Source: Diaminobutyricimonas sp. LJ205
GTDB lineage: Bacteria; Actinomycetota; Actinomycetes; Actinomycetales; Microbacteriaceae
Assembly: GCF_009755725.1 (NCBI RefSeq)
Contig: NZ_CP046619.1
Coordinates: 2,728,001 to 2,792,000 of the forward strand
DNA length: 64,000 nt
Reading direction: 5' to 3'
How positions within the stretch are numbered: position 1 is the first letter of the stretch; the number at the start of each line of letters is the position of its first letter. The notes under the pieces were generated by a model that was not told where the DNA came from, did no database searches, and worked only from the letters and a program-made list of their open reading frames with translations. Of this stretch, positions 1 through 64,000 are shown in pieces. The position numbers were made by a program, and so were the translations under genes.

Positions 1-159
1 GAACTCCGGCTGGCGCAGGAAATGGACGCCTTCGGGCTCCTGGTGCTGACCGGTGCCACCCGCGACAGTGACGTCGCGGGCCTCGGCCCCGAGCTGCGCC
101 CGCACCTCGTGGCGGACAGCGTCCGCCACATCAACTCACTGCTGTCTCCCTATCTCTGA
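1..159 (+). CDS. HAD-IIA family phosphatase, C-terminal fragment
   Basis: Only the last 52 codons lie in the window; the frame is open at base 1 and ends in TGA. The fragment reads ..FGLLVLTGATRDSDV.. and ..PHLVADSVRHINSLL.., which matches the C-terminal end of HAD subfamily IIA phosphatases (NagD / 4-nitrophenylphosphatase type), where an LVLTG strand is followed by a segment with a conserved Asp-Ser before the last helix. It ends 12 bases before the kinase gene at 172, in the same direction, so it is probably in the same operon. A phosphatase beside a phenol-phosphorylating kinase would suit removal of an aryl phosphate later in the pathway. The family call rests on a short stretch; the role is inference. 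Confidence 0.6.
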   Translation, partial: ELRLAQEMDAFGLLVLTGATRDSDVAGLGPELRPHLVADSVRHINSLLSPYL

Positions 160-171
160 AGGAGTACCACC

Positions 172-2004
172 ATGAGCACCTCCGACCACTTCCCCTTTAT
201 CCGTGAGTTCCAGCCGCCCGCCGGGGCCGAAGGCTGGGAGCGGATGTACCCGTACTTCCTGACCTCGCAGCCCGAGGGCGAACAGCTCGAAGACGAGCGC
301 CTCTGGTTCGCCGACACCATGCACTGGTCGCGCGCGGTGTACCCGCTCGACAGCATCGGCGCCGAAGCGGTTTACCTGGGCGCCGGGCAGAACAGCGCAC
401 GCATCTTCGCGCTGCCCACCTCGCTCGGCCTGGACATGCGCGTGGTCAACGGGTACGTCTACATCTCCCCCACCGGCATCACGGACCCGGACGTGATCAA
501 CGAGCGGCTCGTGCACTTCCAGGAGCGCGCCGGCTACTACTTCGCCAACTGGGAGGAGCTGTACGAGCAGTGGAAGAACAAAATGACCTCGGTGGTCGAA
601 GCCATGCGCGGCATCGATTTCCCGGCCCTCGCCGAGTACGAACCGATTGAGGTGGTCACCGAGGCCCGCGGCCGCTCGACCGCGTGGGACCTGATCGCCA
701 GCTACCACAAGCTGATCGACGACTTCTTCGTTGCCTGGCAGTACCACTTCGAGTTCCTCAACCTCGGCTACGGCGGTTACATCACCTTCTTCCAGACCTG
801 CAAGCAGTTCTTCCCCGAGATCTCGGACCAGTCGGTAGCCCGGATGGTCGCCGGTGTCGACGTGCTCGCTTTCCGTCCGGATGACGAGTTGCGCGGCCTC
901 GCGCGTAAGGCAGTTGAACTCGGCGTCGACAGCATCGTCAGCAGCGGTGATGACCCGGCGGCGATTATCGCGAGCCTGCGTGACAGCGAGAACGGCCGGG
1001 CGTGGATCGACGCGCTCGAGACCGCGAAGGATCCGTGGTTCAACTACTTCGCCGAGTACGGCTTCCTGCATGACCAGGACACCTGGCTGTCGAACCCGTC
1101 CATCCCCTTCGCCGGCATCGCTCGGTATATCGAGATGCTGCAGGGCGGCGAGGAGATCGCCCGGGATGTCGCCAAGCTACGCACCGAGCGTGACGCCATC
1201 GTCGCCGAATACCGCGGGCTGCTCGCGGAGGACGAAGCGGCGCAGTTCGACGGCATGCTGCAGCTTGCGCGCACGGTGTTCCCGTTCATCGAGGAGCACA
1301 ACATCTACGTCGAGCACTGGACCCACTCGGTGTTCTTCCAAAAGCTGCGCGAACTCTCCGCGCGGCTGGTCGAGGTCGGATTCTTCGCCGACGCCGAGGA
1401 CATGTACCTGCTGAACCGGATCGAACTCGACGAGGTGCTGGCCGACGTGGTCCAGTCGCATGTGATCGGCGTTCCCGCCCGGGGCGTGCAGAAGTGGCGC
1501 GCGGAAGTCGCCGAGCGTAAGGGCATGATGACCGCCCTGCGCTCGCAGGCCGCGGCACCCGCCCTCGGCACCCCGCCTGCGGAGATCACCGACCCGTTCG
1601 CGATTATGAACTACGGGGTCACCACCGAGCGCATCCGCGACTGGCTCGGCCAGTCGAGCGGCGAAGGCGCGCTCACCGGGGCGGCAGCATCCCCCGGCGT
1701 CGTCGAGGGTATGGCCCGGGTGATCCTGACCGAGAAGGACCTGCCGCAGCTGCAGCCGGGCGAGATCCTGGTCGCCCCGATCACCGCCCCATCGTGGGGT
1801 GCGGCGTTCTCGGTGGCATCCGCAGTGGTCACCGACATCGGCGGCATGATGTGCCACGCCGCGATCGTCTGCCGCGAGTACGGGCTGAGCGCCGTCGTCG
1901 GCACCGGCTTCGCCACCAGCCGGATCAAGACCGGTCAGCGCATCCGAGTGAACGGCGACGACGGCACGGTGACCATCATCGGTGAAGCAGAGGAGGCAGC
2001 ATGA
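172..2004 (+). CDS. PEP-synthase-like phenol kinase, phosphohistidine subunit (CreH/HpeH-like)
   Basis: 610 residues, homologous along its length to the creH product in this window (shared N-terminal PPxGAEGWE..YPY block, central YHFEFLNLGYxxY). The C-terminal mobile PEP-utilising domain carries VTDIGGMMCHAAIVCREYG, with His562 as the expected phosphocarrier. There is no nucleotide-binding domain; that is supplied by the next gene. Known two-subunit enzymes of this type (CreHI, HpeHI) transfer a phosphoryl group from ATP to the hydroxyl of a phenol. The start is the ATG at 172, with GGAG eight bases upstream. The stop overlaps the next start by four bases (ATGA), implying coupled synthesis. 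The lack of a neighbouring P450 here suggests a phenolic other than 4-cresol. Family is firm; substrate is inference. Confidence 0.85.
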   Translation: MSTSDHFPFIREFQPPAGAEGWERMYPYFLTSQPEGEQLEDERLWFADTMHWSRAVYPLDSIGAEAVYLGAGQNSARIFALPTSLGLDMRVVNGYVYISPTGITDPDVINERLVHFQERAGYYFANWEELYEQWKNKMTSVVEAMRGIDFPALAEYEPIEVVTEARGRSTAWDLIASYHKLIDDFFVAWQYHFEFLNLGYGGYITFFQTCKQFFPEISDQSVARMVAGVDVLAFRPDDELRGLARKAVELGVDSIVSSGDDPAAIIASLRDSENGRAWIDALETAKDPWFNYFAEYGFLHDQDTWLSNPSIPFAGIARYIEMLQGGEEIARDVAKLRTERDAIVAEYRGLLAEDEAAQFDGMLQLARTVFPFIEEHNIYVEHWTHSVFFQKLRELSARLVEVGFFADAEDMYLLNRIELDEVLADVVQSHVIGVPARGVQKWRAEVAERKGMMTALRSQAAAPALGTPPAEITDPFAIMNYGVTTERIRDWLGQSSGEGALTGAAASPGVVEGMARVILTEKDLPQLQPGEILVAPITAPSWGAAFSVASAVVTDIGGMMCHAAIVCREYGLSAVVGTGFATSRIKTGQRIRVNGDDGTVTIIGEAEEAA

Positions 2005-3125
2005 CAATCCTCACCGATTCCACGGCGCCGGAGGCGTCGGACCTGAGCCTGGTGGGCGGTAAGGCCCTCGGGCTGGCCAGGATGACCGCGGGCGGCATCC
2101 CGGTCGCCCCCTGGCTGACGGTGTCGACGCGGGTGCACCGCGCGTTCCTCGAGCAGACGCAGCTGAACTTGCGAATCGAACGCGTGATCAACGCGATCGA
2201 CTGGAGTTCGCAAGACAGCCTGGCGGACGCCGAGCGCCAGATCGCCGCGATCTTCGCTGAGACTCCGGTCCCTTCCGACATCGCCGAGGATGTGGTCGCC
2301 GGATACCGGGGGCTCGCCGAACGACTCGGGGTGCCCGAACTCTCGGTCGCGGTCCGGTCATCGGCGACCGCGGAGGACACTGCTGACTCGAGCTTCGCCG
2401 GCGAGTACGAGACCTACGTCGGAATCACCGGCGCCGAGCAGGTCGTCGAGTACGTCAAGCTGTGCTGGGCGAGCGGTTTCACCGCCCATGCCCTGGCGTA
2501 CGCGCACGACCGCGGGTTCTCTCCGCTGGCGGTGTCTATGGCGGTCGTGGTTCAGAAGACGGTCAAGGCACGTGCGGCCGGGGTCATGTTCACCCTCAGT
2601 CCCGCAACCGGCGATCGTTCGCGGATCGTGGTCGAGGCCAGCTGGGGGATCGGGCTCGCCGTCGTCGGCGGCGAGGTCACTCCAGACCGGTACGCGGTCG
2701 ACAAGGTGAGTCTCACCATCCTCGACCGCATCCCCGGCGACAAGAAGATCGAGTACCTAGATGGGCAGACCTCGACACCGGTCGATGACGCCCGACAGGC
2801 GCAACTCTGCCTGTCCGACAGCGAGGTGCTCGAGTTGGCACGGCTGGGGAAGGCATTGGAGAAGCAGCAGGGCGGCCCGCAGGACATCGAGTTCGCGATT
2901 GACCGCGAACTGGCCGACGGGGCGAACATCATCCTGCTGCAGTGCCGTCCCGAGACGGTGTGGTCGACGCGCAAGCGCGCTGCTGCCGCGGCCCTGCCGC
3001 TGATGGATCAGGTTGCCGCGAGCGTGTTCGGGCTCGGCAAGCCCGGCTCGGCGGACTCCGCCGGCTCGGCCGGATCTCCCGGTAAGCGTGCCTTCGTTCT
3101 GACGGAGGTCGGCCATGCCCATTGA
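2001..3125 (+). CDS. PEP/pyruvate-binding-domain ATP-grasp subunit of phenol kinase (CreI/HpeI-like)
   Basis: 374 residues, the size of a stand-alone PPDK_N domain (ATP-grasp fold). Visible family blocks are LVGGKALGLARM near the N terminus, VAVRSSATAEDTADSSFAGEYET, and QDIEFAID with LLQCRPETVWS at the C terminus. It would bind ATP and phosphorylate the catalytic His of the partner at 172-2004. The C-terminal 40 residues are Ala/Gly/Ser-rich and contain a GSADSAGSAGS linker absent from the other copy at 20.7 kb. Its last 11 bases overlap the next gene. Product type is secure from motifs and pairing; substrate is not known. Confidence 0.85.
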   Translation: MTILTDSTAPEASDLSLVGGKALGLARMTAGGIPVAPWLTVSTRVHRAFLEQTQLNLRIERVINAIDWSSQDSLADAERQIAAIFAETPVPSDIAEDVVAGYRGLAERLGVPELSVAVRSSATAEDTADSSFAGEYETYVGITGAEQVVEYVKLCWASGFTAHALAYAHDRGFSPLAVSMAVVVQKTVKARAAGVMFTLSPATGDRSRIVVEASWGIGLAVVGGEVTPDRYAVDKVSLTILDRIPGDKKIEYLDGQTSTPVDDARQAQLCLSDSEVLELARLGKALEKQQGGPQDIEFAIDRELADGANIILLQCRPETVWSTRKRAAAAALPLMDQVAASVFGLGKPGSADSAGSAGSPGKRAFVLTEVGHAH

Positions 3126-4464
3126 TGCGCACTGGGATGCCGACAGCGACACCCGACCGTGGGCGGAGACGCAGCAGGCGCAGCTACGGCAGGTGCCGGA
3201 GTTCATCCGGCGCCTGTCGGCAGCGTCGGAGGCGTGGCGGGATCATCTTCAGGGGGCGGATGTCTCGGAGCAGACCTCCGTCGAGAGCCTCAGCAGCATC
3301 CCGTTCACCACCAAGGACGACCTGCGCGCCAGCCAGGCTGAGACGACGGTGGGCAATCCGCTCGGTCGGCTACAGGCCGCGCCAACCGGTGAGCTGGTAC
3401 AGATCATCGCGTCGTCAGGGACGACCGGGACGCCGGTGTTCTTCGGACTGACAGAGGGCGATTGGGCGCGTTGGAAGCACAGCATCGGCAACGCCTTCTT
3501 CACCGCCGGAGTGCGGCGGCCGAGCGTGGTCGCACTGACCACGGGCATGCCCATGGTTGCCGGCGGCATCGCCTACGCCGACGCCATTCGAGAGGCTGGC
3601 GGCACGCTGGCCTGGGTCGGAGGGCAGACCGTGCCACGTACCGCGACGATCCTCGAGCGGTTGAGCGTCGATGTGTTCGTCGGCACGGCCTCGTACGCCA
3701 CCTTCTTCGCCGACCGGGTCGCCGAAGAACTCGGCAAGCCAGCCACCGAACTGTCGGTGCGCACGATCATCGGTGGCGGCGAGCCGGGCCTCGGCGTGCC
3801 CGAGATCCGCGAGAAAGTCGCCGCAGCCTGGGGAGCAACCCGCGTGAGCGAGATCATGGGGCTCGGCGACGTGCTGCCTGCCATGTGGGCGGAGTGTCCC
3901 GTCGGCCAGGGCATGCACTTCACCGCAGCACCCAGCGTGTTGGTCGAACTGATCGACCCGGACAGCCGCGAGCATGTGCCCTGGGAGCCGGGCGCCACCG
4001 GAGAAGCCGTTTACACGACGCTGCTACGGGAAGCATCGCCCGTTGTTCGATTCCGGTCGCGCGACCACATGCAGGTCACCGCGGTGGACTGCGCCTGCGG
4101 GCGCACCTCCCCCACCGTGCGCTGCATCGGCCGCACCGACGACATGCTCATCTACAAGGCGATGAACGTGTTCCCGTCGGCGATCCGCGAGATCGCCTTG
4201 GGCGCCGGCGAGGGAAGGCTGACTGGTGCGATGCGTATTCGTAAAGACAGCGCCGCGCAGGTGCGCTTCGACGATCCGATCCCCGTAGAGATCGAGGTGC
4301 GGGATGACGTGTCCGTCGCCGAGCAGACCGCGCTGCTGGATGCCATCGCCGAGCAGGTGCGGCAGCAACTGCGGGTGCGGATCCGCCCCGAAGCGTTGCA
4401 GCCGGGCACGATCCCGGTCGGCGCCTACAAAAACGCACTCACCTACGTCCCCGAGCCACGATGA
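3115..4464 (+). CDS. Phenylacetate-CoA-ligase-family (PaaK-like) acyl-CoA synthetase
   Basis: 449 residues, similar to PaaK (about 440). The AMP/ATP loop is IIASSGTTGTPVFFGLT, there is a central GGGEPG block, and the C-terminal hinge GRTDDMLIYKAMNVFP is the family signature. Such enzymes make an acyl-AMP from ATP and an aryl acid and pass the acyl group to CoA. The ATG at 3115 overlaps the previous stop by 11 bases and has GGAGG upstream; the next gene overlaps by four bases. In context it may activate an aryl acid or beta-keto acid made after phenol phosphorylation. The substrate cannot be read from sequence. Confidence 0.8.
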   Translation: MPIDAHWDADSDTRPWAETQQAQLRQVPEFIRRLSAASEAWRDHLQGADVSEQTSVESLSSIPFTTKDDLRASQAETTVGNPLGRLQAAPTGELVQIIASSGTTGTPVFFGLTEGDWARWKHSIGNAFFTAGVRRPSVVALTTGMPMVAGGIAYADAIREAGGTLAWVGGQTVPRTATILERLSVDVFVGTASYATFFADRVAEELGKPATELSVRTIIGGGEPGLGVPEIREKVAAAWGATRVSEIMGLGDVLPAMWAECPVGQGMHFTAAPSVLVELIDPDSREHVPWEPGATGEAVYTTLLREASPVVRFRSRDHMQVTAVDCACGRTSPTVRCIGRTDDMLIYKAMNVFPSAIREIALGAGEGRLTGAMRIRKDSAAQVRFDDPIPVEIEVRDDVSVAEQTALLDAIAEQVRQQLRVRIRPEALQPGTIPVGAYKNALTYVPEPR

Positions 4465-5345
4465 GCGTCGAACAGAAGGCGCTCGATTTGGACGGAATCA
4501 GCGCAATCGATGTGCATGTGCACATCGACGTCGACGATCACGGCCACGCGTCCCTTCCCGATGCGTTGATGGCGGGAGCACACGCGCACTTCCAGTCATC
4601 CGGCGGCATCCCGAAACTAACCGAGATCGCCGAGTACTACCGCGAACGCTCGATGGCCGCGGTGGTGTTCACCGTGGATTCCGAGTCGGTGACCGGCCAT
4701 CGCGCGATCTCGAACGACGAGATCGCCGACGGCGCGGCCGCCAACTCAGACGTGCTCATCCCGTTCGGCAGCATCGACCCGGCGAAGGGTGATGTGGCGG
4801 TGACCGAGGCGCGGCGGCTGGTCACCGAGCGCGGCATCCGCGGTTTCAAGCTGCACCCGAACCTGCAGGCCTTCTTCCCCAATGATCGGAGCGTGTACCC
4901 GTTCTACGAGGAGATTCAGGCCCTGCAGGTGCCGATCATTTTCCACACCGGGCAGAGCGGGATCGGATCGGGGATGCGTGGCGCTGGCGGGCTGCGGCTC
5001 AAGTACTCGAACCCGATCCACCTCGATGACGTCGCGGTGGACTTCCCCGACCTGCGCATCATCATGGCGCATCCGTCCTTCCCCTGGCAGGACGAGGCAC
5101 TCGCTGTGGCGACCAAGAACCCCAACGTGTACATCGACCTGTCGGGGTGGTCGCCGAAGTACTTCCCGCCCAACCTGGTGCAGTACGCGAACAGCCTGCT
5201 GAAGGAGCGGGTGCTCTTCGGATCGGACTATCCGTTGCTCACGCCCGACCGCTGGATCGCCGACTTCGACAAGCTCGAGATCAAATCCGACGTGCGGCCG
5301 ATGATCATGAAGCAGAACGCGATGCGGGTGCTCGGCCTCGGGTAG
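4461..5345 (+). CDS. Amidohydrolase-2 family metal-dependent hydrolase
   Basis: 294-residue TIM-barrel protein. The N-terminal AIDVHVHIDV gives the metal-binding HxH pair; later blocks are GFKLHPNLQAF, PIIFHTGQSG, RIIMAHPSFPW and LFGSDYPLLTPDRW with the usual barrel-end Asp. The family includes decarboxylases and hydrolases; one relevant relative known to me is the 4-hydroxyphenyl-beta-ketoacyl-CoA hydrolase CouO of Rhodococcus p-coumarate catabolism. Placed directly after a CoA ligase (ATGA overlap), a beta-ketoacyl-CoA hydrolase role releasing 4-hydroxybenzoate or vanillate plus acetyl-CoA is plausible. That specific role is inference. Confidence 0.8.
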   Translation: MSVEQKALDLDGISAIDVHVHIDVDDHGHASLPDALMAGAHAHFQSSGGIPKLTEIAEYYRERSMAAVVFTVDSESVTGHRAISNDEIADGAAANSDVLIPFGSIDPAKGDVAVTEARRLVTERGIRGFKLHPNLQAFFPNDRSVYPFYEEIQALQVPIIFHTGQSGIGSGMRGAGGLRLKYSNPIHLDDVAVDFPDLRIIMAHPSFPWQDEALAVATKNPNVYIDLSGWSPKYFPPNLVQYANSLLKERVLFGSDYPLLTPDRWIADFDKLEIKSDVRPMIMKQNAMRVLGLG

Positions 5346-5362
5346 AGGCCGAGCATGTGCGG

Positions 5363-5866
5363 CTACGCCGCGGCGCGCTCCCAAGTGAGGTAGGAGTTGA
5401 CCTCGACGCCACCGGACATGATCGGCACCGCAGTCGACAGGTGCAGGTTCTTGCCGTCCGTCTCCACCACGCGCGGCTGGGTCTGGCCGATCCAGTTCGG
5501 GAACATCGACACGGTCATGCCGTGCGTCAGCGCTTCGTCCGAGACCTCGAACGGGCCGGAGTAGGCGATGTAGCTCATCGACTTCTCCATCGCTTCGCTC
5601 TCGGTGACGTTGAACCAGTCGCCGGATGCCACCGGCTTGCGCTCCGGGTTCATCAGCTGGGCCGACATGAAGCCATCGGGCGTGTACATGATGATGCCCA
5701 TCGGGTCCTCTCCCAGCGGATGGCGGTCAGCGGAGCCATCGGTCGGGCACTCAACGTAAGAGACGAGATTCCACGCGCCGATCAGGGTGTTGCGGAGTTC
5801 TTCGGCGGTCATGGCGGTCTTGTTCATTTTCGTTTCTTTCGCTGTGTGTGGTTTGGACGTATCCAT
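5363..5866 (-). CDS. Lipocalin-like domain protein
   Basis: About 167 residues from the ATG at 5866 (GGAAAG just upstream); starts at 5827 (MNKTAMTAEE) or 5902 are also possible. The core LIGAWNLVSYVECPTDGS..PLGEDPMGIIMYTPDGFMSAQLM is typical of the small lipocalin-like domain often found near aromatic or ketone catabolism genes and without a settled function. No signal peptide or membrane segment is visible, so it is probably cytosolic. It converges on the amidohydrolase gene (17-base gap) and is divergent from a LysR regulator, its likely controller. Confidence 0.65.
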   Translation of the reverse strand: MDTSKPHTAKETKMNKTAMTAEELRNTLIGAWNLVSYVECPTDGSADRHPLGEDPMGIIMYTPDGFMSAQLMNPERKPVASGDWFNVTESEAMEKSMSYIAYSGPFEVSDEALTHGMTVSMFPNWIGQTQPRVVETDGKNLHLSTAVPIMSGGVEVNSYLTWERAAA

Positions 5867-5913
5867 CGTCTTTCCGGACGTCCGTTCGCGTCCAATGGTC
5901 AAAGTCGATTGAA

Positions 5914-5939
5914 ATGATCAGATAATGCGATCATTGCAT
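5914..5939. promoter_or_regulatory. Probable LysR operator between divergent genes
   Basis: Two overlapping perfect inverted repeats lie just upstream of the LysR start: ATGATC-N9-GATCAT (5914-5934) and ATGC-N7-GCAT (5925-5939). The position and T/A-ended dyads fit the T-N11-A type sites LysR proteins bind for autoregulation and divergent activation. No binding evidence is available from sequence alone. Confidence 0.5.
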
Positions 5940-5940
5940 A

Positions 5941-6858
5941 GTGGATTTAAAACGGCTGAAGGCATTCCTCGCGATCGTTGAAACCGGCACGTTCGCAGCG
6001 GCCGCCGATGAATTGCGCTCGGCCCAGTCCACGATCAGTGCCAGCATCGGCATTCTGGAACGCGAGCTCTCGGTCGAGTTGTTCGATCGGTCGGCCCGGA
6101 CCGCGGTGCTGACCGCGGCGGGTCGGGCGCTCGTCCCGGAGGCGAAAGAACTCCTGCGCCGTGAGGCGCTGACCCGCCGACTCGTCCAGGATGCGTCAAC
6201 CAGCCTCAGCGGGGAACTGCGGTTAGGGGTGATCAGTTCGGTGGCGCCGGTACCCCTGCCGCGGGTGCTGCAGCGCTTCACCGCGGCACATCCGCAGGTC
6301 AGGCTTCGGGTTTTGTCGGATGCCATCGGCACCCAAGGGCTCATCGAACGCCTCCACCGGTCGGATCTGGATTTGGCGATCGTCGCGGGACCCTTGCCGG
6401 GTGGGACCAGGGCCGACGAGCGGGTCATCGAGGAACTGGCAGCGGGTGATCTCGTGTGCATCGTTCGCCGTGACGATCCGCTTGCTGAGGGCCGCAGCGT
6501 CCGACTGGATCAGATTGCCGAGCGTCGATGGGTCGAGGCACCGCCCGGTCAGGTCAATCGGTTCACGACGGATGCGGCATTCGCGGCGGCTCGGCTTCAG
6601 CGGACGGTTGCGCTGGAGATCGGCAATTCGGCCGAGGTCCCGGACTATGTGGCCGCCGGCATCGGCGTGGCTGTGGTCTCGGATTACGTGGTCCGAACGC
6701 GGGACGACCTCGTGGCGCTGCCGATCAGCGGCGCCAAGCTTCGCTGGTCGATTGGAGTCGCCCGCCTGCGGGAACGGGACTCCGCGGTGATGCAGGCGCT
6801 GTGGAATGAGTTGGTCGAAACGGTCAGGATTCAGCCGCTGCAGCAACCTTCTGGGTAA
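5941..6858 (+). CDS. LysR-family transcriptional regulator
   Basis: 305 residues. The N-terminal winged helix reads MDLKRLKAFLAIVETGTFAAAADELRSAQSTISASIGILERELSVELFDR in shortened form: LKAFLAIVE, then AQSTIS recognition helix, then LFDR; the rest is a LysR substrate-binding domain (ELRLGVISSV, DLAIVAGPLP). Start is GTG at 5941. There is no Shine-Dalgarno upstream, so translation may be leaderless or weak. It is divergent from the lipocalin-like gene and follows the phenolic cluster, so it may also sense a compound of that cluster; the effector is unknown. Confidence 0.85.
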   Translation: MDLKRLKAFLAIVETGTFAAAADELRSAQSTISASIGILERELSVELFDRSARTAVLTAAGRALVPEAKELLRREALTRRLVQDASTSLSGELRLGVISSVAPVPLPRVLQRFTAAHPQVRLRVLSDAIGTQGLIERLHRSDLDLAIVAGPLPGGTRADERVIEELAAGDLVCIVRRDDPLAEGRSVRLDQIAERRWVEAPPGQVNRFTTDAAFAAARLQRTVALEIGNSAEVPDYVAAGIGVAVVSDYVVRTRDDLVALPISGAKLRWSIGVARLRERDSAVMQALWNELVETVRIQPLQQPSG

Positions 6859-6909
6859 CAACACCCGAAGGATGGTCGTCGGCGTGGATCGGCTAAGCCC
6901 GGCGAGCTG

Positions 6910-8151
6910 TCAAGAGTTCCGCCGAATGTTTTCTGCATAGCGGTCGAGGACGCCAAGGATCCCGCTGTGTTGCCACACGCGGTTACGCCGCAAGCCGGTT
7001 CGTTCCACCAGAACGCCGCGCTCGGTGAGCAGATCCAAAGTGCGCTGAGCAGTCATGTCATTCATCCGAAGCTCGCCTTTGAGGTACCTCGCGTTCACGA
7101 TTGGCTGGCCAATCAGGCGCGGCAAGACGCGCCACGCGGCCGCATGGGCACGAACTCCCGAGAGCAGTGCGCGTGAATCGCTGAGCTGCGCGGCAAGTTG
7201 ATCGACGAGGTCCCGCCCGGTTACCGCCGCGAAACGGGAGGCTCCGGCGAATCGGCGGATGATCGGTCCAGCGTCACCATGCCGAAACGCCGATAGAGCC
7301 TCGAAGTAGGACCCGATGTCGGTAAGGAGACCAGCGGAGATGGGCACGGTTGCGTGCGAGACCAGTCGTTTATTGCGCAACATGGCTTGCGCGAGCGCGC
7401 GTCCCGTCCTGCCGTTGCCATCGACGAACGGGTGGATTGTCTCAAACTGGGCATGCGCAACTGCCACCTGCATCAAGATGGGGAGATCGTCTCGGCGCGC
7501 GAACTCGATGACGTCGGCGACGGCTGCGGGCGCGCGGCCGTGCTGAGGCGCGACGAAATCGGCACCTACTGGCCCCGCATTGTCCTTGCCGATCCAGACG
7601 AGTTCGTTGCGGAACCGGCCCGCATGTTCCTCGGAGCCAGGTTGGTGCCGGAGCAACTCACCGTGTATGGCGAGAATCGCGTCCTCGTCAACACGATCCG
7701 ATAGACGAAGTGCCGCTTCCATCGCACGAACGTTGCCTACTACAGTCCGCGCGTTGGATGCATCGCTCTCGTCGATCTCAGCGAGCGCAATCTGTTCGGC
7801 GCTGGTCGTGAGGTTCTCAATCTGAGAACTCGAGGCGCTCTCGGTACGGAGAAGAATCGCCGACATGGGACCCACCGCGGGATTCTCAGCGCCTAGCACG
7901 CGCAGGGCGTACAGGTCGAAGTCCACGAGTGCACGTGCGGCATCTTCGACGTCAGCACTCCATGTTCCGAAAAGGCTCGGCTGCCAATCGGCGATCGCGG
8001 CCGGGACGATCGACTGGTATGCCCCGCGCTGCCTCGCCAACTCAGCGCGGGAGTAGTAACCGGTGTCTGTCGGCGTCCACATTCGCGTTTCGTAGGACGC
8101 GCGCGGGACCGCGACAGCGTCGTCGACAGGATCCGTTATCACACCACCCAT
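6910..8151 (-). CDS. Fic-domain protein with N-terminal inhibitory helix and C-terminal winged helix
   Basis: 413 residues. The Fic catalytic motif is HPFVDGNGRTGRA with His240. An N-terminal SSSQIEN fits the (S/T)xxxE(G/N) inhibitory motif of class II Fic proteins, so its AMP-transferase activity should be self-restrained. The C-terminal third (RTLDLLTERGVLVERTGLRRN) looks like a winged-helix DNA-binding domain. Fic enzymes usually AMPylate Ser/Thr/Tyr hydroxyls of target proteins; the target is unknown. A long perfect inverted repeat lies directly upstream of the start codon and no ribosome-binding site is visible, consistent with autoregulation. Confidence 0.85.
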   Translation of the reverse strand: MGGVITDPVDDAVAVPRASYETRMWTPTDTGYYSRAELARQRGAYQSIVPAAIADWQPSLFGTWSADVEDAARALVDFDLYALRVLGAENPAVGPMSAILLRTESASSSQIENLTTSAEQIALAEIDESDASNARTVVGNVRAMEAALRLSDRVDEDAILAIHGELLRHQPGSEEHAGRFRNELVWIGKDNAGPVGADFVAPQHGRAPAAVADVIEFARRDDLPILMQVAVAHAQFETIHPFVDGNGRTGRALAQAMLRNKRLVSHATVPISAGLLTDIGSYFEALSAFRHGDAGPIIRRFAGASRFAAVTGRDLVDQLAAQLSDSRALLSGVRAHAAAWRVLPRLIGQPIVNARYLKGELRMNDMTAQRTLDLLTERGVLVERTGLRRNRVWQHSGILGVLDRYAENIRRNS

Positions 8152-8153
8152 GC

Positions 8154-8183
8154 TACTAACACTTTCGGCAGGAAGTGTTAGTA
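8154..8183. promoter_or_regulatory. Perfect 11-bp inverted repeat at the fic start
   Basis: TACTAACACTT (8154-8164) and AAGTGTTAGTA (8173-8183) are exact reverse complements separated by eight bases, beginning three bases upstream of the fic ATG. It could be an operator for the Fic protein's winged helix, or a hairpin near the mRNA start. Confidence 0.6.
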
Positions 8184-8287
8184 CATCATCCCGTTACTCA
8201 CAGTTAGCCATTCACATTCGATCATCATCCGAGAAGGCCGGGGATTTTTCCGGGCACCCGGATGGCGTGCCCGGTACGGTCAAGCTC

Positions 8288-8770
8288 ATGAGCAGGTTGC
8301 ACCACCGAATTGCGGCCGCCATCATCATGGCGGCCGTTCCCCTACTGACTGGATGCGGCACCATCCCCACCGATCCGGACGGCACGTTCGACCGCGTCAG
8401 CGGCGGCACCCTGCGCGTCGGTGTCTCGCTGAACTCACCGTGGACCGAACAGGTAACTGAGGACCAGTTCGAAGGCACAGAGGTCGCGCTCGTGGAGAGA
8501 TTCGCCGACGAACTCGACGCAGAGATTCAATGGACGATGGCCGGCGAAGAAGCGCTGATCCGCCGCCTGGAACACGACCAGCTCGACCTGGTGATCGGCG
8601 GACTCACCGATCAGACACCGTGGATCGACAAGGCGGCAATCACCCGCCCGTACGCCGAGACGAGTGATGAGCACGGCACGCGCAAGCATGTGATGGCGGT
8701 GCCAATGGGTGAGAACAGGTTCCTGGTCGAACTGGAGACGTTCCTGCTCGATGGGGAGGAAGGCTCATGA
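8288..8770 (+). CDS. Short solute-binding-protein-like lipoprotein
   Basis: 160 residues from ATG 8288. The N terminus has a signal peptide with lipobox LTGC (Cys about residue 23), so it is probably a membrane-anchored lipoprotein. The body (GGTLRVGVSLNSPW..ALVERFADEL..RRLEHDQLDLVIGGLT) is lobe 1 of a family-3 periplasmic solute-binding domain, then it jumps to a C-terminal strand and helix (GENRFLVELETFLL). Normal proteins of this family have about 250 residues, so most of lobe 2 is missing while the frame stays intact. It overlaps the CDF transporter gene by four bases (ATGA), suggesting joint work, perhaps metal sensing or delivery. That role is inference. Confidence 0.65.
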   Translation: MSRLHHRIAAAIIMAAVPLLTGCGTIPTDPDGTFDRVSGGTLRVGVSLNSPWTEQVTEDQFEGTEVALVERFADELDAEIQWTMAGEEALIRRLEHDQLDLVIGGLTDQTPWIDKAAITRPYAETSDEHGTRKHVMAVPMGENRFLVELETFLLDGEEGS

Positions 8771-9765
8771 CCCGCCGCTTCGGACGCACCGAGCTGCCGC
8801 CCCGCCAGCTCGAAGTGCTGAACAGGGCAATCCGGATCGAGTGGCTGACGATCGCCTTCCTGGCCGTCGCCGTGACGATGATCTACCTCGTGCTCGGCAA
8901 CTCGCAGGCCATGAAGGCGGCCTGGGTCGAGGACCTGCTCTCGTTCCTGCCGCCGATCGCCTTCCTGCTCGCAATCCGGATCATCAACCGGCCACCAACG
9001 GCGAAGTATCCCTACGGCTACCACCGGTCGATCGGTGTTGCCCATCTGGTGGCCGGTGTGGCGCTTGCCACGATGGGCACGTTCCTGCTCGTCGACTCTG
9101 GGATGGGCCTGCTCACTGCGGAGCATCCGCCGATCGGCACGGTCGAGTTGTTCGGGGTGACGTTCTGGCTCGGCTGGCTGATGATGGGCGCCTTGGCGCT
9201 GACCATCCCACTGCCGATCTACTTCGGCCGCGTGAAGATGAAACTCGCCGAAGAGCTGCACGACAAGGTGCTCTACGCCGACGCCGACATGAACAAGGCA
9301 GACTGGATGACCGCAGTCGGAGGCATCGTCGGCGTGGCCGGCATCGGGCTTGGCATCTGGTGGTCGGATGCCGCGGCCGCACTGTTCATCGCGTCGAGCA
9401 TTCTCTGGGACGGCGTGAAGAACATGAAGGGCGCCATCACCGACCTGATGGACACGCGCGCAACCACCTTCGATGACAAGAAGCCGCACCCGGTGATCAC
9501 GAAGATCGACGAACACCTGCGCGGACTGCCATGGGTGCAGGATGCCGGCTCCCGCGTGCGCGACGAAGGACACGTGCTGCACGTCGAGTCGTTCGTCATC
9601 CCCAAGCACGACACAACCCCGACGCTTGCGATGCTGGAGGAAGCGCGCGCCGGCTGCGCCGACCTCGACTGGAAGATCCAGGACATGGTGTTGGTGCCGG
9701 TCTCGGAGCTGCCGGAAGAGGTGGACGGGGCATCCGACGCCCGGCAGTCCGAGCTCAATCGATAG
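8767..9765 (+). CDS. Cation diffusion facilitator (CDF) family transporter
   Basis: 332 residues with about five to six hydrophobic segments between residues 30 and 215, followed by a cytosolic C-terminal domain. The segment VLYADADMNKADWMTAVGGIVGVAGIGLGIWWSDAA (shortened here: ADADMNKADW, WWSDAA) occupies the position of the HxxxD-type metal sites in transmembrane helix 5, but with D..D residues. CDF proteins export divalent metals against protons. The metal cannot be assigned. Translationally coupled to the short binding-protein-like lipoprotein upstream. Confidence 0.85.
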   Translation: MTRRFGRTELPPRQLEVLNRAIRIEWLTIAFLAVAVTMIYLVLGNSQAMKAAWVEDLLSFLPPIAFLLAIRIINRPPTAKYPYGYHRSIGVAHLVAGVALATMGTFLLVDSGMGLLTAEHPPIGTVELFGVTFWLGWLMMGALALTIPLPIYFGRVKMKLAEELHDKVLYADADMNKADWMTAVGGIVGVAGIGLGIWWSDAAAALFIASSILWDGVKNMKGAITDLMDTRATTFDDKKPHPVITKIDEHLRGLPWVQDAGSRVRDEGHVLHVESFVIPKHDTTPTLAMLEEARAGCADLDWKIQDMVLVPVSELPEEVDGASDARQSELNR

Positions 9766-9794
9766 AGGCCATCCGTCTCAACAGGTGTCGCCCC

Positions 9795-9800
9795 TAGGAT
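9795..9800 (+). promoter_or_regulatory. Possible -10 element for a leaderless transcript
   Basis: TAGGAT lies six bases before the ATG at 9807 and there is no Shine-Dalgarno, so transcription may begin at the start codon. No convincing -35 hexamer is seen. Confidence 0.35.
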
Positions 9801-9806
9801 CGCACC

Positions 9807-11225
9807 ATGGATCTGGTCCTCGTGCTCGTCGCCGCCGTCCTCGCGGTGCTGGCCATCGGGGTCGTTTCTCTCGTCGCGGTGATCCGGACGCGCACGAAAC
9901 GTCGACGACTGCAGAGCGAGAGTCAGGCCGCTGCACAACTGACCGAGTTGGAACAGCGTGCAGGGTCGGCGCTCGTGCGAGCCGATGAGCGCATCCGCCT
10001 GGCTGACGACGAACTCGGCTTCGCGATTGCCGACTTCGGAGACGCGGCGACCACCGAGTTCCGTGCGGCGCTGCAGCGTGCGCGCCAACGGTTGAGCGAG
10101 GCATTCCAGCTGAACCAGCTCCTCAGCGATCACGTGCCCGACACAGTCGAGCAGCGGCAAGAGTGGAACGAGCGCATCGTCTCGCTCTGCCAGTCGGCGG
10201 AGTCATCGCTCACCGAACAGACCGCCGCGTTCGCCGCCCGTCGGGCCGCCGCGCACAAGGCACCGTCGGAGATCCAGCGCGTGCGCGCCGACATCGAGCG
10301 CTTCCGGCAGTCGTTGCCGCCCAGCCGCAGCGCACTGGACAGCCTGGCCGAGCGGTACTCGGAGTCCGCGCTCAAGCCGATCGCGGCGAACCCGGCCCAG
10401 GCCGAGGGCCTGCTCGAGTTCGCCGAGCGCAGCACCCAGGTCGCCGAATCCCGGCTGGCGGCGTCCCGTGACGCGGACGCGGCCGCGGCGCTGCATGCCG
10501 CGGCCGAGTCGATCCGGCGGGCCGAAGCGCTGATTGACGCCATCGACAGTTTCGAAGTCGAGGCGATCAAGGCCGAAGCGGCGCTGACCGCGATGGTCGC
10601 CGAATCGCACGCCGAACTGGCTGCGGCCAGGCAGCTGCCGGAATCGACCCGCCGCGGACGCATCGATTCCGCGATCGCCGACCTCGAGCAAACGCTCCAC
10701 GCGCTGCCGGCGCCCGGCGCGCGGCCCGACCCGGTCGGTTCACTGTCGGCGGTGCGCCGGGCGAACACCGCCTTGGATGACGCGGTCGCCGAGCACACCG
10801 AGCAGGCGGATCGGAAGGAACGGATGCGCGCGCAGCTGGTCACCGCGATCGACGACGCCGAACGGCAGATCGCGGCAGCGCGTGGCCTGGTTCTGGATTA
10901 CCAGATTCCGGTGGGTCCGGATGCGCGAACTCGACTGGCTGAGGCGGAGCGCGAGCTCGTCGGCATCACCGACGAGCGGGATCCCGAAGTCGCCATCGTG
11001 CGAGCCCGCCGCGCGGCCGGACTGGGCGCGGAAGCTGCAGCCATCGCGCGCGCCGATCTGGCGTACGCGCAGGGGCAGGCGCAGGGCTACGCGCCGTACG
11101 GTCCACCGCGCACCTACGGATCGACGGGATCGCAGGTCATCACCGGCGTGCTCGGCGGGCTCGCGATCGGCGGACTGCTTGACGGTCTCGGCGATCTCGG
11201 CGACTTCGGCGACTTTTTCGGCTAA
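9807..11225 (+). CDS. Membrane-anchored coiled-coil protein of unknown function
   Basis: 472 residues. One N-terminal transmembrane segment (LVLVLVAAVLAVLAIGVVSL) is followed by a basic stop (RTRTKRRR) and a long Ala/Glu/Arg-rich helical region (about 35-425) that should form coiled coils. The C terminus is Gly/Phe/Asp-rich (VLGGLAIGGLLDGLGDLGDF). The layout resembles the C-terminal half of TPM-domain proteins, but no TPM domain is present. I do not recognise the family. It ends before a strong bidirectional terminator. Confidence 0.7.
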   Translation: MDLVLVLVAAVLAVLAIGVVSLVAVIRTRTKRRRLQSESQAAAQLTELEQRAGSALVRADERIRLADDELGFAIADFGDAATTEFRAALQRARQRLSEAFQLNQLLSDHVPDTVEQRQEWNERIVSLCQSAESSLTEQTAAFAARRAAAHKAPSEIQRVRADIERFRQSLPPSRSALDSLAERYSESALKPIAANPAQAEGLLEFAERSTQVAESRLAASRDADAAAALHAAAESIRRAEALIDAIDSFEVEAIKAEAALTAMVAESHAELAAARQLPESTRRGRIDSAIADLEQTLHALPAPGARPDPVGSLSAVRRANTALDDAVAEHTEQADRKERMRAQLVTAIDDAERQIAAARGLVLDYQIPVGPDARTRLAEAERELVGITDERDPEVAIVRARRAAGLGAEAAAIARADLAYAQGQAQGYAPYGPPRTYGSTGSQVITGVLGGLAIGGLLDGLGDLGDFGDFFG

Positions 11226-11233
11226 TGCAGTCC

Positions 11234-11269
11234 GCTGATCCAGTCCGCTGGTCGAGCTTGCCGAGACCG
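11234..11269. repeat. 36-bp interspersed repeat, copy 1
   Basis: Contains GCTGGTCGAGCTTGCCGAG followed by ACCG, a dyad ended by GGTC/GACC. It matches 12973-13008 in 34 of 36 bases in the same orientation; together the two copies bracket the sugar dehydrogenase gene. Confidence 0.8.
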
Positions 11270-11280
11270 CCCCACGAGCA

Positions 11281-11304
11281 AGAACCCCGGGTCTCCGGGG
11301 TTCT
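11281..11304. terminator. Bidirectional rho-independent terminator
   Basis: AGAACCCCGG, loop GTCT, CCGGGGTTCT is a perfect 10-bp stem between two convergent genes ending at 11225 (+) and 11332 (-). The A/T ends of the stem give short U-runs in both directions. Confidence 0.8.
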
Positions 11305-11331
11305 TCCTGCTCCTTTCTCCAGGATGCTTAT

Positions 11332-12804
11332 CTAGTCGCCGACTGTGCCGTCGTAGTGGAACACGAGGATCGAGCCGGGGTTCTCCAACTGATCCGTCGC
11401 GTCGCCGTTGGTGCCACGGGCAAGGCCGCCGATGTCAGTGGCGACGTACACCGTGGTGCCATCCGGGTGGATCGCGGTGTCACGGTACCGGTTCACGGTC
11501 CGCCATAGCGGCTCACTGTCACCGACCGACTGCCCATCAGCTGCCAGCTCGACCCGGTAGACCTGACCGTCCTTGAGCGTTGGCATCAGGAACGAGTTCT
11601 GCCAACCGGGAATCGCGTCAAGCGCGTAGAAGTCCAGGCTGGAGGGCGCGATGGTCGGGTAGCAGATGAAGAACAGGCCAGACGGTTCACAGGCTTCGCC
11701 CGAGAAGTCGTGCGTCGAGGGAACCGTGTAGTAGGTCCGCAGCGGCTGCACGAAGGCCGGGTCATTGAAGTCGGATTCGATGTACTGCGGAACGACATCG
11801 GGGATGACGAAAGCGTCATACGGCACCGTGGTGCCGCAGCCGGGTGCTGCCGACCAGTCACCGAAGACGTAACCGCTGTTGTCCTTGTATCCGGCAACGA
11901 ACGGCCAGCCATAGTTGCCGCCCGCTGACAGAAGGTTCAGCTCGTCGTCACTCTTCGGCCCCTGCTCTGATGAGTACAGCAGGTCGTTCGGCGCGAAAAC
12001 GATCCCCTGCGCGTTGCGATGACCGTACGTGTAGATGTGGCTGACGACCCCGTTCAGCTCGGGGTTGTCATCGGGGATCGACCCGTCGGGGTTCAGCCGC
12101 AGTGACTTGCCCTGATAGGCGGTCCAGTCCCCAGCCGCGATCTGCTCCGCCGTGGGCAACAGCTGAGCCAGGTTCGGCCGGCACGCATTCGCGTCCTGAT
12201 TGTTCCCGCGGTCTCCGATCGTGTAGTAGAGCTTGTCGTCGGGTCCGTACAGCAGCCGACCGGAGTTGTGGTCGTCGCTGGCGATCAGCCCGCTGATCAA
12301 CTCAGTGGGCTCGACGAGTGTCTCTGTGGCCTCGTCGTAGGTGTAGCGCACAATCCTCTGTCGGCGATCGAGCGCTTCGCCAGGGTCTCCGTCGTACGTG
12401 TAGGACAGATACACCGAGTTGTTGTCGTGCCCGCTGGCCTTTCCGCTCAACAGACCGGGATGCAGTGCCATGCCGAGCAAGCCGTCTTGCTCGCCGGGTG
12501 TCGCTACGACGTCGGGGATGGTGAGGATGGTCTTTGTGGACCCGTCGGCGGGGTTCACCTTGGTGACCTCGCCGGTGTCCCGCTCGGTCACCCACAACCA
12601 GCCGTCCGGGCCATAGATGATCTCGAATGGATTATTCAGGCCACTGACCAGGACTTCAGAGGTGAAGTCGTCGGTATCCGCGGCCGGCTCGTCGCTGCCC
12701 TGCTGCTCATTTCCTGCCGCGCTTGCGGAGATCGAGATCCCCAGCGTTAGCGGAATTGCCAGCGGGATAGACAGTGCGGCGATGCCCTTCTTATGGAACT
12801 TCAT
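11332..12804 (-). CDS. Secreted PQQ-dependent sugar dehydrogenase family protein (glucose/sorbosone type)
   Basis: 490 residues with a Sec signal peptide (MKFHKKGIAALSIPLAIPLT.. ending ASAAG). The mature part is a six-bladed propeller of the soluble aldose dehydrogenase family: VLVSGLNNPFEIIYGPDGWL, QDGLLGMALHPGL, DHNSGRLLYGPDDKLYYTIG and YGHRNAQGIVFAPND are family blocks, the last holding the HRN-type segment. Such enzymes oxidise sugars outside the membrane using PQQ. No PQQ synthesis genes are in view, so it would need external PQQ or be a non-catalytic relative. SD GGGAGAG precedes ATG 12804. The gene is bracketed by two 36-bp repeats. Confidence 0.8.
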   Translation of the reverse strand: MKFHKKGIAALSIPLAIPLTLGISISASAAGNEQQGSDEPAADTDDFTSEVLVSGLNNPFEIIYGPDGWLWVTERDTGEVTKVNPADGSTKTILTIPDVVATPGEQDGLLGMALHPGLLSGKASGHDNNSVYLSYTYDGDPGEALDRRQRIVRYTYDEATETLVEPTELISGLIASDDHNSGRLLYGPDDKLYYTIGDRGNNQDANACRPNLAQLLPTAEQIAAGDWTAYQGKSLRLNPDGSIPDDNPELNGVVSHIYTYGHRNAQGIVFAPNDLLYSSEQGPKSDDELNLLSAGGNYGWPFVAGYKDNSGYVFGDWSAAPGCGTTVPYDAFVIPDVVPQYIESDFNDPAFVQPLRTYYTVPSTHDFSGEACEPSGLFFICYPTIAPSSLDFYALDAIPGWQNSFLMPTLKDGQVYRVELAADGQSVGDSEPLWRTVNRYRDTAIHPDGTTVYVATDIGGLARGTNGDATDQLENPGSILVFHYDGTVGD

Positions 12805-13110
12805 CGTTTCTCTCCCGAAGGAATGCCGATACGTGGTGCATCGTGAGATGCGGCGTCAGGCGCCGTGTGAATGGGAAATCACGGGCGGCCATGCTCAGCC
12901 CGGGTCCCTTAATACGGCAGCGACGTTACGCCTTCGTTATGGCAAGTTCAACGGAACTTCACAGTGCCTTCGGCTGAGCCAGTCGGCTGGTCGAGCTTGC
13001 CGAGACCGTGCCCGATTTCGGTGAACGCATCCCGACTACGCGGGACATCGACAACCGGATGATTGCGAAGAACCGGGCGATGAGTCGCTCGCAGACCGAA
13101 AGGATCCTTC
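12805..13110. other. Intergenic region between divergent genes
   Basis: 306 bases without a credible gene. It holds the upstream region of the sugar dehydrogenase (-), the second 36-bp repeat (12973-13008) and, near 13100, AAAGGA before the GTG start of the DUF6069 gene. A small open frame from 13008 has no family features. Confidence 0.6.
12973..13008. repeat. 36-bp interspersed repeat, copy 2
   Basis: Same orientation as 11234-11269, two mismatches in 36. Palindrome-like elements of this sort are common near gene ends in Microbacteriaceae in my experience. Confidence 0.8.
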
Positions 13111-13671
13111 GTGACCGTCCACTCAGCAACCCCAGTCCCGGCACCGACCGCTGTTCCGAGTTCGGCGCGGCCCCGCATCGCGCGCAGTGCCGCCTGGACG
13201 GCCGTCGCCTTCCTGCTCGCGGACTTCATCATCAGCGTCGCGGCTTTGCTCAGCGGTCTTGACACCTTCGACCATTCGACGGGCCTGGGCTTGGCGTCCG
13301 AAGCAGTCGCCGCCGTGGCCTTCATCGCCGGCGCAATGGCGCTTTCGGCGCTCGCACCCCAACGACAGCGACTCTTGTGGCTTCCCGCGGTTCTGGGCCT
13401 GCTGGCCTCAGGGATTGTCATGTTCGGGGTAATCATCACTGGCGCGGAGGCGCCAGAGCTCATCGCGACGATTGTGATCGGCCTGATGGCATTCGGTCTC
13501 CTCCTCGTCGGCATCCTGGGCTCGATTCGGCGCACGGTGTGGCCATGGTGGGTCGGGGTTGGCGTCGCACTGATCGTGCCGGTGATGTTCTTCGTCCTGC
13601 TCAATGCGATCGTGCTCGCCCTGATCTGGACAGGTGTTGCACTCACCGCGCGATCCCACCCGAGATCCTGA
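13111..13671 (+). CDS. DUF6069-like small integral membrane protein
   Basis: 186 residues from GTG 13111, with AAAGGA seven bases upstream. Four hydrophobic segments are visible (about 25-50, 65-90, 95-120, 135-175) after a Pro/Ser-rich N terminus. The pattern, with a TAVAFLLADFIISVAALLSG first helix, resembles the DUF6069 group of actinobacterial four-helix membrane proteins without known function. It lies directly before the sensor kinase gene and might share its physiology, but no role can be assigned. Confidence 0.7.
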   Translation: MTVHSATPVPAPTAVPSSARPRIARSAAWTAVAFLLADFIISVAALLSGLDTFDHSTGLGLASEAVAAVAFIAGAMALSALAPQRQRLLWLPAVLGLLASGIVMFGVIITGAEAPELIATIVIGLMAFGLLLVGILGSIRRTVWPWWVGVGVALIVPVMFFVLLNAIVLALIWTGVALTARSHPRS

Positions 13672-13697
13672 CGGGCTCGATGCCTCGCCGCTACACT
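13668..13697 (+). promoter_or_regulatory. Candidate promoter of the histidine kinase gene
   Basis: CTGACG (13668-13673) and TACACT (13692-13697) are 18 bases apart; TACACT lies six bases before the ATG at 13704, which has no Shine-Dalgarno. This fits a leaderless sigma-70-type promoter. Confidence 0.45.
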
Positions 13698-13703
13698 GCG
13701 GCC

Positions 13704-15743
13704 ATGCCGACAACGGGGGGCCGCGCGCAGACGAGTGTCGCCCGTGCGGTCCCCTGGGTGCTCTGGATGATTCTGCTTGGTGGCGCCGTGGCGGTGGTCG
13801 CTTCGCTTCCTGCCGCGTGGCGCTTGCACACGACAATCTGCGATGGCAGCCACTGCCCCGCGGGCACCGCGACCTCAGCGGCGGCGTCCCGCCTGGAAAG
13901 CATTGGACTCTCCCTCCCCGGCTACGCCGCAGCAGGCCTCGCGATGCTGGTGCTCATCACGGCCGCCTGCCTGATTGTTGCGGCCCTCCTCCTGCGCAGC
14001 TCCAGCAGCAATGCCGGTGCACTCGTTGGGGCCGCCGCGCTCATCGCGATCGGGGTGGCCTTCCCACAGACGATTCCGGCGCTCGCTGTCGAAAACCCGG
14101 AACTCGCGTGGCTGCCGGCACTGGTGGACGGCTCGATTGTGCTTGTGGCGTGGTGGGTGGCGAGCTTTCCCGATGGCATCATCCGCACAAGGATCGGTTG
14201 GGCGGCGGTTGCGGCGTCCGTGGTGTTCGCCATCCTTCCCTGGCTCGGCCTGTTTCTGCGACTGCCGGGATGGCTGGCGCCGACCCTCACCCTCGTCACC
14301 GCAGGGTTGCTGCTGTCGGCGCTGATCACCAACCTCCTCACTGCGCCGCCCGAGAGGCGCCGGGTGATGGGCGGAGCCCTGTCCGCGCTCGCTGGCGCAA
14401 TCCTGGTGCTGTCGCTCGCGACGATTCTGCAGAACACCGATTTCGTCGTGGTGGGCACGCTGGTCGACCTCGCACTCCAGACGCTTCTGATGCTCGCCTT
14501 CCTCGCGATGCCGATGGCGATTGCTGGCGCTGTGCTTCGCCGCGGACTATGGGGAACCGCGCCGTCGATCGTGCGCACACTGTCCGCGACGGCCGTGACC
14601 ACAGTGGCGCTCGGGGTGTTCATCGCGGGTGCGCTGGTGCTCGGTACTCTCGGCGCCGAGCCCGCTGTCGCGCTCGCGGTGCCCGTCACGGTTGTCGCAC
14701 TCGCGCTGCAACCGTTGGCCGCAGGAGTGCATGCGCTGGTGCGGCGGCTGCTGACCGGGAGCACCGCCGACCGGCAGCGCGCGCTCGGCGACCTCGGAGC
14801 GAGCCTCGCCATTGCCGCGGACCTCGATCGGGCACCTGAGTCGGTCGCGGATGCGGTCGCCGCGGCGCTTGGATGGCGCACGGCGCGAGTCGTCGGATCC
14901 GTCCCCGGCCAATCCGAACGCGACGCTGGCGGCGACGTCTGGCTTCCCCTGCTGCACGCTTCGAGCGTTGAAGGATGGCTCGTGCTGACACCCCGGCGCC
15001 CAGGTGCGATGCTCGAACCCTCACAGCGTGAGGCGATCGCCCCGGTTGCCGCGCACCTTGCCTCCGTCCTCCATGCGAACCGGCTCGCCGAGGACCTGCG
15101 CGACTCGCGGCGAGCGCTCGTGGTCGCACGCGAGGATGAGCGCCGCCGTGTGCGCGACGACCTGCACGACCACGTCGGTCCCACGCTCGCGGCGGCGGTG
15201 ATGACGTTGGGGGCCGCCGAACACGAATCCAGCCGGAACCCGGAGGCCGCCACCGGTTACGTGCGCGACGCGCGGCAGCAAGTCAGCGACGCGGTCGCCA
15301 CCATCCGGCGAATCGTCTACGGACTCCGACCGCCGGCGCTCGACGACCTCGGCCTTGTCGGGGCGGTCACCGCGTTCACTCGCGGGCTGCAGACGCCAAT
15401 GACACTAACGGTCGAGTCGGGTACGAGCCTTCCACCGCTGTCCGCATCGGTTGAGTCGGCTGCCTACGCGATCACACTCGAATGCGTGTCCAACGCGCTG
15501 CGGCACTCGGGCGGCACCGAATGCTCGGTGCGCATTCACATGGACCGCGATGAGCTGGTGATCGAAATTGAGGACAACGGCCGGGGCGTGATCTCGCCGA
15601 TCGACGGGGTGGGCACTGAATCGATCCGCCAGCGCGCCGCCGAACTGGGCGGATCCTTCGAACGCCTGACGAGAAATGGCGACGGGACACTCGCGCGGAC
15701 GCGCCTGCCGACCGGACCGAACGCTCAGGAGGAGAGCGCATGA
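13704..15743 (+). CDS. NarL-system sensor histidine kinase (HisKA_3 type)
   Basis: About 679 residues from ATG 13704. The N-terminal half has many hydrophobic segments (roughly ten between residues 15 and 350). A GAF-like or linker region follows, then HisKA_3 with phosphorylation site DDLHDHVGP (His488) and a short HATPase_c domain (ALRHSGG N-box region, EDNGRG). It should autophosphorylate and pass phosphate to the response regulator that overlaps its stop by four bases. Upstream ATG 13680 would add eight residues; 13704 was chosen for the -10-like hexamer six bases before it. The signal sensed is unknown. Confidence 0.85.
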   Translation: MPTTGGRAQTSVARAVPWVLWMILLGGAVAVVASLPAAWRLHTTICDGSHCPAGTATSAAASRLESIGLSLPGYAAAGLAMLVLITAACLIVAALLLRSSSSNAGALVGAAALIAIGVAFPQTIPALAVENPELAWLPALVDGSIVLVAWWVASFPDGIIRTRIGWAAVAASVVFAILPWLGLFLRLPGWLAPTLTLVTAGLLLSALITNLLTAPPERRRVMGGALSALAGAILVLSLATILQNTDFVVVGTLVDLALQTLLMLAFLAMPMAIAGAVLRRGLWGTAPSIVRTLSATAVTTVALGVFIAGALVLGTLGAEPAVALAVPVTVVALALQPLAAGVHALVRRLLTGSTADRQRALGDLGASLAIAADLDRAPESVADAVAAALGWRTARVVGSVPGQSERDAGGDVWLPLLHASSVEGWLVLTPRRPGAMLEPSQREAIAPVAAHLASVLHANRLAEDLRDSRRALVVAREDERRRVRDDLHDHVGPTLAAAVMTLGAAEHESSRNPEAATGYVRDARQQVSDAVATIRRIVYGLRPPALDDLGLVGAVTAFTRGLQTPMTLTVESGTSLPPLSASVESAAYAITLECVSNALRHSGGTECSVRIHMDRDELVIEIEDNGRGVISPIDGVGTESIRQRAAELGGSFERLTRNGDGTLARTRLPTGPNAQEESA

Positions 15744-16399
15744 GCACGACCCCGATCATCACCGTCGGCATCGCCGACGACCACGCTCTGTTCCGACGCG
15801 GCGTACGTGCCATGCTCGCCACTGTCGACGGCATCGAGCTGGTCGGCGAAGCCGCCGACGGCGATGAGGCCGTGAGACTCGCCGTCACCGAGGCGCCCGA
15901 TGTGCTCCTGCTCGACATCCGCATGCCCGGGCGGAGCGGGATCGAGGCGCTCCGGATGATCCGGACCCGCGCACCCGAGGTCGCCGTCGTCCTGCTCACG
16001 ATGGTCGACGCGGACGAGTCAGTCGCCGAGGCCCTCCACGGCGGAGCGCTCGGTTACGTCCTCAAGGGCGCGGAGCCTGACGAACTCATCCGCGCCATCC
16101 AGGCCGCTGCGCGCGGCGAACTTCTGTTCGGCGCGAGCATCGCCCCCCACGCCGCCGCGTTGCTTCGGGGTTCATCGGGACCATGGGAGCCACCGCTGCC
16201 GGAGCTCCGCGAGCGCGAGCGTGAAGTGCTCGACCTGCTCGCAGCGGGGCTGGATGCCGACGGCATTGCCGTGCAACTCCACCTCAGCGTGAAATCGGTG
16301 CGCAATATCCTTGCCGCGATCCCGCGCCGGCTCGGCGTTGCCACACGGGCGGAGGCAGTGGAATCGGCGCGGCGCGCTGGGCTTGGGCGGCGGGCGTAA
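15740..16399 (+). CDS. NarL/FixJ-type response regulator
   Basis: 219 residues. The receiver domain has the acidic pair GIADDHALF, phospho-acceptor Asp59 in DVLLLDIRMPGRSG, Thr in LLTMVDADE and Lys in YVLKGAEPDE. The C-terminal LuxR-type helix-turn-helix is recognisable (REREVLDLLAAGLDADGIAVQ..SVKSVRNILAAIPRRLGV) though it departs from consensus: the usual NKEIA and TVKTHV segments read ADGIA and SVKSVR. It is coupled to the kinase by an ATGA overlap, forming a pair. Targets are not evident. Confidence 0.85.
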   Translation: MSTTPIITVGIADDHALFRRGVRAMLATVDGIELVGEAADGDEAVRLAVTEAPDVLLLDIRMPGRSGIEALRMIRTRAPEVAVVLLTMVDADESVAEALHGGALGYVLKGAEPDELIRAIQAAARGELLFGASIAPHAAALLRGSSGPWEPPLPELREREREVLDLLAAGLDADGIAVQLHLSVKSVRNILAAIPRRLGVATRAEAVESARRAGLGRRA

Positions 16400-16436
16400 C
16401 GCCAGCGGTTGGCCCGCCCCATGAGACGCTTTTGAG

Positions 16437-17204
16437 ATGGCGAACTCCCCGTCCGGCGACTCGATGGTGCAGCGCATCGTGCGCGTTCTCGCCACATTCA
16501 ACAGCAGCCGGACCACTCAAACTCCGACAGAGATCGCCCGCCGCGCGGGGCTTCCCGTCTCGAGTGCCCACCGGATCGTGGGCGAGCTGGAGGCATCCGG
16601 CCTCCTGGAACGAGACGAAGCCGGCACCGTCCGGATCGGCCTGCACCTGTGGGAACTGACCACTCGCGGATCGCGTGCGCTCGGCCTGCGGCAGCTCGCC
16701 ATGCCGTTCATGACCGACGTGCAGCGACAGATCCGCGAACACACCCAACTTGCTGTGCTCGACGCGAACGAGGTGCTGTTCATCGAGCGACTGTCGGATC
16801 GCGGTTCCGGGGCGAACATCACCAAGGTGGCCGGTCGTCTGCCGATTCACGCGTCCTCATCCGGGCTGGTGCTGCTGGCGCATGCCGATCCAGCCCTGCA
16901 GGAGCTGGTGCTGGCGTCTCCCCTCCAGGCCGCATCGGCCGAAACGATCACCGACCCCCGGGTGCTTCGCGACAAACTGCACGAGGTGCGACAGCTCGGG
17001 TACGCGTTCGCACCGGGTTCCATCGAATCGGTGTCGACCGGCATCGCAGTGCCGGTGAAGGACCCATTCGGCGGCGTGATCGCAGCGCTGTCGGTGGTGC
17101 TGCCGCGTGGCAAGGAGGAGCAATCCACCACTGTGCGAGTGCTCCAACAGGCCGCGACGGGGATCACACAGGCGATCAGAGAGAGCAATTTCATTTCTCA
17201 TTGA
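16437..17204 (+). CDS. IclR-family transcriptional regulator, upstream of pobA
   Basis: 255 residues. N-terminal winged helix (VQRIVRVLATFNSSRTTQTP, TEIARRAGLPVSSAHRIVGEL shortened to ARRAGLPVSSAHRIV) and a C-terminal IclR effector domain (LFIERLSDRGS, LPIHASSSGLVLLAH). It lies 94 bases before the 4-hydroxybenzoate hydroxylase gene, same strand, so it is the probable PobR-like regulator of that gene or of the cre genes. IclR proteins bind aromatic acids such as 4-hydroxybenzoate in several actinobacteria. Effector is inference. Confidence 0.85.
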   Translation: MANSPSGDSMVQRIVRVLATFNSSRTTQTPTEIARRAGLPVSSAHRIVGELEASGLLERDEAGTVRIGLHLWELTTRGSRALGLRQLAMPFMTDVQRQIREHTQLAVLDANEVLFIERLSDRGSGANITKVAGRLPIHASSSGLVLLAHADPALQELVLASPLQAASAETITDPRVLRDKLHEVRQLGYAFAPGSIESVSTGIAVPVKDPFGGVIAALSVVLPRGKEEQSTTVRVLQQAATGITQAIRESNFISH

Positions 17205-17298
17205 ATGGGAATCGGCCACCGGTCGGCAGCTGCGGACACCGAGAATGGCCAGAACAGCACGCTCACCGTCGAGCCAACTCACCGTCGAAGGAGACATC

Positions 17299-18492
17299 GT
17301 GACGAATACCGTTCGCACCCAGGTCGGCATCATCGGCGCAGGTCCTGCCGGGTTGATGCTCTCGCACCTGCTGCACGGCGCGGGCATCGACTCGATCGTG
17401 ATCGAGAACCGCAGCCGTGAAGAAGTCGAGCAGACCATCCGCGCCGGCATCCTCGAGAACGGCACGGTGGAGCTCCTCACCGAGACCGGCGCCTCCGACC
17501 GGGTGCTCGCCGAGGGACACCGGCATGATGGCGTCGAGTTCCGCTTCGGCGGCGAGGGGCACCGCATCGACTTCGCCGACCTGGTCGGCCGCGCGGTCTG
17601 GCTCTACCCGCAGCACGAGGTGTTGAAGGATCTGATCGCGACCCGCCTTCGTGACGGTGGCGACATCCGGTTCGGGGTCACGGCAAGCCGGGTTGCGGAT
17701 GCCGATACCGACGCCCCGCGGATTATCGGCACCGACGCGGAAGGCGCGCCATTCGAGATCGTCGCCGACTTCGTGATCGGTGCTGACGGTTCACGCAGCG
17801 TCGCCCGTGAGGCGGTGACTGGGTCGTCGACCGGCGGTTACTTCCGCGAGTACCCGTTCGCCTGGTTCGGCATCCTCTGCGAGGCGCCGCCGAGCGCACC
17901 GGAGCTCATCTACAGCGCCTCTGAGCATGGCTTCGCGCTGATCAGTCAGCGCAGCGACACGGTGCAGCGGATGTACCTGCAATGCGACCCGGAACTCGAT
18001 CCGAACTCGATGAGCGACGCCGAAATATGGGACTCGCTGCAGCTGCGAACCGGGGGCGGTCTCATCGAGGGGCCGATCTTCCAGCGCGACGTGCTGCGGT
18101 TCCGCAGCTTCGTCGCCCACCAGCTGCGGCACGGCCGGGTGTTCCTGGTCGGTGACGCCGCTCACACGGTGCCGCCCACGGGTGCCAAGGGGCTGAATCT
18201 CGCGGTCGCCGACGTGCGGCTGCTGAACCAGGCGCTGCAGGAGTTCTATAGCGCCGGCTCCACGACCGGGCTCGACGAGTTCCCCGAGCGGGCCTTGAAG
18301 CGGATCTGGCGGGCGCAGCACTTCTCATGGTGGATGACGAGCATGCTGCACTCGGCTCCCGACGCGTCGGACTTCGACGAACGGCGCCGTCGCGGCGAGC
18401 TCGAGTCGGTAGTCTCCTCACGGGCGGGCCGACAGTACCTCGCCGAGGCGTACACCGGGTGGCCGTTCGAGGGCGGCGGTTCCGCGAGCTGA
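17299..18492 (+). CDS. pobA: 4-hydroxybenzoate 3-monooxygenase
   Basis: 397 residues from GTG 17299 with AAGGAG six bases upstream; PobA is usually about 394. It has the FAD-binding GAGPAGLMLSHLLHGAGID at the N terminus, the DG-type motif VIGADGSRSVAREA, and the PobA hallmark GDAAHTVPPTGAKGLNLA. It hydroxylates 4-hydroxybenzoate to protocatechuate with NAD(P)H and O2, in the cytosol. This is the step that consumes the end product of the cre pathway encoded downstream. An open frame extends upstream into iclR but the GTG is the start that gives the family length. Confidence 0.93.
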   Translation: MTNTVRTQVGIIGAGPAGLMLSHLLHGAGIDSIVIENRSREEVEQTIRAGILENGTVELLTETGASDRVLAEGHRHDGVEFRFGGEGHRIDFADLVGRAVWLYPQHEVLKDLIATRLRDGGDIRFGVTASRVADADTDAPRIIGTDAEGAPFEIVADFVIGADGSRSVAREAVTGSSTGGYFREYPFAWFGILCEAPPSAPELIYSASEHGFALISQRSDTVQRMYLQCDPELDPNSMSDAEIWDSLQLRTGGGLIEGPIFQRDVLRFRSFVAHQLRHGRVFLVGDAAHTVPPTGAKGLNLAVADVRLLNQALQEFYSAGSTTGLDEFPERALKRIWRAQHFSWWMTSMLHSAPDASDFDERRRRGELESVVSSRAGRQYLAEAYTGWPFEGGGSAS

Positions 18493-18524
18493 CGCCACGC
18501 TTCACGACGCAGGGAGGGACGCCG

Positions 18525-19319
18525 ATGGCAGGCCGGAACCGCGAGCCCGGACGGACCGTGACCACGAAGGTCCTCGCCATCTTTGAAGCGTTCGAAAAAT
18601 CGCGGGGTGCGCTCTCCCTCACCGAGATCGCCGAGGGTTCGAACCTGCCGTTGAGCACGGCCCATCGGCTGGTCAGCGAGTTGACCGACTGGGGTCTGCT
18701 CTACCGCGGCACGCACGGCCGCTACCAGCTCGGCATCCGCCTGTGGGAGCTCGCCCAGAATGCGTGGCGTCCGCTGCGGGAGACCGCGCGGCCATTCATC
18801 CAGGATTTGTTCTCCCTCACGGGCGAAACGGCTCACCTCGCTGTCCGCGAAGGCAACGAGGTGCTCTACATCGACCGGGTCTACGGTTCCAAGCGCGTGC
18901 CGCGCGCGTCGCGGGTCGGCGGGCGGTTGCCCATGCACGCGACCGCGGTGGGCAAGGTGATCCTCGCCTTCGAGGAGGAGTGGGTGCGCAGCGCCTACCT
19001 GGATCGCCAGTTGGAGCATCGGACCCCGCACACGCATGTCGACCCGCGTCGATTCGCCGACGAGCTCACGCAGATCAGGGAGCAGGGCTATGCGACCACC
19101 CTCGAAGAAGTCCGGCTGGGCTCCTGCTCGATTGCTGTGCCGGTGTTCCACACCGGCCGGGTCGGCGCCGGGCTTGGCCTGGTGATGCTGTCGACGCAGG
19201 CGGCGACGATGACACGGCACCTGCCGACCCTGCTCGGGGTGTCCACTCAGATCGAGGGGGCGACCGCGCATATCCCCCTCGAGGCGTTTCTCGCACGAGG
19301 GTCCGCGCTTCGCGACTAG
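18525..19319 (+). CDS. IclR-family regulator, likely of the cre operon
   Basis: 264 residues from ATG 18525, with GGGAGGG nine bases upstream. It has an IclR winged helix (TKVLAIFEAFEKSRGALSLT, SNLPLSTAHRLVSELTDWGL) and effector domain (VLYIDRVYGSK, LPMHATAVGKVILAF). Only 32 bases separate it from pobA, so they may be co-transcribed. It sits directly before the P450-led cre operon, whose upstream region holds a good IclR-type dyad, so it is the best candidate for CreR. C. glutamicum also has a regulator beside its cre genes. Confidence 0.85.
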   Translation: MAGRNREPGRTVTTKVLAIFEAFEKSRGALSLTEIAEGSNLPLSTAHRLVSELTDWGLLYRGTHGRYQLGIRLWELAQNAWRPLRETARPFIQDLFSLTGETAHLAVREGNEVLYIDRVYGSKRVPRASRVGGRLPMHATAVGKVILAFEEEWVRSAYLDRQLEHRTPHTHVDPRRFADELTQIREQGYATTLEEVRLGSCSIAVPVFHTGRVGAGLGLVMLSTQAATMTRHLPTLLGVSTQIEGATAHIPLEAFLARGSALRD

Positions 19320-19338
19320 CCTCGAAAGTCATTTCCAC

Positions 19339-19369
19339 TGGACGGAAGCTTTGGCAGATCTTCCGTTCA
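19339..19369. promoter_or_regulatory. Probable IclR operator upstream of creJ
   Basis: TGGACGGAAG (19339-19348) and CTTCCGTTCA (19360-19369) form an inverted repeat: 7 bp perfect at the core, 9 of 10 bp matching apart from one further end mismatch, with an 11-base spacer. GGAA/TTCC half-sites are typical of IclR proteins. It lies about 60 bases before the creJ start. Confidence 0.6.
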
Positions 19370-19426
19370 CCTGTGCGGTTCACTATGGGGACCGACCTCG
19401 CACGGGAAAAGAACATAGGAGTTCAG

Positions 19427-20707
19427 ATGTCGACCTCAACGGAGACGGTGGGCCGCTGCCCAGTAGCGCACGGAGCGGAAGCGCCGGCGGGGCATCACGG
19501 CTACGAACCGTTCGAAATGAAGGACCCGTTCCCCGCCTACAGCGAGCTCCGCGCCGAGCAGCCGGTCATGTTCGACGAGCGGATCGGCCTTTACGTGGTG
19601 TCTCGCTACGACGACATCAAGACGGTCTTCGAGAACTGGGAGACCTTCTCGAGCGAGAACGCCCAGGCTCCGGTGCGTGAGCGTGGCGCCGCGGCCAAGC
19701 AGATCATGGAGGACGGCGGTTTCACCGCGTACTCCGGGCTGTCCGCCCGCCGCCCACCCGAGCACACACGCATCCGCGCGGTCGTGCAGAAGGCGTTCAC
19801 GCCGCGTCGCTACAAGGCGCTGGAGCCGGCGATCCGGCAGAACGTGATCGAGCTCATCGAGAAGATGCTCGCCCGGCCCGACAACCAGGGTGATGTGTTC
19901 CGCGATGTGGCGTACGACGTGCCGACGATCACGATCCTCTCCCTCATCGGCGCGGACACTTCGCAGGTCGACACCTTCAAGCGCTGGAGCGACTCCCGCG
20001 CCGCAATGACCTGGGGCGACCTGAGCGACGAGGAGCAGATCCCGCACGCGCACAACCTGGTCGAGTACTGGCAGGAGTGCCTGCGGCTGGTGCGCGTCGC
20101 ACACGAGGAGGGCGGCGACAACCTCACCGCTGACCTGGTGCGTGCTCAGGCCGAGGGCGCCGACATCTCGGACCACGAGATCGCCTCGGTGGTCTACAGC
20201 CTGCTCTTCGCCGGCCACGAGACCACCACCACGCTGATTGCCAACTCCCTGCGCGTCCTGCTCGCCCACCAGGACCAGTGGCAGCAACTGGTCGACGACC
20301 CCACGCGCATCCCCGCCGCGATCGACGAGGTGCTGCGCTACTCCGGCTCGATCGTCGGCTGGCGGCGCAAGGCACTGAAGGACGCGGAAGTCAGCGGGGT
20401 GCAGATTCCGGAAGGCGCCGGGCTGCTATTGCTGATGGGTTCCGCGAACCGCGACGCCGAGAAGTTCCACAACGGTGAGGACTTCGACATCGCCCGCCCG
20501 AACGCGCGCGAGCACCTCTCGTTCGGTTTCGGCATCCACTACTGCCTCGGCAACATGCTGGCCAAGCTGCAGGCGAAGATCGTGCTCGAGGAAGCCACCC
20601 GGCTCGCACCGCAGCTGAAGCTGCGCGCTCCCGAACAGATCAGCTTCCGCGAGAACATCTCCTTCCGGGTGCCCGAGTCGGTGCCGGTGAGCTGGGAGGC
20701 GGCGTGA
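19427..20707 (+). CDS. creJ: Cytochrome P450, alkylphenyl-phosphate hydroxylase CreJ
   Basis: 426 residues from ATG 19427, with AGGAG six bases upstream. It has the I-helix oxygen motif FAGHETTTT, the ExxR motif (EVLR) and heme-binding FGFGIHYCLG with Cys373. The order creJ-I-H-G-F-E-D-C matches the C. glutamicum 4-cresol cluster, in which CreJ oxidises the methyl group of 4-cresyl phosphate rather than free cresol. Electrons come from CreE and CreF, encoded downstream. The stop and the next start share one base (TGATG). Cytosolic; no membrane anchor seen. Assignment rests on synteny plus motifs, and is strong. Confidence 0.9.
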   Translation: MSTSTETVGRCPVAHGAEAPAGHHGYEPFEMKDPFPAYSELRAEQPVMFDERIGLYVVSRYDDIKTVFENWETFSSENAQAPVRERGAAAKQIMEDGGFTAYSGLSARRPPEHTRIRAVVQKAFTPRRYKALEPAIRQNVIELIEKMLARPDNQGDVFRDVAYDVPTITILSLIGADTSQVDTFKRWSDSRAAMTWGDLSDEEQIPHAHNLVEYWQECLRLVRVAHEEGGDNLTADLVRAQAEGADISDHEIASVVYSLLFAGHETTTTLIANSLRVLLAHQDQWQQLVDDPTRIPAAIDEVLRYSGSIVGWRRKALKDAEVSGVQIPEGAGLLLLMGSANRDAEKFHNGEDFDIARPNAREHLSFGFGIHYCLGNMLAKLQAKIVLEEATRLAPQLKLRAPEQISFRENISFRVPESVPVSWEAA

Positions 20708-21792
20708 TGCAGAGCAACCAGTACGTCCAGTTCTTCGACGGCGGGATCGAGCCCCGGCTCGACCAGCTGGGCGGCAAGGGCGCTTCCCTGGTCACCATGA
20801 CCGAGGCGGGGATGCCGGTGCCTCCCGGGTTCGTCGTGACCACTGCCCAGTTCGACGCGTTCATGCGCGCGGCCGGGATCACCGAGAAGATCCAGCAGCT
20901 GCTCGCCGACCTCGACCCGGACGACATCACCCAGGTCGACCAGGTCTCCGCGGACATCCGCGAGTCAATCTGTTCGTGCCCCGTTCCGGCCGAGTTGCGG
21001 GCCGAGACAATCGGCGCGTACGAGGCACTGCAGGCCCGCTTCGACAGCCCCGTGCCGGTCGCCGTGCGCTCCAGCGCCACCGCGGAGGACCTTCCCGACG
21101 CATCCTTCGCCGGCCAGCAGGACACCTACCTCTGGCTGACCGACATCGCCGCAGTGACCGAGCACATTCGCAAGTGCTGGGCATCGCTGTACACCTCGCG
21201 TGCCATCATCTATCGGCTGCGCAACAACATCCCCGCCGAGGGACTGTCGATGGCGGTGGTCGTGCAGAAGATGGTCAACAGCCTGGTGTCCGGCGTCGCG
21301 ATGACCCTCGACCCGACCAACGGCGACCGCTCCAAGATCACCATCGACTCCTCCTACGGCGTCGGCGAGCTGGTCGTATCGGGACTGGTCACCCCCGACA
21401 ACATCCTGCTCGACAAGGTCACCCTCGCCCTGGTCACCGAACACCTGGGCGACAAGCACATCGAGCTGATTCCGGATGCCGAGGCACACGCCCTGGTCGA
21501 ACACGAAGTCGAGCCCGCCCGACGCGCCGTCCGCAGCCTGAGCGATGAGCAGCTGCTGGCCGTGGCCCAGATGGCCAAGCGAGCCGAGAAGCACTACGGC
21601 TGCCCGCAGGACATCGAGTGGGCACTGGACGCCGACCTGTCGGACGGCGACAACCTGCTGCTGCTGCAGTCCCGGCCAGAGACGGTGCACTCGAGCAAGC
21701 CGGTCACCCAGCCAGTGCCGACCGCACAGCCCACCACCGGCGGCTTCACCTTCAGCAGCATCACCTCGGCGCTGCTGAAACCGACCACCTGA
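20707..21792 (+). CDS. creI: 4-alkylphenol kinase, ATP-binding subunit CreI
   Basis: 361 residues, a single PPDK_N ATP-grasp domain: LGGKGASLVTMTEAGMPVPP, VAVRSSATAEDLPDASFAGQ and QDIEWALD..LLQSRPETVHS. It binds ATP and charges the His of CreH, which then phosphorylates the phenol hydroxyl. It is homologous to the protein at 2001-3125 but lacks that protein's Ser/Gly-rich tail. ATG 20707 overlaps the creJ stop by one base. A 59-base gap then precedes creH. Confidence 0.9.
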   Translation: MQSNQYVQFFDGGIEPRLDQLGGKGASLVTMTEAGMPVPPGFVVTTAQFDAFMRAAGITEKIQQLLADLDPDDITQVDQVSADIRESICSCPVPAELRAETIGAYEALQARFDSPVPVAVRSSATAEDLPDASFAGQQDTYLWLTDIAAVTEHIRKCWASLYTSRAIIYRLRNNIPAEGLSMAVVVQKMVNSLVSGVAMTLDPTNGDRSKITIDSSYGVGELVVSGLVTPDNILLDKVTLALVTEHLGDKHIELIPDAEAHALVEHEVEPARRAVRSLSDEQLLAVAQMAKRAEKHYGCPQDIEWALDADLSDGDNLLLLQSRPETVHSSKPVTQPVPTAQPTTGGFTFSSITSALLKPTT

Positions 21793-21851
21793 CGTTCCAC
21801 CCTCCTGTTCCATTCACGGCTCACCGTCGAGCCACACCCGAAAGGATCGCC

Positions 21852-23723
21852 ATGCCAAAGTCCTTCCCCAAACCCTCCGACCTTCCGGTGCCCCCCGGCG
21901 CCGAAGGATGGGAGCAGCTGTACCCGTACTACCTCGTCTTCCAGGACAAGCTGAAGGAGCAGGAGGACGCGAAGTTCTGGTTCTGCGACAGCCAGCACTG
22001 GCCGACCGTGTTCAAGCCGTTCGAGACCATCGGCGGCGAGTTCGCGGTCAAGTGTCTCGGGCAGTACAACTCCCGCCACCTGATGATCCCGAACGCCAAC
22101 GGCATCGAGTTCCGTGTGCACCTCGGCTACCTCTACATGTCGCCGATCCCGGTTCCGGAGGACCAGATCGCCGCGCGCGTGCCGCTGTTCGAACAGCGCA
22201 TCGGGCACTACTTCCAGAACTGGGAGAGCTTGCTCGACCAGTGGCGCGTCAAGGTGCGCGGCACCATCGACGAGATGGAGGGCATCTCGTTCAGGAAGCT
22301 GCCCGACCTCGTGCCCATGGAGGACATCGTGTCGGGCAAGGCCAAGGACGGCTCCGAGGTTCTGCTCGACAGCTACGACAAGCTGATCCAGCTGGCGTAC
22401 CAGAACTGGCAGTACCACTTCGAGTTCCTCAACCTCGGCTACATCGCCTACCTGGACTTCTTCAACTTCTGCAAAGAGGTCTTCCCGAACATCCCGGACC
22501 AGTCGATCGCGACCATGGTGCAGGGCGTGGACATGGAGCTGTTCCGGCCGGATGACGAACTGAAGAAGCTCGCCACTCTCGCGGTAGAACTGGGACTGCA
22601 GGGTGAGTTCGGCAACACCGACGACGTCGAGGCCACCCTCGCCACCATCGCCGCCGCCCCCGGCGGCGACCGCTGGATCGCCCAGTACGACGCGGCGCAG
22701 GACCCCTGGTTCAACTTCACCGTCGGCAACGGCTTCTACGGCCACGACAAGTACTGGAACGAACACCAGGAGATCCCGCTCGGCTACATCGCCGACTACA
22801 TCCGTCGCCTCGAGGCGGGCCAGTCGATCATGCGACCGGTCGCCGAACTCATCGCCGAGCGTGACCGGATCATCCAGGAGTATCGCGAGCTGCTCGACGG
22901 CGAGGCCCAGGCCACGTTCGACGCCAAGCGCGGGCTCGCTGCCATGGCCTACCCGTACGTGGAGAATCACAACTTCTACATCGAGCACTGGACGATGGGG
23001 GTCTTCTGGCGCAAGATCCGCGAGCTGTCGCGGATGCTGCACGCCGAAGGCTTCTGGAACGAACCAGACGACCTGCTCTACCTCGGCCGCAATGAGGTGC
23101 GCGATGCGCTCTTCGACCTGGTCACCGGCTGGGGCGTCGGTGCCGAGCCGATCGGCCCGACCTACTGGCCCGACGAGATCGAGCGTCGCCGCAAGATCGT
23201 GGACGCGTTGAAGACGGCCCGACCGGCCCCCGCGCTGAACACCCCGCCGGCGTCGATCACCGAACCCTTCACCCGGATGCTCTGGGGCATCACCACCGAG
23301 CAGGTGCAGTCCTGGCTCGGCGAGGGCGAAGCGGTCGAGGGCGGCGGCCTGCGCGGCATGGCGGCATCCCCCGGTGTCGTCGAAGGCCTCGCTCGCGTCA
23401 TCCACGACGCCGACCAGCTGTCCGAGGTGCAGGAGGGCGAGATCCTCGTCGCCACCGTGACAGCTCCGTCGTGGGGTCCGATCTTCGGCAAGATCAAGGC
23501 CACCGTCACCGACATCGGCGGCATGATGAGCCACGCCGCGATCGTCTGCCGCGAGTACGGCCTGCCGGCCGTGACCGGCACCGGATCGGCATCCACCACC
23601 ATCAAGACCGGCCAGCGCCTGCGCGTGGACGGCACGAAGGGCACGGTGCAGATTCTGGACGACGCGGATGCCGGCGAACTACTCGTTTCCGGACCTGGAG
23701 CACATAGCCACAGCCATGGCTGA
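21852..23723 (+). CDS. creH: 4-alkylphenol kinase, phosphohistidine subunit CreH
   Basis: 623 residues from ATG 21852 (AAAGGA seven bases upstream). The large N-terminal helical part (FWFCDSQHW, YHFEFLNLGYIAY) is particular to this enzyme group and presumably binds the phenol. The C-terminal swivelling PEP-utilising domain has VTDIGGMMSHAAIVCREYG with phospho-carrier His561. With CreI it makes 4-cresyl phosphate. The start of creG lies inside its last eight bases. A short dyad, GGCTC..GAGCC, is in the leader at 21818-21833 and recurs before pobA. Confidence 0.9.
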   Translation: MPKSFPKPSDLPVPPGAEGWEQLYPYYLVFQDKLKEQEDAKFWFCDSQHWPTVFKPFETIGGEFAVKCLGQYNSRHLMIPNANGIEFRVHLGYLYMSPIPVPEDQIAARVPLFEQRIGHYFQNWESLLDQWRVKVRGTIDEMEGISFRKLPDLVPMEDIVSGKAKDGSEVLLDSYDKLIQLAYQNWQYHFEFLNLGYIAYLDFFNFCKEVFPNIPDQSIATMVQGVDMELFRPDDELKKLATLAVELGLQGEFGNTDDVEATLATIAAAPGGDRWIAQYDAAQDPWFNFTVGNGFYGHDKYWNEHQEIPLGYIADYIRRLEAGQSIMRPVAELIAERDRIIQEYRELLDGEAQATFDAKRGLAAMAYPYVENHNFYIEHWTMGVFWRKIRELSRMLHAEGFWNEPDDLLYLGRNEVRDALFDLVTGWGVGAEPIGPTYWPDEIERRRKIVDALKTARPAPALNTPPASITEPFTRMLWGITTEQVQSWLGEGEAVEGGGLRGMAASPGVVEGLARVIHDADQLSEVQEGEILVATVTAPSWGPIFGKIKATVTDIGGMMSHAAIVCREYGLPAVTGTGSASTTIKTGQRLRVDGTKGTVQILDDADAGELLVSGPGAHSHSHG

Positions 23724-24468
23724 TTCCGCTCCCCGCACCATCCTGATCACCGGCGCGGCCGGCGGGCTTGGTCGAGCGTTCGCGCTCGGCTTCGCCGGCC
23801 GCGGTTACCGGGTGGCGGTCGCCGACGTGAACCTCGCCGGCGCCGAAGAAACTGCTCGGCTGGTCCGCGAGACGGGCGCGGATGCCGCGGCCTTCCGCGC
23901 CGACGTCACCAGTGTCGAATCCACTGAGTCACTCGCGGCGAACGTGGCCGAGTTCGGGGGCGGTCGCATCGACGTCGTCCTCAACAACGCCGCCGTGTAC
24001 GCCACCGTCACCCGCAGCCCGTTCGAGGACATCGATCCCACCGAGTGGGATCTGGTGATGAACGTGAACCTCAAGGGGCCCTGGCTCGTCACGCGAGCGG
24101 CGAGCCCGTTCCTGCCGGAGGGCGGTCGGGTGATCAATATCTCGAGCGCCACGGTCTACAGCGGTTCGGAGCAGTGGTTGCATTACGTGGCCTCCAAGGG
24201 TGGCGTGGTCGCGCTCACCCGGGTGCTGGCCAAGGAGCTCGGCAAGCGCGGGATCACGGTCAACGCGATCGCCCCCGGGTTCACCCTCACCGAGGCCAGC
24301 TACGGACTCATCGACAACGCCGAGGAGTACGGCGTCGACCGCGGCGCGATCAAGCGGGCGAGTCAGCCCGAGGACATCGTGGGAGCCGCCGTGTTCCTCG
24401 CCGGACCGGACAGTGCGTACTTCACCGGTCAAACCATGGTCGTCGACGGCGGCCGCCAGTTCATCTAG
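23716..24468 (+). CDS. creG: SDR-family 4-hydroxybenzyl alcohol dehydrogenase CreG
   Basis: 250 residues. It has the NAD-binding TGAAGGLGRAFALGF, the NNA motif (LNNAAVY), and catalytic Ser in INISSAT with Tyr/Lys in HYVASK. It belongs to classical short-chain dehydrogenases. Position in the cre order and the C. glutamicum system indicate oxidation of 4-hydroxybenzyl alcohol to the aldehyde. The start at 23716 overlaps creH by eight bases, so it is probably translated by coupling; the nearest GGAG is 17 bases upstream. Confidence 0.85.
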   Translation: MADSAPRTILITGAAGGLGRAFALGFAGRGYRVAVADVNLAGAEETARLVRETGADAAAFRADVTSVESTESLAANVAEFGGGRIDVVLNNAAVYATVTRSPFEDIDPTEWDLVMNVNLKGPWLVTRAASPFLPEGGRVINISSATVYSGSEQWLHYVASKGGVVALTRVLAKELGKRGITVNAIAPGFTLTEASYGLIDNAEEYGVDRGAIKRASQPEDIVGAAVFLAGPDSAYFTGQTMVVDGGRQFI

Positions 24469-24502
24469 CACCACCAGCACCCGCACCACCAAAGGAGTAG
24501 TC

Positions 24503-24820
24503 ATGCCAACGGTTCACTTCACCGACGCGGACGGCACCGTACGCGAGATCGACGGCAACGTCGGCGACTCGGTCATGGAAACCGCGGTTCGCAACGGCGT
24601 TCCCGGGATCGTCGCCGAATGCGGAGGGTCACTGTCCTGCGCCACCTGCCACGTCTTCGTTCGGGAGGACTGCTTCGAGCAACTGCCCCCGATGAGCGAC
24701 ATGGAAGACGAAATGCTGTACGGCACGGCCATAGACCGGCAGGACAACTCCCGGCTGTCGTGCCAGCTGAAACTCGACGGCGACGATGTCTTCGTCACCA
24801 CCCCGAGCACGCAGGTCTGA
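24503..24820 (+). CDS. creF: 2Fe-2S ferredoxin CreF
   Basis: 105 residues, vertebrate-type/putidaredoxin-like [2Fe-2S] ferredoxin. Ligands are Cys40, Cys46, Cys49 (CGGSLSCATC) and Cys87 (RLSCQL). An acidic stretch, MSDMEDEM, at residues 64-71 fits reductase and P450 docking. It carries electrons from CreE to CreJ. AAAGGAG lies six bases before ATG 24503. creE starts two bases after its stop. Confidence 0.92.
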   Translation: MPTVHFTDADGTVREIDGNVGDSVMETAVRNGVPGIVAECGGSLSCATCHVFVREDCFEQLPPMSDMEDEMLYGTAIDRQDNSRLSCQLKLDGDDVFVTTPSTQV

Positions 24821-24822
24821 TC

Positions 24823-26166
24823 ATGAGCACCGCCGAAACCCTGCAGCCCACACCTCAGCCGATGACGGGCACCAGAGCGGCCACCCGCACCGGGCTGCTG
24901 ATCATCGGCGCCAGCCAGGCGGGCGTGCAGCTCGCCGTCTCGCTGCGCGCGCTCGGTTTCGATGAGCACATCACGCTGCTCGGCGATGAAGACCACCGCC
25001 CGTACCAGCGGCCAGCCCTGTCGAAGGAGTTCCTGCAGGGAACCATCGAAAGCGAGTCACTGATCTTCCGCTCGGCCGACTACTGGGTGGAACACAACAT
25101 CAGCGTGGTCAAGGGTGAGCGGATCGTTCGCGTCGACAAGGATGCCGACGGCTCGGGTGTCGCGCACGCGGCATCCGGGGCATCCTTCCCCTTCTCCCGC
25201 CTGGCGCTCACCGTCGGCGCCCGCGCCCGCCGCATGGAGGTGGAGGGCGCCGACCTCGACCGGGTGCTGTACCTGCGCAACGCCGATGACGCGCTGGAAC
25301 TGAAGGCGCGAATCGGCGAAGCGCAGGATGTCGTACTCATCGGCGGTGGTTTCATCGGTCTTGAAGCCGCCTCCAGCCTGCAGAAGCTGGGCAAGAACGT
25401 CACCCTGCTCGAGCTGGGCCCGCGCCTCGTCGGCCGTGCGGTCGGCGAGGAGACCGCGGAGTACTTCCTGCAGGCACACCGTGCCCGAGGACTGGACATC
25501 CGGCTGAATACCAACGTCAGTCGGTTCGCTGCGGATGACTCGGGGCGCGCAGTCGCAGGTGTCGAACTCAGCGACGGCACCGTGCTTCCCGCACAGATCG
25601 TGCTGATCGGCATCGGCGTGATCCCGAACACCGACCTCGCCGAACAACTGGGACTCGAGGTGGGCAACGGAATCGTGGTCGACCGCTACTCGATCGCGTC
25701 GGATGGCACGACCGTGGCCGTCGGCGACTGCGCGAACATGCCGAACCCGGTTCCCGGGTCCGCGCCCGGCGAACGGATCCGGCTGGAGAGCGTGAACAAC
25801 GCGGTCGAGCAGGCGAAGGTCGCCGCCTACTCCCTCACCGGTCGGCGCGAGGAGTACGCGGGGATCCCGTGGTTCTGGTCGAATCAGGCGGATCTGAAGC
25901 TGCAGATCGCCGGCCTCTGCACCGGCCACGACCAGACCGTGATCCGTCGCGACGACGAGCGCGGAAAGTTCAGCGTCCTCTACTACCGCGGCGGGCAGAT
26001 CATCGCCGCCGACTGTGTCAACGCACCCCTCGACTTCATGGCGGTCAAGAACGCGCTCGCGAGCGGGCGGAACATCCCCGCCGCCGCGGCGGCTGACCCG
26101 GCCACGGCTCTCAAGACCATCACCACCGATTCTCCGACGGCCAACCAGCCCCCAGAAGGAGCATGA
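24823..26166 (+). CDS. creE: FAD-dependent ferredoxin reductase CreE
   Basis: 447 residues from ATG 24823. It is of the putidaredoxin-reductase type: N-terminal FAD motif LLIIGASQAGVQLAVSL, NAD motif VLIGGGFIGLEAASSLQKLG, second FAD motif TVAVGDCANMPN, then a Reductase_C domain (YAGIPWFWSNQADLKLQIAG). It transfers electrons from NAD(P)H to CreF. The last 60 residues include an Ala/Thr-rich tail. Its stop overlaps the creD start. Confidence 0.92.
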   Translation: MSTAETLQPTPQPMTGTRAATRTGLLIIGASQAGVQLAVSLRALGFDEHITLLGDEDHRPYQRPALSKEFLQGTIESESLIFRSADYWVEHNISVVKGERIVRVDKDADGSGVAHAASGASFPFSRLALTVGARARRMEVEGADLDRVLYLRNADDALELKARIGEAQDVVLIGGGFIGLEAASSLQKLGKNVTLLELGPRLVGRAVGEETAEYFLQAHRARGLDIRLNTNVSRFAADDSGRAVAGVELSDGTVLPAQIVLIGIGVIPNTDLAEQLGLEVGNGIVVDRYSIASDGTTVAVGDCANMPNPVPGSAPGERIRLESVNNAVEQAKVAAYSLTGRREEYAGIPWFWSNQADLKLQIAGLCTGHDQTVIRRDDERGKFSVLYYRGGQIIAADCVNAPLDFMAVKNALASGRNIPAAAAADPATALKTITTDSPTANQPPEGA

Positions 26167-26903
26167 TGACCACCGCGAACGCCCCGGGCGGCTCGACCGC
26201 CCCTCCCGTCACCGATGACTCGCTCGCCGCCGCTTTCGCCGCCGACTACCCTGTACGCCCGGTTCCGGCCGGCGGGCCGGTGGACACGTCGCCCATCGCG
26301 ACGACGCCGTCCGTCCTCGAGGATCTCGACGACCTCTGGCGAGCCGTCGTCCCCGAGACGCGCGCGCGGGGAAACGACATCCACCTGCCGATCTCACTGG
26401 CCTTCGCGGAACGGCTCTGCCGCGCGTATCCCTCGGCGGATGTCGAGCTGGTGCGGGTGGCCACCCTTCTGCACGACACCGGCTGGGCGCATGTCGATGA
26501 GTCGCGCATCATCTCCGAGGGCTTCACCGGCGACTGGCGCAGCTCCGACATCCGCTTCGAACACGAGCGGGAGGGCTGCGAGGTCGCCCGCCGCGTTCTG
26601 CCAGGCCTGGGCTATTCCGACGAGTTCATCGAGCGGGTCTGCCTGATCATCGACGGGCACGACACCCGCCAGACCGCGTATTCGCTCGAGGACGCGCTGA
26701 TGCGCGACGCCGACCGACTCTGGCGATTCGACCATGCCGGAATCGCGTTGGCAAGCTCCTGGTTCCGGCTGGATCCCGCCAGCTACACCGATCGGCTGAT
26801 CACCGAAATCCTTCCGGAGCTGATCACGCAGGCCGCACTGGATATGGCGACCGCGGACATCGCCCGATCGCGGGCGCTGCTGAAGACGGCGGTGCTGCGA
26901 TGA
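26163..26903 (+). CDS. creD: HD-domain phosphohydrolase CreD
   Basis: 246 residues from ATG 26163 (AAGGAG four bases upstream; a second ATG follows at once). It has an HD metal-dependent phosphohydrolase fold: LLHDTGWAHVDES holds the HD pair, FEHEREG and IIDGHDTRQ supply further metal ligands. In C. glutamicum CreD removes the phosphate from 4-hydroxybenzyl alcohol phosphate after P450 oxidation. A Thr/Ala-rich N-terminal extension of about 35 residues precedes the domain. It is paralogous to the HD protein at 28439-29116. Confidence 0.88.
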   Translation: MMTTANAPGGSTAPPVTDDSLAAAFAADYPVRPVPAGGPVDTSPIATTPSVLEDLDDLWRAVVPETRARGNDIHLPISLAFAERLCRAYPSADVELVRVATLLHDTGWAHVDESRIISEGFTGDWRSSDIRFEHEREGCEVARRVLPGLGYSDEFIERVCLIIDGHDTRQTAYSLEDALMRDADRLWRFDHAGIALASSWFRLDPASYTDRLITEILPELITQAALDMATADIARSRALLKTAVLR

Positions 26904-28432
26904 CCTCGCGCACCGAGCCGAGTACAACGTCGAGCACCGGCGCCGTCGTCGCGGACGCAGTCGCCGCCCGATCCGCCTTGTCACTGCCGTACACCCACGT
27001 CGACGATCTGTTCATCGACGGCGCCTGGACGGCGACCGCCAGCAGCGCGCGCAATCCGGTCACCGATCCGGCAACCGGCGAAGTGTGGGGATCGGTGCCG
27101 GACGGATCGGTCGAGGATGTCGACGCCGCCGTCGCCTCAGCCCGCCGCGCCTTCGCCGGCGAGTGGCCACGGCTGACGCCCAGCGAGCGCGCCGCCTACT
27201 TGATCCGCATCGCCGACGAGGTCGAGAAGCGGGCCACCGAGCTGTCGCTGACCAACACCCGTGAGAACGGCTCCCCGGTGGCGGAGTCGGGCGGCGCGGC
27301 GGCGAACGCGGCCGGCATCCTGCGGTATTTCGCGGGCCTCGCCGACTACCTCGAACGCGACGATGTGCGTCCGTTCCCGCGTGGCGGCGGCGAGTCCGTG
27401 GTCAGGCGAGACCCGGTCGGGGTGTGCGCCCTGATCGCGCCGTGGAACTTTCCGATCAACCTGGTCGTCATCAAGCTGGCTCCGGCGCTGCTCGCCGGCT
27501 GCACCGTGGTGATCAAGCCCGCCTCACCGACCCCGCTGTCGATCCGGTTCATCATCGACGCCGTTGCCGCAGCCGGCGTGCCTGCCGGCGTGGTGAACCT
27601 GGTCACCGGCTCCGGCCGGCTCGGTGATTCGCTCGTGCGTCATCCCGGTGTCGACAAGGTCGCCTTCACCGGTTCAACCCCGGTCGGCAGGCGCATCGCC
27701 GCCGCCAGCGGCGAACTGCTGCGCCCGGTCACCCTGGAACTGGGCGGCAAGTCCAGCGCGATCGTGCTGCCCGACGCCGACCTGGACGCGATGTCGTCGG
27801 TGCTGGTCCGGTCGTGCATGCGCAACACCGGGCAGACCTGCTACATCTCGACGCGGATTCTCGCGCCGGCCAGCCGGTATGACGAGGTCGTCGACATGGT
27901 GACGGCGACCATCGCGGGCGGAGCGCAGGGCGATCCGCTAGATGAAGCAACCGTCTTCGGCCCAGTGGCGACCGAGGCTCAGTTCAACACCGTGCTGGAG
28001 TACCTGGAATCGGGCCGGGCCGAGGGTGCCCGCGCGACAACGGGCGGGCGGGCAGCGCAGCTGTCGGGGGGCCTCGAGGGCGGGTACTTCATCCAGCCCA
28101 CCGTGTTCGCCGACGTGGAACCCTGGATGCGGATCTCACGCGAGGAGATCTTCGGGCCTGTGCTGTCGGTGCTCAAGTACACGGACGTCGATCAGGCCGT
28201 CGAACTCGCCAACAACACCGAGTTCGGGCTCGGCGGCATTGTGTTCGGTGCGGATGAGACCGCCGCGCTGGCGGTCGCCGACCGGATGGACACCGGTTCG
28301 GTGGGTATCAACTTCTTCGCCTCCAACCACGCGGCACCGTTCGGCGGCCGCCACGACTCGGGCCTCGGCACCGAGTACGGCATCGAAGGGCTGAACGCCT
28401 ACCTGATCTACAAGTCGATCCACCGGCGGTAA
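26900..28432 (+). CDS. creC: Aldehyde dehydrogenase CreC (4-hydroxybenzaldehyde)
   Basis: 510 residues. It has the Rossmann segment IAPWNFPINLVVIKLAPALL, FTGSTPVGRRIA, general base Glu in LELGGKSS and nucleophile Cys314 in NTGQTCYIST. It oxidises the aldehyde from CreG to 4-hydroxybenzoate with NAD(P)+. The ATG overlaps the creD stop (ATGA). The first 35 residues are Ser/Thr-rich and not part of the domain; a start at a later codon is possible. Confidence 0.88.
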   Translation: MTSRTEPSTTSSTGAVVADAVAARSALSLPYTHVDDLFIDGAWTATASSARNPVTDPATGEVWGSVPDGSVEDVDAAVASARRAFAGEWPRLTPSERAAYLIRIADEVEKRATELSLTNTRENGSPVAESGGAAANAAGILRYFAGLADYLERDDVRPFPRGGGESVVRRDPVGVCALIAPWNFPINLVVIKLAPALLAGCTVVIKPASPTPLSIRFIIDAVAAAGVPAGVVNLVTGSGRLGDSLVRHPGVDKVAFTGSTPVGRRIAAASGELLRPVTLELGGKSSAIVLPDADLDAMSSVLVRSCMRNTGQTCYISTRILAPASRYDEVVDMVTATIAGGAQGDPLDEATVFGPVATEAQFNTVLEYLESGRAEGARATTGGRAAQLSGGLEGGYFIQPTVFADVEPWMRISREEIFGPVLSVLKYTDVDQAVELANNTEFGLGGIVFGADETAALAVADRMDTGSVGINFFASNHAAPFGGRHDSGLGTEYGIEGLNAYLIYKSIHRR

Positions 28433-28438
28433 TCAGAC

Positions 28439-29116
28439 ATGACCTCGCCGACCAGCACGCGCTACGGGCGCGACGTTCGCCGCCACATCCCCGAGGGCGT
28501 CACGATCGACGGCTATCTCACGCTGAGCGATCGGGACGCGGCCATCTGGGAACGGGCAGCCGTTCACTTGAACGTTCGCAACAACGACAGCCACACCCTG
28601 TACGCGTATGGCATCGCCAGGGCCCTGCTCGCGGTGACCCCCGACGCCGACGAGGCGGTGGTGCTGCCCGCGATCCTGCTGCATGACACCGGCTGGTCGA
28701 CCGTCGCCGAGCACGAGATCCTCGAGGCGATCGCGCCCGGCGGAGGACGGCCCGACCTGGTCCGCAAGCACGAGATCGAGGGGGCGCGCATCGCCCGCGA
28801 CATCCTGTCCGATCTCGGCTACGGCCCCGATCTGATCGAACGCATCGTGGCGATCATCGACGGCCACGACTCACGGCTGACCGCCCTGTCGATCGAGGAC
28901 GCCATCGTGAAGGATGCCGACAAGCTGTGGCGGGTGACCCCTCACGGGATCGCCACCGTGTGCGGCTGGTTCGACCTGACGCAGGATGAATCGCTGCGGA
29001 TCACCGCCGCGCGGGTGCAGGGCAGCCTGTTCACCGACGCCGCGCGCACGATGGGCCGCACCCTGACCGCGATCGCGTCGATCGACCTCGCTCCGCAGCG
29101 CCACGGCCTCAGCTGA
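28439..29116 (+). CDS. Second HD-domain phosphohydrolase, CreD paralogue
   Basis: 225 residues, six bases after creC. It shares with CreD the LLHDTGWSTVAEHEI, KHEIEGARIARDIL and IIDGHDSRLT blocks and the following IEDAIVKDADKLWRV. The metal ligands appear intact, so it should be an active phosphohydrolase. It may act on a different aryl phosphate intermediate, or on phosphorylated substrates of the kinase system at 0.2-3.1 kb. No extra gene of this kind stands out in my memory of the C. glutamicum cluster. Confidence 0.8.
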   Translation: MTSPTSTRYGRDVRRHIPEGVTIDGYLTLSDRDAAIWERAAVHLNVRNNDSHTLYAYGIARALLAVTPDADEAVVLPAILLHDTGWSTVAEHEILEAIAPGGGRPDLVRKHEIEGARIARDILSDLGYGPDLIERIVAIIDGHDSRLTALSIEDAIVKDADKLWRVTPHGIATVCGWFDLTQDESLRITAARVQGSLFTDAARTMGRTLTAIASIDLAPQRHGLS

Positions 29117-29119
29117 GGA

Positions 29120-29740
29120 TCAGAGCGCCGCGGCCTGCTCCGGGGTGAGCGGTCGAATGTCGCGACCGTGCAGCAGCAGGAAGAGCCGGGCTGCCTGCTC
29201 GAGTTCTTCGATGGCATCCATCGCGGCCGTCAGGGTCGGAGCCGACACCAGCGGACCGTGGTTGCTCAGCAGCATCGCCGAGTACGTCCGGGCCCACAAT
29301 TCGGCGAGCGGACCAAGCGCGCTGTCGCCGGGCGCGTGATACGGCAGCAGGGCGAGTCGCCCGACCCGCATGACGAAGTACGCGGTCAGCGGCGGGATGG
29401 CGTCGTGCGGGTCGAGCCCGTCGAGGCAGGAGACCGCGGTGCTGTAGGTCGAGTGGGTGTGGACCACGGCCGAATCGCCGGGTCGAGCCCGCAGCACCGC
29501 GGCATGCAGGAATGCTTCCTTTGACGGCCGCGGGCCGTCGAGATGCGCGCCTGTCTCATCGATGACGGACAGATCGCCCGTTTCAACGGTGCCGAGGCTG
29601 CTTCCGGTGGGCGTCACGTAGATACGCGCACCCACCCGCATGCTGATGTTCCCTGTGCTGCCGTGGGTGAACCCGCGGCTATGCAGGGACCTCGCTGCGG
29701 CAATGATCTGCTCGCGGGCGTCCGCTTCGGTCAAGGTCAT
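29120..29740 (-). CDS. otnC: Class II aldolase family, probable 3-oxo-tetronate 4-phosphate decarboxylase OtnC
   Basis: 206 residues of the AraD/FucA zinc-aldolase fold: RSLHSRGFTHGSTGNISMRV at the N terminus, zinc ligands in VVHTHSTYSTA, and SNHGPLVS. Coupled by four bases to a DUF1537-type kinase, the pairing known from D-/L-tetronate catabolism, where OtnC decarboxylates 3-oxo-tetronate 4-phosphate to dihydroxyacetone phosphate. It is the last gene of the leftward operon and ends tail to tail with the HD gene, three bases apart. Confidence 0.8.
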   Translation of the reverse strand: MTLTEADAREQIIAAARSLHSRGFTHGSTGNISMRVGARIYVTPTGSSLGTVETGDLSVIDETGAHLDGPRPSKEAFLHAAVLRARPGDSAVVHTHSTYSTAVSCLDGLDPHDAIPPLTAYFVMRVGRLALLPYHAPGDSALGPLAELWARTYSAMLLSNHGPLVSAPTLTAAMDAIEELEQAARLFLLLHGRDIRPLTPEQAAAL

Positions 29741-31014
29741 ACGAGGGTTCCTTCGAGCGGTTCGATCTCGACCGCGCGCAGCAGCAGCTCGGGGTCACCG
29801 AAGTTTCCCGACTTGAGCAGCAGGGCACGCTGCGGCTCACTTGCCGTGTAGATCCACGGCACACCGGGCGCGGCTTCACGACCGACGACGCCACCGCCGA
29901 CACCGAGGGCTGATACGACCGCCCCGGAGGTCTCCCCTCCGGCGACCACGATGCGCCGGATGTCGCGCTCAACCAGCTCCTGGGCGATCAGTGCCATCGC
30001 CGTTTCTAGGATGGTTGACGCGCGTTCCACACCGAGCGCCTCCTGCGTCGCCCGCAGCTCGGCCGGGGGCAGCGACGAGTAGATCAGTGCGGCTTGCCCG
30101 GCCGGTTGAGCGTCGAACCAGGCGAGCGCCGCCTCGGCCAGCGCCTGCGGATCGGGTGTGGCGAGGGCGTCCAACCGATAGGACGGATGCCGGCGTTGCC
30201 ACTGGTCGATCTGCTCGAGAGTCCTGGCTGAGCAACTCCCGGCGAGCACCACCGAACGGGTGGCACCGACCGGGTCGACATCCTCGCCGGGCGTGCCGAT
30301 GATGCCGCCTCGCTGTGCCTTCGCAGCGCCAAGTCCGCGGGCGATCCCGGCAGCGCCGGTGATCAGCGGGGCATCGACGATGGCTGCGCCGATGGCTGTC
30401 AGGTCCGCTTCGGTCACGGCGTCGACCACCAGGTACTGCTGTCCGTCGAGTGCGGAGGCTGCGAGTCGTTCGGAGATCGCCTCGGCGCCCTGCAGCACGG
30501 TGCGGTGGTCGAGCAGAGCGACCGGCCGAGCGGTCTGTGCTTCGAGAACGCGCGGGATGTATGCGTCGGTCATCGGCGTGAGCGGGTGGTTGCGCATCGG
30601 CGACTCGCTGAGCAACTGCTGTCCCACGAAAAGCTGTCCCATGTACTGACGACGGTCGTGACCGGGTGAGCTCGGGATCACCGTGGTGACCGGCGACGCC
30701 ATGAGATCGGCGAGCGCGTCGGCGACGGGGCCGATGTTTCCTCGAGACGTCGAATCGAACGTCGAGCAGTACTTGAAGAAGAGCTGGCTCATGCCGCGCG
30801 CCTGAAGCCAGGCCGCTGCTTCGAGCGTCTGTCGAACGGCCTCATCAGGTGCGATCGTGCGCGACTTGAGCGCGACGACGATCGCGTCGGCGGCCGTCAA
30901 TTCCGGGTCGTCGGCGGGGATTCCGAAGAAGATCAGCACCCGCAGCCCGGCGCGACGAAACGCGACCGCGACATCCGTTGCTCCCGTGAAATCGTCGGCG
31001 ATCACGCCGATCAT
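29737..31014 (-). CDS. otnK: Four-carbon acid sugar kinase (DUF1537), probable 3-oxo-tetronate kinase OtnK
   Basis: 425 residues from ATG 31014. The N-terminal substrate domain begins MIGVIADDFTGATDVAVAF, the signature of this family, and the C-terminal nucleotide domain has VVAGGETSGAVVSALGV. It phosphorylates a four-carbon 3-oxo acid sugar. Family members also act on threonate or erythronate directly, so the exact substrate is open. 20 bases separate it from the GntR gene upstream. Confidence 0.85.
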   Translation of the reverse strand: MIGVIADDFTGATDVAVAFRRAGLRVLIFFGIPADDPELTAADAIVVALKSRTIAPDEAVRQTLEAAAWLQARGMSQLFFKYCSTFDSTSRGNIGPVADALADLMASPVTTVIPSSPGHDRRQYMGQLFVGQQLLSESPMRNHPLTPMTDAYIPRVLEAQTARPVALLDHRTVLQGAEAISERLAASALDGQQYLVVDAVTEADLTAIGAAIVDAPLITGAAGIARGLGAAKAQRGGIIGTPGEDVDPVGATRSVVLAGSCSARTLEQIDQWQRRHPSYRLDALATPDPQALAEAALAWFDAQPAGQAALIYSSLPPAELRATQEALGVERASTILETAMALIAQELVERDIRRIVVAGGETSGAVVSALGVGGGVVGREAAPGVPWIYTASEPQRALLLKSGNFGDPELLLRAVEIEPLEGTLV

Positions 31015-31033
31015 GACTGGGGCTCCGGCAGCA

Positions 31034-31750
31034 TCAGAATCCCTTGACGCCGAGCGCGCGCGAGACGTCCTCGAGGTGCTCGCGCATGTGTGCGACCGCG
31101 GCGTCAGCGTCACGGCGACGGATCGCGTCGAGAATCTCGCCGTGGTATTCGAAGCCGCGGTGCGCCCGGCCGGGGACGTGCAGCGCGGATTGGCGGACCT
31201 TGAACAATACGTCGCGGAGCGAATCGAGAATGATCTCGTACAGCGGATTGTGGGTGGCCTTGGCGATCATTCCGTGAAACTCGACGTCGGCTGCGGCAGC
31301 GTCGTCGGTGGTCGGGTCAGCCGCCATCCGCGCGTGGATGGCCTCTAATTTCTTGATGTCGTCATCGGTGGCGTTCTCGCAGGCGATCCTGGCGATCTGA
31401 AGTTCAAGCATCAGCCGCACCTCGTGCACGTGCGAGTACTCGAGTTCCTCGGATCCACGCAGGAACGACCGGAACGCGTCGGTCACGAGCGAGGCATCCG
31501 CGGATGCCACGCTGGCACCCACTCCGGAGCGCACGCTGACCATGCCTCGCGCCGCGAGACCGCGAAGCGCCTCACGGACGACGGGCCGGGATACTCCGAA
31601 CCCTTCGGAAAGCTCGCGCTCGGACGGCAGCTTGTCGCCCGCGACCATGTTGTTGTCGATGATCGACTTGGCGATCTGCTCGCTGACCTGCTCAGCGAGC
31701 GTGTGTGTTTTGAGTCCGTCACCGAAGGCGGTGGCGGGGGTTGTGGTCAT
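31034..31750 (-). CDS. GntR/FadR-type (FCD) transcriptional regulator
   Basis: 238 residues from ATG 31750 (AGGAG eight bases upstream). The N-terminal winged helix reads LPSERELSEGFGVSRPVVREAL and the C-terminal all-helical FCD domain has Zn/ligand residues (EFHGMIAKATHN). It is embedded in the operon rather than divergent from it, which suggests autoregulation of the whole 13-gene unit. The ligand is presumably a sugar acid. The ATG overlaps the preceding stop. Confidence 0.85.
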   Translation of the reverse strand: MTTTPATAFGDGLKTHTLAEQVSEQIAKSIIDNNMVAGDKLPSERELSEGFGVSRPVVREALRGLAARGMVSVRSGVGASVASADASLVTDAFRSFLRGSEELEYSHVHEVRLMLELQIARIACENATDDDIKKLEAIHARMAADPTTDDAAAADVEFHGMIAKATHNPLYEIILDSLRDVLFKVRQSALHVPGRAHRGFEYHGEILDAIRRRDADAAVAHMREHLEDVSRALGVKGF

Positions 31751-32589
31751 CAAGCGCGCTCCTTCAATGCGGGAGCCATCTTCGCAAGCTCTGCGAGGGA
31801 CAGCTCGGGGGTTCGGACCCCTGCGGACTGGAGATGCTCCATTGTGATCCACCCGGCGTATCCCCGGTCGAGAAGATCAGTGAGGAAGTTTCCGAGAGGC
31901 TCATCACGATAGTCGATGGCGGCGCGAGACGTGGTTTCGGCGATCTGCACCAGCTGAGGGAGGACCTCCGAACCAGCGAGCTCTTCCGCGGCCACCCGGT
32001 CGGATTCGACCACGTGATAGGTGTCGAAAATCAGCCCGACTGAGGTCAGCCCGTGCTCGGCAAGGTAGTCCGACGCGGCGCGCTGCTCGGTGATGAGAGT
32101 CACCAGCTTGGGGTTCTGCGGTTCGATCAGCACTCGAGTGCCAACCGTTTCGGCGTGAGCGGAGATCTGCGCGAGCGAGTCCGCGAGCAACTCATAGTGT
32201 CGGGCGGGGTCGGTGATGGCATCCGGTTCCATGATCCGGCCGAACGAGACCGCGGCGCCCAACTCGGCCGCGTGCTCAACCAAACGCTTCGAGTCAGCGA
32301 CGGTCAGCGCCCGCAGTTCTTCGTCGGCTGAGCTGAGGCTCAGTCCACGCTTCTGGCACATCGGGCCGGTCGCCAGCGAGCTGACCCCGAATCCGGCTTG
32401 ATCCAGCCGAGCACGCACAGCCGCCACCGGAAACTCCAGCGGCGACTCGACCTGCAACTCCACTCCGTCGTAGCCGGCCTCCTGCAGCGCGGTGACCGCG
32501 TCGTCGAACGAGCCCTCGAAGGCGGTGTTCATCAGGATGGTCGACTCCGGCGACATCACCGTGTACGCGACCGGGATGGGCAGGCTCAT
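31750..32589 (-). CDS. Sugar-phosphate isomerase/epimerase family TIM-barrel protein (OtnI/hydroxypyruvate-isomerase-like)
   Basis: 279 residues. AP-endonuclease-2 barrel features: YDGVELQVESPLEF, VSLIEPQNP-type metal site (RVLIEPQNPKLVTLI), GLIFDTYHVVES and GWITMEHLQSAG. Members isomerise or epimerise small sugars and sugar acids; in tetronate clusters OtnI interconverts 2-oxo- and 3-oxo-tetronate. That role is plausible here given OtnK and OtnC two genes on, but is not proven by motifs. Confidence 0.75.
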   Translation of the reverse strand: MSLPIPVAYTVMSPESTILMNTAFEGSFDDAVTALQEAGYDGVELQVESPLEFPVAAVRARLDQAGFGVSSLATGPMCQKRGLSLSSADEELRALTVADSKRLVEHAAELGAAVSFGRIMEPDAITDPARHYELLADSLAQISAHAETVGTRVLIEPQNPKLVTLITEQRAASDYLAEHGLTSVGLIFDTYHVVESDRVAAEELAGSEVLPQLVQIAETTSRAAIDYRDEPLGNFLTDLLDRGYAGWITMEHLQSAGVRTPELSLAELAKMAPALKERA

Positions 32590-33632
32590 CTAAGGACCTC
32601 CAGGAGTTCTGCCGTGTACTGCGTGGTGGACGCAGATCCGCCGACGTCCACGGTCACCGTGTTCCCGCGCTCGAGCACGGTCCGGACCGCCTGACGCACG
32701 CGACCTGCTTCCTCGGCAAGGCCGACGTAGTCGAGCATCAGGGCGCCCGAGAGCACCATTCCGGTCGGGTTGGCGATGCCCTGGCCGGCGATGTCGGGAG
32801 CGGCGCCGTGGCAAGCCTCGAACATCGCTGCCTTGGTGCCGAGGTTCGCTCCCGGGCCGAGGCCGAGGCTTCCTGCGGCGGCGGCGGCGACGTCAGAAAG
32901 GATGTCACCGTACTGGTTGTCGAGCAGCACGACCGAGTTCTCGATCTGTCCGCGCACGATGTACATGCCGAGCGCATCCACCATGACGTCGACGAACTCC
33001 ACGTCGGGGTTCGCTGCTGCGACCTCGCGGGTGATCGACAGCTGCATGCCGTCGACGACGTTCAGCACGTTGGCCTTGTGGCCGAGGACGACCTTGTTGT
33101 AGCCGGTGGTGCGGGCCAGGTCGAAGGCGTGCTCGGCGATGCGGCGCCATCCGCCTTCGGTCACGGTCTTCAGCGCGAAGCCCGCGTCGCCGATTCGGTG
33201 CTCGATGCCGCTGTAGATGCCCTCGGACACCTCGCGGACGATCGTGAACTCGGGGCGGTGCGGCTGGTCACCGATACGGAAGGACGGGATCGGACGGTCG
33301 TTGGCGTACAGGTCGAACGCGCGACGCAGCCCGTTGTTGACGCTGGGCCAGACCTGCAGCTTGTCGTCGACGACCTTCACGACCCGGCCGGTGCCCTTCG
33401 GAGCGCTCAGCGGTCCCTTGAGGATGGTGCCGATGCCGAGCAGTTTCTCGAGCTTGTCATCGGGAAGCGGATCGCCGGCGTGGCCTTCCTCGGTGAGGTG
33501 GCCGACGGGGTGGAACTCATAGGACAGGTCCGGTGCAACAGCCTGCAGCACATCGATGGTGGCCGCGATGATCTCGGGACCGATGCCATCGCCCTCGATC
33601 ACGCCGATGGTGGTGGTGGCGCTCTGCGTCAT
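32586..33632 (-). CDS. Isocitrate/isopropylmalate-type beta-decarboxylating dehydrogenase
   Basis: 348 residues. It has the N-terminal IGVIEGDGIGPEIIAATIDVL, substrate loop RRAFDLYANDRPIPS (replacing the Arg set of IPMDH), REVSEGIYSGIEHR, Lys in LGHKANVLN, and metal Asp in DNQYGDILSDVAA. It is a Mg-dependent NAD(P) enzyme acting on a 2-hydroxy acid such as tartrate, malate or a tetronate. The substrate loop differs from leuB and icd, so it is likely a catabolic member. Coupled to its neighbours by four-base overlaps. Confidence 0.8.
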   Translation of the reverse strand: MTQSATTTIGVIEGDGIGPEIIAATIDVLQAVAPDLSYEFHPVGHLTEEGHAGDPLPDDKLEKLLGIGTILKGPLSAPKGTGRVVKVVDDKLQVWPSVNNGLRRAFDLYANDRPIPSFRIGDQPHRPEFTIVREVSEGIYSGIEHRIGDAGFALKTVTEGGWRRIAEHAFDLARTTGYNKVVLGHKANVLNVVDGMQLSITREVAAANPDVEFVDVMVDALGMYIVRGQIENSVVLLDNQYGDILSDVAAAAAGSLGLGPGANLGTKAAMFEACHGAAPDIAGQGIANPTGMVLSGALMLDYVGLAEEAGRVRQAVRTVLERGNTVTVDVGGSASTTQYTAELLEVLR

Positions 33633-34267
33633 TTCGTCTCGTTTCTTTCTGGGGCCTGTCGAAGGAAGTCAATGGCGTACGGCAGACCCCAGTCGATGGG
33701 GAGTCCGTAGGTGTTCTGGAGTGGCTCGGCAAGGACCGCGAGCGAGTACTGGGCAAGCACGATTCGCTGGCTGCCGCCTGCGACGCTCGCCTCGAGCGCC
33801 TCGGCCTCTGCCCGGTCACCGAGACCGGATGCCGGGTCGCCCTGGCAGCGCACCCAGTCGATTCGGGCAGCCTGGGCGAGACCGGTTCGCTTGAGGTGGT
33901 ACTCGACCGCCGGCCGCGCGGCGTCGGCGCTGTACACGATGGTGAGGTGGGTGACCTCCGCTTCGGCGAGGGCATCGAACATGAGTTCGTCCGGTCCGGT
34001 GACCGGAACGCCAACGACCTGCCTGATCTCCTCGACCGTCTCCGGGAAGCTGGAGCAGGTCAGCCAGATGGCGTCGACCCCGCCGGAGGACAGTGTCAGC
34101 GCCATGTCCTTGAGCCGGGCACCCGAGTCCACACCCTGCGCGAGGTCGGGCAGCAGCCGGTCATCCAGCAAGGCCCACGGGGCTGCCGCCGGCAGGTCAT
34201 CGCGGAGGTGTTGTTTGGCCAGCGCGAGCGCGCTGTCCGCGGCGTTGATGATGCCGATCCTGGTCAT
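33629..34267 (-). CDS. Aspartate/glutamate/hydantoin racemase-superfamily protein
   Basis: 212 residues from ATG 34267 (GGAGGA five bases upstream). MTRIGIINAADSALALAK opens the first half-domain; the first catalytic Cys is in IWLTCSSFPETV. The second catalytic Cys expected near residue 180 is not obvious (IVLAQYSLAVLAEPL has Gln-Tyr there), so it may not be a two-base racemase. It may instead be an isomerase or decarboxylase variant. The role in the operon is unknown. Confidence 0.65.
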   Translation of the reverse strand: MTRIGIINAADSALALAKQHLRDDLPAAAPWALLDDRLLPDLAQGVDSGARLKDMALTLSSGGVDAIWLTCSSFPETVEEIRQVVGVPVTGPDELMFDALAEAEVTHLTIVYSADAARPAVEYHLKRTGLAQAARIDWVRCQGDPASGLGDRAEAEALEASVAGGSQRIVLAQYSLAVLAEPLQNTYGLPIDWGLPYAIDFLRQAPERNETK

Positions 34268-35337
34268 TGTTCCTCCCACCCGTGACGGGCCGCGAAATCT
34301 GCGATCCGCACGGTCTCGTCGCTTGTCATTGAGTCGTACGCCGCGAAGACGACGGCAAGCGTGCCGAGCGCGTCGTTGATCGTGGATTCCAGCGGGACTA
34401 GGCCGCTGCGCGCGTCGATAAAGTGCTGGAAGGCCGTGGCATAGCTCTGCTCGTAGGCGCGGGGCTCGGCCGGATAGGTCTCCACCTGGCGACCACCTGG
34501 CGCATCACGCACGACCGTCAGGGTGCCGTTCTGGTCGATCGTCGCCGTTCCCTCGGTGCCTTCGATGCGAACGTGCTCGCTGAGCACCGGTGCGGATTCG
34601 ATCGAGTGCGACGCGTAGCTGCGGTCGATCACGGCGGTGGCCCGGTCGTAGCCGAGCATCAGCGTGACCACGTCTTCCCCGGCAATCCCTGGCGCGATCG
34701 AGTGGCCGCGTGCGTGCACGGTGGTCGGCGTTCCGAGCACGCTGCGGAGGGCGTCGATCTGGTGGATCGCGGACTCCAGCAGCAGGAAGCGGTCAAGCTC
34801 GGCGAAGTACGGCTGGCGGGCCAGGCTGAACGGGACATCCGGGTGCGCGGACGAGCGGATCGTCCCGGCGAACCGGGCGGACGAGGAAACGTGGAAGATG
34901 GTGCCGAGTCCGCCGCCGTCGACGAGGTCCTTGAGCTGGCGGTACCAGGACCGGTACCGCCAGTTGTCGTTCACCATGACGAGGGATGTCGCTTCCCGCG
35001 CGCGGCGGGCCACCGCGACGGCCCCGTCGAAGTCGGCGCAGAGCGGCTTCTGGCAGATGGCGTCCAGGTGTCGGTCGAACGCGTGCTGCAACAGGTCGGC
35101 GTGCGTCGACGGCGGGGTCGCGATGTCCAGCACGTCGACGGCTACGTTCTCGAGCGCCTCATCGATCGTGGCGAACGCGGATCCGACACCGAACTCGCGG
35201 GCCCGGGACGTGGCACGGTCCCGGTCGGGATCGATCACGGCGACGACCTGCGTTCCCGGCAGGTCTGCCCAGGCACCCAGGTGGTATTGGCTGACGTGGC
35301 CGGCACCGACGAGCGCTATCCGGGTTGGCTCAGTCAT
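34264..35337 (-). CDS. Gfo/Idh/MocA family NAD(P)-dependent oxidoreductase
   Basis: 357 residues. The Rossmann start is RIALVGAGHVSQYHLGAW, followed by VLDIATPPSTHADLLQHAF and the ICQKPLCAD motif with the conserved Lys-Pro pair; the C-terminal substrate domain has RFLLLESAIHQIDALRSVLG with its His. These enzymes oxidise or reduce ring carbons of sugars, inositols and derivatives. Overlaps both neighbours by four bases. Exact substrate unknown. Confidence 0.85.
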   Translation of the reverse strand: MTEPTRIALVGAGHVSQYHLGAWADLPGTQVVAVIDPDRDRATSRAREFGVGSAFATIDEALENVAVDVLDIATPPSTHADLLQHAFDRHLDAICQKPLCADFDGAVAVARRAREATSLVMVNDNWRYRSWYRQLKDLVDGGGLGTIFHVSSSARFAGTIRSSAHPDVPFSLARQPYFAELDRFLLLESAIHQIDALRSVLGTPTTVHARGHSIAPGIAGEDVVTLMLGYDRATAVIDRSYASHSIESAPVLSEHVRIEGTEGTATIDQNGTLTVVRDAPGGRQVETYPAEPRAYEQSYATAFQHFIDARSGLVPLESTINDALGTLAVVFAAYDSMTSDETVRIADFAARHGWEEQ

Positions 35338-36128
35338 TCGCCATCACCCCACCCGAGCAGCGCGGCGGCGTTCAGCTCAGCGACAGTCGCCAGGTCATCA
35401 TCCGAGATGCCCGCGGCGGTCAGGTCGCCGAGGAACTGCATGTATCCGTCTGCCGGGTCAACCGAATCCGGCTGGCCGAGGTCGCTGCCGAGCACGTTCC
35501 GCTCGGTGCCGACCGCGCGCATCTGCGCGACCAGTCCCGCCAGATCGAGCGGAGTGTTCCGGCTGCGCGGCACCACACGCTCCAAGTACGCCCCGTGCCT
35601 GGCCAGTTCCGTCTGCTCCTCGACGGTCATGCCGACCTCGAAATGATCCGGATGCGTCACCACTCGGCGTTGCACGCCGATCCGCTCGGCGGCCTGGAAG
35701 ACATCCATCGTCACGGCCGGGGGGAGATGCCCGCTGCAGAGGACCAGGTCGTATTGCGCGCAGAGTTCCAGGATCGGCCAAACCTGTGCGAGGAACCCAT
35801 CGGAGCCGTCCCGCGTGGTGGAGTCGAGAATCGACGCCGCATCCTGGGTCGGCAGCCAGACCAGGCGACCGCCGCTCTTCGCGGCCGCTTCGACAGCCGC
35901 CGGGTTCAGCCCGCCGACACCTGAGTTCAGGGCGACGCCGCCCGCGACCCGCACCCGGTCCTGAGCGGAGTCGAGGATCGCCGCGCCCACCGAGGTGGGC
36001 AGCTGGTGGCTCTTGTAGACCACTCCTCGGGCGCCGACGCGGGCGTAATCCTCGATCACTCGAGCGCCGTCGTACTTGCGCGGCCGGTCATCCGGCGCGA
36101 AATGCAGGTGGAAATCGATCGGGCGCAC
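35334..36128 (-). CDS. DUF6282-like amidohydrolase-superfamily protein
   Basis: 264 residues from GTG 36128, which shares one base with the permease stop (TAGTG). The N terminus IDFHLHFAPDDRPRKYDG carries the HxH metal pair, followed by GVVYKSHQLPTSVGA with a Lys-Ser-His that may be a carboxylated-lysine or metal site, VLCSGHLPPAVT, VVTHPDHFEVG, and NVLGSDLGQPDS with a terminal Asp. It is similar to DUF6282 proteins, which have no settled reaction; a cyclic-amide or lactone hydrolase is possible. Confidence 0.65.
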   Translation of the reverse strand: MRPIDFHLHFAPDDRPRKYDGARVIEDYARVGARGVVYKSHQLPTSVGAAILDSAQDRVRVAGGVALNSGVGGLNPAAVEAAAKSGGRLVWLPTQDAASILDSTTRDGSDGFLAQVWPILELCAQYDLVLCSGHLPPAVTMDVFQAAERIGVQRRVVTHPDHFEVGMTVEEQTELARHGAYLERVVPRSRNTPLDLAGLVAQMRAVGTERNVLGSDLGQPDSVDPADGYMQFLGDLTAAGISDDDLATVAELNAAALLGWGDGE

Positions 36129-37021
36129 TATCCCTTCAGCGCCCCTCCGGAAAGACCCGCCGCCATGTACTTCTGGACGAACAGGAACAGCACGAAGGCG
36201 GGAATCAGGGTCATCACGCACGCGGCCATGAACGGTCCCATGAAATCGATGACCCCACCGGCGCTGAGGAAGGACCGCAGTCCGACCTGCAGCATGGTCA
36301 CTTCGCCCTTGAACAGGATGGCGCTGGCCCAGATGAAGTCGTTCCAGATCTGCAGGAAGACCATGCAGGACACTGCCACCAGCCCGGTGCGGGAGACCGG
36401 CAGGAACACCCGGAAGAACGACCCGATCCGCGAGCATCCGTCCATGTACGCCGCCTCTTCCAACTCGACCGGGCAACTGGTCTGGAAGTACCCGTGCAGC
36501 ACGAGTGCGGCGAACGGGGTGGCGAATCCGGTGTACGTGAGGATCATGCCGATGTACGTGTTGATCAGGCCGAAGTCCTCGAGCATGAAGTACACGGGCA
36601 GCAGCCGGGTGATCTCCGGCAGCAGCTGGTTCAGCACCAGAATCGCCAGCACGACTCCGACGATTCGCAGCTTCGAGCGGGCGGTGATGTACGCCGCCAT
36701 GCTCGAGATGAGCGTGGTCAGCACCGCCGCCGAGATCCCGACCAGAAGCGAGTTCCCCAGTTGCTGCAGGAACGGCATCATGGCGAGCGCGTCGCGGAAG
36801 TTGTCGATGGTCGGCGACATCGGCAGCCAGATCGGCGGCGCCGAGGTGATCTCGGATGCCGGCTGGAACGCGCTCTTCAACATCCAGAAGAACGGCAGCA
36901 GCAGGTAGATCGCCAGCCCGATCGAGATGACGGCGCCGATGACCGAGCTGAACACCCGGATCGGGTCGACGCGCTTCTTGTGCTTGACCGCGCGTGGTGC
37001 GGTTGCGGATGCGGTTGTCAC
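36128..37021 (-). CDS. Sugar ABC transporter permease (MalG type)
   Basis: 297 residues from GTG 37021. Six transmembrane segments; the first begins VIGAVISIGLAIYLLLPFFW. The cytosolic coupling loop ELEEAAYMDGCSRIGSFFRV matches the EAA motif (EAAxxDG) of carbohydrate importers. Overlaps the preceding permease by four bases (GTGA). Confidence 0.88.
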   Translation of the reverse strand: MTTASATAPRAVKHKKRVDPIRVFSSVIGAVISIGLAIYLLLPFFWMLKSAFQPASEITSAPPIWLPMSPTIDNFRDALAMMPFLQQLGNSLLVGISAAVLTTLISSMAAYITARSKLRIVGVVLAILVLNQLLPEITRLLPVYFMLEDFGLINTYIGMILTYTGFATPFAALVLHGYFQTSCPVELEEAAYMDGCSRIGSFFRVFLPVSRTGLVAVSCMVFLQIWNDFIWASAILFKGEVTMLQVGLRSFLSAGGVIDFMGPFMAACVMTLIPAFVLFLFVQKYMAAGLSGGALKG

Positions 37022-38022
37022 GAGTTGTTCTCCCGGTTCCGGCGGTCGATGACCATGTAGACCGCGCCGATGATCCCGCTGATGACGAGGATGATCGTGC
37101 TTGCCGCCGCGGCGATGCCGTACTGCCCGTCGACGAACGCCCCTTCGTAGGAGTACACCGCAAGCACGTTGGTGAGGTTCGCCGGCCCGCCACCGGTCAT
37201 CAGGTACACCAGTTCGAAGTGCCCAACGGTACCGATGAGGAGCAAAGCGGTGAGGATGAGCAGCGTCGGACGAAGCATCGGCAGGGTGATGTTGAAGAAG
37301 GTCTGCCGACGGTTCGCGCCATCCATCTTCGAGGCGTCGTAGACAGCGCTGTCGATGGACTGCAGGCCGGCGAGGATCAGTGTGACTGCGAGCGGCAGGC
37401 CGCCCCAGATTCGGGCGACCGCGATAGAGAGCAGCGGCACACTGAACGGACCCCAGGTGGCCGTCTCGCCCAGGAAGCGGATCGGGGCGTCGACCCAGCC
37501 GAGCTCCATGAGGATCTGGTTGATCGGGCTCTGTCCAGGCGAGAACATCCACAGCCAGATGGCTGAGGCGACGATTCCGGGCACGAACCAGGGCATCAGC
37601 GCCACGCCGCGCAGCAGCCCGGTGCCGAACACCTTCCGGTTCAATGCCGGGGCAACGGCGAGACCGAGCACGATGATCGCGACCGTCACGACGACACCGA
37701 ACGTTGCGGTGTTCAGTGCGGTCTGAAGGAACTCCGGCTCCGTGAGGATCTTGGCGTAGTTGTCGAACCAGACGAACGGGGTGCCGGCGAAGTTGACCCG
37801 GAAGATGTCGTAGTCGAGGAAGCTCAGCCGGATGGTGTCGAACATCGGGTAGAGCCCGAAGACCGCGACCATCAGCAGTGCTGGCAGGACCATGAAGAGG
37901 TCGAACAGGTGCCGGGAACGGCGACCGCCGCGCGTGCGAGGGGCGCGCCGTCGTCCTGCGGTCGGGGTGTCGACCTTAGCCGTCGGCTTGTCAGGCGCGA
38001 GCTGAAGTGAACCGGAGCTCAT
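37018..38022 (-). CDS. Sugar ABC transporter permease (MalF type)
   Basis: 334 residues. A basic cytosolic N terminus (RRRAPRTRGGRRSRH) is followed by six transmembrane segments beginning LFDLFMVLPALLMVAVFGLY. The coupling loop reads YDASKMDGANRRQTFFNITLP, an EAA-type motif with Asp-Gly. It overlaps the upstream phosphoesterase gene by 32 bases, unusually far for this operon, so a later start is possible. Confidence 0.88.
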   Translation of the reverse strand: MSSGSLQLAPDKPTAKVDTPTAGRRRAPRTRGGRRSRHLFDLFMVLPALLMVAVFGLYPMFDTIRLSFLDYDIFRVNFAGTPFVWFDNYAKILTEPEFLQTALNTATFGVVVTVAIIVLGLAVAPALNRKVFGTGLLRGVALMPWFVPGIVASAIWLWMFSPGQSPINQILMELGWVDAPIRFLGETATWGPFSVPLLSIAVARIWGGLPLAVTLILAGLQSIDSAVYDASKMDGANRRQTFFNITLPMLRPTLLILTALLLIGTVGHFELVYLMTGGGPANLTNVLAVYSYEGAFVDGQYGIAAAASTIILVISGIIGAVYMVIDRRNRENNS

Positions 38023-39283
38023 CGAGGACCACCTCCTCCTCGGACGGGTCAGCGGGGACGCCCGCGACGCGGATGGTGAGGCTGCCGTCTTCGGCGAACT
38101 CGAGCTGCGCCCAGCAGTGGTGGGTGCGGCTGCGCACCGCCGTCCACTCGGGCGCCGTCTCGTGGGCGAAGGTCGAGAACGACTTGTTGATGTTGCTCAT
38201 CTTGCCGCCGGGGCTCACCTTGACCCAGACGGTTCCCTCGCCGGGTTCGTAGTCGGTGAGGGCGAGCGAGGTCGGCGTGTTCGTCGCGGGGACGTCGCGC
38301 AGCGGGAAGGTGCGCTCGTACGCCTGGTCGTGGGTGGTCATCGCCACCCGGATGCCGAGTTTCTCGAAGACCGGGCCGAGCTGGGCACGCAGTTCCAGGT
38401 TGGACGGGTGGTTCGTGCCGTCGGCGAAGGGGGCGACGTGCATGTACGGGATGACCCACTCGAAACCACGACGCTGCGCGTCCTCGATGTCGGCGATCAT
38501 CCAGTCGATGCGTTCCTGGGGGATCTCCCCCCACATCTCCCACGCGTTCAGTGCAACGAAGTGCACGTGCCCCACGTCGAAGGAGTAGCAGTGCAGGCCC
38601 TCAGGGCCTGCGGGAACTGCGAACCGGTCCAGCCAGGGTTCGATCTTCTCCTGAAGGACGTACATGAACTCGTGGTTTCCCCAAGTGGGCTGCACCGGGG
38701 CGACCGAGAAGGCGGGTTCCATCTGGTTGAAGAAGTAGTCGATCGCGTCTTCGAGGTACTCAAAGCGGCGGTCGGTGTCGAAGTAAGCGAAGTCACCGCC
38801 CTCGAGGGTGAGCAACGGCCGGTACTTCGCGATGCCGTCGATCACGCGCGCGGTGCCGTTGGTCAGCCCGTCGCGGCGACCAAGCAGTCCGGTGTCGGCG
38901 ACGAAGGCGGCGTTGAAGGCGAAGCGTTCCAGCGCAGGAGCGGCGGTGGCGAACTCGCGCGGCTCGGTCCAGTCGTCCGCAGCGATCTCAACCGCGTACT
39001 CGTAGCGCTCCTGCGGCCGGAGGCCGAGGAACGCGGCCTCACGCACGGCGCCGGTTTCGACGGTGGCTCGCACAGTCGTGTCGACGTTGTTCCAGTCGGC
39101 GGTTCCCGCTTCGCGGATGCGAGCACGGAGTGCCGAGGAGACATCCGGGGTCTTCCACACCACGTTCATGGTCGTCGCGGTGTCCCCTACCCAGGAGAGG
39201 TGAACCTCATTTCGGCCGGGGAAGTCGTCGCGGAAGTCTGTCCTGCTCGTCACTCGAGTCTCCTTCGTCTCGTCGCTGGTCAT
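37991..39283 (-). CDS. Purple-acid-phosphatase-like metallophosphoesterase, no signal peptide
   Basis: 430 residues. An N-terminal fibronectin-III/PAP-N-like sandwich (about 25-110: VHLSWVGDTATTMNVVWKT, LRPQERYEYAVEI) is followed by a calcineurin-type phosphoesterase: FVADTG, GGDFAYFD, TWGNHEF and a later MHVAPF and TTHDQAYER. Relatives are usually secreted, but this start has no signal peptide, so it may act in the cytosol on an imported phosphate ester. It lies between the glycosidase-like gene and the transporter permeases. Confidence 0.75.
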   Translation of the reverse strand: MTSDETKETRVTSRTDFRDDFPGRNEVHLSWVGDTATTMNVVWKTPDVSSALRARIREAGTADWNNVDTTVRATVETGAVREAAFLGLRPQERYEYAVEIAADDWTEPREFATAAPALERFAFNAAFVADTGLLGRRDGLTNGTARVIDGIAKYRPLLTLEGGDFAYFDTDRRFEYLEDAIDYFFNQMEPAFSVAPVQPTWGNHEFMYVLQEKIEPWLDRFAVPAGPEGLHCYSFDVGHVHFVALNAWEMWGEIPQERIDWMIADIEDAQRRGFEWVIPYMHVAPFADGTNHPSNLELRAQLGPVFEKLGIRVAMTTHDQAYERTFPLRDVPATNTPTSLALTDYEPGEGTVWVKVSPGGKMSNINKSFSTFAHETAPEWTAVRSRTHHCWAQLEFAEDGSLTIRVAGVPADPSEEEVVLDELRFTSARA

Positions 39284-40347
39284 GCTCGTCCTCTCACCGC
39301 TCCGGTCATCCGCCCCAGTTCATAGAAGAAGGAGCGCTTGCGTGGGGTCGTGAGACCCCACTGGACGGGCGGGCACTGATACCCGTCGTTGTAGTCGTTG
39401 GCATCGCCCGGATCGAAGAACCCCCATGAGGCGTAGTTCTCGGTCGCGGCGAGGAAGTTGTTGGTGGGCTTGAAGAAGTCGAAGTGATTGTCTTCGTTGA
39501 AGACGATCGGCTTGGCACCGCCCGTCTGGTTCGCCTTCATCCGCACGTCGCGCACCATCTCGGCGATGATGCCCGGGTCGTCGAGTCCATTGGCGTGCAG
39601 CAGCACGAAGTCCATGGCTGCAACGAGTTCCTCCGACGGCAGGTAGTCGTCGGGGAGCGCCCCGTAGCTTGCGGACACCGGCCGGTCGGTCAGTTCGCGC
39701 ACCCGGGCGATCAGCTCAGGGAGCCGCGCCGGCATCAGGATGTCGTGGTTGTAGCGAGGGATGTTGCATTCGTTCGCGACCTCGATGATGACGTTGGTCA
39801 CGTCGTTCTCATCGAGCCAGCGGATGACGTTCTCGACTGCTCGGATGACGGCGGCCTCGTCGGCGAGACGCTGGTCCTGGCCGAAGTAGAACAGGCCGAG
39901 GATCACCACCATGCCGTTCCGGTCCGCGGCATCCAGCACCCGCTTCAGCCGCGCCATCCACTCCGGCTTCAGCGAGCCGTCTGCCTCGTAGGCGGACACC
40001 AGCCAGGGCTGCTGCTTCGGCACGACACCGTCGATGCCACGGCCGCGACCCCGGACCGGGTTACCGCACTGCAGGTTGAGAGTCATGCCGAGCAGGCCGA
40101 AGGCCCGCCAGGTCGGCAGTTGGGCAAGGAACTCGGTCAGGTTCCGTTCCGCGTCCCATTCCCCGGTGTCGGGGTAGGCCCACTTCGATCGGGTGTCCGG
40201 GTTCTCGTCGTCGAAAATGGCTTGCACCATTCGCGAGTTGAAGAGAAGCCCTTCGATGACCTTGTCCTCGTACGCTTGGCCACGGTAGGTGGGTTCCCCG
40301 TTGATGAGGAACTTCTCTCCCGCGATCGAGACTGTTGTCTTGCCCAA
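39280..40347 (-). CDS. Glycoside-hydrolase-like TIM-barrel protein, cytosolic
   Basis: 355 residues. It opens TVSIAGEKFLINGEPTYRGQ, a typical start for GH5/GH2-like barrels (inner strand 'FLINGEP'). A Glu follows in VIIEVANECN (candidate acid/base, the NE pair order differs from GH5 'NEP') and another in KPIVFNEDNHFDF (candidate nucleophile). No signal peptide. I cannot assign a GH family or a substrate. It starts 44 bases after the binding-protein gene. Confidence 0.65.
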   Translation of the reverse strand: MGKTTVSIAGEKFLINGEPTYRGQAYEDKVIEGLLFNSRMVQAIFDDENPDTRSKWAYPDTGEWDAERNLTEFLAQLPTWRAFGLLGMTLNLQCGNPVRGRGRGIDGVVPKQQPWLVSAYEADGSLKPEWMARLKRVLDAADRNGMVVILGLFYFGQDQRLADEAAVIRAVENVIRWLDENDVTNVIIEVANECNIPRYNHDILMPARLPELIARVRELTDRPVSASYGALPDDYLPSEELVAAMDFVLLHANGLDDPGIIAEMVRDVRMKANQTGGAKPIVFNEDNHFDFFKPTNNFLAATENYASWGFFDPGDANDYNDGYQCPPVQWGLTTPRKRSFFYELGRMTGAVRGRA

Positions 40348-40391
40348 CTGCCCGCCCTTTCGGCTGGTGTTACTTAGCTATCCCGCCCGAC

Positions 40392-41696
40392 CTACTGCTT
40401 TGCGCGGTCGAGGATTTCCTGCATCTTCTTTTCTGCGGTGGCGATCGCCGTGTCGGCGTTCTCACCAGAGATCAGAACGGCCGAGAAGAGGTCCCACAGC
40501 ACGCCGCCGGGCTTCTCTTCACGGATGATCGGCCAGAACGGTGACGGGTACTGCGAGGTGTGGGCGTCCTCAGCGAGGATCTCGGTGAACACCGACTGGT
40601 AGTCCTCAGAGGTCCAGAAGTCGGACGCCATGACTGCCTTGTTGGTGCTCATCCAGCCGCTGACCTCGGAGATCGTCTGCATGTTCTCGTCGTTCGAAAG
40701 GAACGCGATGAACTCGACGGCCTCGTCGGGGTGCTCGGTACCGTGCAGCACGCCCCAGTAGCCGGAGCCTGTGTACGACGCGGAGTTCTCCGGGCCGGCG
40801 GGGATCCGCGCAGCGGCCCACTTGCCCTCGAGTTCCGGGTTGTCACGGATCAGCGACTGGAACGATGTCGAGCCTGCGGCGCCGATCATGGCGACTCGGC
40901 CCGCCTTGAAGTCGACCATCGGGTCGTAGTTCGGGTCCATGAAGTCCGGCGGAACCGAACCGTCATCGACGAGCGACTTCATGTAGTCGAGTGCCTTGCG
41001 CATCTCCGGGGTGTCAAGCGTGGCGGTGGTGCCGTCCTCGGACATGTACTCCTCGCCCGCCTGCCAGAGCGCAGGGACCAGGCCCTGCACAACCTCGGCG
41101 CTGCTGAAGGTGTAGCCGTACTGGCCATCCTTCGTGAGCGCCTTGGCGACCTTGCGAACCTCTTCCCAGGTCGACGGCGGCTCGCTGAAGCCGGCCGCTT
41201 CGAGCAGGTCGGTGCGGTAGAGCATCGCACGCGGGTCGGTGCGCCACGGGATGCCGTAGAACTCGCCGTTCCACTGGGCGTCAACCAGGAGCGGTTCGGC
41301 GAAGCGCTCTTCCAGGTCGGGCCAGTACTCGTCCTTGTAGTCGGTGATCGCCATCGGGCCGACCTTGCCGCCGCCGAGGGCCGCGTTGCTGTGCAGCTGG
41401 GTCATGTCACCGACGTCGGGGGCATCCGCACCCTGGGCGACGAGCATCCACCGGTCACGGGACTGTGCGAAGTCGATGAACTCGACCTCGACCGCGGTGC
41501 CGGTCTGCTCTTCGAAGTCCGCAGCGATTCCCTCGATGGCAGTGCGCCATTCGGCGGGGTCGCCGTAGATCTGGGTCCAGAACTCGAGCTTGACGTCCTC
41601 GCCGTTGCTCGATTGGTCACCAGCTGACGAGCAGCCTGCCAGTGCCAGAAGACCTGCGGCCGCGATTGCTGCCGTGATCCTGATTGATTTCACCAT
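40392..41696 (-). CDS. ABC sugar-binding lipoprotein
   Basis: 434 residues from ATG 41696, with GAGG close upstream; a TTG at 41705 would add three residues. Signal peptide ends in lipobox LAGCSSAG. The mature protein fits family-1 solute-binding proteins (LEFWTQIYGDPAEWRTAIEG, FYGIPWRTDPRAMLYRTDLL, IMAFLSNDEN-like end). It delivers the sugar or glycoside to the two permeases. It is the first gene of the 13-gene leftward operon. Confidence 0.9.
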   Translation of the reverse strand: MVKSIRITAAIAAAGLLALAGCSSAGDQSSNGEDVKLEFWTQIYGDPAEWRTAIEGIAADFEEQTGTAVEVEFIDFAQSRDRWMLVAQGADAPDVGDMTQLHSNAALGGGKVGPMAITDYKDEYWPDLEERFAEPLLVDAQWNGEFYGIPWRTDPRAMLYRTDLLEAAGFSEPPSTWEEVRKVAKALTKDGQYGYTFSSAEVVQGLVPALWQAGEEYMSEDGTTATLDTPEMRKALDYMKSLVDDGSVPPDFMDPNYDPMVDFKAGRVAMIGAAGSTSFQSLIRDNPELEGKWAAARIPAGPENSASYTGSGYWGVLHGTEHPDEAVEFIAFLSNDENMQTISEVSGWMSTNKAVMASDFWTSEDYQSVFTEILAEDAHTSQYPSPFWPIIREEKPGGVLWDLFSAVLISGENADTAIATAEKKMQEILDRAKQ

Positions 41697-41743
41697 TGAC
41701 CTCAATTCAGTTGAATGAATGTGTGTGGAGCCTCTGGTATGAC

Positions 41744-41772
41744 AGGATGACAGCCAGACCGCAACAAGTCAA
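41744..41772 (-). promoter_or_regulatory. Candidate promoter of the 13-gene operon
   Basis: Read leftward: TTGACT (41772-41767), 17 bases, CATCCT (41749-41744). An adjacent TGTCATACCAGA downstream could be a GntR half-site (TGGTATGACA on the + strand at 41734-41743). It lies about 50 bases before the first gene. Confidence 0.5.
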
Positions 41773-41851
41773 CACCTTGCTTTACGGAATGTATTGCGAG
41801 TTGCCTGCGGGCTTGGCGCGCTCGTCTGGTCAGCGGACAGGAACTGATCAC

Positions 41852-41885
41852 AAAAAGGGGCCCGCGCCGTGCTGGCGCGGGTCCC
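41852..41885 (-). terminator. Rho-independent terminator after the aldehyde dehydrogenase
   Basis: Stem GGGGCCCGCGCC (41857-41868) with GGCGCGGGTCCC (41874-41885), five-base loop, one G-T wobble. On the minus strand it is followed by TTTTT (41856-41852). It separates the dehydrogenase at 41917 from the operon promoter. Confidence 0.85.
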
Positions 41886-41916
41886 TCCTGTGATTTCCGC
41901 TGGTGACGCGGTATGT

Positions 41917-43287
41917 CTAGGACGGGTTCGGGATCAGGGTGTACTTCGTCTCGAGGTACTCGTGGATTCCCTCGGTGCCGCCTTCGCGCCCAACGCCCGA
42001 CTGCTTGACACCGCCGAACGGTGCCGCCGCGTTGGAGACCACGCCGATGTTCAGGCCCATCATCCCGGTGTCGATCGCCTCGATCATGCGCTGGCCGCGC
42101 TGGAAGTCCTGCGTGAACACGTAGCCGACCAGTCCGTACTCGGAGTCGTTCGCGATGCGCACTGCCTCGTCCTCGTCCGAGAACCGGATGATGGCGACGA
42201 CCGGGGCGAAGATCTCCTCGGCCTTGATCGCCATCCCGTCCGTCACCTGGTCGAGCACGGTCGGTTCGAAGAAGCTCCCGTCGCCCTCGATCGCGGAGCC
42301 ACCGGCGAGCAGGACCGCTCCCTTGGCCACGGCGTCGTCAACCAGTCGTTGGGTGTTCGCCACCGCCTTGTGATCGATCAGCGGGCCGATGTTCACGCCG
42401 TCGTCGATGCCGCGTCCCACCTTCATCGAGCGAACGCGCTCCGCAAGGCGGGCCGCGAACTCGTCGGCGATGCCCTCCTGCACGATGAACCGGTTGGCCG
42501 CGGTGCAGGCCTGTCCGATGTTGCGGAACTTCGCGGCCAGCGCGCCCTCGACCGCCGCGTCGAGATCGGCGTCGTCGAAGACGACGAACGGGGCGTTGCC
42601 GCCCAGCTCCATGGACGTGCGTAGCACGTTCGGTGCCGCCTGCTTCAGCAGGGCGACGCCTACCGGCGTGGAGCCGGTGAAGCTGACCTTGCGAAGCCGC
42701 GGGTCGCTGAGGAGCGCCTCGGACAGCTTGCCGGTGGAGGTCGTCGTGATCACGTTCACGACGCCCTTCGGCAGGCCGGCTTCCTTGAGGAGTGCGACGA
42801 GGGCGAGGGTCGTCAGCGGCGTGAGGGTCGCCGGCTTGATGACCACGGTGCAGCCGGCCGCCAACGCCGGACCCAGCTTGCGCGTCGCCATCGCGAGGGG
42901 AAAGTTCCACGGCGTGATCAGGTAGCACGGGCCCACCGGGCGTTGTGTGACGATCATGGTCCCGGTGCCTTCCGGGTTCGTGCCGTAGCGGCCCTGGATC
43001 CGCACCGCTTCCTCGGCGAACCAGCGCAGGAATTCGCCACCGTAGGCGACCTCGCCGCGCGCTTCGGACAGCGGCTTGCCCATCTCTAGGGTCATCAGCA
43101 ACGCGAACTGCTCCTTGCGCTCCTGCAGCAGGTCGAACGCACGGCGCAGGATCTCGCCGCGCACTCGGGCGGGAGTGCGTGCCCAGTCCGCCTGGGCTGC
43201 GGCCGCGGCATCCAGTGCTCGGATACCGTCGGCGACCGAAGCATCCGCCACTGTCGCGATCCGACGTCCGGTGGACGGATCGAGCAC
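41917..43287 (-). CDS. Succinate-semialdehyde-type aldehyde dehydrogenase, N-terminally shortened
   Basis: 456 residues from GTG 43287. It is a GabD-like ALDH: LITPWNFPLAMATRKLGPAL, VSFTGSTPVGVALL, Glu in MELGGNAPFVVF, Cys in FRNIGQACTAANRF. The annotated start begins at LDPSTGRRIATV, where family members normally have another 25-30 residues. The frame stays open for a while beyond it (VGAGRRSHFH..) but reaches the sense strand of a PucR fragment, with no convincing start. So the gene appears beheaded, though the catalytic parts are complete. Confidence 0.75.
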   Translation of the reverse strand: MLDPSTGRRIATVADASVADGIRALDAAAAAQADWARTPARVRGEILRRAFDLLQERKEQFALLMTLEMGKPLSEARGEVAYGGEFLRWFAEEAVRIQGRYGTNPEGTGTMIVTQRPVGPCYLITPWNFPLAMATRKLGPALAAGCTVVIKPATLTPLTTLALVALLKEAGLPKGVVNVITTTSTGKLSEALLSDPRLRKVSFTGSTPVGVALLKQAAPNVLRTSMELGGNAPFVVFDDADLDAAVEGALAAKFRNIGQACTAANRFIVQEGIADEFAARLAERVRSMKVGRGIDDGVNIGPLIDHKAVANTQRLVDDAVAKGAVLLAGGSAIEGDGSFFEPTVLDQVTDGMAIKAEEIFAPVVAIIRFSDEDEAVRIANDSEYGLVGYVFTQDFQRGQRMIEAIDTGMMGLNIGVVSNAAAPFGGVKQSGVGREGGTEGIHEYLETKYTLIPNPS

Positions 43288-43833
43288 GTGGAAGTGCGAT
43301 CTGCGGCCCGCCCCGACAGTGTGTTCTACGCCGAGCAGGGTGACGACTTCGTGCTCTGTATGGGTCGCGCCGGCGGAGATCTCGCAGCCGAACTCGCGGA
43401 ACGATTCAGCCTGTCGGTCGGCGTCTCAGAGGCCGCAGAGTGGGATCAGCTGCCGACCGCTCTCGCGCAGGCGCGGCAGGCACGGGATCGCGCCGAGGAA
43501 TCGGGTGCGGGCGTCGCGTCGTTCGATGCCATCGCGCGCGAGGGAGTCGTTGCGTATCTGGCTGGCACGGATGCCACCGCCATCGCCGGCGCGATGCTGG
43601 CCCCGCTCGATGCCCACGATGCAACGAACGGCACCGAACTGCGTCACACCTTGCGGGTTTGGCTCGCGCACGATGGCCGGTTCGACCCCGCAGCCGAGGA
43701 GCTGGGGGTGCACCGGCACACCGTGCGCAACCGAGTCGCCTTGATTGAACGGTTGCTCGAACGCGATCTGCGCTCGTTCGCGGTTCGCGCCGACCTGTGG
43801 GTGGCGCTCCTCGCGACGGACACCGGTGATTGA
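43288..43833 (+). pseudogene. PucR-family regulator, C-terminal fragment
   Basis: 181 residues. It holds only the end of the GGDEF-like domain (FVLCMGRAGG, LSVGVSEAAEW, ALAQARQARDRAEE) and the C-terminal PucR helix-turn-helix (LRVWLAHDGRFDPAAEELGVHRHTVRNRVALIERLL). Intact PucR regulators have about 400-550 residues, so the N-terminal sensory half is missing. It is head to head with a shortened dehydrogenase, with no intergenic space. Probably a remnant; a short DNA-binding product cannot be excluded. Confidence 0.65.
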
Positions 43834-43872
43834 GGAGCGCCGCGAGCGAAGCGAGTGACGCGTCTCGAAATC
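43828..43872. repeat. REP-like palindromic element at a gene end
   Basis: About 45 bases with GATT..AATC ends and an inner GCCGCGAGCGAAGCGAG core, between convergent genes ending at 43833 and 43871. It resembles interspersed palindromes I associate with Microbacteriaceae gene ends. Confidence 0.5.
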
Positions 43873-45235
43873 ACCCGATCCGGATCAGCTTCTTGTTGAC
43901 GAACTCGTCGGCGCCGAAGCGGCCAAGCTCACGACCCGAGCCCGACCGTTTGATGCCACCGAAGGGCAGTTCCGCGCCGTCGGCGAGCACGACATTGACG
44001 AACACCATGCCGGCCTCGATCTGGTCGGCGACCCGCATGGCCTGGTCCTTGTCGGTCGTGTAGACGTACGAGCCGAGGCCGAAAGGCGTGTCGTTGGCGA
44101 TCCGCACGGCGTCAGCCTCGTCCTTCGCACGGAACACCTGTGCGACCGGGCCGAAGAACTCTTCCCGCGAGGCCGGGTTCTCCGGGGTGACGTCGGTCAG
44201 CACGGTCGTCTCGAAGAACGCGCCGTCGCGACCGCCGCCATGCACCAGGGTGGCGCCATGCTCGACCGCACGCTTGACCTGCTCGGCCAGATTGTCGGCG
44301 GCGCGGAGCGAGGAAAGCGGGCCGAGCGCAGAGTCCGCCGAGGTCGGATCGGTCGCCTCGATTTCGGCGAGCTTGGCGGTGAACTTCTCCAGGAACGACT
44401 CGTACAGCTCGTCCGCGACCACGAAACGCTTGGCGGCGTTGCAGGACTGCCCGTTGTTGTCGAGGCGCGCGTCCACGGCGTGCTGCACCGCCGTGTCGAG
44501 GTCATCGGTGGAGAGCAGGATGAATGGGTCGGACCCGCCGAGCTCGAGCACGACCTTCTTCAGGTGGCGTCCCGCGACCTGGGCAACCTGTGCGCCGGCC
44601 CGCTCGGAGCCGGTGAGCGAGACCCCGTGAACCCGCGGGTCGGCGATGACCGTCTCGATCTGATCGTGCGACGCATAGATGTTGACATAGGCACCCTCTG
44701 GGAAGCCCGCGTCGCGGAAGATCTGCTCGATGGCCGCGGATGATTCGGGGCACTGCTCGGCGTGCTTCAGCAGGATGGTGTTGCCGATGATCAGGTTTGG
44801 CCCGGCGAAGCGAGCGACCTGATAGTAGGGGAAGTTCCACGGCATGATGCCGAGCAGCGGTCCCAGAGCGGAGCGGCGAACGAGCGCCGACCCTTCACCA
44901 TCCAGAAGCTGGATCGGCTCATCCTCGAGGAACTTGGCCGCATTGTCGGCGTAGTACTCGTAGATCGCCGCAGCGAAGTCCACCTCGCTGAGGGCCTGCT
45001 CGATGGGCTTTCCCATCTCGCGGACGATAATCTCGCCCAACTGCTGGCGGCGTTCCACGTGAAGTTCGGCCACGCGGCGGATCAGGGCGGCACGTTCCTG
45101 GACGTCAGTCGATCTGGACCATTCGCGGAAGGCCTTGTCCGCGGATGCGATCGCCTTTTCCAGATCGGCCTCGCTGATCGTCTCGAACGTCTTGACGATC
45201 TCTCCGGTGGCAGGGTTTGTCACGGCGTAGCTCAC
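43871..45235 (-). CDS. NAD(P)-dependent succinate-semialdehyde-type aldehyde dehydrogenase
   Basis: 454 residues from GTG 45235 (GAGGAT five bases upstream). ALDH features: GIMPWNFPYYQVARFAGPNL, SLTGSERAGAQVA, Glu in LELGGSDPFILL and nucleophile Cys in NNGQSCNAAKRF. The short N terminus (SYAVTNPATGEIVKTFE) is normal for this GabD subgroup. It oxidises succinate semialdehyde or a similar aldehyde. Its own promoter region is the 77-base gap to sdaA, which contains TACG-N6-CGTA. Confidence 0.85.
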   Translation of the reverse strand: MSYAVTNPATGEIVKTFETISEADLEKAIASADKAFREWSRSTDVQERAALIRRVAELHVERRQQLGEIIVREMGKPIEQALSEVDFAAAIYEYYADNAAKFLEDEPIQLLDGEGSALVRRSALGPLLGIMPWNFPYYQVARFAGPNLIIGNTILLKHAEQCPESSAAIEQIFRDAGFPEGAYVNIYASHDQIETVIADPRVHGVSLTGSERAGAQVAQVAGRHLKKVVLELGGSDPFILLSTDDLDTAVQHAVDARLDNNGQSCNAAKRFVVADELYESFLEKFTAKLAEIEATDPTSADSALGPLSSLRAADNLAEQVKRAVEHGATLVHGGGRDGAFFETTVLTDVTPENPASREEFFGPVAQVFRAKDEADAVRIANDTPFGLGSYVYTTDKDQAMRVADQIEAGMVFVNVVLADGAELPFGGIKRSGSGRELGRFGADEFVNKKLIRIG

Positions 45236-45312
45236 TGCGATCCTCTTCTCCGTTGAATGGATACGTGTACCCGTAAGGATAGGAGCAACACGCTGAGTTC
45301 GGGTGGGCCCGA

Positions 45313-46693
45313 CTAGCACTCAACGACGTTGACGGCGAGGCCGCCCATCGCGGTCTCCTTGTACTTGGCGCTCATGTCGCGGCCGGTCTCGCGCATCGTG
45401 ATGATCACTTCGTCGAGCGAGACGCGGTGCTCGCCATCTCCCCACATCGCCATTTTCGCGGCGTTGACGGCCTTCGCTGCGCCGATCGCGTTGCGTTCGA
45501 TGCACGGAACCTGAACCAGACCGCCGATCGGGTCGCAGGTGAGCCCGAGGTTGTGCTCCATCGCGATCTCGGCGGCGTTCTCGACCTGCTGCGGCGTTCC
45601 GCCAAGCACCTCGGCCAGTCCGGCGGCAGCCATCGACGACGCCGAACCGACCTCGCCCTGGCAGCCGACCTCGGCGCCGGAGATCGACGCCTGCGTCTTG
45701 TAGAGCACACCGACCGCGGCCGCGGCGAGGAAGAACCGGACGACGGCGTCCTCCTTCTCCTCCTCCGAGCCATTGGCGACCGCCGGGACGAAGTTCAGCA
45801 CGTAGTGCAGCACCGCCGGAATGATCCCGGCAGCCCCATTGGTCGGTGCCGTGACGACGCGACCGCCGGAGGCGTTCTCTTCGTTCACGGCGAGCGCGAT
45901 GAAGTTCACCCACTCCTGCCAGAAGGCGGGGTTGTTCTCGGCGCCCTCGGCTTGCAGCCGGCGATACCAGTCGGGGGCGCGCCGGCGCACCTGCAGTCCA
46001 CCCGGCAGCAGTCCCTCGCGGGACAGGCTGCTGGTGACGCAATCCGCCATCACGTCGCGGATGCGAAGGATTCCGGCGCGGACCTCGTCGGCGCTTCGGG
46101 TAGCGAGCTCATTGCGAAGCATCACTCCGCTGAAGGCGAGGTCGTGCTCGGCGCAGTGCCGGAGGAGCTCTGCCGCAGTGCCGAACGGCAGGGGCTCCGT
46201 GACATCCGCCTCCTGCATCGCCTCGGAATCGCCGTCGCGCACGATGAATCCGCCACCCACCGAGTAATAGGTGGGCCGAGTCGATGGTGCCGCCGTGATC
46301 GTCGCGCACCTCGAACCGCATGGCGTTGCTGTGCCGCTTGAGCACAGTCAGGGGGTGCAGAACAATGTCCGACTCGCGGAATGGCAACTCGCGGGTGCCG
46401 GCGATGCGCACGGTGCCGTCTGCCGTGATCCGCGCCAGGTGCTCGTCGACCTCGGTCGGCAGGATCTCGTCGGGCCGGTTGCCTTCGAGGCCGAGCAGCA
46501 CAGCTGGGAAGGTGCCGTGCCCGCGCCCGGTGGCGGCGAGCGAACCGTACAGATCCACTCGGAGTTCGTGCACGTCGAGCGCCCGGGTTCCGAGCGCTGC
46601 GACGAACTCGGCGGCGGCGCGCATCGGCCCGACGGTGTGCGAACTCGAGGGTCCGATGCCGACCTTGAACAGGTCGAAGACGCTGATGGCCAT
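45313..46693 (-). pseudogene. sdaA: L-serine ammonia-lyase, split by a frameshift
   Basis: The start ATG 46693 (AGGAG upstream) gives [20 protein letters not shown], the normal SdaA opening, through [15 protein letters not shown]. The frame then runs off into an Arg-rich tail ending at 46109. In another frame the expected [15 protein letters not shown] resumes and continues to the end, including the iron-sulfur cysteines in GCQGEVG and LTCDPIGG and a C-terminal Cys (VNVVEC). Both parts together equal one 460-residue enzyme plus one base. A single extra C in the CCC at 46273-46275 would explain it. The enzyme converts serine to pyruvate and ammonia. A sequencing error is possible. Confidence 0.85.
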
Positions 46694-46742
46694 CTGGGAA
46701 CTCCTTGGTCGGATGCTCGGTGCGGGCGCACCGAACGTGACA

Positions 46743-46937
46743 ATGGGTTCCTCCCGCTCTGTCTCGAACCTGAGAGTTTCCGCGGATGTCGATCCGCTTG
46801 CACCGTCGGTGGACGCCTGAGCGCCGCTTTTCAGAGTTGCCTCGCCTCTGCGGTCCTGGGGCCTGAGAGATTCCCGGGAGGGGTTGCTCCTACGGCACCT
46901 GCTGGGCAGGTTCTCCCGCAGTGGGTCGTCGACGTGT
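46743..46937. repeat. 195-bp repeat copy A (contains glycine riboswitch)
   Basis: Matches 55517-55711 in the same orientation with one mismatch (C at 46817, G at 55591). It covers the full riboswitch plus 14-16 flanking bases at each side. Confidence 0.95.
46757..46921 (-). ncRNA. Tandem glycine riboswitch upstream of sdaA
   Basis: Read leftward from 46921: aptamer 1 opens CTGCGGGAGAACC, has GGAGCAACC and CTCTCAGG, and closes with CCGCAG. Aptamer 2 runs from CTCTGAAAAG through GGTGCAAG and CTCTCAGG to GACAGAG, its ends pairing CTCTG/CAGAG. These are the conserved elements of the gcvT/glycine riboswitch. It ends about 64 bases before the sdaA start, followed by CGGGAGGAACC. Expected to link serine dehydratase expression to glycine. 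Confidence 0.9.
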
Positions 46938-47030
46938 TCGGTTGTGGAGCTCAGCTAATCATGAATGCCCGGATGCCGACACCTGCCACTTGCCATCCCT
47001 CGTAGTTGATGGCGACGGTTGCTCCGACGC

Positions 47031-47411
47031 CTACGCGTCTCGCGGGACCAGGCGAATGGTCAGCGGTGCAGCGTCCGGACCGGTGACGGTTCCGACGATC
47101 CGTGGACCGTAGCGGTCGTATTTGGCGTGGTAGGCCGCGTCGACCGCGGCGTAAGAGGCGGCATCCGCCTCGGCGAAGTGGACATCGCGCTCGATCCCAC
47201 CCGCGCGGATGCGGCCAGCGCCGCTGGCCTTGGCGCGCACGTACCAGGGATTGTCCGGACCGTACGCCGAGCGCACGTAGAGGTCGTCGCCGGCACGAAC
47301 CACCCACATCGTGATGTACGGGCGCAGAGTCCCGTCCGGTCGCACGGAGGCTAGCTTCAACTTCTCGGCGCTGCCCACCTTGCTCAACTCGTCGGCGGTC
47401 CATTCAGCCAT
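47031..47411 (-). CDS. DUF2255 family protein
   Basis: 126 residues. The sequence LRPYITMWVVRAGDDLYVRS with PWYVRAKASGAGRIRAGG matches the small beta-barrel DUF2255 group, related to F420/flavin-binding split barrels, of unknown function. No signal or membrane segment. It reads toward the riboswitch region and ends 94 bases before it. A TAGTGT hexamer at 47453-47448 could be its -10. Confidence 0.7.
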   Translation of the reverse strand: MAEWTADELSKVGSAEKLKLASVRPDGTLRPYITMWVVRAGDDLYVRSAYGPDNPWYVRAKASGAGRIRAGGIERDVHFAEADAASYAAVDAAYHAKYDRYGPRIVGTVTGPDAAPLTIRLVPRDA

Positions 47412-47692
47412 CTCGGCCCCTCTTCCGTCACTTCTGCGCCCCCGAGCACACTATGCCGAACACCAGTAGAACGCTTCGGTGTACCCCGAATCAGCAGGAC
47501 TCCCCCCGAAAGTGGGGATGGGGAGGCCCGCCGATGTACCCCTATGCTTGCCGAGTTCGCCTCACTCCCAAGGTCCCCCAAACCCTTGAGCGGTGTCGGG
47601 TTGCGAACCGGTAAGTCAGCTTCGCCCCGCGTCCGCAGCGACATTCGGGTTGTCCGCCGACGCGGGGCGGAGCTACCACCCGTCTGCCCGGG
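47412..47692. other. Intergenic region with a long inverted repeat
   Basis: 281 bases without a credible gene. It contains the upstream region of the DUF2255 gene and an inverted repeat: 47618-47633 pairs with 47659-47674 over 16 bp with one G-T wobble, loop 25 bases. Lying just beyond the stop of the transporter gene (47693, minus), the hairpin may act in termination or mRNA protection. Confidence 0.5.
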
Positions 47693-48973
47693 TTACTGCT
47701 CTGGGGCGGGTGCGGCCTTGTCTGGGGCGGGTGCGGCCTTGTCTGGGGCGGCATTCACCTTGTCTGCTTTGCGCGCCTTGCGCTGGGCTTTTGCCAGGGC
47801 ATCGAACTGGGCCATGGCCACTTTTGTCTCATCGTGCTCGCCGAGTATCGGCCGGATCCAGGTCATCGCCGGGTTGGAGTCCACGAGGACCAAACGAACG
47901 AGGAGCGTCAATGGGATCGCCAGGATCGCCCCGATCGGTCCGAGGAGGACGGCCCAGAACAGCACGGAGAAGAAGGTGATCGTCTGGCTCAGGCTCACGG
48001 CCCGGCCGATGATCCGGGGCTGAATCACCGATTGGATGACTCCGTTGATGACGCCATAGACGACGATGACGGCGGTCACGGTCTGCCACCCGCCGACGAG
48101 AGCCCCGAAGATGATCGGCGGGACAAGGGCGATGAAGTACCCGATGTTCGGGATGAAGGAGCAGACGAACGCGAGCAGACCCCAGATGAACGCGCCGGGG
48201 ACTCCGATGATGAGCAGCGCGATCCAATCGGCGATGCCCTGCGCCGCGCCCAGCCCGGCAGTCGCCACCATGTACCGCCGCACGTTCGAGCCGTAGGTGG
48301 CCAGGGCGGCTGCGACGAGCGGCCGTGCGGGGTACAGCTGCCTGAGCAGGGTCGGGACGAATGCGGCATCCATGCCCATCAGCAGCAGCATCGTGAAGAC
48401 GATGACGAGTAGTGAGACCCAGCCGGTGAGCCCGCCGATCAGGTCACCGACGAATCCGACCAGCGCCGCCGGATCAAAACTCGCGAACATGTCGTGGATC
48501 TGGTCGGTGACGATGCCGGTCGAGGCCAGTGCCGCCGCGACATCCTGCCCGAACGCCGCGATCTCGTCGCTGAACTGCTCCAGCAAGTCCCCGAACTGGC
48601 CGAAGGCGACCATGATGGCGTAGCCCAGCCCCACGAGCACGAGCAGCACGGCGACAATCACCGCCGTTGTAGTGATGCCACGCGGCACTCCTCGCTTTTC
48701 AAGCCACACCCGCAGCGGGTGCACACAGATGGTGAGCACGATCCCGAGGAAGAAGGGGGCGAAGATTCCCGAGATCGCCGCAAGCCCGAAGGCGACGACG
48801 GTCGCCCCTCCGAGTCCCATCAGGATGAAGGCGTTGCGGTGCGGGTTCGACGGCTCCGCTGCGGAGAGGAGACCCGTCGCGCCTACCGGTGACTCCTTCT
48901 TGGGTTGCTTCCTGTTCCACCACAAGAAGCCCCTCGACGATCCGTCTTTGGATCGCTTCCTGTTCCACCACAC
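47693..48973 (-). CDS. AI-2E/PerM family membrane transporter
   Basis: 426 residues from GTG 48973 with GGAG five bases upstream. About eight transmembrane segments from residue 45; the family block VPPIIFGALVGGWQTVTAVIV and the long central region (ASFDPAALVGFVGDL) are typical of PerM-like permeases. Members are poorly defined; some export autoinducer-2, others ions. The N terminus has a repeated VWWNRKRSK/LWWNRKQPK unit and the C terminus an APDKAAPAPDKAAPAPEQ tail from 21-bp repeats. Confidence 0.75.
   Translation of the reverse strand: MWWNRKRSKDGSSRGFLWWNRKQPKKESPVGATGLLSAAEPSNPHRNAFILMGLGGATVVAFGLAAISGIFAPFFLGIVLTICVHPLRVWLEKRGVPRGITTTAVIVAVLLVLVGLGYAIMVAFGQFGDLLEQFSDEIAAFGQDVAAALASTGIVTDQIHDMFASFDPAALVGFVGDLIGGLTGWVSLLVIVFTMLLLMGMDAAFVPTLLRQLYPARPLVAAALATYGSNVRRYMVATAGLGAAQGIADWIALLIIGVPGAFIWGLLAFVCSFIPNIGYFIALVPPIIFGALVGGWQTVTAVIVVYGVINGVIQSVIQPRIIGRAVSLSQTITFFSVLFWAVLLGPIGAILAIPLTLLVRLVLVDSNPAMTWIRPILGEHDETKVAMAQFDALAKAQRKARKADKVNAAPDKAAPAPDKAAPAPEQ
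47700..47762. repeat. 21-bp tandem repeat in the transporter C terminus
   Basis: Two exact copies of a 21-bp unit, TCTGGGGCGGGTGCGGCCTT plus G, at 47700-47720 and 47721-47741, then a diverged third to 47762. It encodes the Pro/Ala/Lys tail in frame, so copy number can change without a frameshift. Confidence 0.85.
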
Positions 48974-49096
48974 GATGTCTCCGATCTCAGTCCGAACGTA
49001 TCGAGCGGTGGAGCGGCGCGAATCATTCGATCTGAGTGATGCGGCGAGTCGAGCATTACGGGTGCTGGCCGGGCGAGACCCGGTCGACAAGCCACA

Positions 49097-49123
49097 AAAC
49101 CCCCTCCAGAAGGAGAGGGTTTT
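49097..49123 (-). terminator. Terminator after the FMN reductase gene
   Basis: AAAACCCCCTCC pairs with GGAGAGGGTTTT with one mismatch around a four-base loop. It lies 40 bases beyond the stop of the reductase gene on the minus strand, with a TTTT run. Confidence 0.7.
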
Positions 49124-49162
49124 GGGAACTGACGCGTCTGAACTGACGCTGTCTGGACTGAC

Positions 49163-49756
49163 TCAGTTGGCCGCGGCCGTGAGAATCCGCTCCCGCAGGG
49201 GCGACATCGCTTCTGTCAGGTCACTCAGCTGGTCGAGAAGCTGAACGGCCGAGTCCTCGATGATCGGGGTCGGCGCGAAGCCGCCCTCTGGGGTACGGAG
49301 CGTGCCAATCATCGGGATGATCACCGTGTCAGGCATGGTCACCATCTTCAGCGCCGTGCCGATCTGCTTCAGGATCTGGGCCGCCCGCAGCCCTCCGGAG
49401 ATTCCGCCGTAGCTGACGATGCCCAGTGGCTTGTGTGCCCATTCGTGGAACAGGTAGTCGATGGCGTTCTTGGTGGCCGCGTTGATGGCGTAGTTGTACT
49501 CGGGGATGACGAAGACGAACGCGTCGGCGCGGTCGATGATCGCGCTCCAGGCCTTGGTGTGCTCGTGCTGGTAGTCGCGCAGCCGCGGATGGTTCGGCTC
49601 ATTGAGCAGTGGCAGCCCAACCTCTGCCAGGTCGATGATTTCAACGTCGAACCGGTCATCCACGCGAGCTTGAGCGGCGAACCAGTCGGCGACCGGGCCT
49701 CCGGCTCGTCCGGGGCGGGTGCTGCCGATGATGACCTGCAGTAGGGGCTTCGTCAA
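49163..49756 (-). CDS. NADPH-dependent FMN reductase family protein
   Basis: 197 residues, taking the TTG at 49756 as start because GGAG lies seven bases upstream and the product then has the normal family length. VIIGSTRPGRAGGPVADWF is the FMN phosphate loop; FVIPEYNYAINAATKNAIDY holds the PEYN motif; GIVSYGGISGGLRA is the third FMN segment. These flavodoxin-like proteins reduce FMN, quinones, azo dyes or chromate. The physiological partner is unknown. Confidence 0.82.
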   Translation of the reverse strand: MTKPLLQVIIGSTRPGRAGGPVADWFAAQARVDDRFDVEIIDLAEVGLPLLNEPNHPRLRDYQHEHTKAWSAIIDRADAFVFVIPEYNYAINAATKNAIDYLFHEWAHKPLGIVSYGGISGGLRAAQILKQIGTALKMVTMPDTVIIPMIGTLRTPEGGFAPTPIIEDSAVQLLDQLSDLTEAMSPLRERILTAAAN

Positions 49757-49992
49757 AGTTTTCTCTCCTTCTTGCTTGTCCCTTCTTTCTACCTGCTTGC
49801 GGGGCGCGGCGGGCGCCACTGCTGGGTTGTCGGCGGCTGCTACGGTGGCGGGCGTGGTCGGCACGTTGTCGGCGAACGGCTGACCCAAGGCGTTTACCGT
49901 CACAGCTTGGTCTGGCGCGCGACGCGACCGGCTCGGAGAATGTCCGTAGCGGACTGAGAAATCTGTCGGCCCCCGTGCGGAAGGACTTCGCC

Positions 49993-50718
49993 GTGACCGC
50001 AACCAGACGATTGGCGCTCGCTGCGGGCGTCTTCTACCTCCTCACGTTCGCCTTCTCGATTCCGGCATACTTCCTCTATGAGCCGGTGCTGACCGACCCC
50101 GGGTACATCGTCAGCGACGGCGGCGCCGACACGCGGATCACCCTCGGCGCACTCCTTGAGTTTCTTACCGCCCTCGCGGGCATCGGGACCGCCGTCGCGG
50201 TATACCCCGTGATCAAACGGCAGAGCCAGGCCGCTTCACTCGGCTTCGTCACGACACGGAGCTTCGAAGCGGCCGTGATGATGATCGGCGTCATTGCGCT
50301 GATGTCGATCGTGGGCCTGCGTCAGGCCGGGGCATCCGCTGGCACCGATGACGCGGCGATGGTCGCCGTCGGCCAGGCGCTGATTGAGATCCGTGACCAA
50401 ACGGCCCTCTTCGGACCCGGCTTCGTGCCTGCCCTCAACGCACTGTGCTTCGGCTACGTGCTGCGGTCGCGGCTGGTGCCGCGCCTCATTCCGGCGCTGG
50501 GTCTCATCGGGGCTCCCCTGCTCATGGCATCGGCGATCGGAACGATGTTCGGGCTCCACGGCGATGGGTCGGTGTTCGCGGCCATTGCGCTCGCCCCGAT
50601 CTTTGTTTGGGAGCTATCGATCGGGTTGTGGATGACGTCCAAGGGGTTCAGGCCTGCGGGGTTGGCGGCGCTTGGAATCGACGCCAGCGAGCACATCAGT
50701 CCATCACCACGGCGATGA
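49993..50718 (+). CDS. DUF4386-like integral membrane protein
   Basis: 241 residues from GTG 49993 (GGAAGGA seven bases upstream; GTG 49975 is an alternative). Six hydrophobic segments are visible. The start RRLALAAGVFYLLTFAFSIP and the central NALCFGYVLRSRLVPRLIPALG match the DUF4386 family, whose function is unknown. Its 3' end overlaps the convergent pyruvate carboxylase gene by 23 bases. Confidence 0.75.
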   Translation: MTATRRLALAAGVFYLLTFAFSIPAYFLYEPVLTDPGYIVSDGGADTRITLGALLEFLTALAGIGTAVAVYPVIKRQSQAASLGFVTTRSFEAAVMMIGVIALMSIVGLRQAGASAGTDDAAMVAVGQALIEIRDQTALFGPGFVPALNALCFGYVLRSRLVPRLIPALGLIGAPLLMASAIGTMFGLHGDGSVFAAIALAPIFVWELSIGLWMTSKGFRPAGLAALGIDASEHISPSPRR

Positions 50719-53700
50719 GATCACCTGCTTCGACTTGCTGCACGGGGTTGGTTGCCACGCGCTGAATTGTGCCCGCGACAGGACTCGTTATCGCAGCTTC
50801 CATTTTCATGGCCTCGATCGTCGCAATGGTGTCACCGACCGCGACGGTGTCGCCCTCGGTGGCCTGGACGGTCACGACTCCCATGAATGGTGCGCCGACA
50901 TGTCCAGGCAGGCTCGGATCGGCTTTCTCCACCTGAACGGTGTCGACCGTGATTGAGCGGTCCCGAACGGTGACGGGGCGCATCTGGCCATTGAGCGTCG
51001 CCATGACGCTGCGCATACCTTTGCCGTCCGGCTCGCCAATTGCCTCGAGCTCGACATAGACGTCAACCCCTTGTTCCAGCTCGATGACATGCTCGACTCC
51101 CGGCTTCAGTCCATACAGGTAGTCGGAAGTCCGCAGCACTGAAAGGTCACCGTAGTGTTCGCGCGCTCGGAGGAAGTCCTGGGTGGGCTGGGGGAAGAGC
51201 AATTGGTTGAGCATCAGGCGACGTTCGTCGCTGGTACCGCGCAGCTTGGCTTGTTGGGCTTCTGTGATGGGTGACGTGCCGCCCTTCACCGTGCGCCCCT
51301 CGAGCACCTTCGTCCGGAAAGGCTCCGGCCACCCACCGGGGAGGTCGCCGAGTTCGCCAGCCATGAAGCCGATCACGGACTCCGGAATGTCGTAATTGCC
51401 GGGCTCGCTCTCGAATTCGGCCGGGTCTACTCCCGCGGCGGCCATCTGCAGGGCGAGGTCGCCGACGACCTTGGAGGACGGCGTGACCTTGGTCGGGCGT
51501 CCGAGGATGCGGTTTGCCTCGGCGTACCAGTCCTCGATCACTTCAAACCGGTCGCCGAGACCGAGAGCGATCGCCTGTTGACGGAGGTTGGACAACTGAC
51601 CACCAGGGATTTCGTGCTTGTAAATCCGTCCTGTCGGGCCCGCCAGCCCGGATTCGAAGGGTGCGTACACTCGGCGGACCGATTCCCAGTACGGCTCCAG
51701 GTCACTCACCGCCTGCAGGCTGATCCCGGTGTCACGCTCGGTGTGTGCGAGGGCAGCGACGAGGGCGGACAGCGAGGGCTGGGACGTGGTGCCGGCCATG
51801 GGCGCACTTGCCGCATCCACCGCGTCGGCCCCCGCCCGGGCGGCGGCGAGGAGGGTGGCGAGTTGTCCCCCAGCGGTGTCGTGCGTGTGCACGTGCACCG
51901 GGAGGTCAAAGCGGTCGCGGAGGGCGGTCACCAGCACTTCGGCGGCACCCGCCCGCAAGAGTCCGGCCATATCCTTCACGGCGAGAATGTGCGCACCAGC
52001 GTCCACGATCTGTTCCGCCAGGCGAAGGTAGTAATCAAGCGTGTAGAGGTTCTCGGACGGGTCGAGCAGGTTCCCGGAGTAACACAGGGCAACTTCGGCG
52101 ACGGTCGATCCGGTGTCAAGAACGGAGTCGATCGCGGGGCGCATCTGGTCAACGTCGTTGAGCGCGTCAAAGATGCGGAAGATGTCAACACCAGTCGCCG
52201 CCGCCTCGCGCACGAAAGCGTCGGTGACCTCGGTTGGATACGGCGTGTAACCAACGGTGTTGCGGCCGCGCAAGAGCATCTGGATCGCCACGTTGGGCAG
52301 CGCTTCCCGCATCGCGGCCAGCCGCTGCCAGGGGTCTTCCCCAAGGAAACGCAGGGCGACATCAAACGTCGCGCCGCCCCACGCCTCCACGCTGAACAGG
52401 TCTGGCGTCATCCGCGCGATATGCGGCATCACGGCCACCAGATCCTTCGTCCGGACACGAGTGGCCAGCAACGACTGGTGCGCGTCACGGAAAGTGGTGT
52501 CGGTCACTGCAAGCGCCTCCTGCCCGCGCAACGCGTGAGCAAAGCCGGCTGGGCCCAGCTCCAGCAACCGCTGGCGTGACCCGGACGGCGGCGCCGTGTT
52601 CCGATCGATTGGGGGGAGCTTCACCGCCGGGTCGATGAGACCGGCACCTGCTCCGTTGGGTTGATTGACCGTTACATCGGCGAGCCAATGGAGCACCTTC
52701 GTGCCCCGGTCCTTCGAGCCATGGGTGTGCACGAGTTCGGGGCGCTCGTCAATGAAAGAGGTACTCAGATCCCCCGCCTGGAACTGCGGATCGGCAAGCA
52801 CCGCTTGAAGGAACGCGAGGTTAGTGGTCACCCCTCGGATCCGGAACTCGGCGAGCCCGCGGCGGGCGCGAGTGACGGCGGTGTCGAAATCACGGCCACG
52901 ACAGGTCATTTTCGCCAGCATCGAATCGAAATGCGGACTGACTTGGGCACCGGCGGCGACCGTTCCGCCGTCCAGGCGCACACCCGCGCCGCCCGGCGAA
53001 CGGTAGGTGGTGATCTTTCCGGTATCCGGTCGGAAGTCGCTCGCCGGATCCTCGGTAGTGATCCGGCACTGCAACGCGGCACCGCGAAGCTGGATCTGAT
53101 CCTGCGTCAACCCCAGCTCGGCAAGGGTCAGCCCTGCCGCGATTCGCATCTGCGCCTGCACGAGGTCGACGTCGGTGACCTCTTCAGTGACCGTGTGTTC
53201 CACCTGGATGCGCGGGTTCATCTCGATGAACACATGCTCCCCCGCGCGATCGCCCGCCGTGTCCAGCAAGAACTCGACGGTGCCTGCATTCACGTAGCCG
53301 ATCGACTTCGCGAACGCGACCGCATCCCGGTACATCGCCTGACGCACGTCCTCATCGAGGTTCGGCGCTGGCGCGATCTCCACGACCTTCTGGTGGCGGC
53401 GCTGCACCGAGCAATCCCGCTCGAACAGGTGCACGATCTCCCCCGCGGTGTCGGCGAGGATCTGCACCTCGATGTGGCGAGGTCGAATCACCGCCTGCTC
53501 CAGGAACATAGTCGGATCCCCGAACGCACTGTCGGCCTCACGCATGGCTGCCTCCAGCGCCGGCCGCAGTTCCTCGCGAGTATTGACCCGACGCATCCCT
53601 CGGCCGCCACCCCCGGCGACCGCCTTGGCAAACACCGGGTAACCAATCTCCTCGGCTGCCGTAACCAACACGTCAATGTCGGTGGTCGCGGGGCTGGACT

Positions 53701-54097
53701 TCAAAACCGGGACCCCCGCGGCGATCGCCATTTCCTTGGCCGTGACCTTGTTGCCCGCCATCTCGAGCACCGACCGGGGAGGACCGATGAAGGCAATACC
53801 CGCGTCGGCGGCGGCCTGCGCAAGGTCGGGGTTCTCGCTGAGGAACCCGTATCCCGGATAGATCGCATCCGCGCCCGACAGCTTGGCGACCCGGATGATC
53901 TCCCCCACATCCAGGTAGGCACGCACCGGATGACCGGGCTCACCGATCTGGTACGCCTCGTCGGCCTTCAGCCGATGCAGCGAGTTGCGGTCCTCGTAGG
54001 GGAACACCGCCACAGTCTTCGCACCGAGTTCATACGCCGCCCGGAACGCGCGAATCGCGATCTCACCGCGGTTCGCGACCAGGATTTTGCGGTACAT
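50696..54097 (-). CDS. pyc: Pyruvate carboxylase
   Basis: 1133 residues, the full-length single-chain form. Order: biotin carboxylase (KILVANRGEIAIRAFRAAYE, ATP loop AVAGGGGRGMRRV, EMNPRIQVEHTVTE), carboxyltransferase of the HMGL-like fold (VTDTTFRDAHQSLLATRVRT, MAGLLRAGA), PYC_OADA linker, and biotin carrier domain with EAMKMEA (biotinylated Lys). It makes oxaloacetate from pyruvate, bicarbonate and ATP. It starts 38 bases after glyA on the same strand and so may be read from the glycine-riboswitch leader. Confidence 0.95.
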   Translation of the reverse strand: MYRKILVANRGEIAIRAFRAAYELGAKTVAVFPYEDRNSLHRLKADEAYQIGEPGHPVRAYLDVGEIIRVAKLSGADAIYPGYGFLSENPDLAQAAADAGIAFIGPPRSVLEMAGNKVTAKEMAIAAGVPVLKSSPATTDIDVLVTAAEEIGYPVFAKAVAGGGGRGMRRVNTREELRPALEAAMREADSAFGDPTMFLEQAVIRPRHIEVQILADTAGEIVHLFERDCSVQRRHQKVVEIAPAPNLDEDVRQAMYRDAVAFAKSIGYVNAGTVEFLLDTAGDRAGEHVFIEMNPRIQVEHTVTEEVTDVDLVQAQMRIAAGLTLAELGLTQDQIQLRGAALQCRITTEDPASDFRPDTGKITTYRSPGGAGVRLDGGTVAAGAQVSPHFDSMLAKMTCRGRDFDTAVTRARRGLAEFRIRGVTTNLAFLQAVLADPQFQAGDLSTSFIDERPELVHTHGSKDRGTKVLHWLADVTVNQPNGAGAGLIDPAVKLPPIDRNTAPPSGSRQRLLELGPAGFAHALRGQEALAVTDTTFRDAHQSLLATRVRTKDLVAVMPHIARMTPDLFSVEAWGGATFDVALRFLGEDPWQRLAAMREALPNVAIQMLLRGRNTVGYTPYPTEVTDAFVREAAATGVDIFRIFDALNDVDQMRPAIDSVLDTGSTVAEVALCYSGNLLDPSENLYTLDYYLRLAEQIVDAGAHILAVKDMAGLLRAGAAEVLVTALRDRFDLPVHVHTHDTAGGQLATLLAAARAGADAVDAASAPMAGTTSQPSLSALVAALAHTERDTGISLQAVSDLEPYWESVRRVYAPFESGLAGPTGRIYKHEIPGGQLSNLRQQAIALGLGDRFEVIEDWYAEANRILGRPTKVTPSSKVVGDLALQMAAAGVDPAEFESEPGNYDIPESVIGFMAGELGDLPGGWPEPFRTKVLEGRTVKGGTSPITEAQQAKLRGTSDERRLMLNQLLFPQPTQDFLRAREHYGDLSVLRTSDYLYGLKPGVEHVIELEQGVDVYVELEAIGEPDGKGMRSVMATLNGQMRPVTVRDRSITVDTVQVEKADPSLPGHVGAPFMGVVTVQATEGDTVAVGDTIATIEAMKMEAAITSPVAGTIQRVATNPVQQVEAGDLIAVVMD

Positions 54098-54135
54098 GAG
54101 TTGTTACCCCTTCGTAGTGCTCTTGTGAGTGGGTG

Positions 54136-55470
54136 CTATCCCTGGCCGTTCTGGCGAGCCGCGCGCGTCGCTTGGGTGAGATCGGCGAGCTCGGGGTACA
54201 GCGGATGAGCGTCCGCGAGTTGCAGGACACGTTCGGCGAGCGCGGGGAGCGCGGAGTCGTCACCGCTGAGCGTCTCGGCAATGATGTCCGCAACTGCTGT
54301 GAATGAGGCGTTGTCGAACCCGCGAGCGGCGAGGGCTGCCGTGCCGATCCGGAGGCCGGATGTGACCATCGGGGGCCGTGGATCGTTGGGCACGGCATTT
54401 CGGTTGACAGTGATACCGATCGACGCAAGACGGTCTTCGGCTTGCTGCCCATCCATGCGGCACTCGCGGAGGTCGACCAGGACGAGGTGGACATCGGTTC
54501 CGCCACTCACGACGCTGATGCCTGCGGTTCGCACATCCGCACCATCGAGGCGGTCGGCGAGAATCCTCGCGCCGGAAACGATGCGGCGCTGCCGTTCCCG
54601 AAATGCCTCGGTTGCAGCCAGTCTGAAAGCGACCGCTTTCGCCGCAATGACATGCTCAAGCGGACCGCCCTGCTGGCCCGGGAATACCGCTGAGTTGACC
54701 TTCTTTGCAATCGCGGGGTCATTGGTGAGGATCAAGCCCCCGCGCGGTCCTGCCAGCGTCTTGTGCGTCGTCGACGTCGTCACATGCGCGTGCGGTACCG
54801 GGGAGGGATAGAGGCCCGCAGCGACGAGACCGGCGAAGTGCGCCATGTCCACCATGAGGTATGCCCCGACCTCATCGGCGATGCGGCGGAACTCTTCAAA
54901 GTCGAGTTCGCGCGAGTAGGCAGACCAGCCTGCGATGATGAGTTGCGGCCGGTGCTCGTGCGCGAGCCGACGCACATCGTCCAGGTCGACACGGTGATCG
55001 GCCTCGGCAACTCGATAGGGAACCACATTGTAGAGGCGACCCGAAAAATTCAGCCGCATGCCATGGGTGAGATGGCCGCCGTGCGCGAGGTCGAGGCCCA
55101 TGATGGTGTCGCCAGGATTGATCAACGCATGCATGGCCGCCGCGTTGGCCTGAGCACCCGAGTGCGGCTGGACGTTCGCGTACTCCGCGCCGAAGAGCGC
55201 TCTGGCGCGGTCAATGGCGAGCTGCTCGACGGTGTCGACATGTTCGCAGCCGCCGTAATAGCGACGGCCGGGGTAGCCTTCCGCATATTTGTTCGTTAGT
55301 ACCGAGCCTTGCGCCTGCATCACGGCGATCGCGGTGTGGTTCTCAGACGCGATCATCTCCAGCCCAATGCGCTGGCGGACGAGTTCGCGATCGATGGCAG
55401 TCGCGATCTCCGGATCGACCACGCCGAGATGATCGAACATCGTCTGGGACTCGTAAGCGGTGACGGGCAT
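54136..55470 (-). CDS. glyA: Serine hydroxymethyltransferase
   Basis: 444 residues. It opens with [20 protein letters not shown] and [19 protein letters not shown]-binding Lys is in the [15 protein letters not shown] motif. It interconverts serine and glycine with tetrahydrofolate. AGGAG precedes ATG 55470. The leader carries a tandem glycine riboswitch nearly identical to the one at sdaA, so it should respond to glycine. The residue numbering and length are normal. Confidence 0.95.
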
Positions 55471-55516
55471 TGGAACTCCTTTGTCGAGTGCTCGGTGCTG
55501 AGCACCGGCACGGTAG

Positions 55517-55711
55517 ATGGGTTCCTCCCGCTCTGTCTCGAACCTGAGAGTTTCCGCGGATGTCGATCCGCTTGCACCGTCGGTGGACGCGTGAGCGCCG
55601 CTTTTCAGAGTTGCCTCGCCTCTGCGGTCCTGGGGCCTGAGAGATTCCCGGGAGGGGTTGCTCCTACGGCACCTGCTGGGCAGGTTCTCCCGCAGTGGGT
55701 CGTCGACGTGT
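55517..55711. repeat. 195-bp repeat copy B (contains glycine riboswitch)
   Basis: Same orientation as 46743-46937, one mismatch in 195. The sequence similarity stops abruptly at both ends. Confidence 0.95.
55531..55695 (-). ncRNA. Tandem glycine riboswitch upstream of glyA
   Basis: Same two-aptamer structure as 46757-46921. The one base difference (55591) falls in the predicted P2 terminal loop of aptamer 2 (TCAC here, TCAG at sdaA), outside the conserved glycine-binding CTCAGG segment at 55540-55550. About 61 bases separate it from the glyA start. Confidence 0.9.
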
Positions 55712-55769
55712 ATTCAGTACTCGCCGCTCGGTTACGCCGCATCCGATCAGATCAACTGGTCGGAGCCAT

Positions 55770-56591
55770 TCATCCGATGGGAGTCCGCACCTTCCCGACC
55801 CGCTCGACCTCGATCTCGACAACGTCGCCGGCTTTCAGGAACTGCGGCGGCTTCATCCCCGCACCCACGCCGCCCGGCGTGCCGGTGGCGATGATGTCCC
55901 CCGGCAACAGCGTGAGCGTTTCTGAAACGTGGGCAATGATCGTTGGGATGTCGTGAATGAGGTCGCGTGTGTTCCCGTCCTGCTTGACAACCCCATTGAC
56001 AAGGGTCCTCACGCGCAGTCCGGCGGAAATGTCACCGACTTCCTCGGCAGTCACCACGGCGCTGATCGGCCCGGAGCGGTCGGCGTTCTTCCCCAGGGTG
56101 AACTGAGGCGTCTCAAGCTGCTTGCGGCGAGCGCTGAGATCATTGAACGCCGCGTAGCCGAACACCGCGTCCTCGGGGCGAATGGTCGCGCCGTGCTTGA
56201 AGCGCCGACCGACGACCGCAGCCAGTTCAACCTCCCAGTCAAGGCCCTCCTCTCCATGTGGAACAGGAGCGGATTCGCCGTCAGTAATGAGGGTCTGCTC
56301 CCAGCGCCCGAAGACCATGGGCACCTTCGGAAGATCGATCCCAGCGAGGTCCTTTGATTCGCCCGCGTGGCTCACGTAATTGATGCCAACACAAAACACC
56401 CTTGAGGTGATCGGAACGGCAGGCGCGAATTTCACCTCGTCAGCGCGGAATTCTCGTATCGCCGAAGACTTGCTATTCAGGAAGGGATCCTCATAGAAGG
56501 AGTCGGCGGCTCCGAGGTCCTCGATGACCTCGCCAACCAGACGTCCTATGTGCCGGCCGCTGCCATTTGAGGTGAATCCAACTAGGTGCAT
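55770..56591 (-). CDS. Fumarylacetoacetate hydrolase family protein
   Basis: 273 residues with the FAH catalytic domain from about residue 65: VFCVGINYVSHAGES, metal ligands in DWEVELAAVVGRR, FGYAAFNDLSARR, and DIIATGTPGGVGAG. Family members cleave or decarboxylate beta-diketone and oxo acids (fumarylpyruvate, acylpyruvates, oxaloacetate). GGAG lies eight bases before ATG 56591. An AT-rich dyad at 56689-56706 is shared with the oxidase gene upstream region. Confidence 0.85.
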   Translation of the reverse strand: MHLVGFTSNGSGRHIGRLVGEVIEDLGAADSFYEDPFLNSKSSAIREFRADEVKFAPAVPITSRVFCVGINYVSHAGESKDLAGIDLPKVPMVFGRWEQTLITDGESAPVPHGEEGLDWEVELAAVVGRRFKHGATIRPEDAVFGYAAFNDLSARRKQLETPQFTLGKNADRSGPISAVVTAEEVGDISAGLRVRTLVNGVVKQDGNTRDLIHDIPTIIAHVSETLTLLPGDIIATGTPGGVGAGMKPPQFLKAGDVVEIEVERVGKVRTPIG

Positions 56592-56688
56592 TGCGTCGCT
56601 CCCGTTCTCGGCGCCATCAGTTTGTGTGATGCCTTGCTCGAACTTGTGTCTGCGGTATACCCGGTAACACGTCCAGCGCGTTTGTGTA

Positions 56689-56706
56689 ATCCGCTATATC
56701 GAATAT
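56689..56706. promoter_or_regulatory. Shared operator-like motif, site 1
   Basis: ATCCGCTATATCGAATAT, containing the perfect dyad TATAT-CGA-ATATA (56695-56707). It lies between the divergent FAH-family gene and GntR gene, 98 bases from the former. Confidence 0.5.
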
Positions 56707-56842
56707 ACGGGTTATGTAAGCTCTGTGTCAAAGGAGTACCTGTACCAGACCTGAAATGATCTCGACACGGTGCGGCGCCGCTATGGCGCGGCATTCCGCG
56801 TGGATAGGATCACTTGCGCTTGACTGAGAGGAGACTTACCTC

Positions 56843-57571
56843 GTGACGTATGGAGACTCGCGGCCGGAAGTTGTCGCGCGCCGCATCGCTGAAATGGTGC
56901 GGTCGCTTCCAAGCGGCGCTCGTCTTGGCAGCAAAAAGGAAATCCAGGCGATCGTTGGTGTGTCAGAAGGCACTCTCAACACGACCCTGCGCCTGCTACA
57001 GACGCGCGGCCTCATTCGGGTGCGGTCTGGGCCCGGCGGCGGTGTCTTCGCGGTCGAGCAATCGCCGATTGCCCGCCTGGGAAACGCAGTCCTCGAGTTG
57101 GACTCGGACGACATTGACATCCCGGCGAGTGCTCAGGTTCGAAATGGACTTGAGTACGAAGTCATCAACGATGCCTGCGAGTATCGAACCAATCGTGACC
57201 TGAAGGACATCGATGTCCTCCTCGCCGACATGCGTGACGCGGTCGGCAAGAGCGACGATGACCGGTTCATCCATGCCAACTGGATGCTCCACAGGCGGAT
57301 CGCGCAAGTAACTCCCAATCTCACGCTCAGCTCGCTCTACGTCGGACTTCTTGACACAATCGAGGCCCACACGTTGCGGATCGCCGCTGCCAGCGGACAG
57401 GATCTGCAGTTGTTTCATGCTGAACGCCTGCAGATTCATGAAGCGCTTGTGGATACCATCCGAACAGGCGATCCAGACGCCGCGGTGAGTGTCGTCCATA
57501 CGCATAATCGAGGGATTCGAGCTGACACTCGGTCGTCGTCGGTGGCCGGTTTGCCACGGGCACGGGCCTAG
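56843..57571 (+). CDS. GntR-family regulator with FCD-type ligand domain
   Basis: 242 residues from GTG 56843 (GAGGAGA about ten bases upstream). N-terminal winged helix: LGSKKEIQAIVGVSEGTLNTTLRLLQTRGLIRVR in part (EIQAIVGVSEGTLNTTL). The C-terminal helical domain has DRFIHANWMLHRRIAQVTPN with putative metal His residues and the terminal HNRGI. It is divergent from the FAH-family gene and convergent with the FAD oxidase gene. It is the natural candidate for binding the shared motif at 56689 and 58927. Confidence 0.85.
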   Translation: MTYGDSRPEVVARRIAEMVRSLPSGARLGSKKEIQAIVGVSEGTLNTTLRLLQTRGLIRVRSGPGGGVFAVEQSPIARLGNAVLELDSDDIDIPASAQVRNGLEYEVINDACEYRTNRDLKDIDVLLADMRDAVGKSDDDRFIHANWMLHRRIAQVTPNLTLSSLYVGLLDTIEAHTLRIAAASGQDLQLFHAERLQIHEALVDTIRTGDPDAAVSVVHTHNRGIRADTRSSSVAGLPRARA

Positions 57572-57590
57572 GTCGCACGGCCGGGGGCGC

Positions 57591-58910
57591 TCACCCCCAG
57601 GAAGCAGGAACGGCTGCCGGTGCAGCAATGACGTGCCCGTGCCGGAAGACGTTCTCGGGATCGTACTGACGCTTCAGACTCAACAGCCGCTCGCGATCCT
57701 CAGGGTCATACGCAGCGAGAACCCGTTCCGGGCCGACTTCATCGCCTTGGAAGTTGAGGACCGGCTGGCCGGCCGACGCGGCATCAGCGAGGCGGAAGAT
57801 CTTCTCTGCCCGAGCGCGAGAGCTGTGCTCCGTTCTTCCGATAACCGTGACGCTGAACTCCGAACCACGACCGCCGACACAGTTGGCGTGGACTGGCGAT
57901 CGAGTCATTTCGCCGCCCAGGTGCCGGAATTCGATGTAAGGGGGAAGCCCTCCGTTATCGTCCGGATATGCCTCGAGAACTTCATCCAGAAGGTTCCTGC
58001 TCAGGTAGGGAAGGTAGCGGCTCTTCTCCGTGAACGCGACGGGGCCGGCGCCATCGTTGTGCACTTCTCGGATGCGCGAATAGGGCTTCGCATCAACAGC
58101 GTCGGTGAGGATGCCCGGCAGCGTACGAATGGGCGCAAGGAGCGCTGACGATTCCCGGCTGTCGCCCACTGACGTGCACCTGAGGTGCAACAGGTGACTG
58201 AAACCTTCAGCCTTCACTTCGGGAACCGGTGCCCGAATTGCAACAGATGCCGCGAACCAGTCAGGAAGCGTACGAACCCAGTCCACGAAGAACGGCAGCA
58301 CGTCAGGAATCGCGTCGGGATGGAAGAAGAGGGCACCACCGTAGAAGGACGGCACCGGGAACAGTGGCACCTCGATCGCGGTTGCTATGCCGAAGCTTCC
58401 CTTGCCTCCGCGGACCGCCCAGAAAAGGTCTTCGTATTCGTTCGGCGTAACACGAATGAGTGCACCGCTCGCAGTAACGAGCTCAACCTCGAGGACCGTA
58501 TCCGCGGCGTACCCGAACTTTCGGGACAGCAAACCAATGCCGCCGCTGAGCGTGTACCCCATGACACCCACGGTTGGAGATGATCCATGCACCGGAGCGA
58601 GGCCGTACTTCGTCGTTTCGGCAATGACCTGTCCCCAACGCACGCCCGCCGCGATCCGGGCGGTTCGGCGAGTCGGATCTACCTCAATGCCGGTCATTCG
58701 CTGGGTCGTGATCAGGACGGCGTCGTCACTTGTGTCGAACCTTCCGTGCCCCGTCGACTGCACGGCGATTCCTCTGCCCTGCTGAACGGCCGCGAGAACT
58801 GCGCCTTGCACATCGCGGGGCGTTTCAGCGAAAACAATCGAGCTCGGGTTGGGCGGGTAGGAAAGACTGAAAGAGTTCAGTTCCTCGATGCGGTCTACCA
58901 CCGACGCCAT
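57591..58910 (-). CDS. FAD-linked oxidase, berberine-bridge-enzyme type
   Basis: 439 residues. FAD_binding_4 domain: QQGRGIAVQSTGHG, RTARIAAGVRWGQVI, HGSSPTVGVMGYTLSGG and YGIATAIE-like (GSFGIATAIEVPLF). The C-terminal BBE segment has YDPENVFRHGH. The HxxxxC double attachment of plant enzymes is not evident; the GHG His is present. No signal peptide, so an intracellular oxidase or dehydrogenase of an alcohol or sugar-like substrate. An operator-like motif lies 17 bases upstream of the start. Confidence 0.82.
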   Translation of the reverse strand: MASVVDRIEELNSFSLSYPPNPSSIVFAETPRDVQGAVLAAVQQGRGIAVQSTGHGRFDTSDDAVLITTQRMTGIEVDPTRRTARIAAGVRWGQVIAETTKYGLAPVHGSSPTVGVMGYTLSGGIGLLSRKFGYAADTVLEVELVTASGALIRVTPNEYEDLFWAVRGGKGSFGIATAIEVPLFPVPSFYGGALFFHPDAIPDVLPFFVDWVRTLPDWFAASVAIRAPVPEVKAEGFSHLLHLRCTSVGDSRESSALLAPIRTLPGILTDAVDAKPYSRIREVHNDGAGPVAFTEKSRYLPYLSRNLLDEVLEAYPDDNGGLPPYIEFRHLGGEMTRSPVHANCVGGRGSEFSVTVIGRTEHSSRARAEKIFRLADAASAGQPVLNFQGDEVGPERVLAAYDPEDRERLLSLKRQYDPENVFRHGHVIAAPAAVPASWG

Positions 58911-58926
58911 CTCGCTTTCTTCGTTG

Positions 58927-58944
58927 ATCCACTATAACGAATAT
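58927..58944. promoter_or_regulatory. Shared operator-like motif, site 2
   Basis: ATCCACTATAACGAATAT, identical to site 1 at 16 of 18 positions, just upstream of the FAD oxidase start at 58910. Confidence 0.5.
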
Positions 58945-59014
58945 GGCCAGAGAGGGCCCCGCACCGGTTTCAGCATGTGATATTTCCTCGGGCAGTCAGT
59001 GATGGAACAGTGGG

Positions 59015-59056
59015 GCGCAGGCGGCGTCCGCGTTGATCTGCGGACACCGCCTGCGC
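59015..59056 (-). terminator. Strong hairpin after mmsA
   Basis: A stem of about 17 bp with one C-A mismatch (59015-59031 with 59040-59056, loop eight bases), 26 bases beyond the mmsA stop. No clear U-run follows, as often in actinobacteria. Confidence 0.6.
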
Positions 59057-59081
59057 AGGACTGGCGCGTCGTGCGGATGGA

Positions 59082-60620
59082 TCAGTTAGGCCGGAAGCCG
59101 AGGTCGACGCCGGAGGTCGATTCGTCCCAGCGGCTTGTGACGTACTTGGGCCGGTTGTAGAAGCGCCAGGATCCGTTGTTGAGACCGGTGTCGCCGAAGA
59201 TGGAATCCTTCCAGCCAGCCACGCTGTAGGCAGCGACGGGCACGGGGATGGGCACGTTGATTCCGACCATTCCCGCTTGGGCTTCCCGCTGGAAACGCCT
59301 CGCGAGCAGTCCGCTGCGAGTGAAGAGCGATGCCCCATTGCCGTAGCGGTTGGTACGCACGAGCTCGAGTGCCTCGTCGAAGGTTTCGACTCGCACGAGG
59401 ATGAGAACGGGGCCAAACACCTCGTTCTGGTAGATCTCGGACGACGGGCTGACGCCATCCAGCACCACGGGACCGACGAATGACCCCTGGTCATGGCCTT
59501 CCACTGGTTCGGTGCTGCGATCGACAACGGCGGTCGCACCGCCCGCGATTGCGCGCTCAACGAAACCACGGATGCGCACCTGCGCGTCGATGCTGATGAC
59601 CGGCCCCATCTCCGATGAAGGATCTGCACCGTTACCGACAACGACGTTCATCGCACGTTCGCGCATCTTCTCCGCGAGGGCATCTGCGACATCGCCGACG
59701 ACCACTGCTGTCGTGACTGCCATGCATCGCTGGCCTGCCGATCCGAATGCGGCCGACGAGAGCGCATCGGCGACTGCATCGAGATTCGCGTCCGGGGCGA
59801 CGACGAGGTGGTTCTTGGCTCCTCCCATCGCCTGAACTCGCTTGCCCGCTTGCGATGCCCTGCTATAGATCGCCCGAGCAACCGGAGTAGATCCGACGAA
59901 GGAGACCGCTGCCGTGTCCGGATGATCGATGAGCGTCTCGACCACCTGCTGCCGACCGTGCAGAACGGTCAGGACTCCGGCTGGCACACCTGCTTCCGCC
60001 GCGAGCTGTGCGATGAGCAGACTGGGTCCGGGGTCCTGCTCGCTGGGCTTCAGGATGAAGGTGTTCCCCGAGGCCAGGGCGACCGAGAGCATCATCAGCG
60101 GGATCATCACCGGGAAGTTGAATGGCGTAATCCCCACGCAAACGCCCAGCGGGTGCCAGGCCATGAATGTGTCGATGTTTGTGCCGGTCTGCTCCGACAA
60201 CTCGCCCTTCAGGAGGAACGGCACTGCCGCGGCAAGCTCGACCGCCTCGAGACCTCGCGACACTTCGCCGCGCGCATCGTCCACCGTTTTGCCGTGCTCG
60301 GCACTGATGGCCACTGCCAACTCGTCAGTGTGCTCCATCAGCAGTGCGCGGAACCTGTGCAGCACCGCCGCACGCCGAGTCGGCGTGGTGGCGGCCCATG
60401 CAGGGAACGCGGCGGCCGCGGCCGCGACAGCGCGATCGACAATCTCACGATCAGCGAGGGAGACCTGAGCGATTTGAACGCCGGTCGCGGGATTGATAAC
60501 AGGCCATAGCTCGCCCGACTTATCGACTGCGCCGTCGATCCAGTGCGGGATGCCGACCAGTTCGGAGTCCGTTCGGGTGGCATCGATGGTCGCCTGCACG
60601 TTGGCGGATGGAATACTCAT
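59082..60620 (-). CDS. mmsA: CoA-acylating methylmalonate-semialdehyde dehydrogenase
   Basis: 512 residues. The MMSDH signature is GITPFNFPVMIPLMMLSVAL, FVGSTPVARAIYSRAS, GGAKNHLVVAPDANLD in place of the ELGGK Glu motif, and nucleophile Cys299 in GSAGQRCMAV. The lack of a catalytic Glu is normal for this CoA-dependent group. It yields propionyl-CoA or acetyl-CoA from (methyl)malonate semialdehyde, in valine, inositol or beta-alanine breakdown. AGGAA precedes ATG 60620. It follows the Liv transporter genes on the same strand. Confidence 0.9.
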   Translation of the reverse strand: MSIPSANVQATIDATRTDSELVGIPHWIDGAVDKSGELWPVINPATGVQIAQVSLADREIVDRAVAAAAAAFPAWAATTPTRRAAVLHRFRALLMEHTDELAVAISAEHGKTVDDARGEVSRGLEAVELAAAVPFLLKGELSEQTGTNIDTFMAWHPLGVCVGITPFNFPVMIPLMMLSVALASGNTFILKPSEQDPGPSLLIAQLAAEAGVPAGVLTVLHGRQQVVETLIDHPDTAAVSFVGSTPVARAIYSRASQAGKRVQAMGGAKNHLVVAPDANLDAVADALSSAAFGSAGQRCMAVTTAVVVGDVADALAEKMRERAMNVVVGNGADPSSEMGPVISIDAQVRIRGFVERAIAGGATAVVDRSTEPVEGHDQGSFVGPVVLDGVSPSSEIYQNEVFGPVLILVRVETFDEALELVRTNRYGNGASLFTRSGLLARRFQREAQAGMVGINVPIPVPVAAYSVAGWKDSIFGDTGLNNGSWRFYNRPKYVTSRWDESTSGVDLGFRPN

Positions 60621-60660
60621 GGATCTTCCTTTCAGTAGAGGGGATTCTCAGGACGTAACC

Positions 60661-60687
60661 GGAGCGGCGCTGGATGTGCGCCGCCCC
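60661..60687. terminator. Hairpin between livF and mmsA
   Basis: GGAGCGGCGC (60661-60670) and GCGCCGCCCC (60678-60687) form a 10-bp stem with one mismatch. It may weaken read-through from the transporter genes into mmsA, or act as an mRNA processing site. Confidence 0.4.
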
Positions 60688-60702
60688 GCGTAGTCGCAGC
60701 TT

Positions 60703-61407
60703 TCACATTGCGAGATAGGCCTCTCGCACTCGTTCGGATCCGAGCAATTCATCCCTTGTGCCAGAGGCCACAACCGTGCCGCCTTCGAGCACGTATCCCC
60801 GCCCGCAGATCTCCAGAGTGCGATGCACGTTCTGTTCGACGATGAGGACCGCCACGCCTAGTTCGTGAACTCGAAGGATGAGGTCGAACATGTCGTCGAC
60901 GATGATCGGAGCCAGCCCCAGCGACGGTTCATCCATCAGCAGGTATTGGGGATCGGCCATCAATGCACGCCCGATGGCCACCATTTGCTGTTGGCCGCCG
61001 GACAAAGTTCCCGCTGGCTGATCAGCCCGATCGGCGAGTATCGGAAACAGTCCGTGGACCTTCTCAAGCCGTGACCGCACGATCGCCTTGTCCCGCGTGG
61101 TGAATGCCCCGAGCCCGAGGTTCTGCGAAACGGTCAGCTGGTTGAACAACCGGCGCCCCTCCGGCACCAGCGCGAGCCCGGCACTGACGAACTCGTGGGG
61201 CTTGCGTGCGGCGAGCGATTCCCCGTCGAGCAGGATCTCGCCTCGAGATACCGGTAGTACCCCGGCAATCGTGTTCACCAGCGTTGACTTGCCGGCACCA
61301 TTTGCCCCGAGGACTGCAACGATCTCGCCCTTGTCCAAGGTGACGCTTACCGAATTCAGTGCCAGGGCTTCGCCGTAGTGCACCTGGATGTCTTTGACCT
61401 CAAGCAT
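60703..61407 (-). CDS. livF: Branched-chain-type ABC transporter ATPase (LivF)
   Basis: 234 residues. Walker A GANGAGKST, Q-loop region RRLFNQLTVSQNL, signature LSGGQQQ, Walker B LLMDEPSLGL and switch His replaced in VLIVEQNVH. The short form without a C-terminal extension is LivF. Pairs with LivG, overlapping it by eight bases. Confidence 0.9.
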   Translation of the reverse strand: MLEVKDIQVHYGEALALNSVSVTLDKGEIVAVLGANGAGKSTLVNTIAGVLPVSRGEILLDGESLAARKPHEFVSAGLALVPEGRRLFNQLTVSQNLGLGAFTTRDKAIVRSRLEKVHGLFPILADRADQPAGTLSGGQQQMVAIGRALMADPQYLLMDEPSLGLAPIIVDDMFDLILRVHELGVAVLIVEQNVHRTLEICGRGYVLEGGTVVASGTRDELLGSERVREAYLAM

Positions 61408-62131
61408 GTGACCGTCCTAGGTAGGCGTCGATGACATCATCCCGGCGAAGCACGTCGTCGGGCTCGCCCTCGGCGATGACAGTGCCCGACTGGAGCACCA
61501 CCAAACGATCGCTCAGGCTCACCACGGCGCGCATGTTGTGCTCGACGAAGATCACGGCCACGCCGGTGTCGCGGATCTTCATGACCAGATCGATCGCCGA
61601 CTCGATCTCTGAGGGGTTGAGCCCCGCGAGCACTTCGTCGAGCATGACCAGCCTCGGTCGACAGGCAAGGGCTCGGGCAAGCTCCAACTGCTTGCGCTGA
61701 TGAAGAGTCAGGTGCTCAGCGGTCACATGTGCCCGCTGGGCGAGCCCCACGAATTCGAGCAGTTCCATGGCCTGGTCATCGGCCCGCCCGCGGGGCCCGC
61801 TGCGACCGAAGTACCCGCCGATTGCCACGTTCTCGAGGGTGGTGAGCGTGCTGAACGGACGTGGCACCTGATACGTCCTGGCCAGTCCGGACTCCGCTAT
61901 CTTGTGCGGCACCATGGTGTCGATGCGGGCGCCGCCGAAGACGGCACGACCGCCGTCCAGGGGAAGGTACCCGGACAGCACGTTGATCAAGGTCGACTTT
62001 CCCGAGCCGTTCGGGCCGACCAGTCCGACGATCTCGCCCTCGCGCACCTCGAGGTTGACTCCGTTCAGGGCACGCAGGCTGCCGAAGACCTTGACGACCT
62101 CCGACACCGAGAGAATGACCTCAGCCGACAT
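61400..62131 (-). CDS. livG: Branched-chain-type ABC transporter ATPase (LivG)
   Basis: 243 residues from ATG 62131 (AGAGGTGG three bases upstream). Walker A GPNGSGKST, LHQRKQLELARAL in place of a canonical LSGG signature (reads LTLHQRKQ), Walker B LVMLDEVLAGL, and VIFVEHNMR. The C-terminal BCA_ABC_TP_C-like end (PDDVLRRDDVIDAYLG) is typical of LivG. Its start overlaps the livM stop. Confidence 0.9.
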   Translation of the reverse strand: MSAEVILSVSEVVKVFGSLRALNGVNLEVREGEIVGLVGPNGSGKSTLINVLSGYLPLDGGRAVFGGARIDTMVPHKIAESGLARTYQVPRPFSTLTTLENVAIGGYFGRSGPRGRADDQAMELLEFVGLAQRAHVTAEHLTLHQRKQLELARALACRPRLVMLDEVLAGLNPSEIESAIDLVMKIRDTGVAVIFVEHNMRAVVSLSDRLVVLQSGTVIAEGEPDDVLRRDDVIDAYLGRSHA

Positions 62132-63302
62132 GCGCCACCTCTTTCCGTCGTGGCCGAAGTCTGCGCCAGATCGTGGCGGGCACCAGCAGGACGGCAAGGG
62201 TCACGAGCATCCCGATCAGCAGTGCGTCAACGAAGCCCCCAACGGCGCCTGTCACGCTCAGAATCGTCACTACCGCAACCAAAGTCACCGCGCTCAGGAC
62301 GGGCACTTTCTTCCATTGCTCGTAGATGCCGCCATCGAAACGCACGACCACGAGAATCAGCACCGCCCCAGTGAGAATCTGGCTGAGCTCGCTGACCCCG
62401 ATCCCGGTGAGCCTGTCGCTCAGCGTGTACATGAGCACCGCACCGATGATCGGCCCCAGCCAATGCCGCCGGCCGCCGACGAGCGCCATGAGTACGACGA
62501 ATACTGACACCTCGATGCCGTAGGTGGTCTCCGGCTCGATGTAGGCGACCATCACGGCGTTGAGCGCGCCGGATGCGCCGGCGATCGCCGCGGCGATCAC
62601 CAGAGCCGTGAGCTTGTACCGGAAGGTCGGCACTCCGATCGTTTCGGCGACTCGCTCGTCATCCCGAATCGCGAAGAGGCCCTTTCCGAACCGCGAGCGT
62701 TGAACCGCGATCGCGGTGATCACCGCGACGATCGCCAAGGCCAGCCCCAGGTAGTAGAGCATGTCGTTGAACGATCCCATCCAGTCCGGATAGCCGACGT
62801 CGCCGACGATGAGGACTCCCCCGCCGCCGATGGCGTCCACGTTCCGAACCAGCACGCCGAGCGCGATCGCCAGCGCGAAGGTGAAGAGCGCGAACACCTC
62901 ATGCGCAAGGCCCCGACGGAAGATGATGTAGCCCAGTCCGAGGCCTAAGAGGCCAGCCAGGAGTGCGCCGACCCCGATCAGCGCGAAGATCGAAAGACCC
63001 TCGGTGCCGGCGAGATTGGCGGTGACATACATGCCGGTGCCGTAGAAGGCAGCGTGTCCGAAGCTCAGGTATCCGGAGTATCCGCTGAAGATGTTCCAGC
63101 TGGTCGCCTGAGTGATCCAGAAGAAGACCGTGTAGCCGAAGATCAGGTAGTACGCACCGATTCCGAACAGGTCATGGAGGGTCGGGATTGACAGCAGCCC
63201 GGCTACGAGGATCACTCCGGCGGTGAGTCCGCGCCAGTGCCAGGACTTCCGTGGCGCCAATCCTGGGGTCGCGATGGGGGGAGCTTCCTGGAGTCGTGTC
63301 AT
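62121..63302 (-). CDS. livM: Branched-chain-type ABC transporter permease (LivM)
   Basis: 393 residues with about ten transmembrane segments. The LivM block FGHAAFYGTGMY and the coupling region RDDERVAETIGVPTFRYKL are clear, as is the later GALNAVMVAYIEPETTYG and GGRRHWLGPIIGAV. Overlaps the upstream permease by four bases. Confidence 0.9.
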   Translation of the reverse strand: MTRLQEAPPIATPGLAPRKSWHWRGLTAGVILVAGLLSIPTLHDLFGIGAYYLIFGYTVFFWITQATSWNIFSGYSGYLSFGHAAFYGTGMYVTANLAGTEGLSIFALIGVGALLAGLLGLGLGYIIFRRGLAHEVFALFTFALAIALGVLVRNVDAIGGGGVLIVGDVGYPDWMGSFNDMLYYLGLALAIVAVITAIAVQRSRFGKGLFAIRDDERVAETIGVPTFRYKLTALVIAAAIAGASGALNAVMVAYIEPETTYGIEVSVFVVLMALVGGRRHWLGPIIGAVLMYTLSDRLTGIGVSELSQILTGAVLILVVVRFDGGIYEQWKKVPVLSAVTLVAVVTILSVTGAVGGFVDALLIGMLVTLAVLLVPATIWRRLRPRRKEVAHVG

Positions 63303-64000
63303 GAGCCGCTCACCGCCACAGTCGGGCGGAACATGCCGTTAGGCCGGAAAAGGATTACGAGGACAAGGACCGCGAGCGCCACGAGCTGTGCGAGCGAGGG
63401 GCTCGCGAACTGCCGTGTGAACGATTCGACGAGGGCCAGGACCAGGGCGGCGACGCTCACTCCGACCGGGTTTGCCAGACCGCCGAGCAGCACAATGGCG
63501 AGGGTGATCGGAACCCAGGCGAGGGCTGCCGAGGGCGACAGCGCGTTCATCGTGCCAATCAACGATCCGGCAACCGCGACGGCGGCACCGCTGATCACGG
63601 CGATGACATAGCCGAGGCGTGGCGCATTGATGCCGAACGCCGCTGCCATCGACGGATCCTGTACGCCCGCCCTGATCGCGAATCCGTATCGGCTGCGGTT
63701 CAGCAGCCACCAGGCGGACCCGCAGAACAGTATTGCTGCGATCAACCCGAACAGCTGTACCGAGGGGATGGTGAACCCGCCGAGCCAGATCACGGCCTGG
63801 GCCCACGGATTCGCCGAGGCCGGAATGCGCACGAGGTCTTGTGTCCAGTAGAACGCGATTCCCGCTTCAATGACGAGAAGCAGCCCGAAGGTCGCGATGA
63901 GCGTTCCAAACACGCCCATGCGCGTCTTCGCGACGAACCACTGCAAGCCGACGGCCAGCAACACGCCAAGCGGCACGGTGATCAGCAGGGTCAGCAGCGG
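63299..64000 (-). CDS. livH: Branched-chain-type ABC transporter permease (LivH), cut by window end
   Basis: 234 codons are present; the frame is open through base 64000, so the N-terminal part is missing. Features: RSRYGFAIRAGVQDPSMAAAFGIN (shortened: IRAGVQDPSMAAAFGIN, the LivH coupling loop), and a final membrane segment LAQLVALAVLVLVILFRPNG. Substrate of this transporter is not evident; the linked mmsA, FAH-family and oxidase genes suggest an organic acid or aromatic-type compound rather than an amino acid. Confidence 0.88.
   Translation of the reverse strand, partial: PLLTLLITVPLGVLLAVGLQWFVAKTRMGVFGTLIATFGLLLVIEAGIAFYWTQDLVRIPASANPWAQAVIWLGGFTIPSVQLFGLIAAILFCGSAWWLLNRSRYGFAIRAGVQDPSMAAAFGINAPRLGYVIAVISGAAVAVAGSLIGTMNALSPSAALAWVPITLAIVLLGGLANPVGVSVAALVLALVESFTRQFASPSLAQLVALAVLVLVILFRPNGMFRPTVAVSGS

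What the first reader, a model, noticed from the sequence alone, without database searches (positions are those of the whole stretch)
1..5345. Second phenol-phosphorylating cluster without a P450: possible hydroxyphenyl-ketone pathway
Seen: HAD-IIA phosphatase end, CreHI/HpeHI-like kinase pair, PaaK-like ligase and amidohydrolase-2 gene, all coupled. Known: in the Rhodococcus hpe pathway, HpeHI phosphorylates 4-hydroxyacetophenone/acetovanillone, a biotin carboxylase HpeCBA adds CO2 and a phosphatase then acts; CouO-type amidohydrolases hydrolyse hydroxyphenyl-beta-ketoacyl-CoA. Inference: this cluster could make 4-hydroxybenzoate or vanillate plus acetyl-CoA from such ketones, feeding PobA. 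The combination of kinase, ligase and hydrolase in one operon looks little described.
Basis: partly seen in the sequence, partly recalled or inferred. Interest (0 to 1): 0.75.

Follow-up and report, generated by a model that had tools for sequence, protein, structure and literature searches.

The report
Rearranged operon for degrading 4-hydroxyacetophenone
An actinobacterium carries a complete eight-gene operon that most likely adds phosphate and CO2 to the lignin-type ketone 4-hydroxyacetophenone and splits it to 4-hydroxybenzoate; the pathway is known, but this copy belongs to a second family with its own gene order and an interchangeable CoA-ligase.

Summary
Past base 1 a biotin carrier, a biotin carboxylase and a carboxyltransferase (CT) lie directly upstream of the HAD-IIA phosphatase, the CT overlapping it by 4 bases. 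The operon is BCCP-BC-CT-phosphatase-kinase H-kinase I-PaaK-like ligase-amidohydrolase, with a divergent IclR gene. These are the eight roles of the published Rhodococcus GD02 Hpe pathway, so the combination is described. Two things differ. (1) The CT falls in a group of 15 clusters (59-65% identity to the window; the other 67 of 80 loci kept are at 48% or less). All 14 in which six core genes match have the order C-A-B-D-H-I; 21 of 22 such clusters of the other kind have H-I-C-A-B-D. GD02's solved HpeI falls with the latter. (2) The ligase is PaaK-family in 4 of 15 and acetoacetyl-CoA-synthetase-like in 8 of 15; its type needs three changes on the core tree, even between sister Arthrobacter and sister Georgenia clusters. 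In Aromatoleum toluclasticum a sibling cluster follows an ethylbenzene-dehydrogenase-type operon, pointing to 4-hydroxyacetophenone. The window genome has pobA and pcaH but no VanA_C hit. Nothing was assayed. New variant of a known kind.

The parts
1..159 (+). 3' end of the HAD-IIA phosphatase gene (HpeD role; 286 aa, start at L004:19299, 702 bases of it before the window). Upstream of it, outside the window: carboxyltransferase L004:17842-19302, biotin carboxylase L004:16494-17849, biotin carrier protein L004:15952-16497, divergent IclR regulator L004:15064-15861 (-). L004 position minus 20000 = window position.
172..2004 (+). Two-component dikinase, large subunit (HpeH/AcvA role), swivel domain with TDIGGMMCHAA histidine motif
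   Evidence: 61-66% identical to 14 sibling clusters, 46% to the CreH-like paralogue in the window
2001..3125 (+). Two-component dikinase, ATP-grasp subunit (HpeI/AcvB role)
   Evidence: HpeI tree
3115..4464 (+). PaaK-family AMP-forming CoA ligase in the slot where most sibling clusters carry an acetoacetyl-CoA-synthetase-like ligase (HpeE role)
4461..5345 (+). Amidohydrolase-2 (HpeF/CouO-like beta-ketoacyl-CoA hydrolase role)
17299..18492 (+). 4-hydroxybenzoate 3-monooxygenase (pobA), expected next step
   Evidence: NF006091 516 bits, cut-off 351; TIGR02360 399 bits, below its cut-off of 538.7

Best explanation
A complete Hpe-type operon for 4-hydroxyphenyl methyl ketones, most likely 4-hydroxyacetophenone. 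Inferred steps: (1) H+I phosphorylate the phenol with ATP (ATP to AMP + Pi) through a phospho-histidine on H; (2) the three-subunit biotin carboxylase adds CO2 to the acetyl methyl group of the phosphorylated ketone; (3) the HAD-IIA phosphatase removes the phosphate, giving 4-hydroxybenzoylacetate; (4) the PaaK-family ligase makes its CoA ester, a job done by another ligase type in most siblings; (5) the amidohydrolase splits the beta-ketoacyl-CoA to 4-hydroxybenzoate and acetyl-CoA; (6) PobA and the pca pathway finish. Shown here: gene content, coupling, motifs, relatives, ligase exchange. Inferred from GD02 biochemistry: every reaction.
For: Whole operon found upstream and in the window. GD02 HpeHI, HpeCBA and HpeD were shown to act in this way, with HpeEF proposed (PMC9618137: abstract, first part of Results with Table 1, Discussion). 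The eight GD02 genes let RHA1 grow on both ketones (PMC13101465: abstract, section heading and passages). C-A-B-D-H-I in 14 of 14 clusters of the group in which all six match. In Aromatoleum toluclasticum (L038) the sibling cluster follows an ethylbenzene-dehydrogenase-type gene (alpha subunit 1840 bits to 2ivf_A), with an SDR and a thiolase-superfamily gene, which could turn 4-ethylphenol into 4-hydroxyacetophenone. Own genome: pobA and pcaH (340.5 bits, over cut-off), no VanA_C. Sister clusters carry either ligase type, so both probably serve the same step. Motifs for biotinylation, CT lysine and phospho-His are intact.
Against: The kinase is not in the clade of the one characterised HPE kinase whose sequence I had: GD02 HpeI (9goj) falls with the H-I-C-A-B-D group, and the root between that group, the Cre-type kinases and the window's group is unresolved, so substrate transfer from GD02 is indirect. 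HpeHI also phosphorylates 4-hydroxybenzaldehyde, vanillin and cresol (PMC12167813 section 6), so kinase specificity is weak evidence. The Aromatoleum dehydrogenase could serve ethylbenzene and only happen to be adjacent. The ligase resembles phenylacetate-CoA ligase more than any known beta-ketoacid ligase. The closest hydrolase relative found (68%, L138) is outside such a cluster, and 6 siblings have no hydrolase in the DNA held. A strict HAD motif-IV pattern was not found in the phosphatase or in 13 of its 14 siblings. No expression or activity data.
Confidence: 0.82

Rival explanations
1. Same chemistry, but the natural substrate is acetovanillone or another ring-substituted or longer 4-hydroxyphenyl ketone; vanillate or an analogue is excreted or demethylated by an unrecognised enzyme.
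For: GD02 and A. macra enzymes convert acetovanillone about as fast as 4-hydroxyacetophenone (PMC13101465 section 10, Table 4). Kinase specificity is broad.
Against: No VanA_C match in a 99.6% complete genome, while pobA and pcaH are present. P450- or THF-dependent demethylases were not searched.
Confidence: 0.13
2. A CreHI-like phenol/cresol phosphorylation pathway in which the carboxylase, ligase and hydrolase serve a different substrate.
For: The kinase subunits are 45-47% (H) and 39-43% (I) identical to Cre-type pairs, and the tree root is unresolved.
Against: All 15 carboxyltransferase loci of the group have H beside them, in one fixed order; the three Cre-type neighbourhoods I looked at (L034-L036, 18-19 kb each) hold no carboxylase homologue; a separate H/I pair already lies at 20.7-23.7 kb of the window.
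Confidence: 0.04
3. The PaaK-like ligase is not part of the pathway (for example a phenylacetate or hydroxyphenylacetate ligase that happens to be adjacent), and step 4 is done by another ligase in the cell.
For: Closest named families are phenylacetate-CoA ligases. One close relative (G205, 61%, with an in-frame stop) lies outside any hpe-type cluster.
Against: The ligase follows I in clusters of four genera, although 3 of these were found through the carboxylase and so say nothing about how often it occurs elsewhere; it stands where sister clusters have an ACS-like ligase; it overlaps its neighbours by 11 and 4 bases.
Confidence: 0.1

Closest known systems
Hpe pathway, hpeHICBADEF of Rhodococcus rhodochrous GD02 (PMC9618137, PMC12167813, PMC13101465)
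   Same: All eight roles: two-component dikinase, three-subunit biotin carboxylase, NagD-like HAD phosphatase, AMP-forming CoA ligase, CouO-like hydrolase, in one tight operon.
   Different: Gene order C-A-B-D-H-I-E-F instead of H-I-C-B-A-D-E-F; HpeI lies in another clade; the ligase is PaaK-family, whereas GD02 HpeE is closest to AcsA2 (42%, Table 1 of PMC9618137).
AcvABCDEF of Sphingobium SYK-6 (as described in PMC9618137 and PMC13101465; own paper not read)
   Same: Kinase, carboxylase, phosphatase.
   Different: Ligase and cleavage steps are encoded elsewhere by unrelated VceA/VceB; sequences not compared here.
4-hydroxyacetophenone carboxylase XccBCA/HacABC with AcsA1 and TioL1 of Aromatoleum aromaticum EbN1 (PMC10715001, passages)
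   Same: Biotin carboxylase acting on 4-hydroxyacetophenone; hpeHI homologues nearby according to PMC9618137.
   Different: Anaerobic, acetoacetyl-CoA-ligase-like enzyme and predicted thiolase at the end. EbN1 sequence not obtained; the congener A. toluclasticum (L038) is in the window's clade.
CreHI of 4-cresol degradation (Cre-like pair in the window, 20.7-23.7 kb; label recalled and from PMC9618137)
   Same: Two-component phenol dikinase.
   Different: 45-47% (H) and 39-43% (I) identity between the window pair and Cre-type pairs; the three Cre-type neighbourhoods examined hold no carboxylase, phosphatase, ligase or hydrolase of this set.
Phenylacetate-CoA ligase PaaK (4r1l) and PaaK-like 2-hydroxyisobutyryl-CoA synthetase (6hdw)
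   Same: Sequence family and adenylation motif SSGTTG.
   Different: Far below the PaaK equivalog cut-offs (184.5 bits against 700; 145.2 against 646.3); forms its own subfamily, 4 of whose 5 members found are in this kind of cluster.

Membership tests
Hpe/Acv pathway | Two-component ATP dikinase H+I with swivel-domain histidine | tested here: met
Hpe/Acv pathway | Three-subunit biotin carboxylase in the same operon | tested here: met
   BCCP with EVMKLMN, BC, CT with RDGNQS and YLKDPAG
Hpe/Acv pathway | HAD-IIA (NagD-like) phosphatase in the operon | tested here: met
   (TIGR01460 104.6 bits, cut-off 100.15)
Hpe/Acv pathway | HpeE of acetoacetyl-CoA-synthetase type | tested here: not met
   the ligase is PaaK-family, whereas siblings L037 and L041 carry acetoacetate-CoA ligases over the model cut-offs. 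SYK-6 lacks an HpeE homologue (PMC9618137), so I treat this as a variable feature
Hpe/Acv pathway | HpeF/CouO-like amidohydrolase | tested here: met
   54-59% to the 7 siblings that have it; 55-56% to amidohydrolases between an SDR and an AMP-ligase gene in 2 genomes (CouO label inferred from context; CouO itself not compared)
Hpe/Acv pathway | Gene order HICBADEF as in GD02 | tested here: not met
   CABDHI, then E-F
Hpe/Acv pathway | HpeI in the clade of GD02 HpeI | tested here: not met
   9goj groups with L110 (100/99) inside the HICABD group
Hpe/Acv pathway | Phosphorylation then carboxylation of a hydroxyphenyl ketone | not testable with these tools
   needs enzyme assays
CreHI 4-cresol pathway | Kinase in the Cre clade | tested here: not met
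   the window's clade and the Cre-type clade are each on one side of a branch
PaaK phenylacetate-CoA ligase | Over the equivalog cut-off of TIGR02155 or NF041878 | tested here: not met
   145.2 against 646.3 bits; 184.5 against 700 bits

The most novel reading that the evidence does not exclude
There are two anciently separate, differently ordered lineages of the phospho-carboxylation pathway for hydroxyphenyl ketones. The window's lineage exchanges its CoA ligase again and again among three types (PaaK-like and two acetoacetyl-CoA-synthetase-like groups). Its PaaK-like member would be a 4-hydroxybenzoylacetate:CoA ligase, an activity I recall no record of in that family.
Probability: 0.6. Interest if true: 0.55.

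Novelty: new variant of a known kind. Interest (0 to 1): 0.48.

Why it matters
Hydroxyphenyl ketones are frequent products of oxidative lignin fractionation, and the 2022 account found the complete syntenous cluster in only four additional genomes (PMC9618137). A second lineage, spread over Actinomycetota and Betaproteobacteria, offers alternative enzymes for lignin valorisation. The repeated ligase exchange gives a natural test of which step is free to vary, and assigns a testable new activity to a PaaK-like subfamily.

Tried and rejected
Rejected: a phenylphosphate-carboxylase-type route (the carboxylase is biotin-dependent, and PMC9618137 says the phenylphosphate enzyme is not homologous to HpeCBA). 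Rejected: the Cys before the catalytic His of H as a marker of HPE kinases; the window has it (as GD02 does according to passages of PMC12167813), but siblings are split between Cys and Ser. Rejected: the claim that the window's kinases are sisters of the Cre kinases; the midpoint-rooted tree put them together (98/93), but with a PEP-synthase outgroup the three-way root is open. Led nowhere: a plasmid search with the CT found 17 records, none at 60% or more; they belong to other CT groups. I could not obtain GD02, A. macra, SYK-6 or EbN1 sequences except GD02 HpeI through 9goj. Not done: structure predictions; a search for vanillate demethylases other than VanA_C proteins; annotation of the P450 cluster; the supplement of PMC9618137 (its Fig. 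S5 shows hpe homologue combinations) was not seen.

Limits of the counts: one search kept the best 80 of 331 relatives and used two peptide patterns, so rarer or more diverged clusters are missed. All sibling clusters were found through the carboxyltransferase, so the presence of the carboxylase in them is by construction, and 3 of the 5 PaaK-like subfamily members were found that way too; the only search with the ligase itself is (394 class genomes: own, G205 at 61%, two at 35-40%). L056 and L057 appear to be the same contigs as L033 and L032 (equal contig lengths), so L028-L033 are left out of the order counts (21 of 22 HICABD, all from the 80 loci, some cut in one gene by a contig end; the exception is L059, AHICBD). 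Motif patterns and how many had them: ELHSHC 1 of 15, KLHP 1 of 8, DxHxH 5 of 8, GSDYP 6 of 8, HAD motif IV 1 of 15 (not the window); the patterns were recalled and strict, so I draw no conclusion from the misses. The trees are quick trees without bootstrap.
Full report
What is there. The window is G000:C1:2728001-2792000 of a one-contig 3.22-Mb genome. I fetched 20 kb upstream (L004) and a bridging stretch (L005). The operon begins 4 kb before the window: biotin carrier protein L004:15952-16497 (Biotin_lipoyl 1e-15, EVMKLMN), biotin carboxylase 16494-17849, carboxyltransferase 17842-19302 (HMGL-like and PYC_OADA), HAD-IIA phosphatase from 19299 to window 159, then in the window kinase H 172-2004, kinase I 2001-3125, PaaK-like ligase 3115-4464, amidohydrolase 4461-5345. 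Six of the seven junctions overlap by 4 to 11 bases; D and H are 12 bases apart. An IclR gene (L004:15064-15861) diverges from the first gene. IclR-type genes also match in 12 of the 14 sibling clusters.

What is known. In Rhodococcus rhodochrous GD02, HpeHI phosphorylates acetovanillone and 4-hydroxyacetophenone, HpeCBA carboxylates only the phosphorylated ketones, and HpeD dephosphorylates the products; HpeE (closest to AcsA2, 42%) and HpeF (95% to CouO) are proposed to finish (PMC9618137: abstract, the first part of Results with Table 1, and Discussion read). Four additional genomes had the complete syntenous cluster. The eight genes together enable growth of RHA1 on both ketones (PMC13101465: abstract, introduction, section 10 and passages). 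The HpeI structure is 9GOJ (PMC12167813: abstract, section 6 and passages). The window operon has all eight roles.

A second lineage. An alignment of the carboxyltransferase (A1) was scanned against genome contigs: 331 relatives, the best 80 kept. There is a sharp break: 13 loci at 59-65% identity, the remaining 67 kept at 48% or less. One more (61%) came from 118 genomes of genus g113. In an even draw of 396 genomes from the phylum, 7 had a match at 1e-90; apart from the window's own genome, the 6 others were at 44-46%. With the window this makes 15 clusters, in Micromonospora, Georgenia, Arthrobacter, Nocardioides, Actinophytocola, Microbispora, Nonomuraea, Streptomyces, genus g113, the window genus, and the betaproteobacteria Aromatoleum toluclasticum and Eoetvoesiella caeni. 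Gene order follows the split: C-A-B-D-H-I in 14 of 14 clusters of this group in which all six genes match (the fifteenth, L042, is cut by its contig end after C-A-B-D-H), H-I-C-A-B-D in 21 of 22 such clusters among the other loci. In the HpeI tree of 49 rows the group is one clade (100/100), and GD02 HpeI falls in the other group beside Sphaerisporangium (100/99). With a PEP-synthase outgroup the branching among this group, the other group and the Cre-type kinases stays open. The H tree shows the same three groups.

Ligase exchange. Of the 15 clusters, 4 carry the PaaK-like ligase (window, A. hankyongi, Nonomuraea harbinensis, Georgenia EYE_87; 56-64% identical to each other), 8 an acetoacetyl-CoA-synthetase-like ligase, 2 none in the DNA held, and 1 is cut. 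The eight fall into two groups of four, 64-71% and 63-84% alike inside, 46-51% between; two of the eight were run against NCBIfam and pass the acetoacetate-CoA ligase cut-offs. On a tree of the concatenated core (A, B, D, H, I) the type needs at least three changes; sister clusters with full support differ: Arthrobacter CAU 1506 (ACS-like, upstream of C) against A. hankyongi (PaaK-like), and Georgenia EYE_87 (PaaK-like) against two other Georgenia (ACS-like). The window's own place in that tree, beside the two betaproteobacteria, is weak (83/82). The PaaK-like proteins form one subfamily (100/100) with a single outside member, a lone gene with an in-frame stop in another genome of the window's family. 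Of 394 class genomes, 4 had a match at 1e-60, the window's own included. Two unlike proteins filling one slot in otherwise orthologous operons are best explained as equivalents for the same step.

Substrate. Directly upstream of the A. toluclasticum cluster lie an SDR, an ethylbenzene-dehydrogenase-type enzyme (alpha subunit 1840 bits to 2ivf_A), genes that look by eye like its partners, and a thiolase-superfamily gene that NCBIfam calls a lipid-transfer protein. For a substrate that must carry a phenol hydroxyl, this reads as 4-ethylphenol to 4-hydroxyacetophenone, the logic known from EbN1, which uses a different first enzyme (PMC10715001, passages); an ethylbenzene operon that merely lies next door is not excluded. 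The window has pobA 12 kb downstream and the genome pcaH at 193 kb, but no VanA_C match, although the same search finds the family in 4 of 14 control genomes. I therefore favour 4-hydroxyacetophenone to 4-hydroxybenzoate.

Last step. The amidohydrolase is 54-59% identical to those of the 7 siblings that have one; 6 siblings have none in the DNA held, and L042 is cut. In 25 genomes of g113, 4 had a match at 1e-40: two at 55-56% between an SDR and an AMP-ligase gene, which fits a CouO neighbourhood (label inferred); one at 68%, the closest find of all, beside another AMP ligase at a contig end with alcohol and aldehyde dehydrogenase-like genes (L138; the same genome has a second, 42% match); and one at 41%. 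So the hydrolase family is shared with other aromatic pathways. Aromatoleum may use the thiolase instead, so the cleavage step probably varies too.

Is it in print? Searches for HpeHI/acetovanillone, 4-hydroxyacetophenone with biotin carboxylase, HpeE/HpeF/phenylacetate-CoA ligase, hpeHICBADEF and related terms, and searches for the Novosphingobium MarK work and the Aromatoleum pathway, listed the papers cited; I saw none that pairs a PaaK-like ligase with this pathway, but most listed papers were seen only as titles and abstract starts, and no supplements were read. The MarK survey cited by PMC13101465 (52 of 836 kinase-carboxylase clusters) was not found in the library and may include some of these clusters.

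Verdict.

Noticed in passing
L120 (Sphingomonas bisphenolicum plasmid pBAR1) and L121 (Pseudomonas putida YC-AE1 plasmid): Carboxylase-phosphatase modules with a Tm-1-like ATP-binding protein in place of the H/I kinase; 17 of the 80 loci have it at 50% or more and none of these also has H/I at the thresholds. In L121 an acetoacetate-CoA ligase and an amidohydrolase flank it. Possibly the MarK-type single-component kinase; not tested.
   Followed up: partly
L053, L055, L059, L060 (Thermomicrobium, Sphaerobacter and bacterium HR28): A further arrangement in which no biotin carboxylase match lies between carrier and carboxyltransferase, with a different PaaK-like ligase (33-34%) downstream.
   Followed up: no
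L122 (Rhodococcus pyridinivorans plasmid pA, 0-12 kb of the locus): A related carboxylase (CT 38%) beside a PEP-utilising and a PPDK-like gene, a thiolase with an OB-fold partner and a tyrosine phosphatase: perhaps a phospho-carboxylation pathway for another substrate.
   Followed up: no
L138 (G788:C223, first 9 kb): The closest relative found of the window's amidohydrolase (68%) lies beside an AMP ligase cut by the contig end, alcohol and aldehyde dehydrogenase-like genes and a Rieske-type oxygenase pair by eye: perhaps another aromatic side-chain pathway.
   Followed up: no
L132 about 13380-16640 (own genome about 198-202 kb): An IclR gene 48% identical to the operon's IclR next to an FAD monooxygenase and a dioxygenase-like gene (gentisate type by eye), possibly a sister regulator of another phenol pathway.
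   Followed up: no
window 50696-54097 (-): An 1133-aa single-chain pyruvate-carboxylase-like protein, only distantly related to the operon's carboxylase (BC 43%, CT 28%).
   Followed up: no
window 5363-5833 (-): Lipocalin_5 domain protein gene convergent with the operon end.
   Followed up: no
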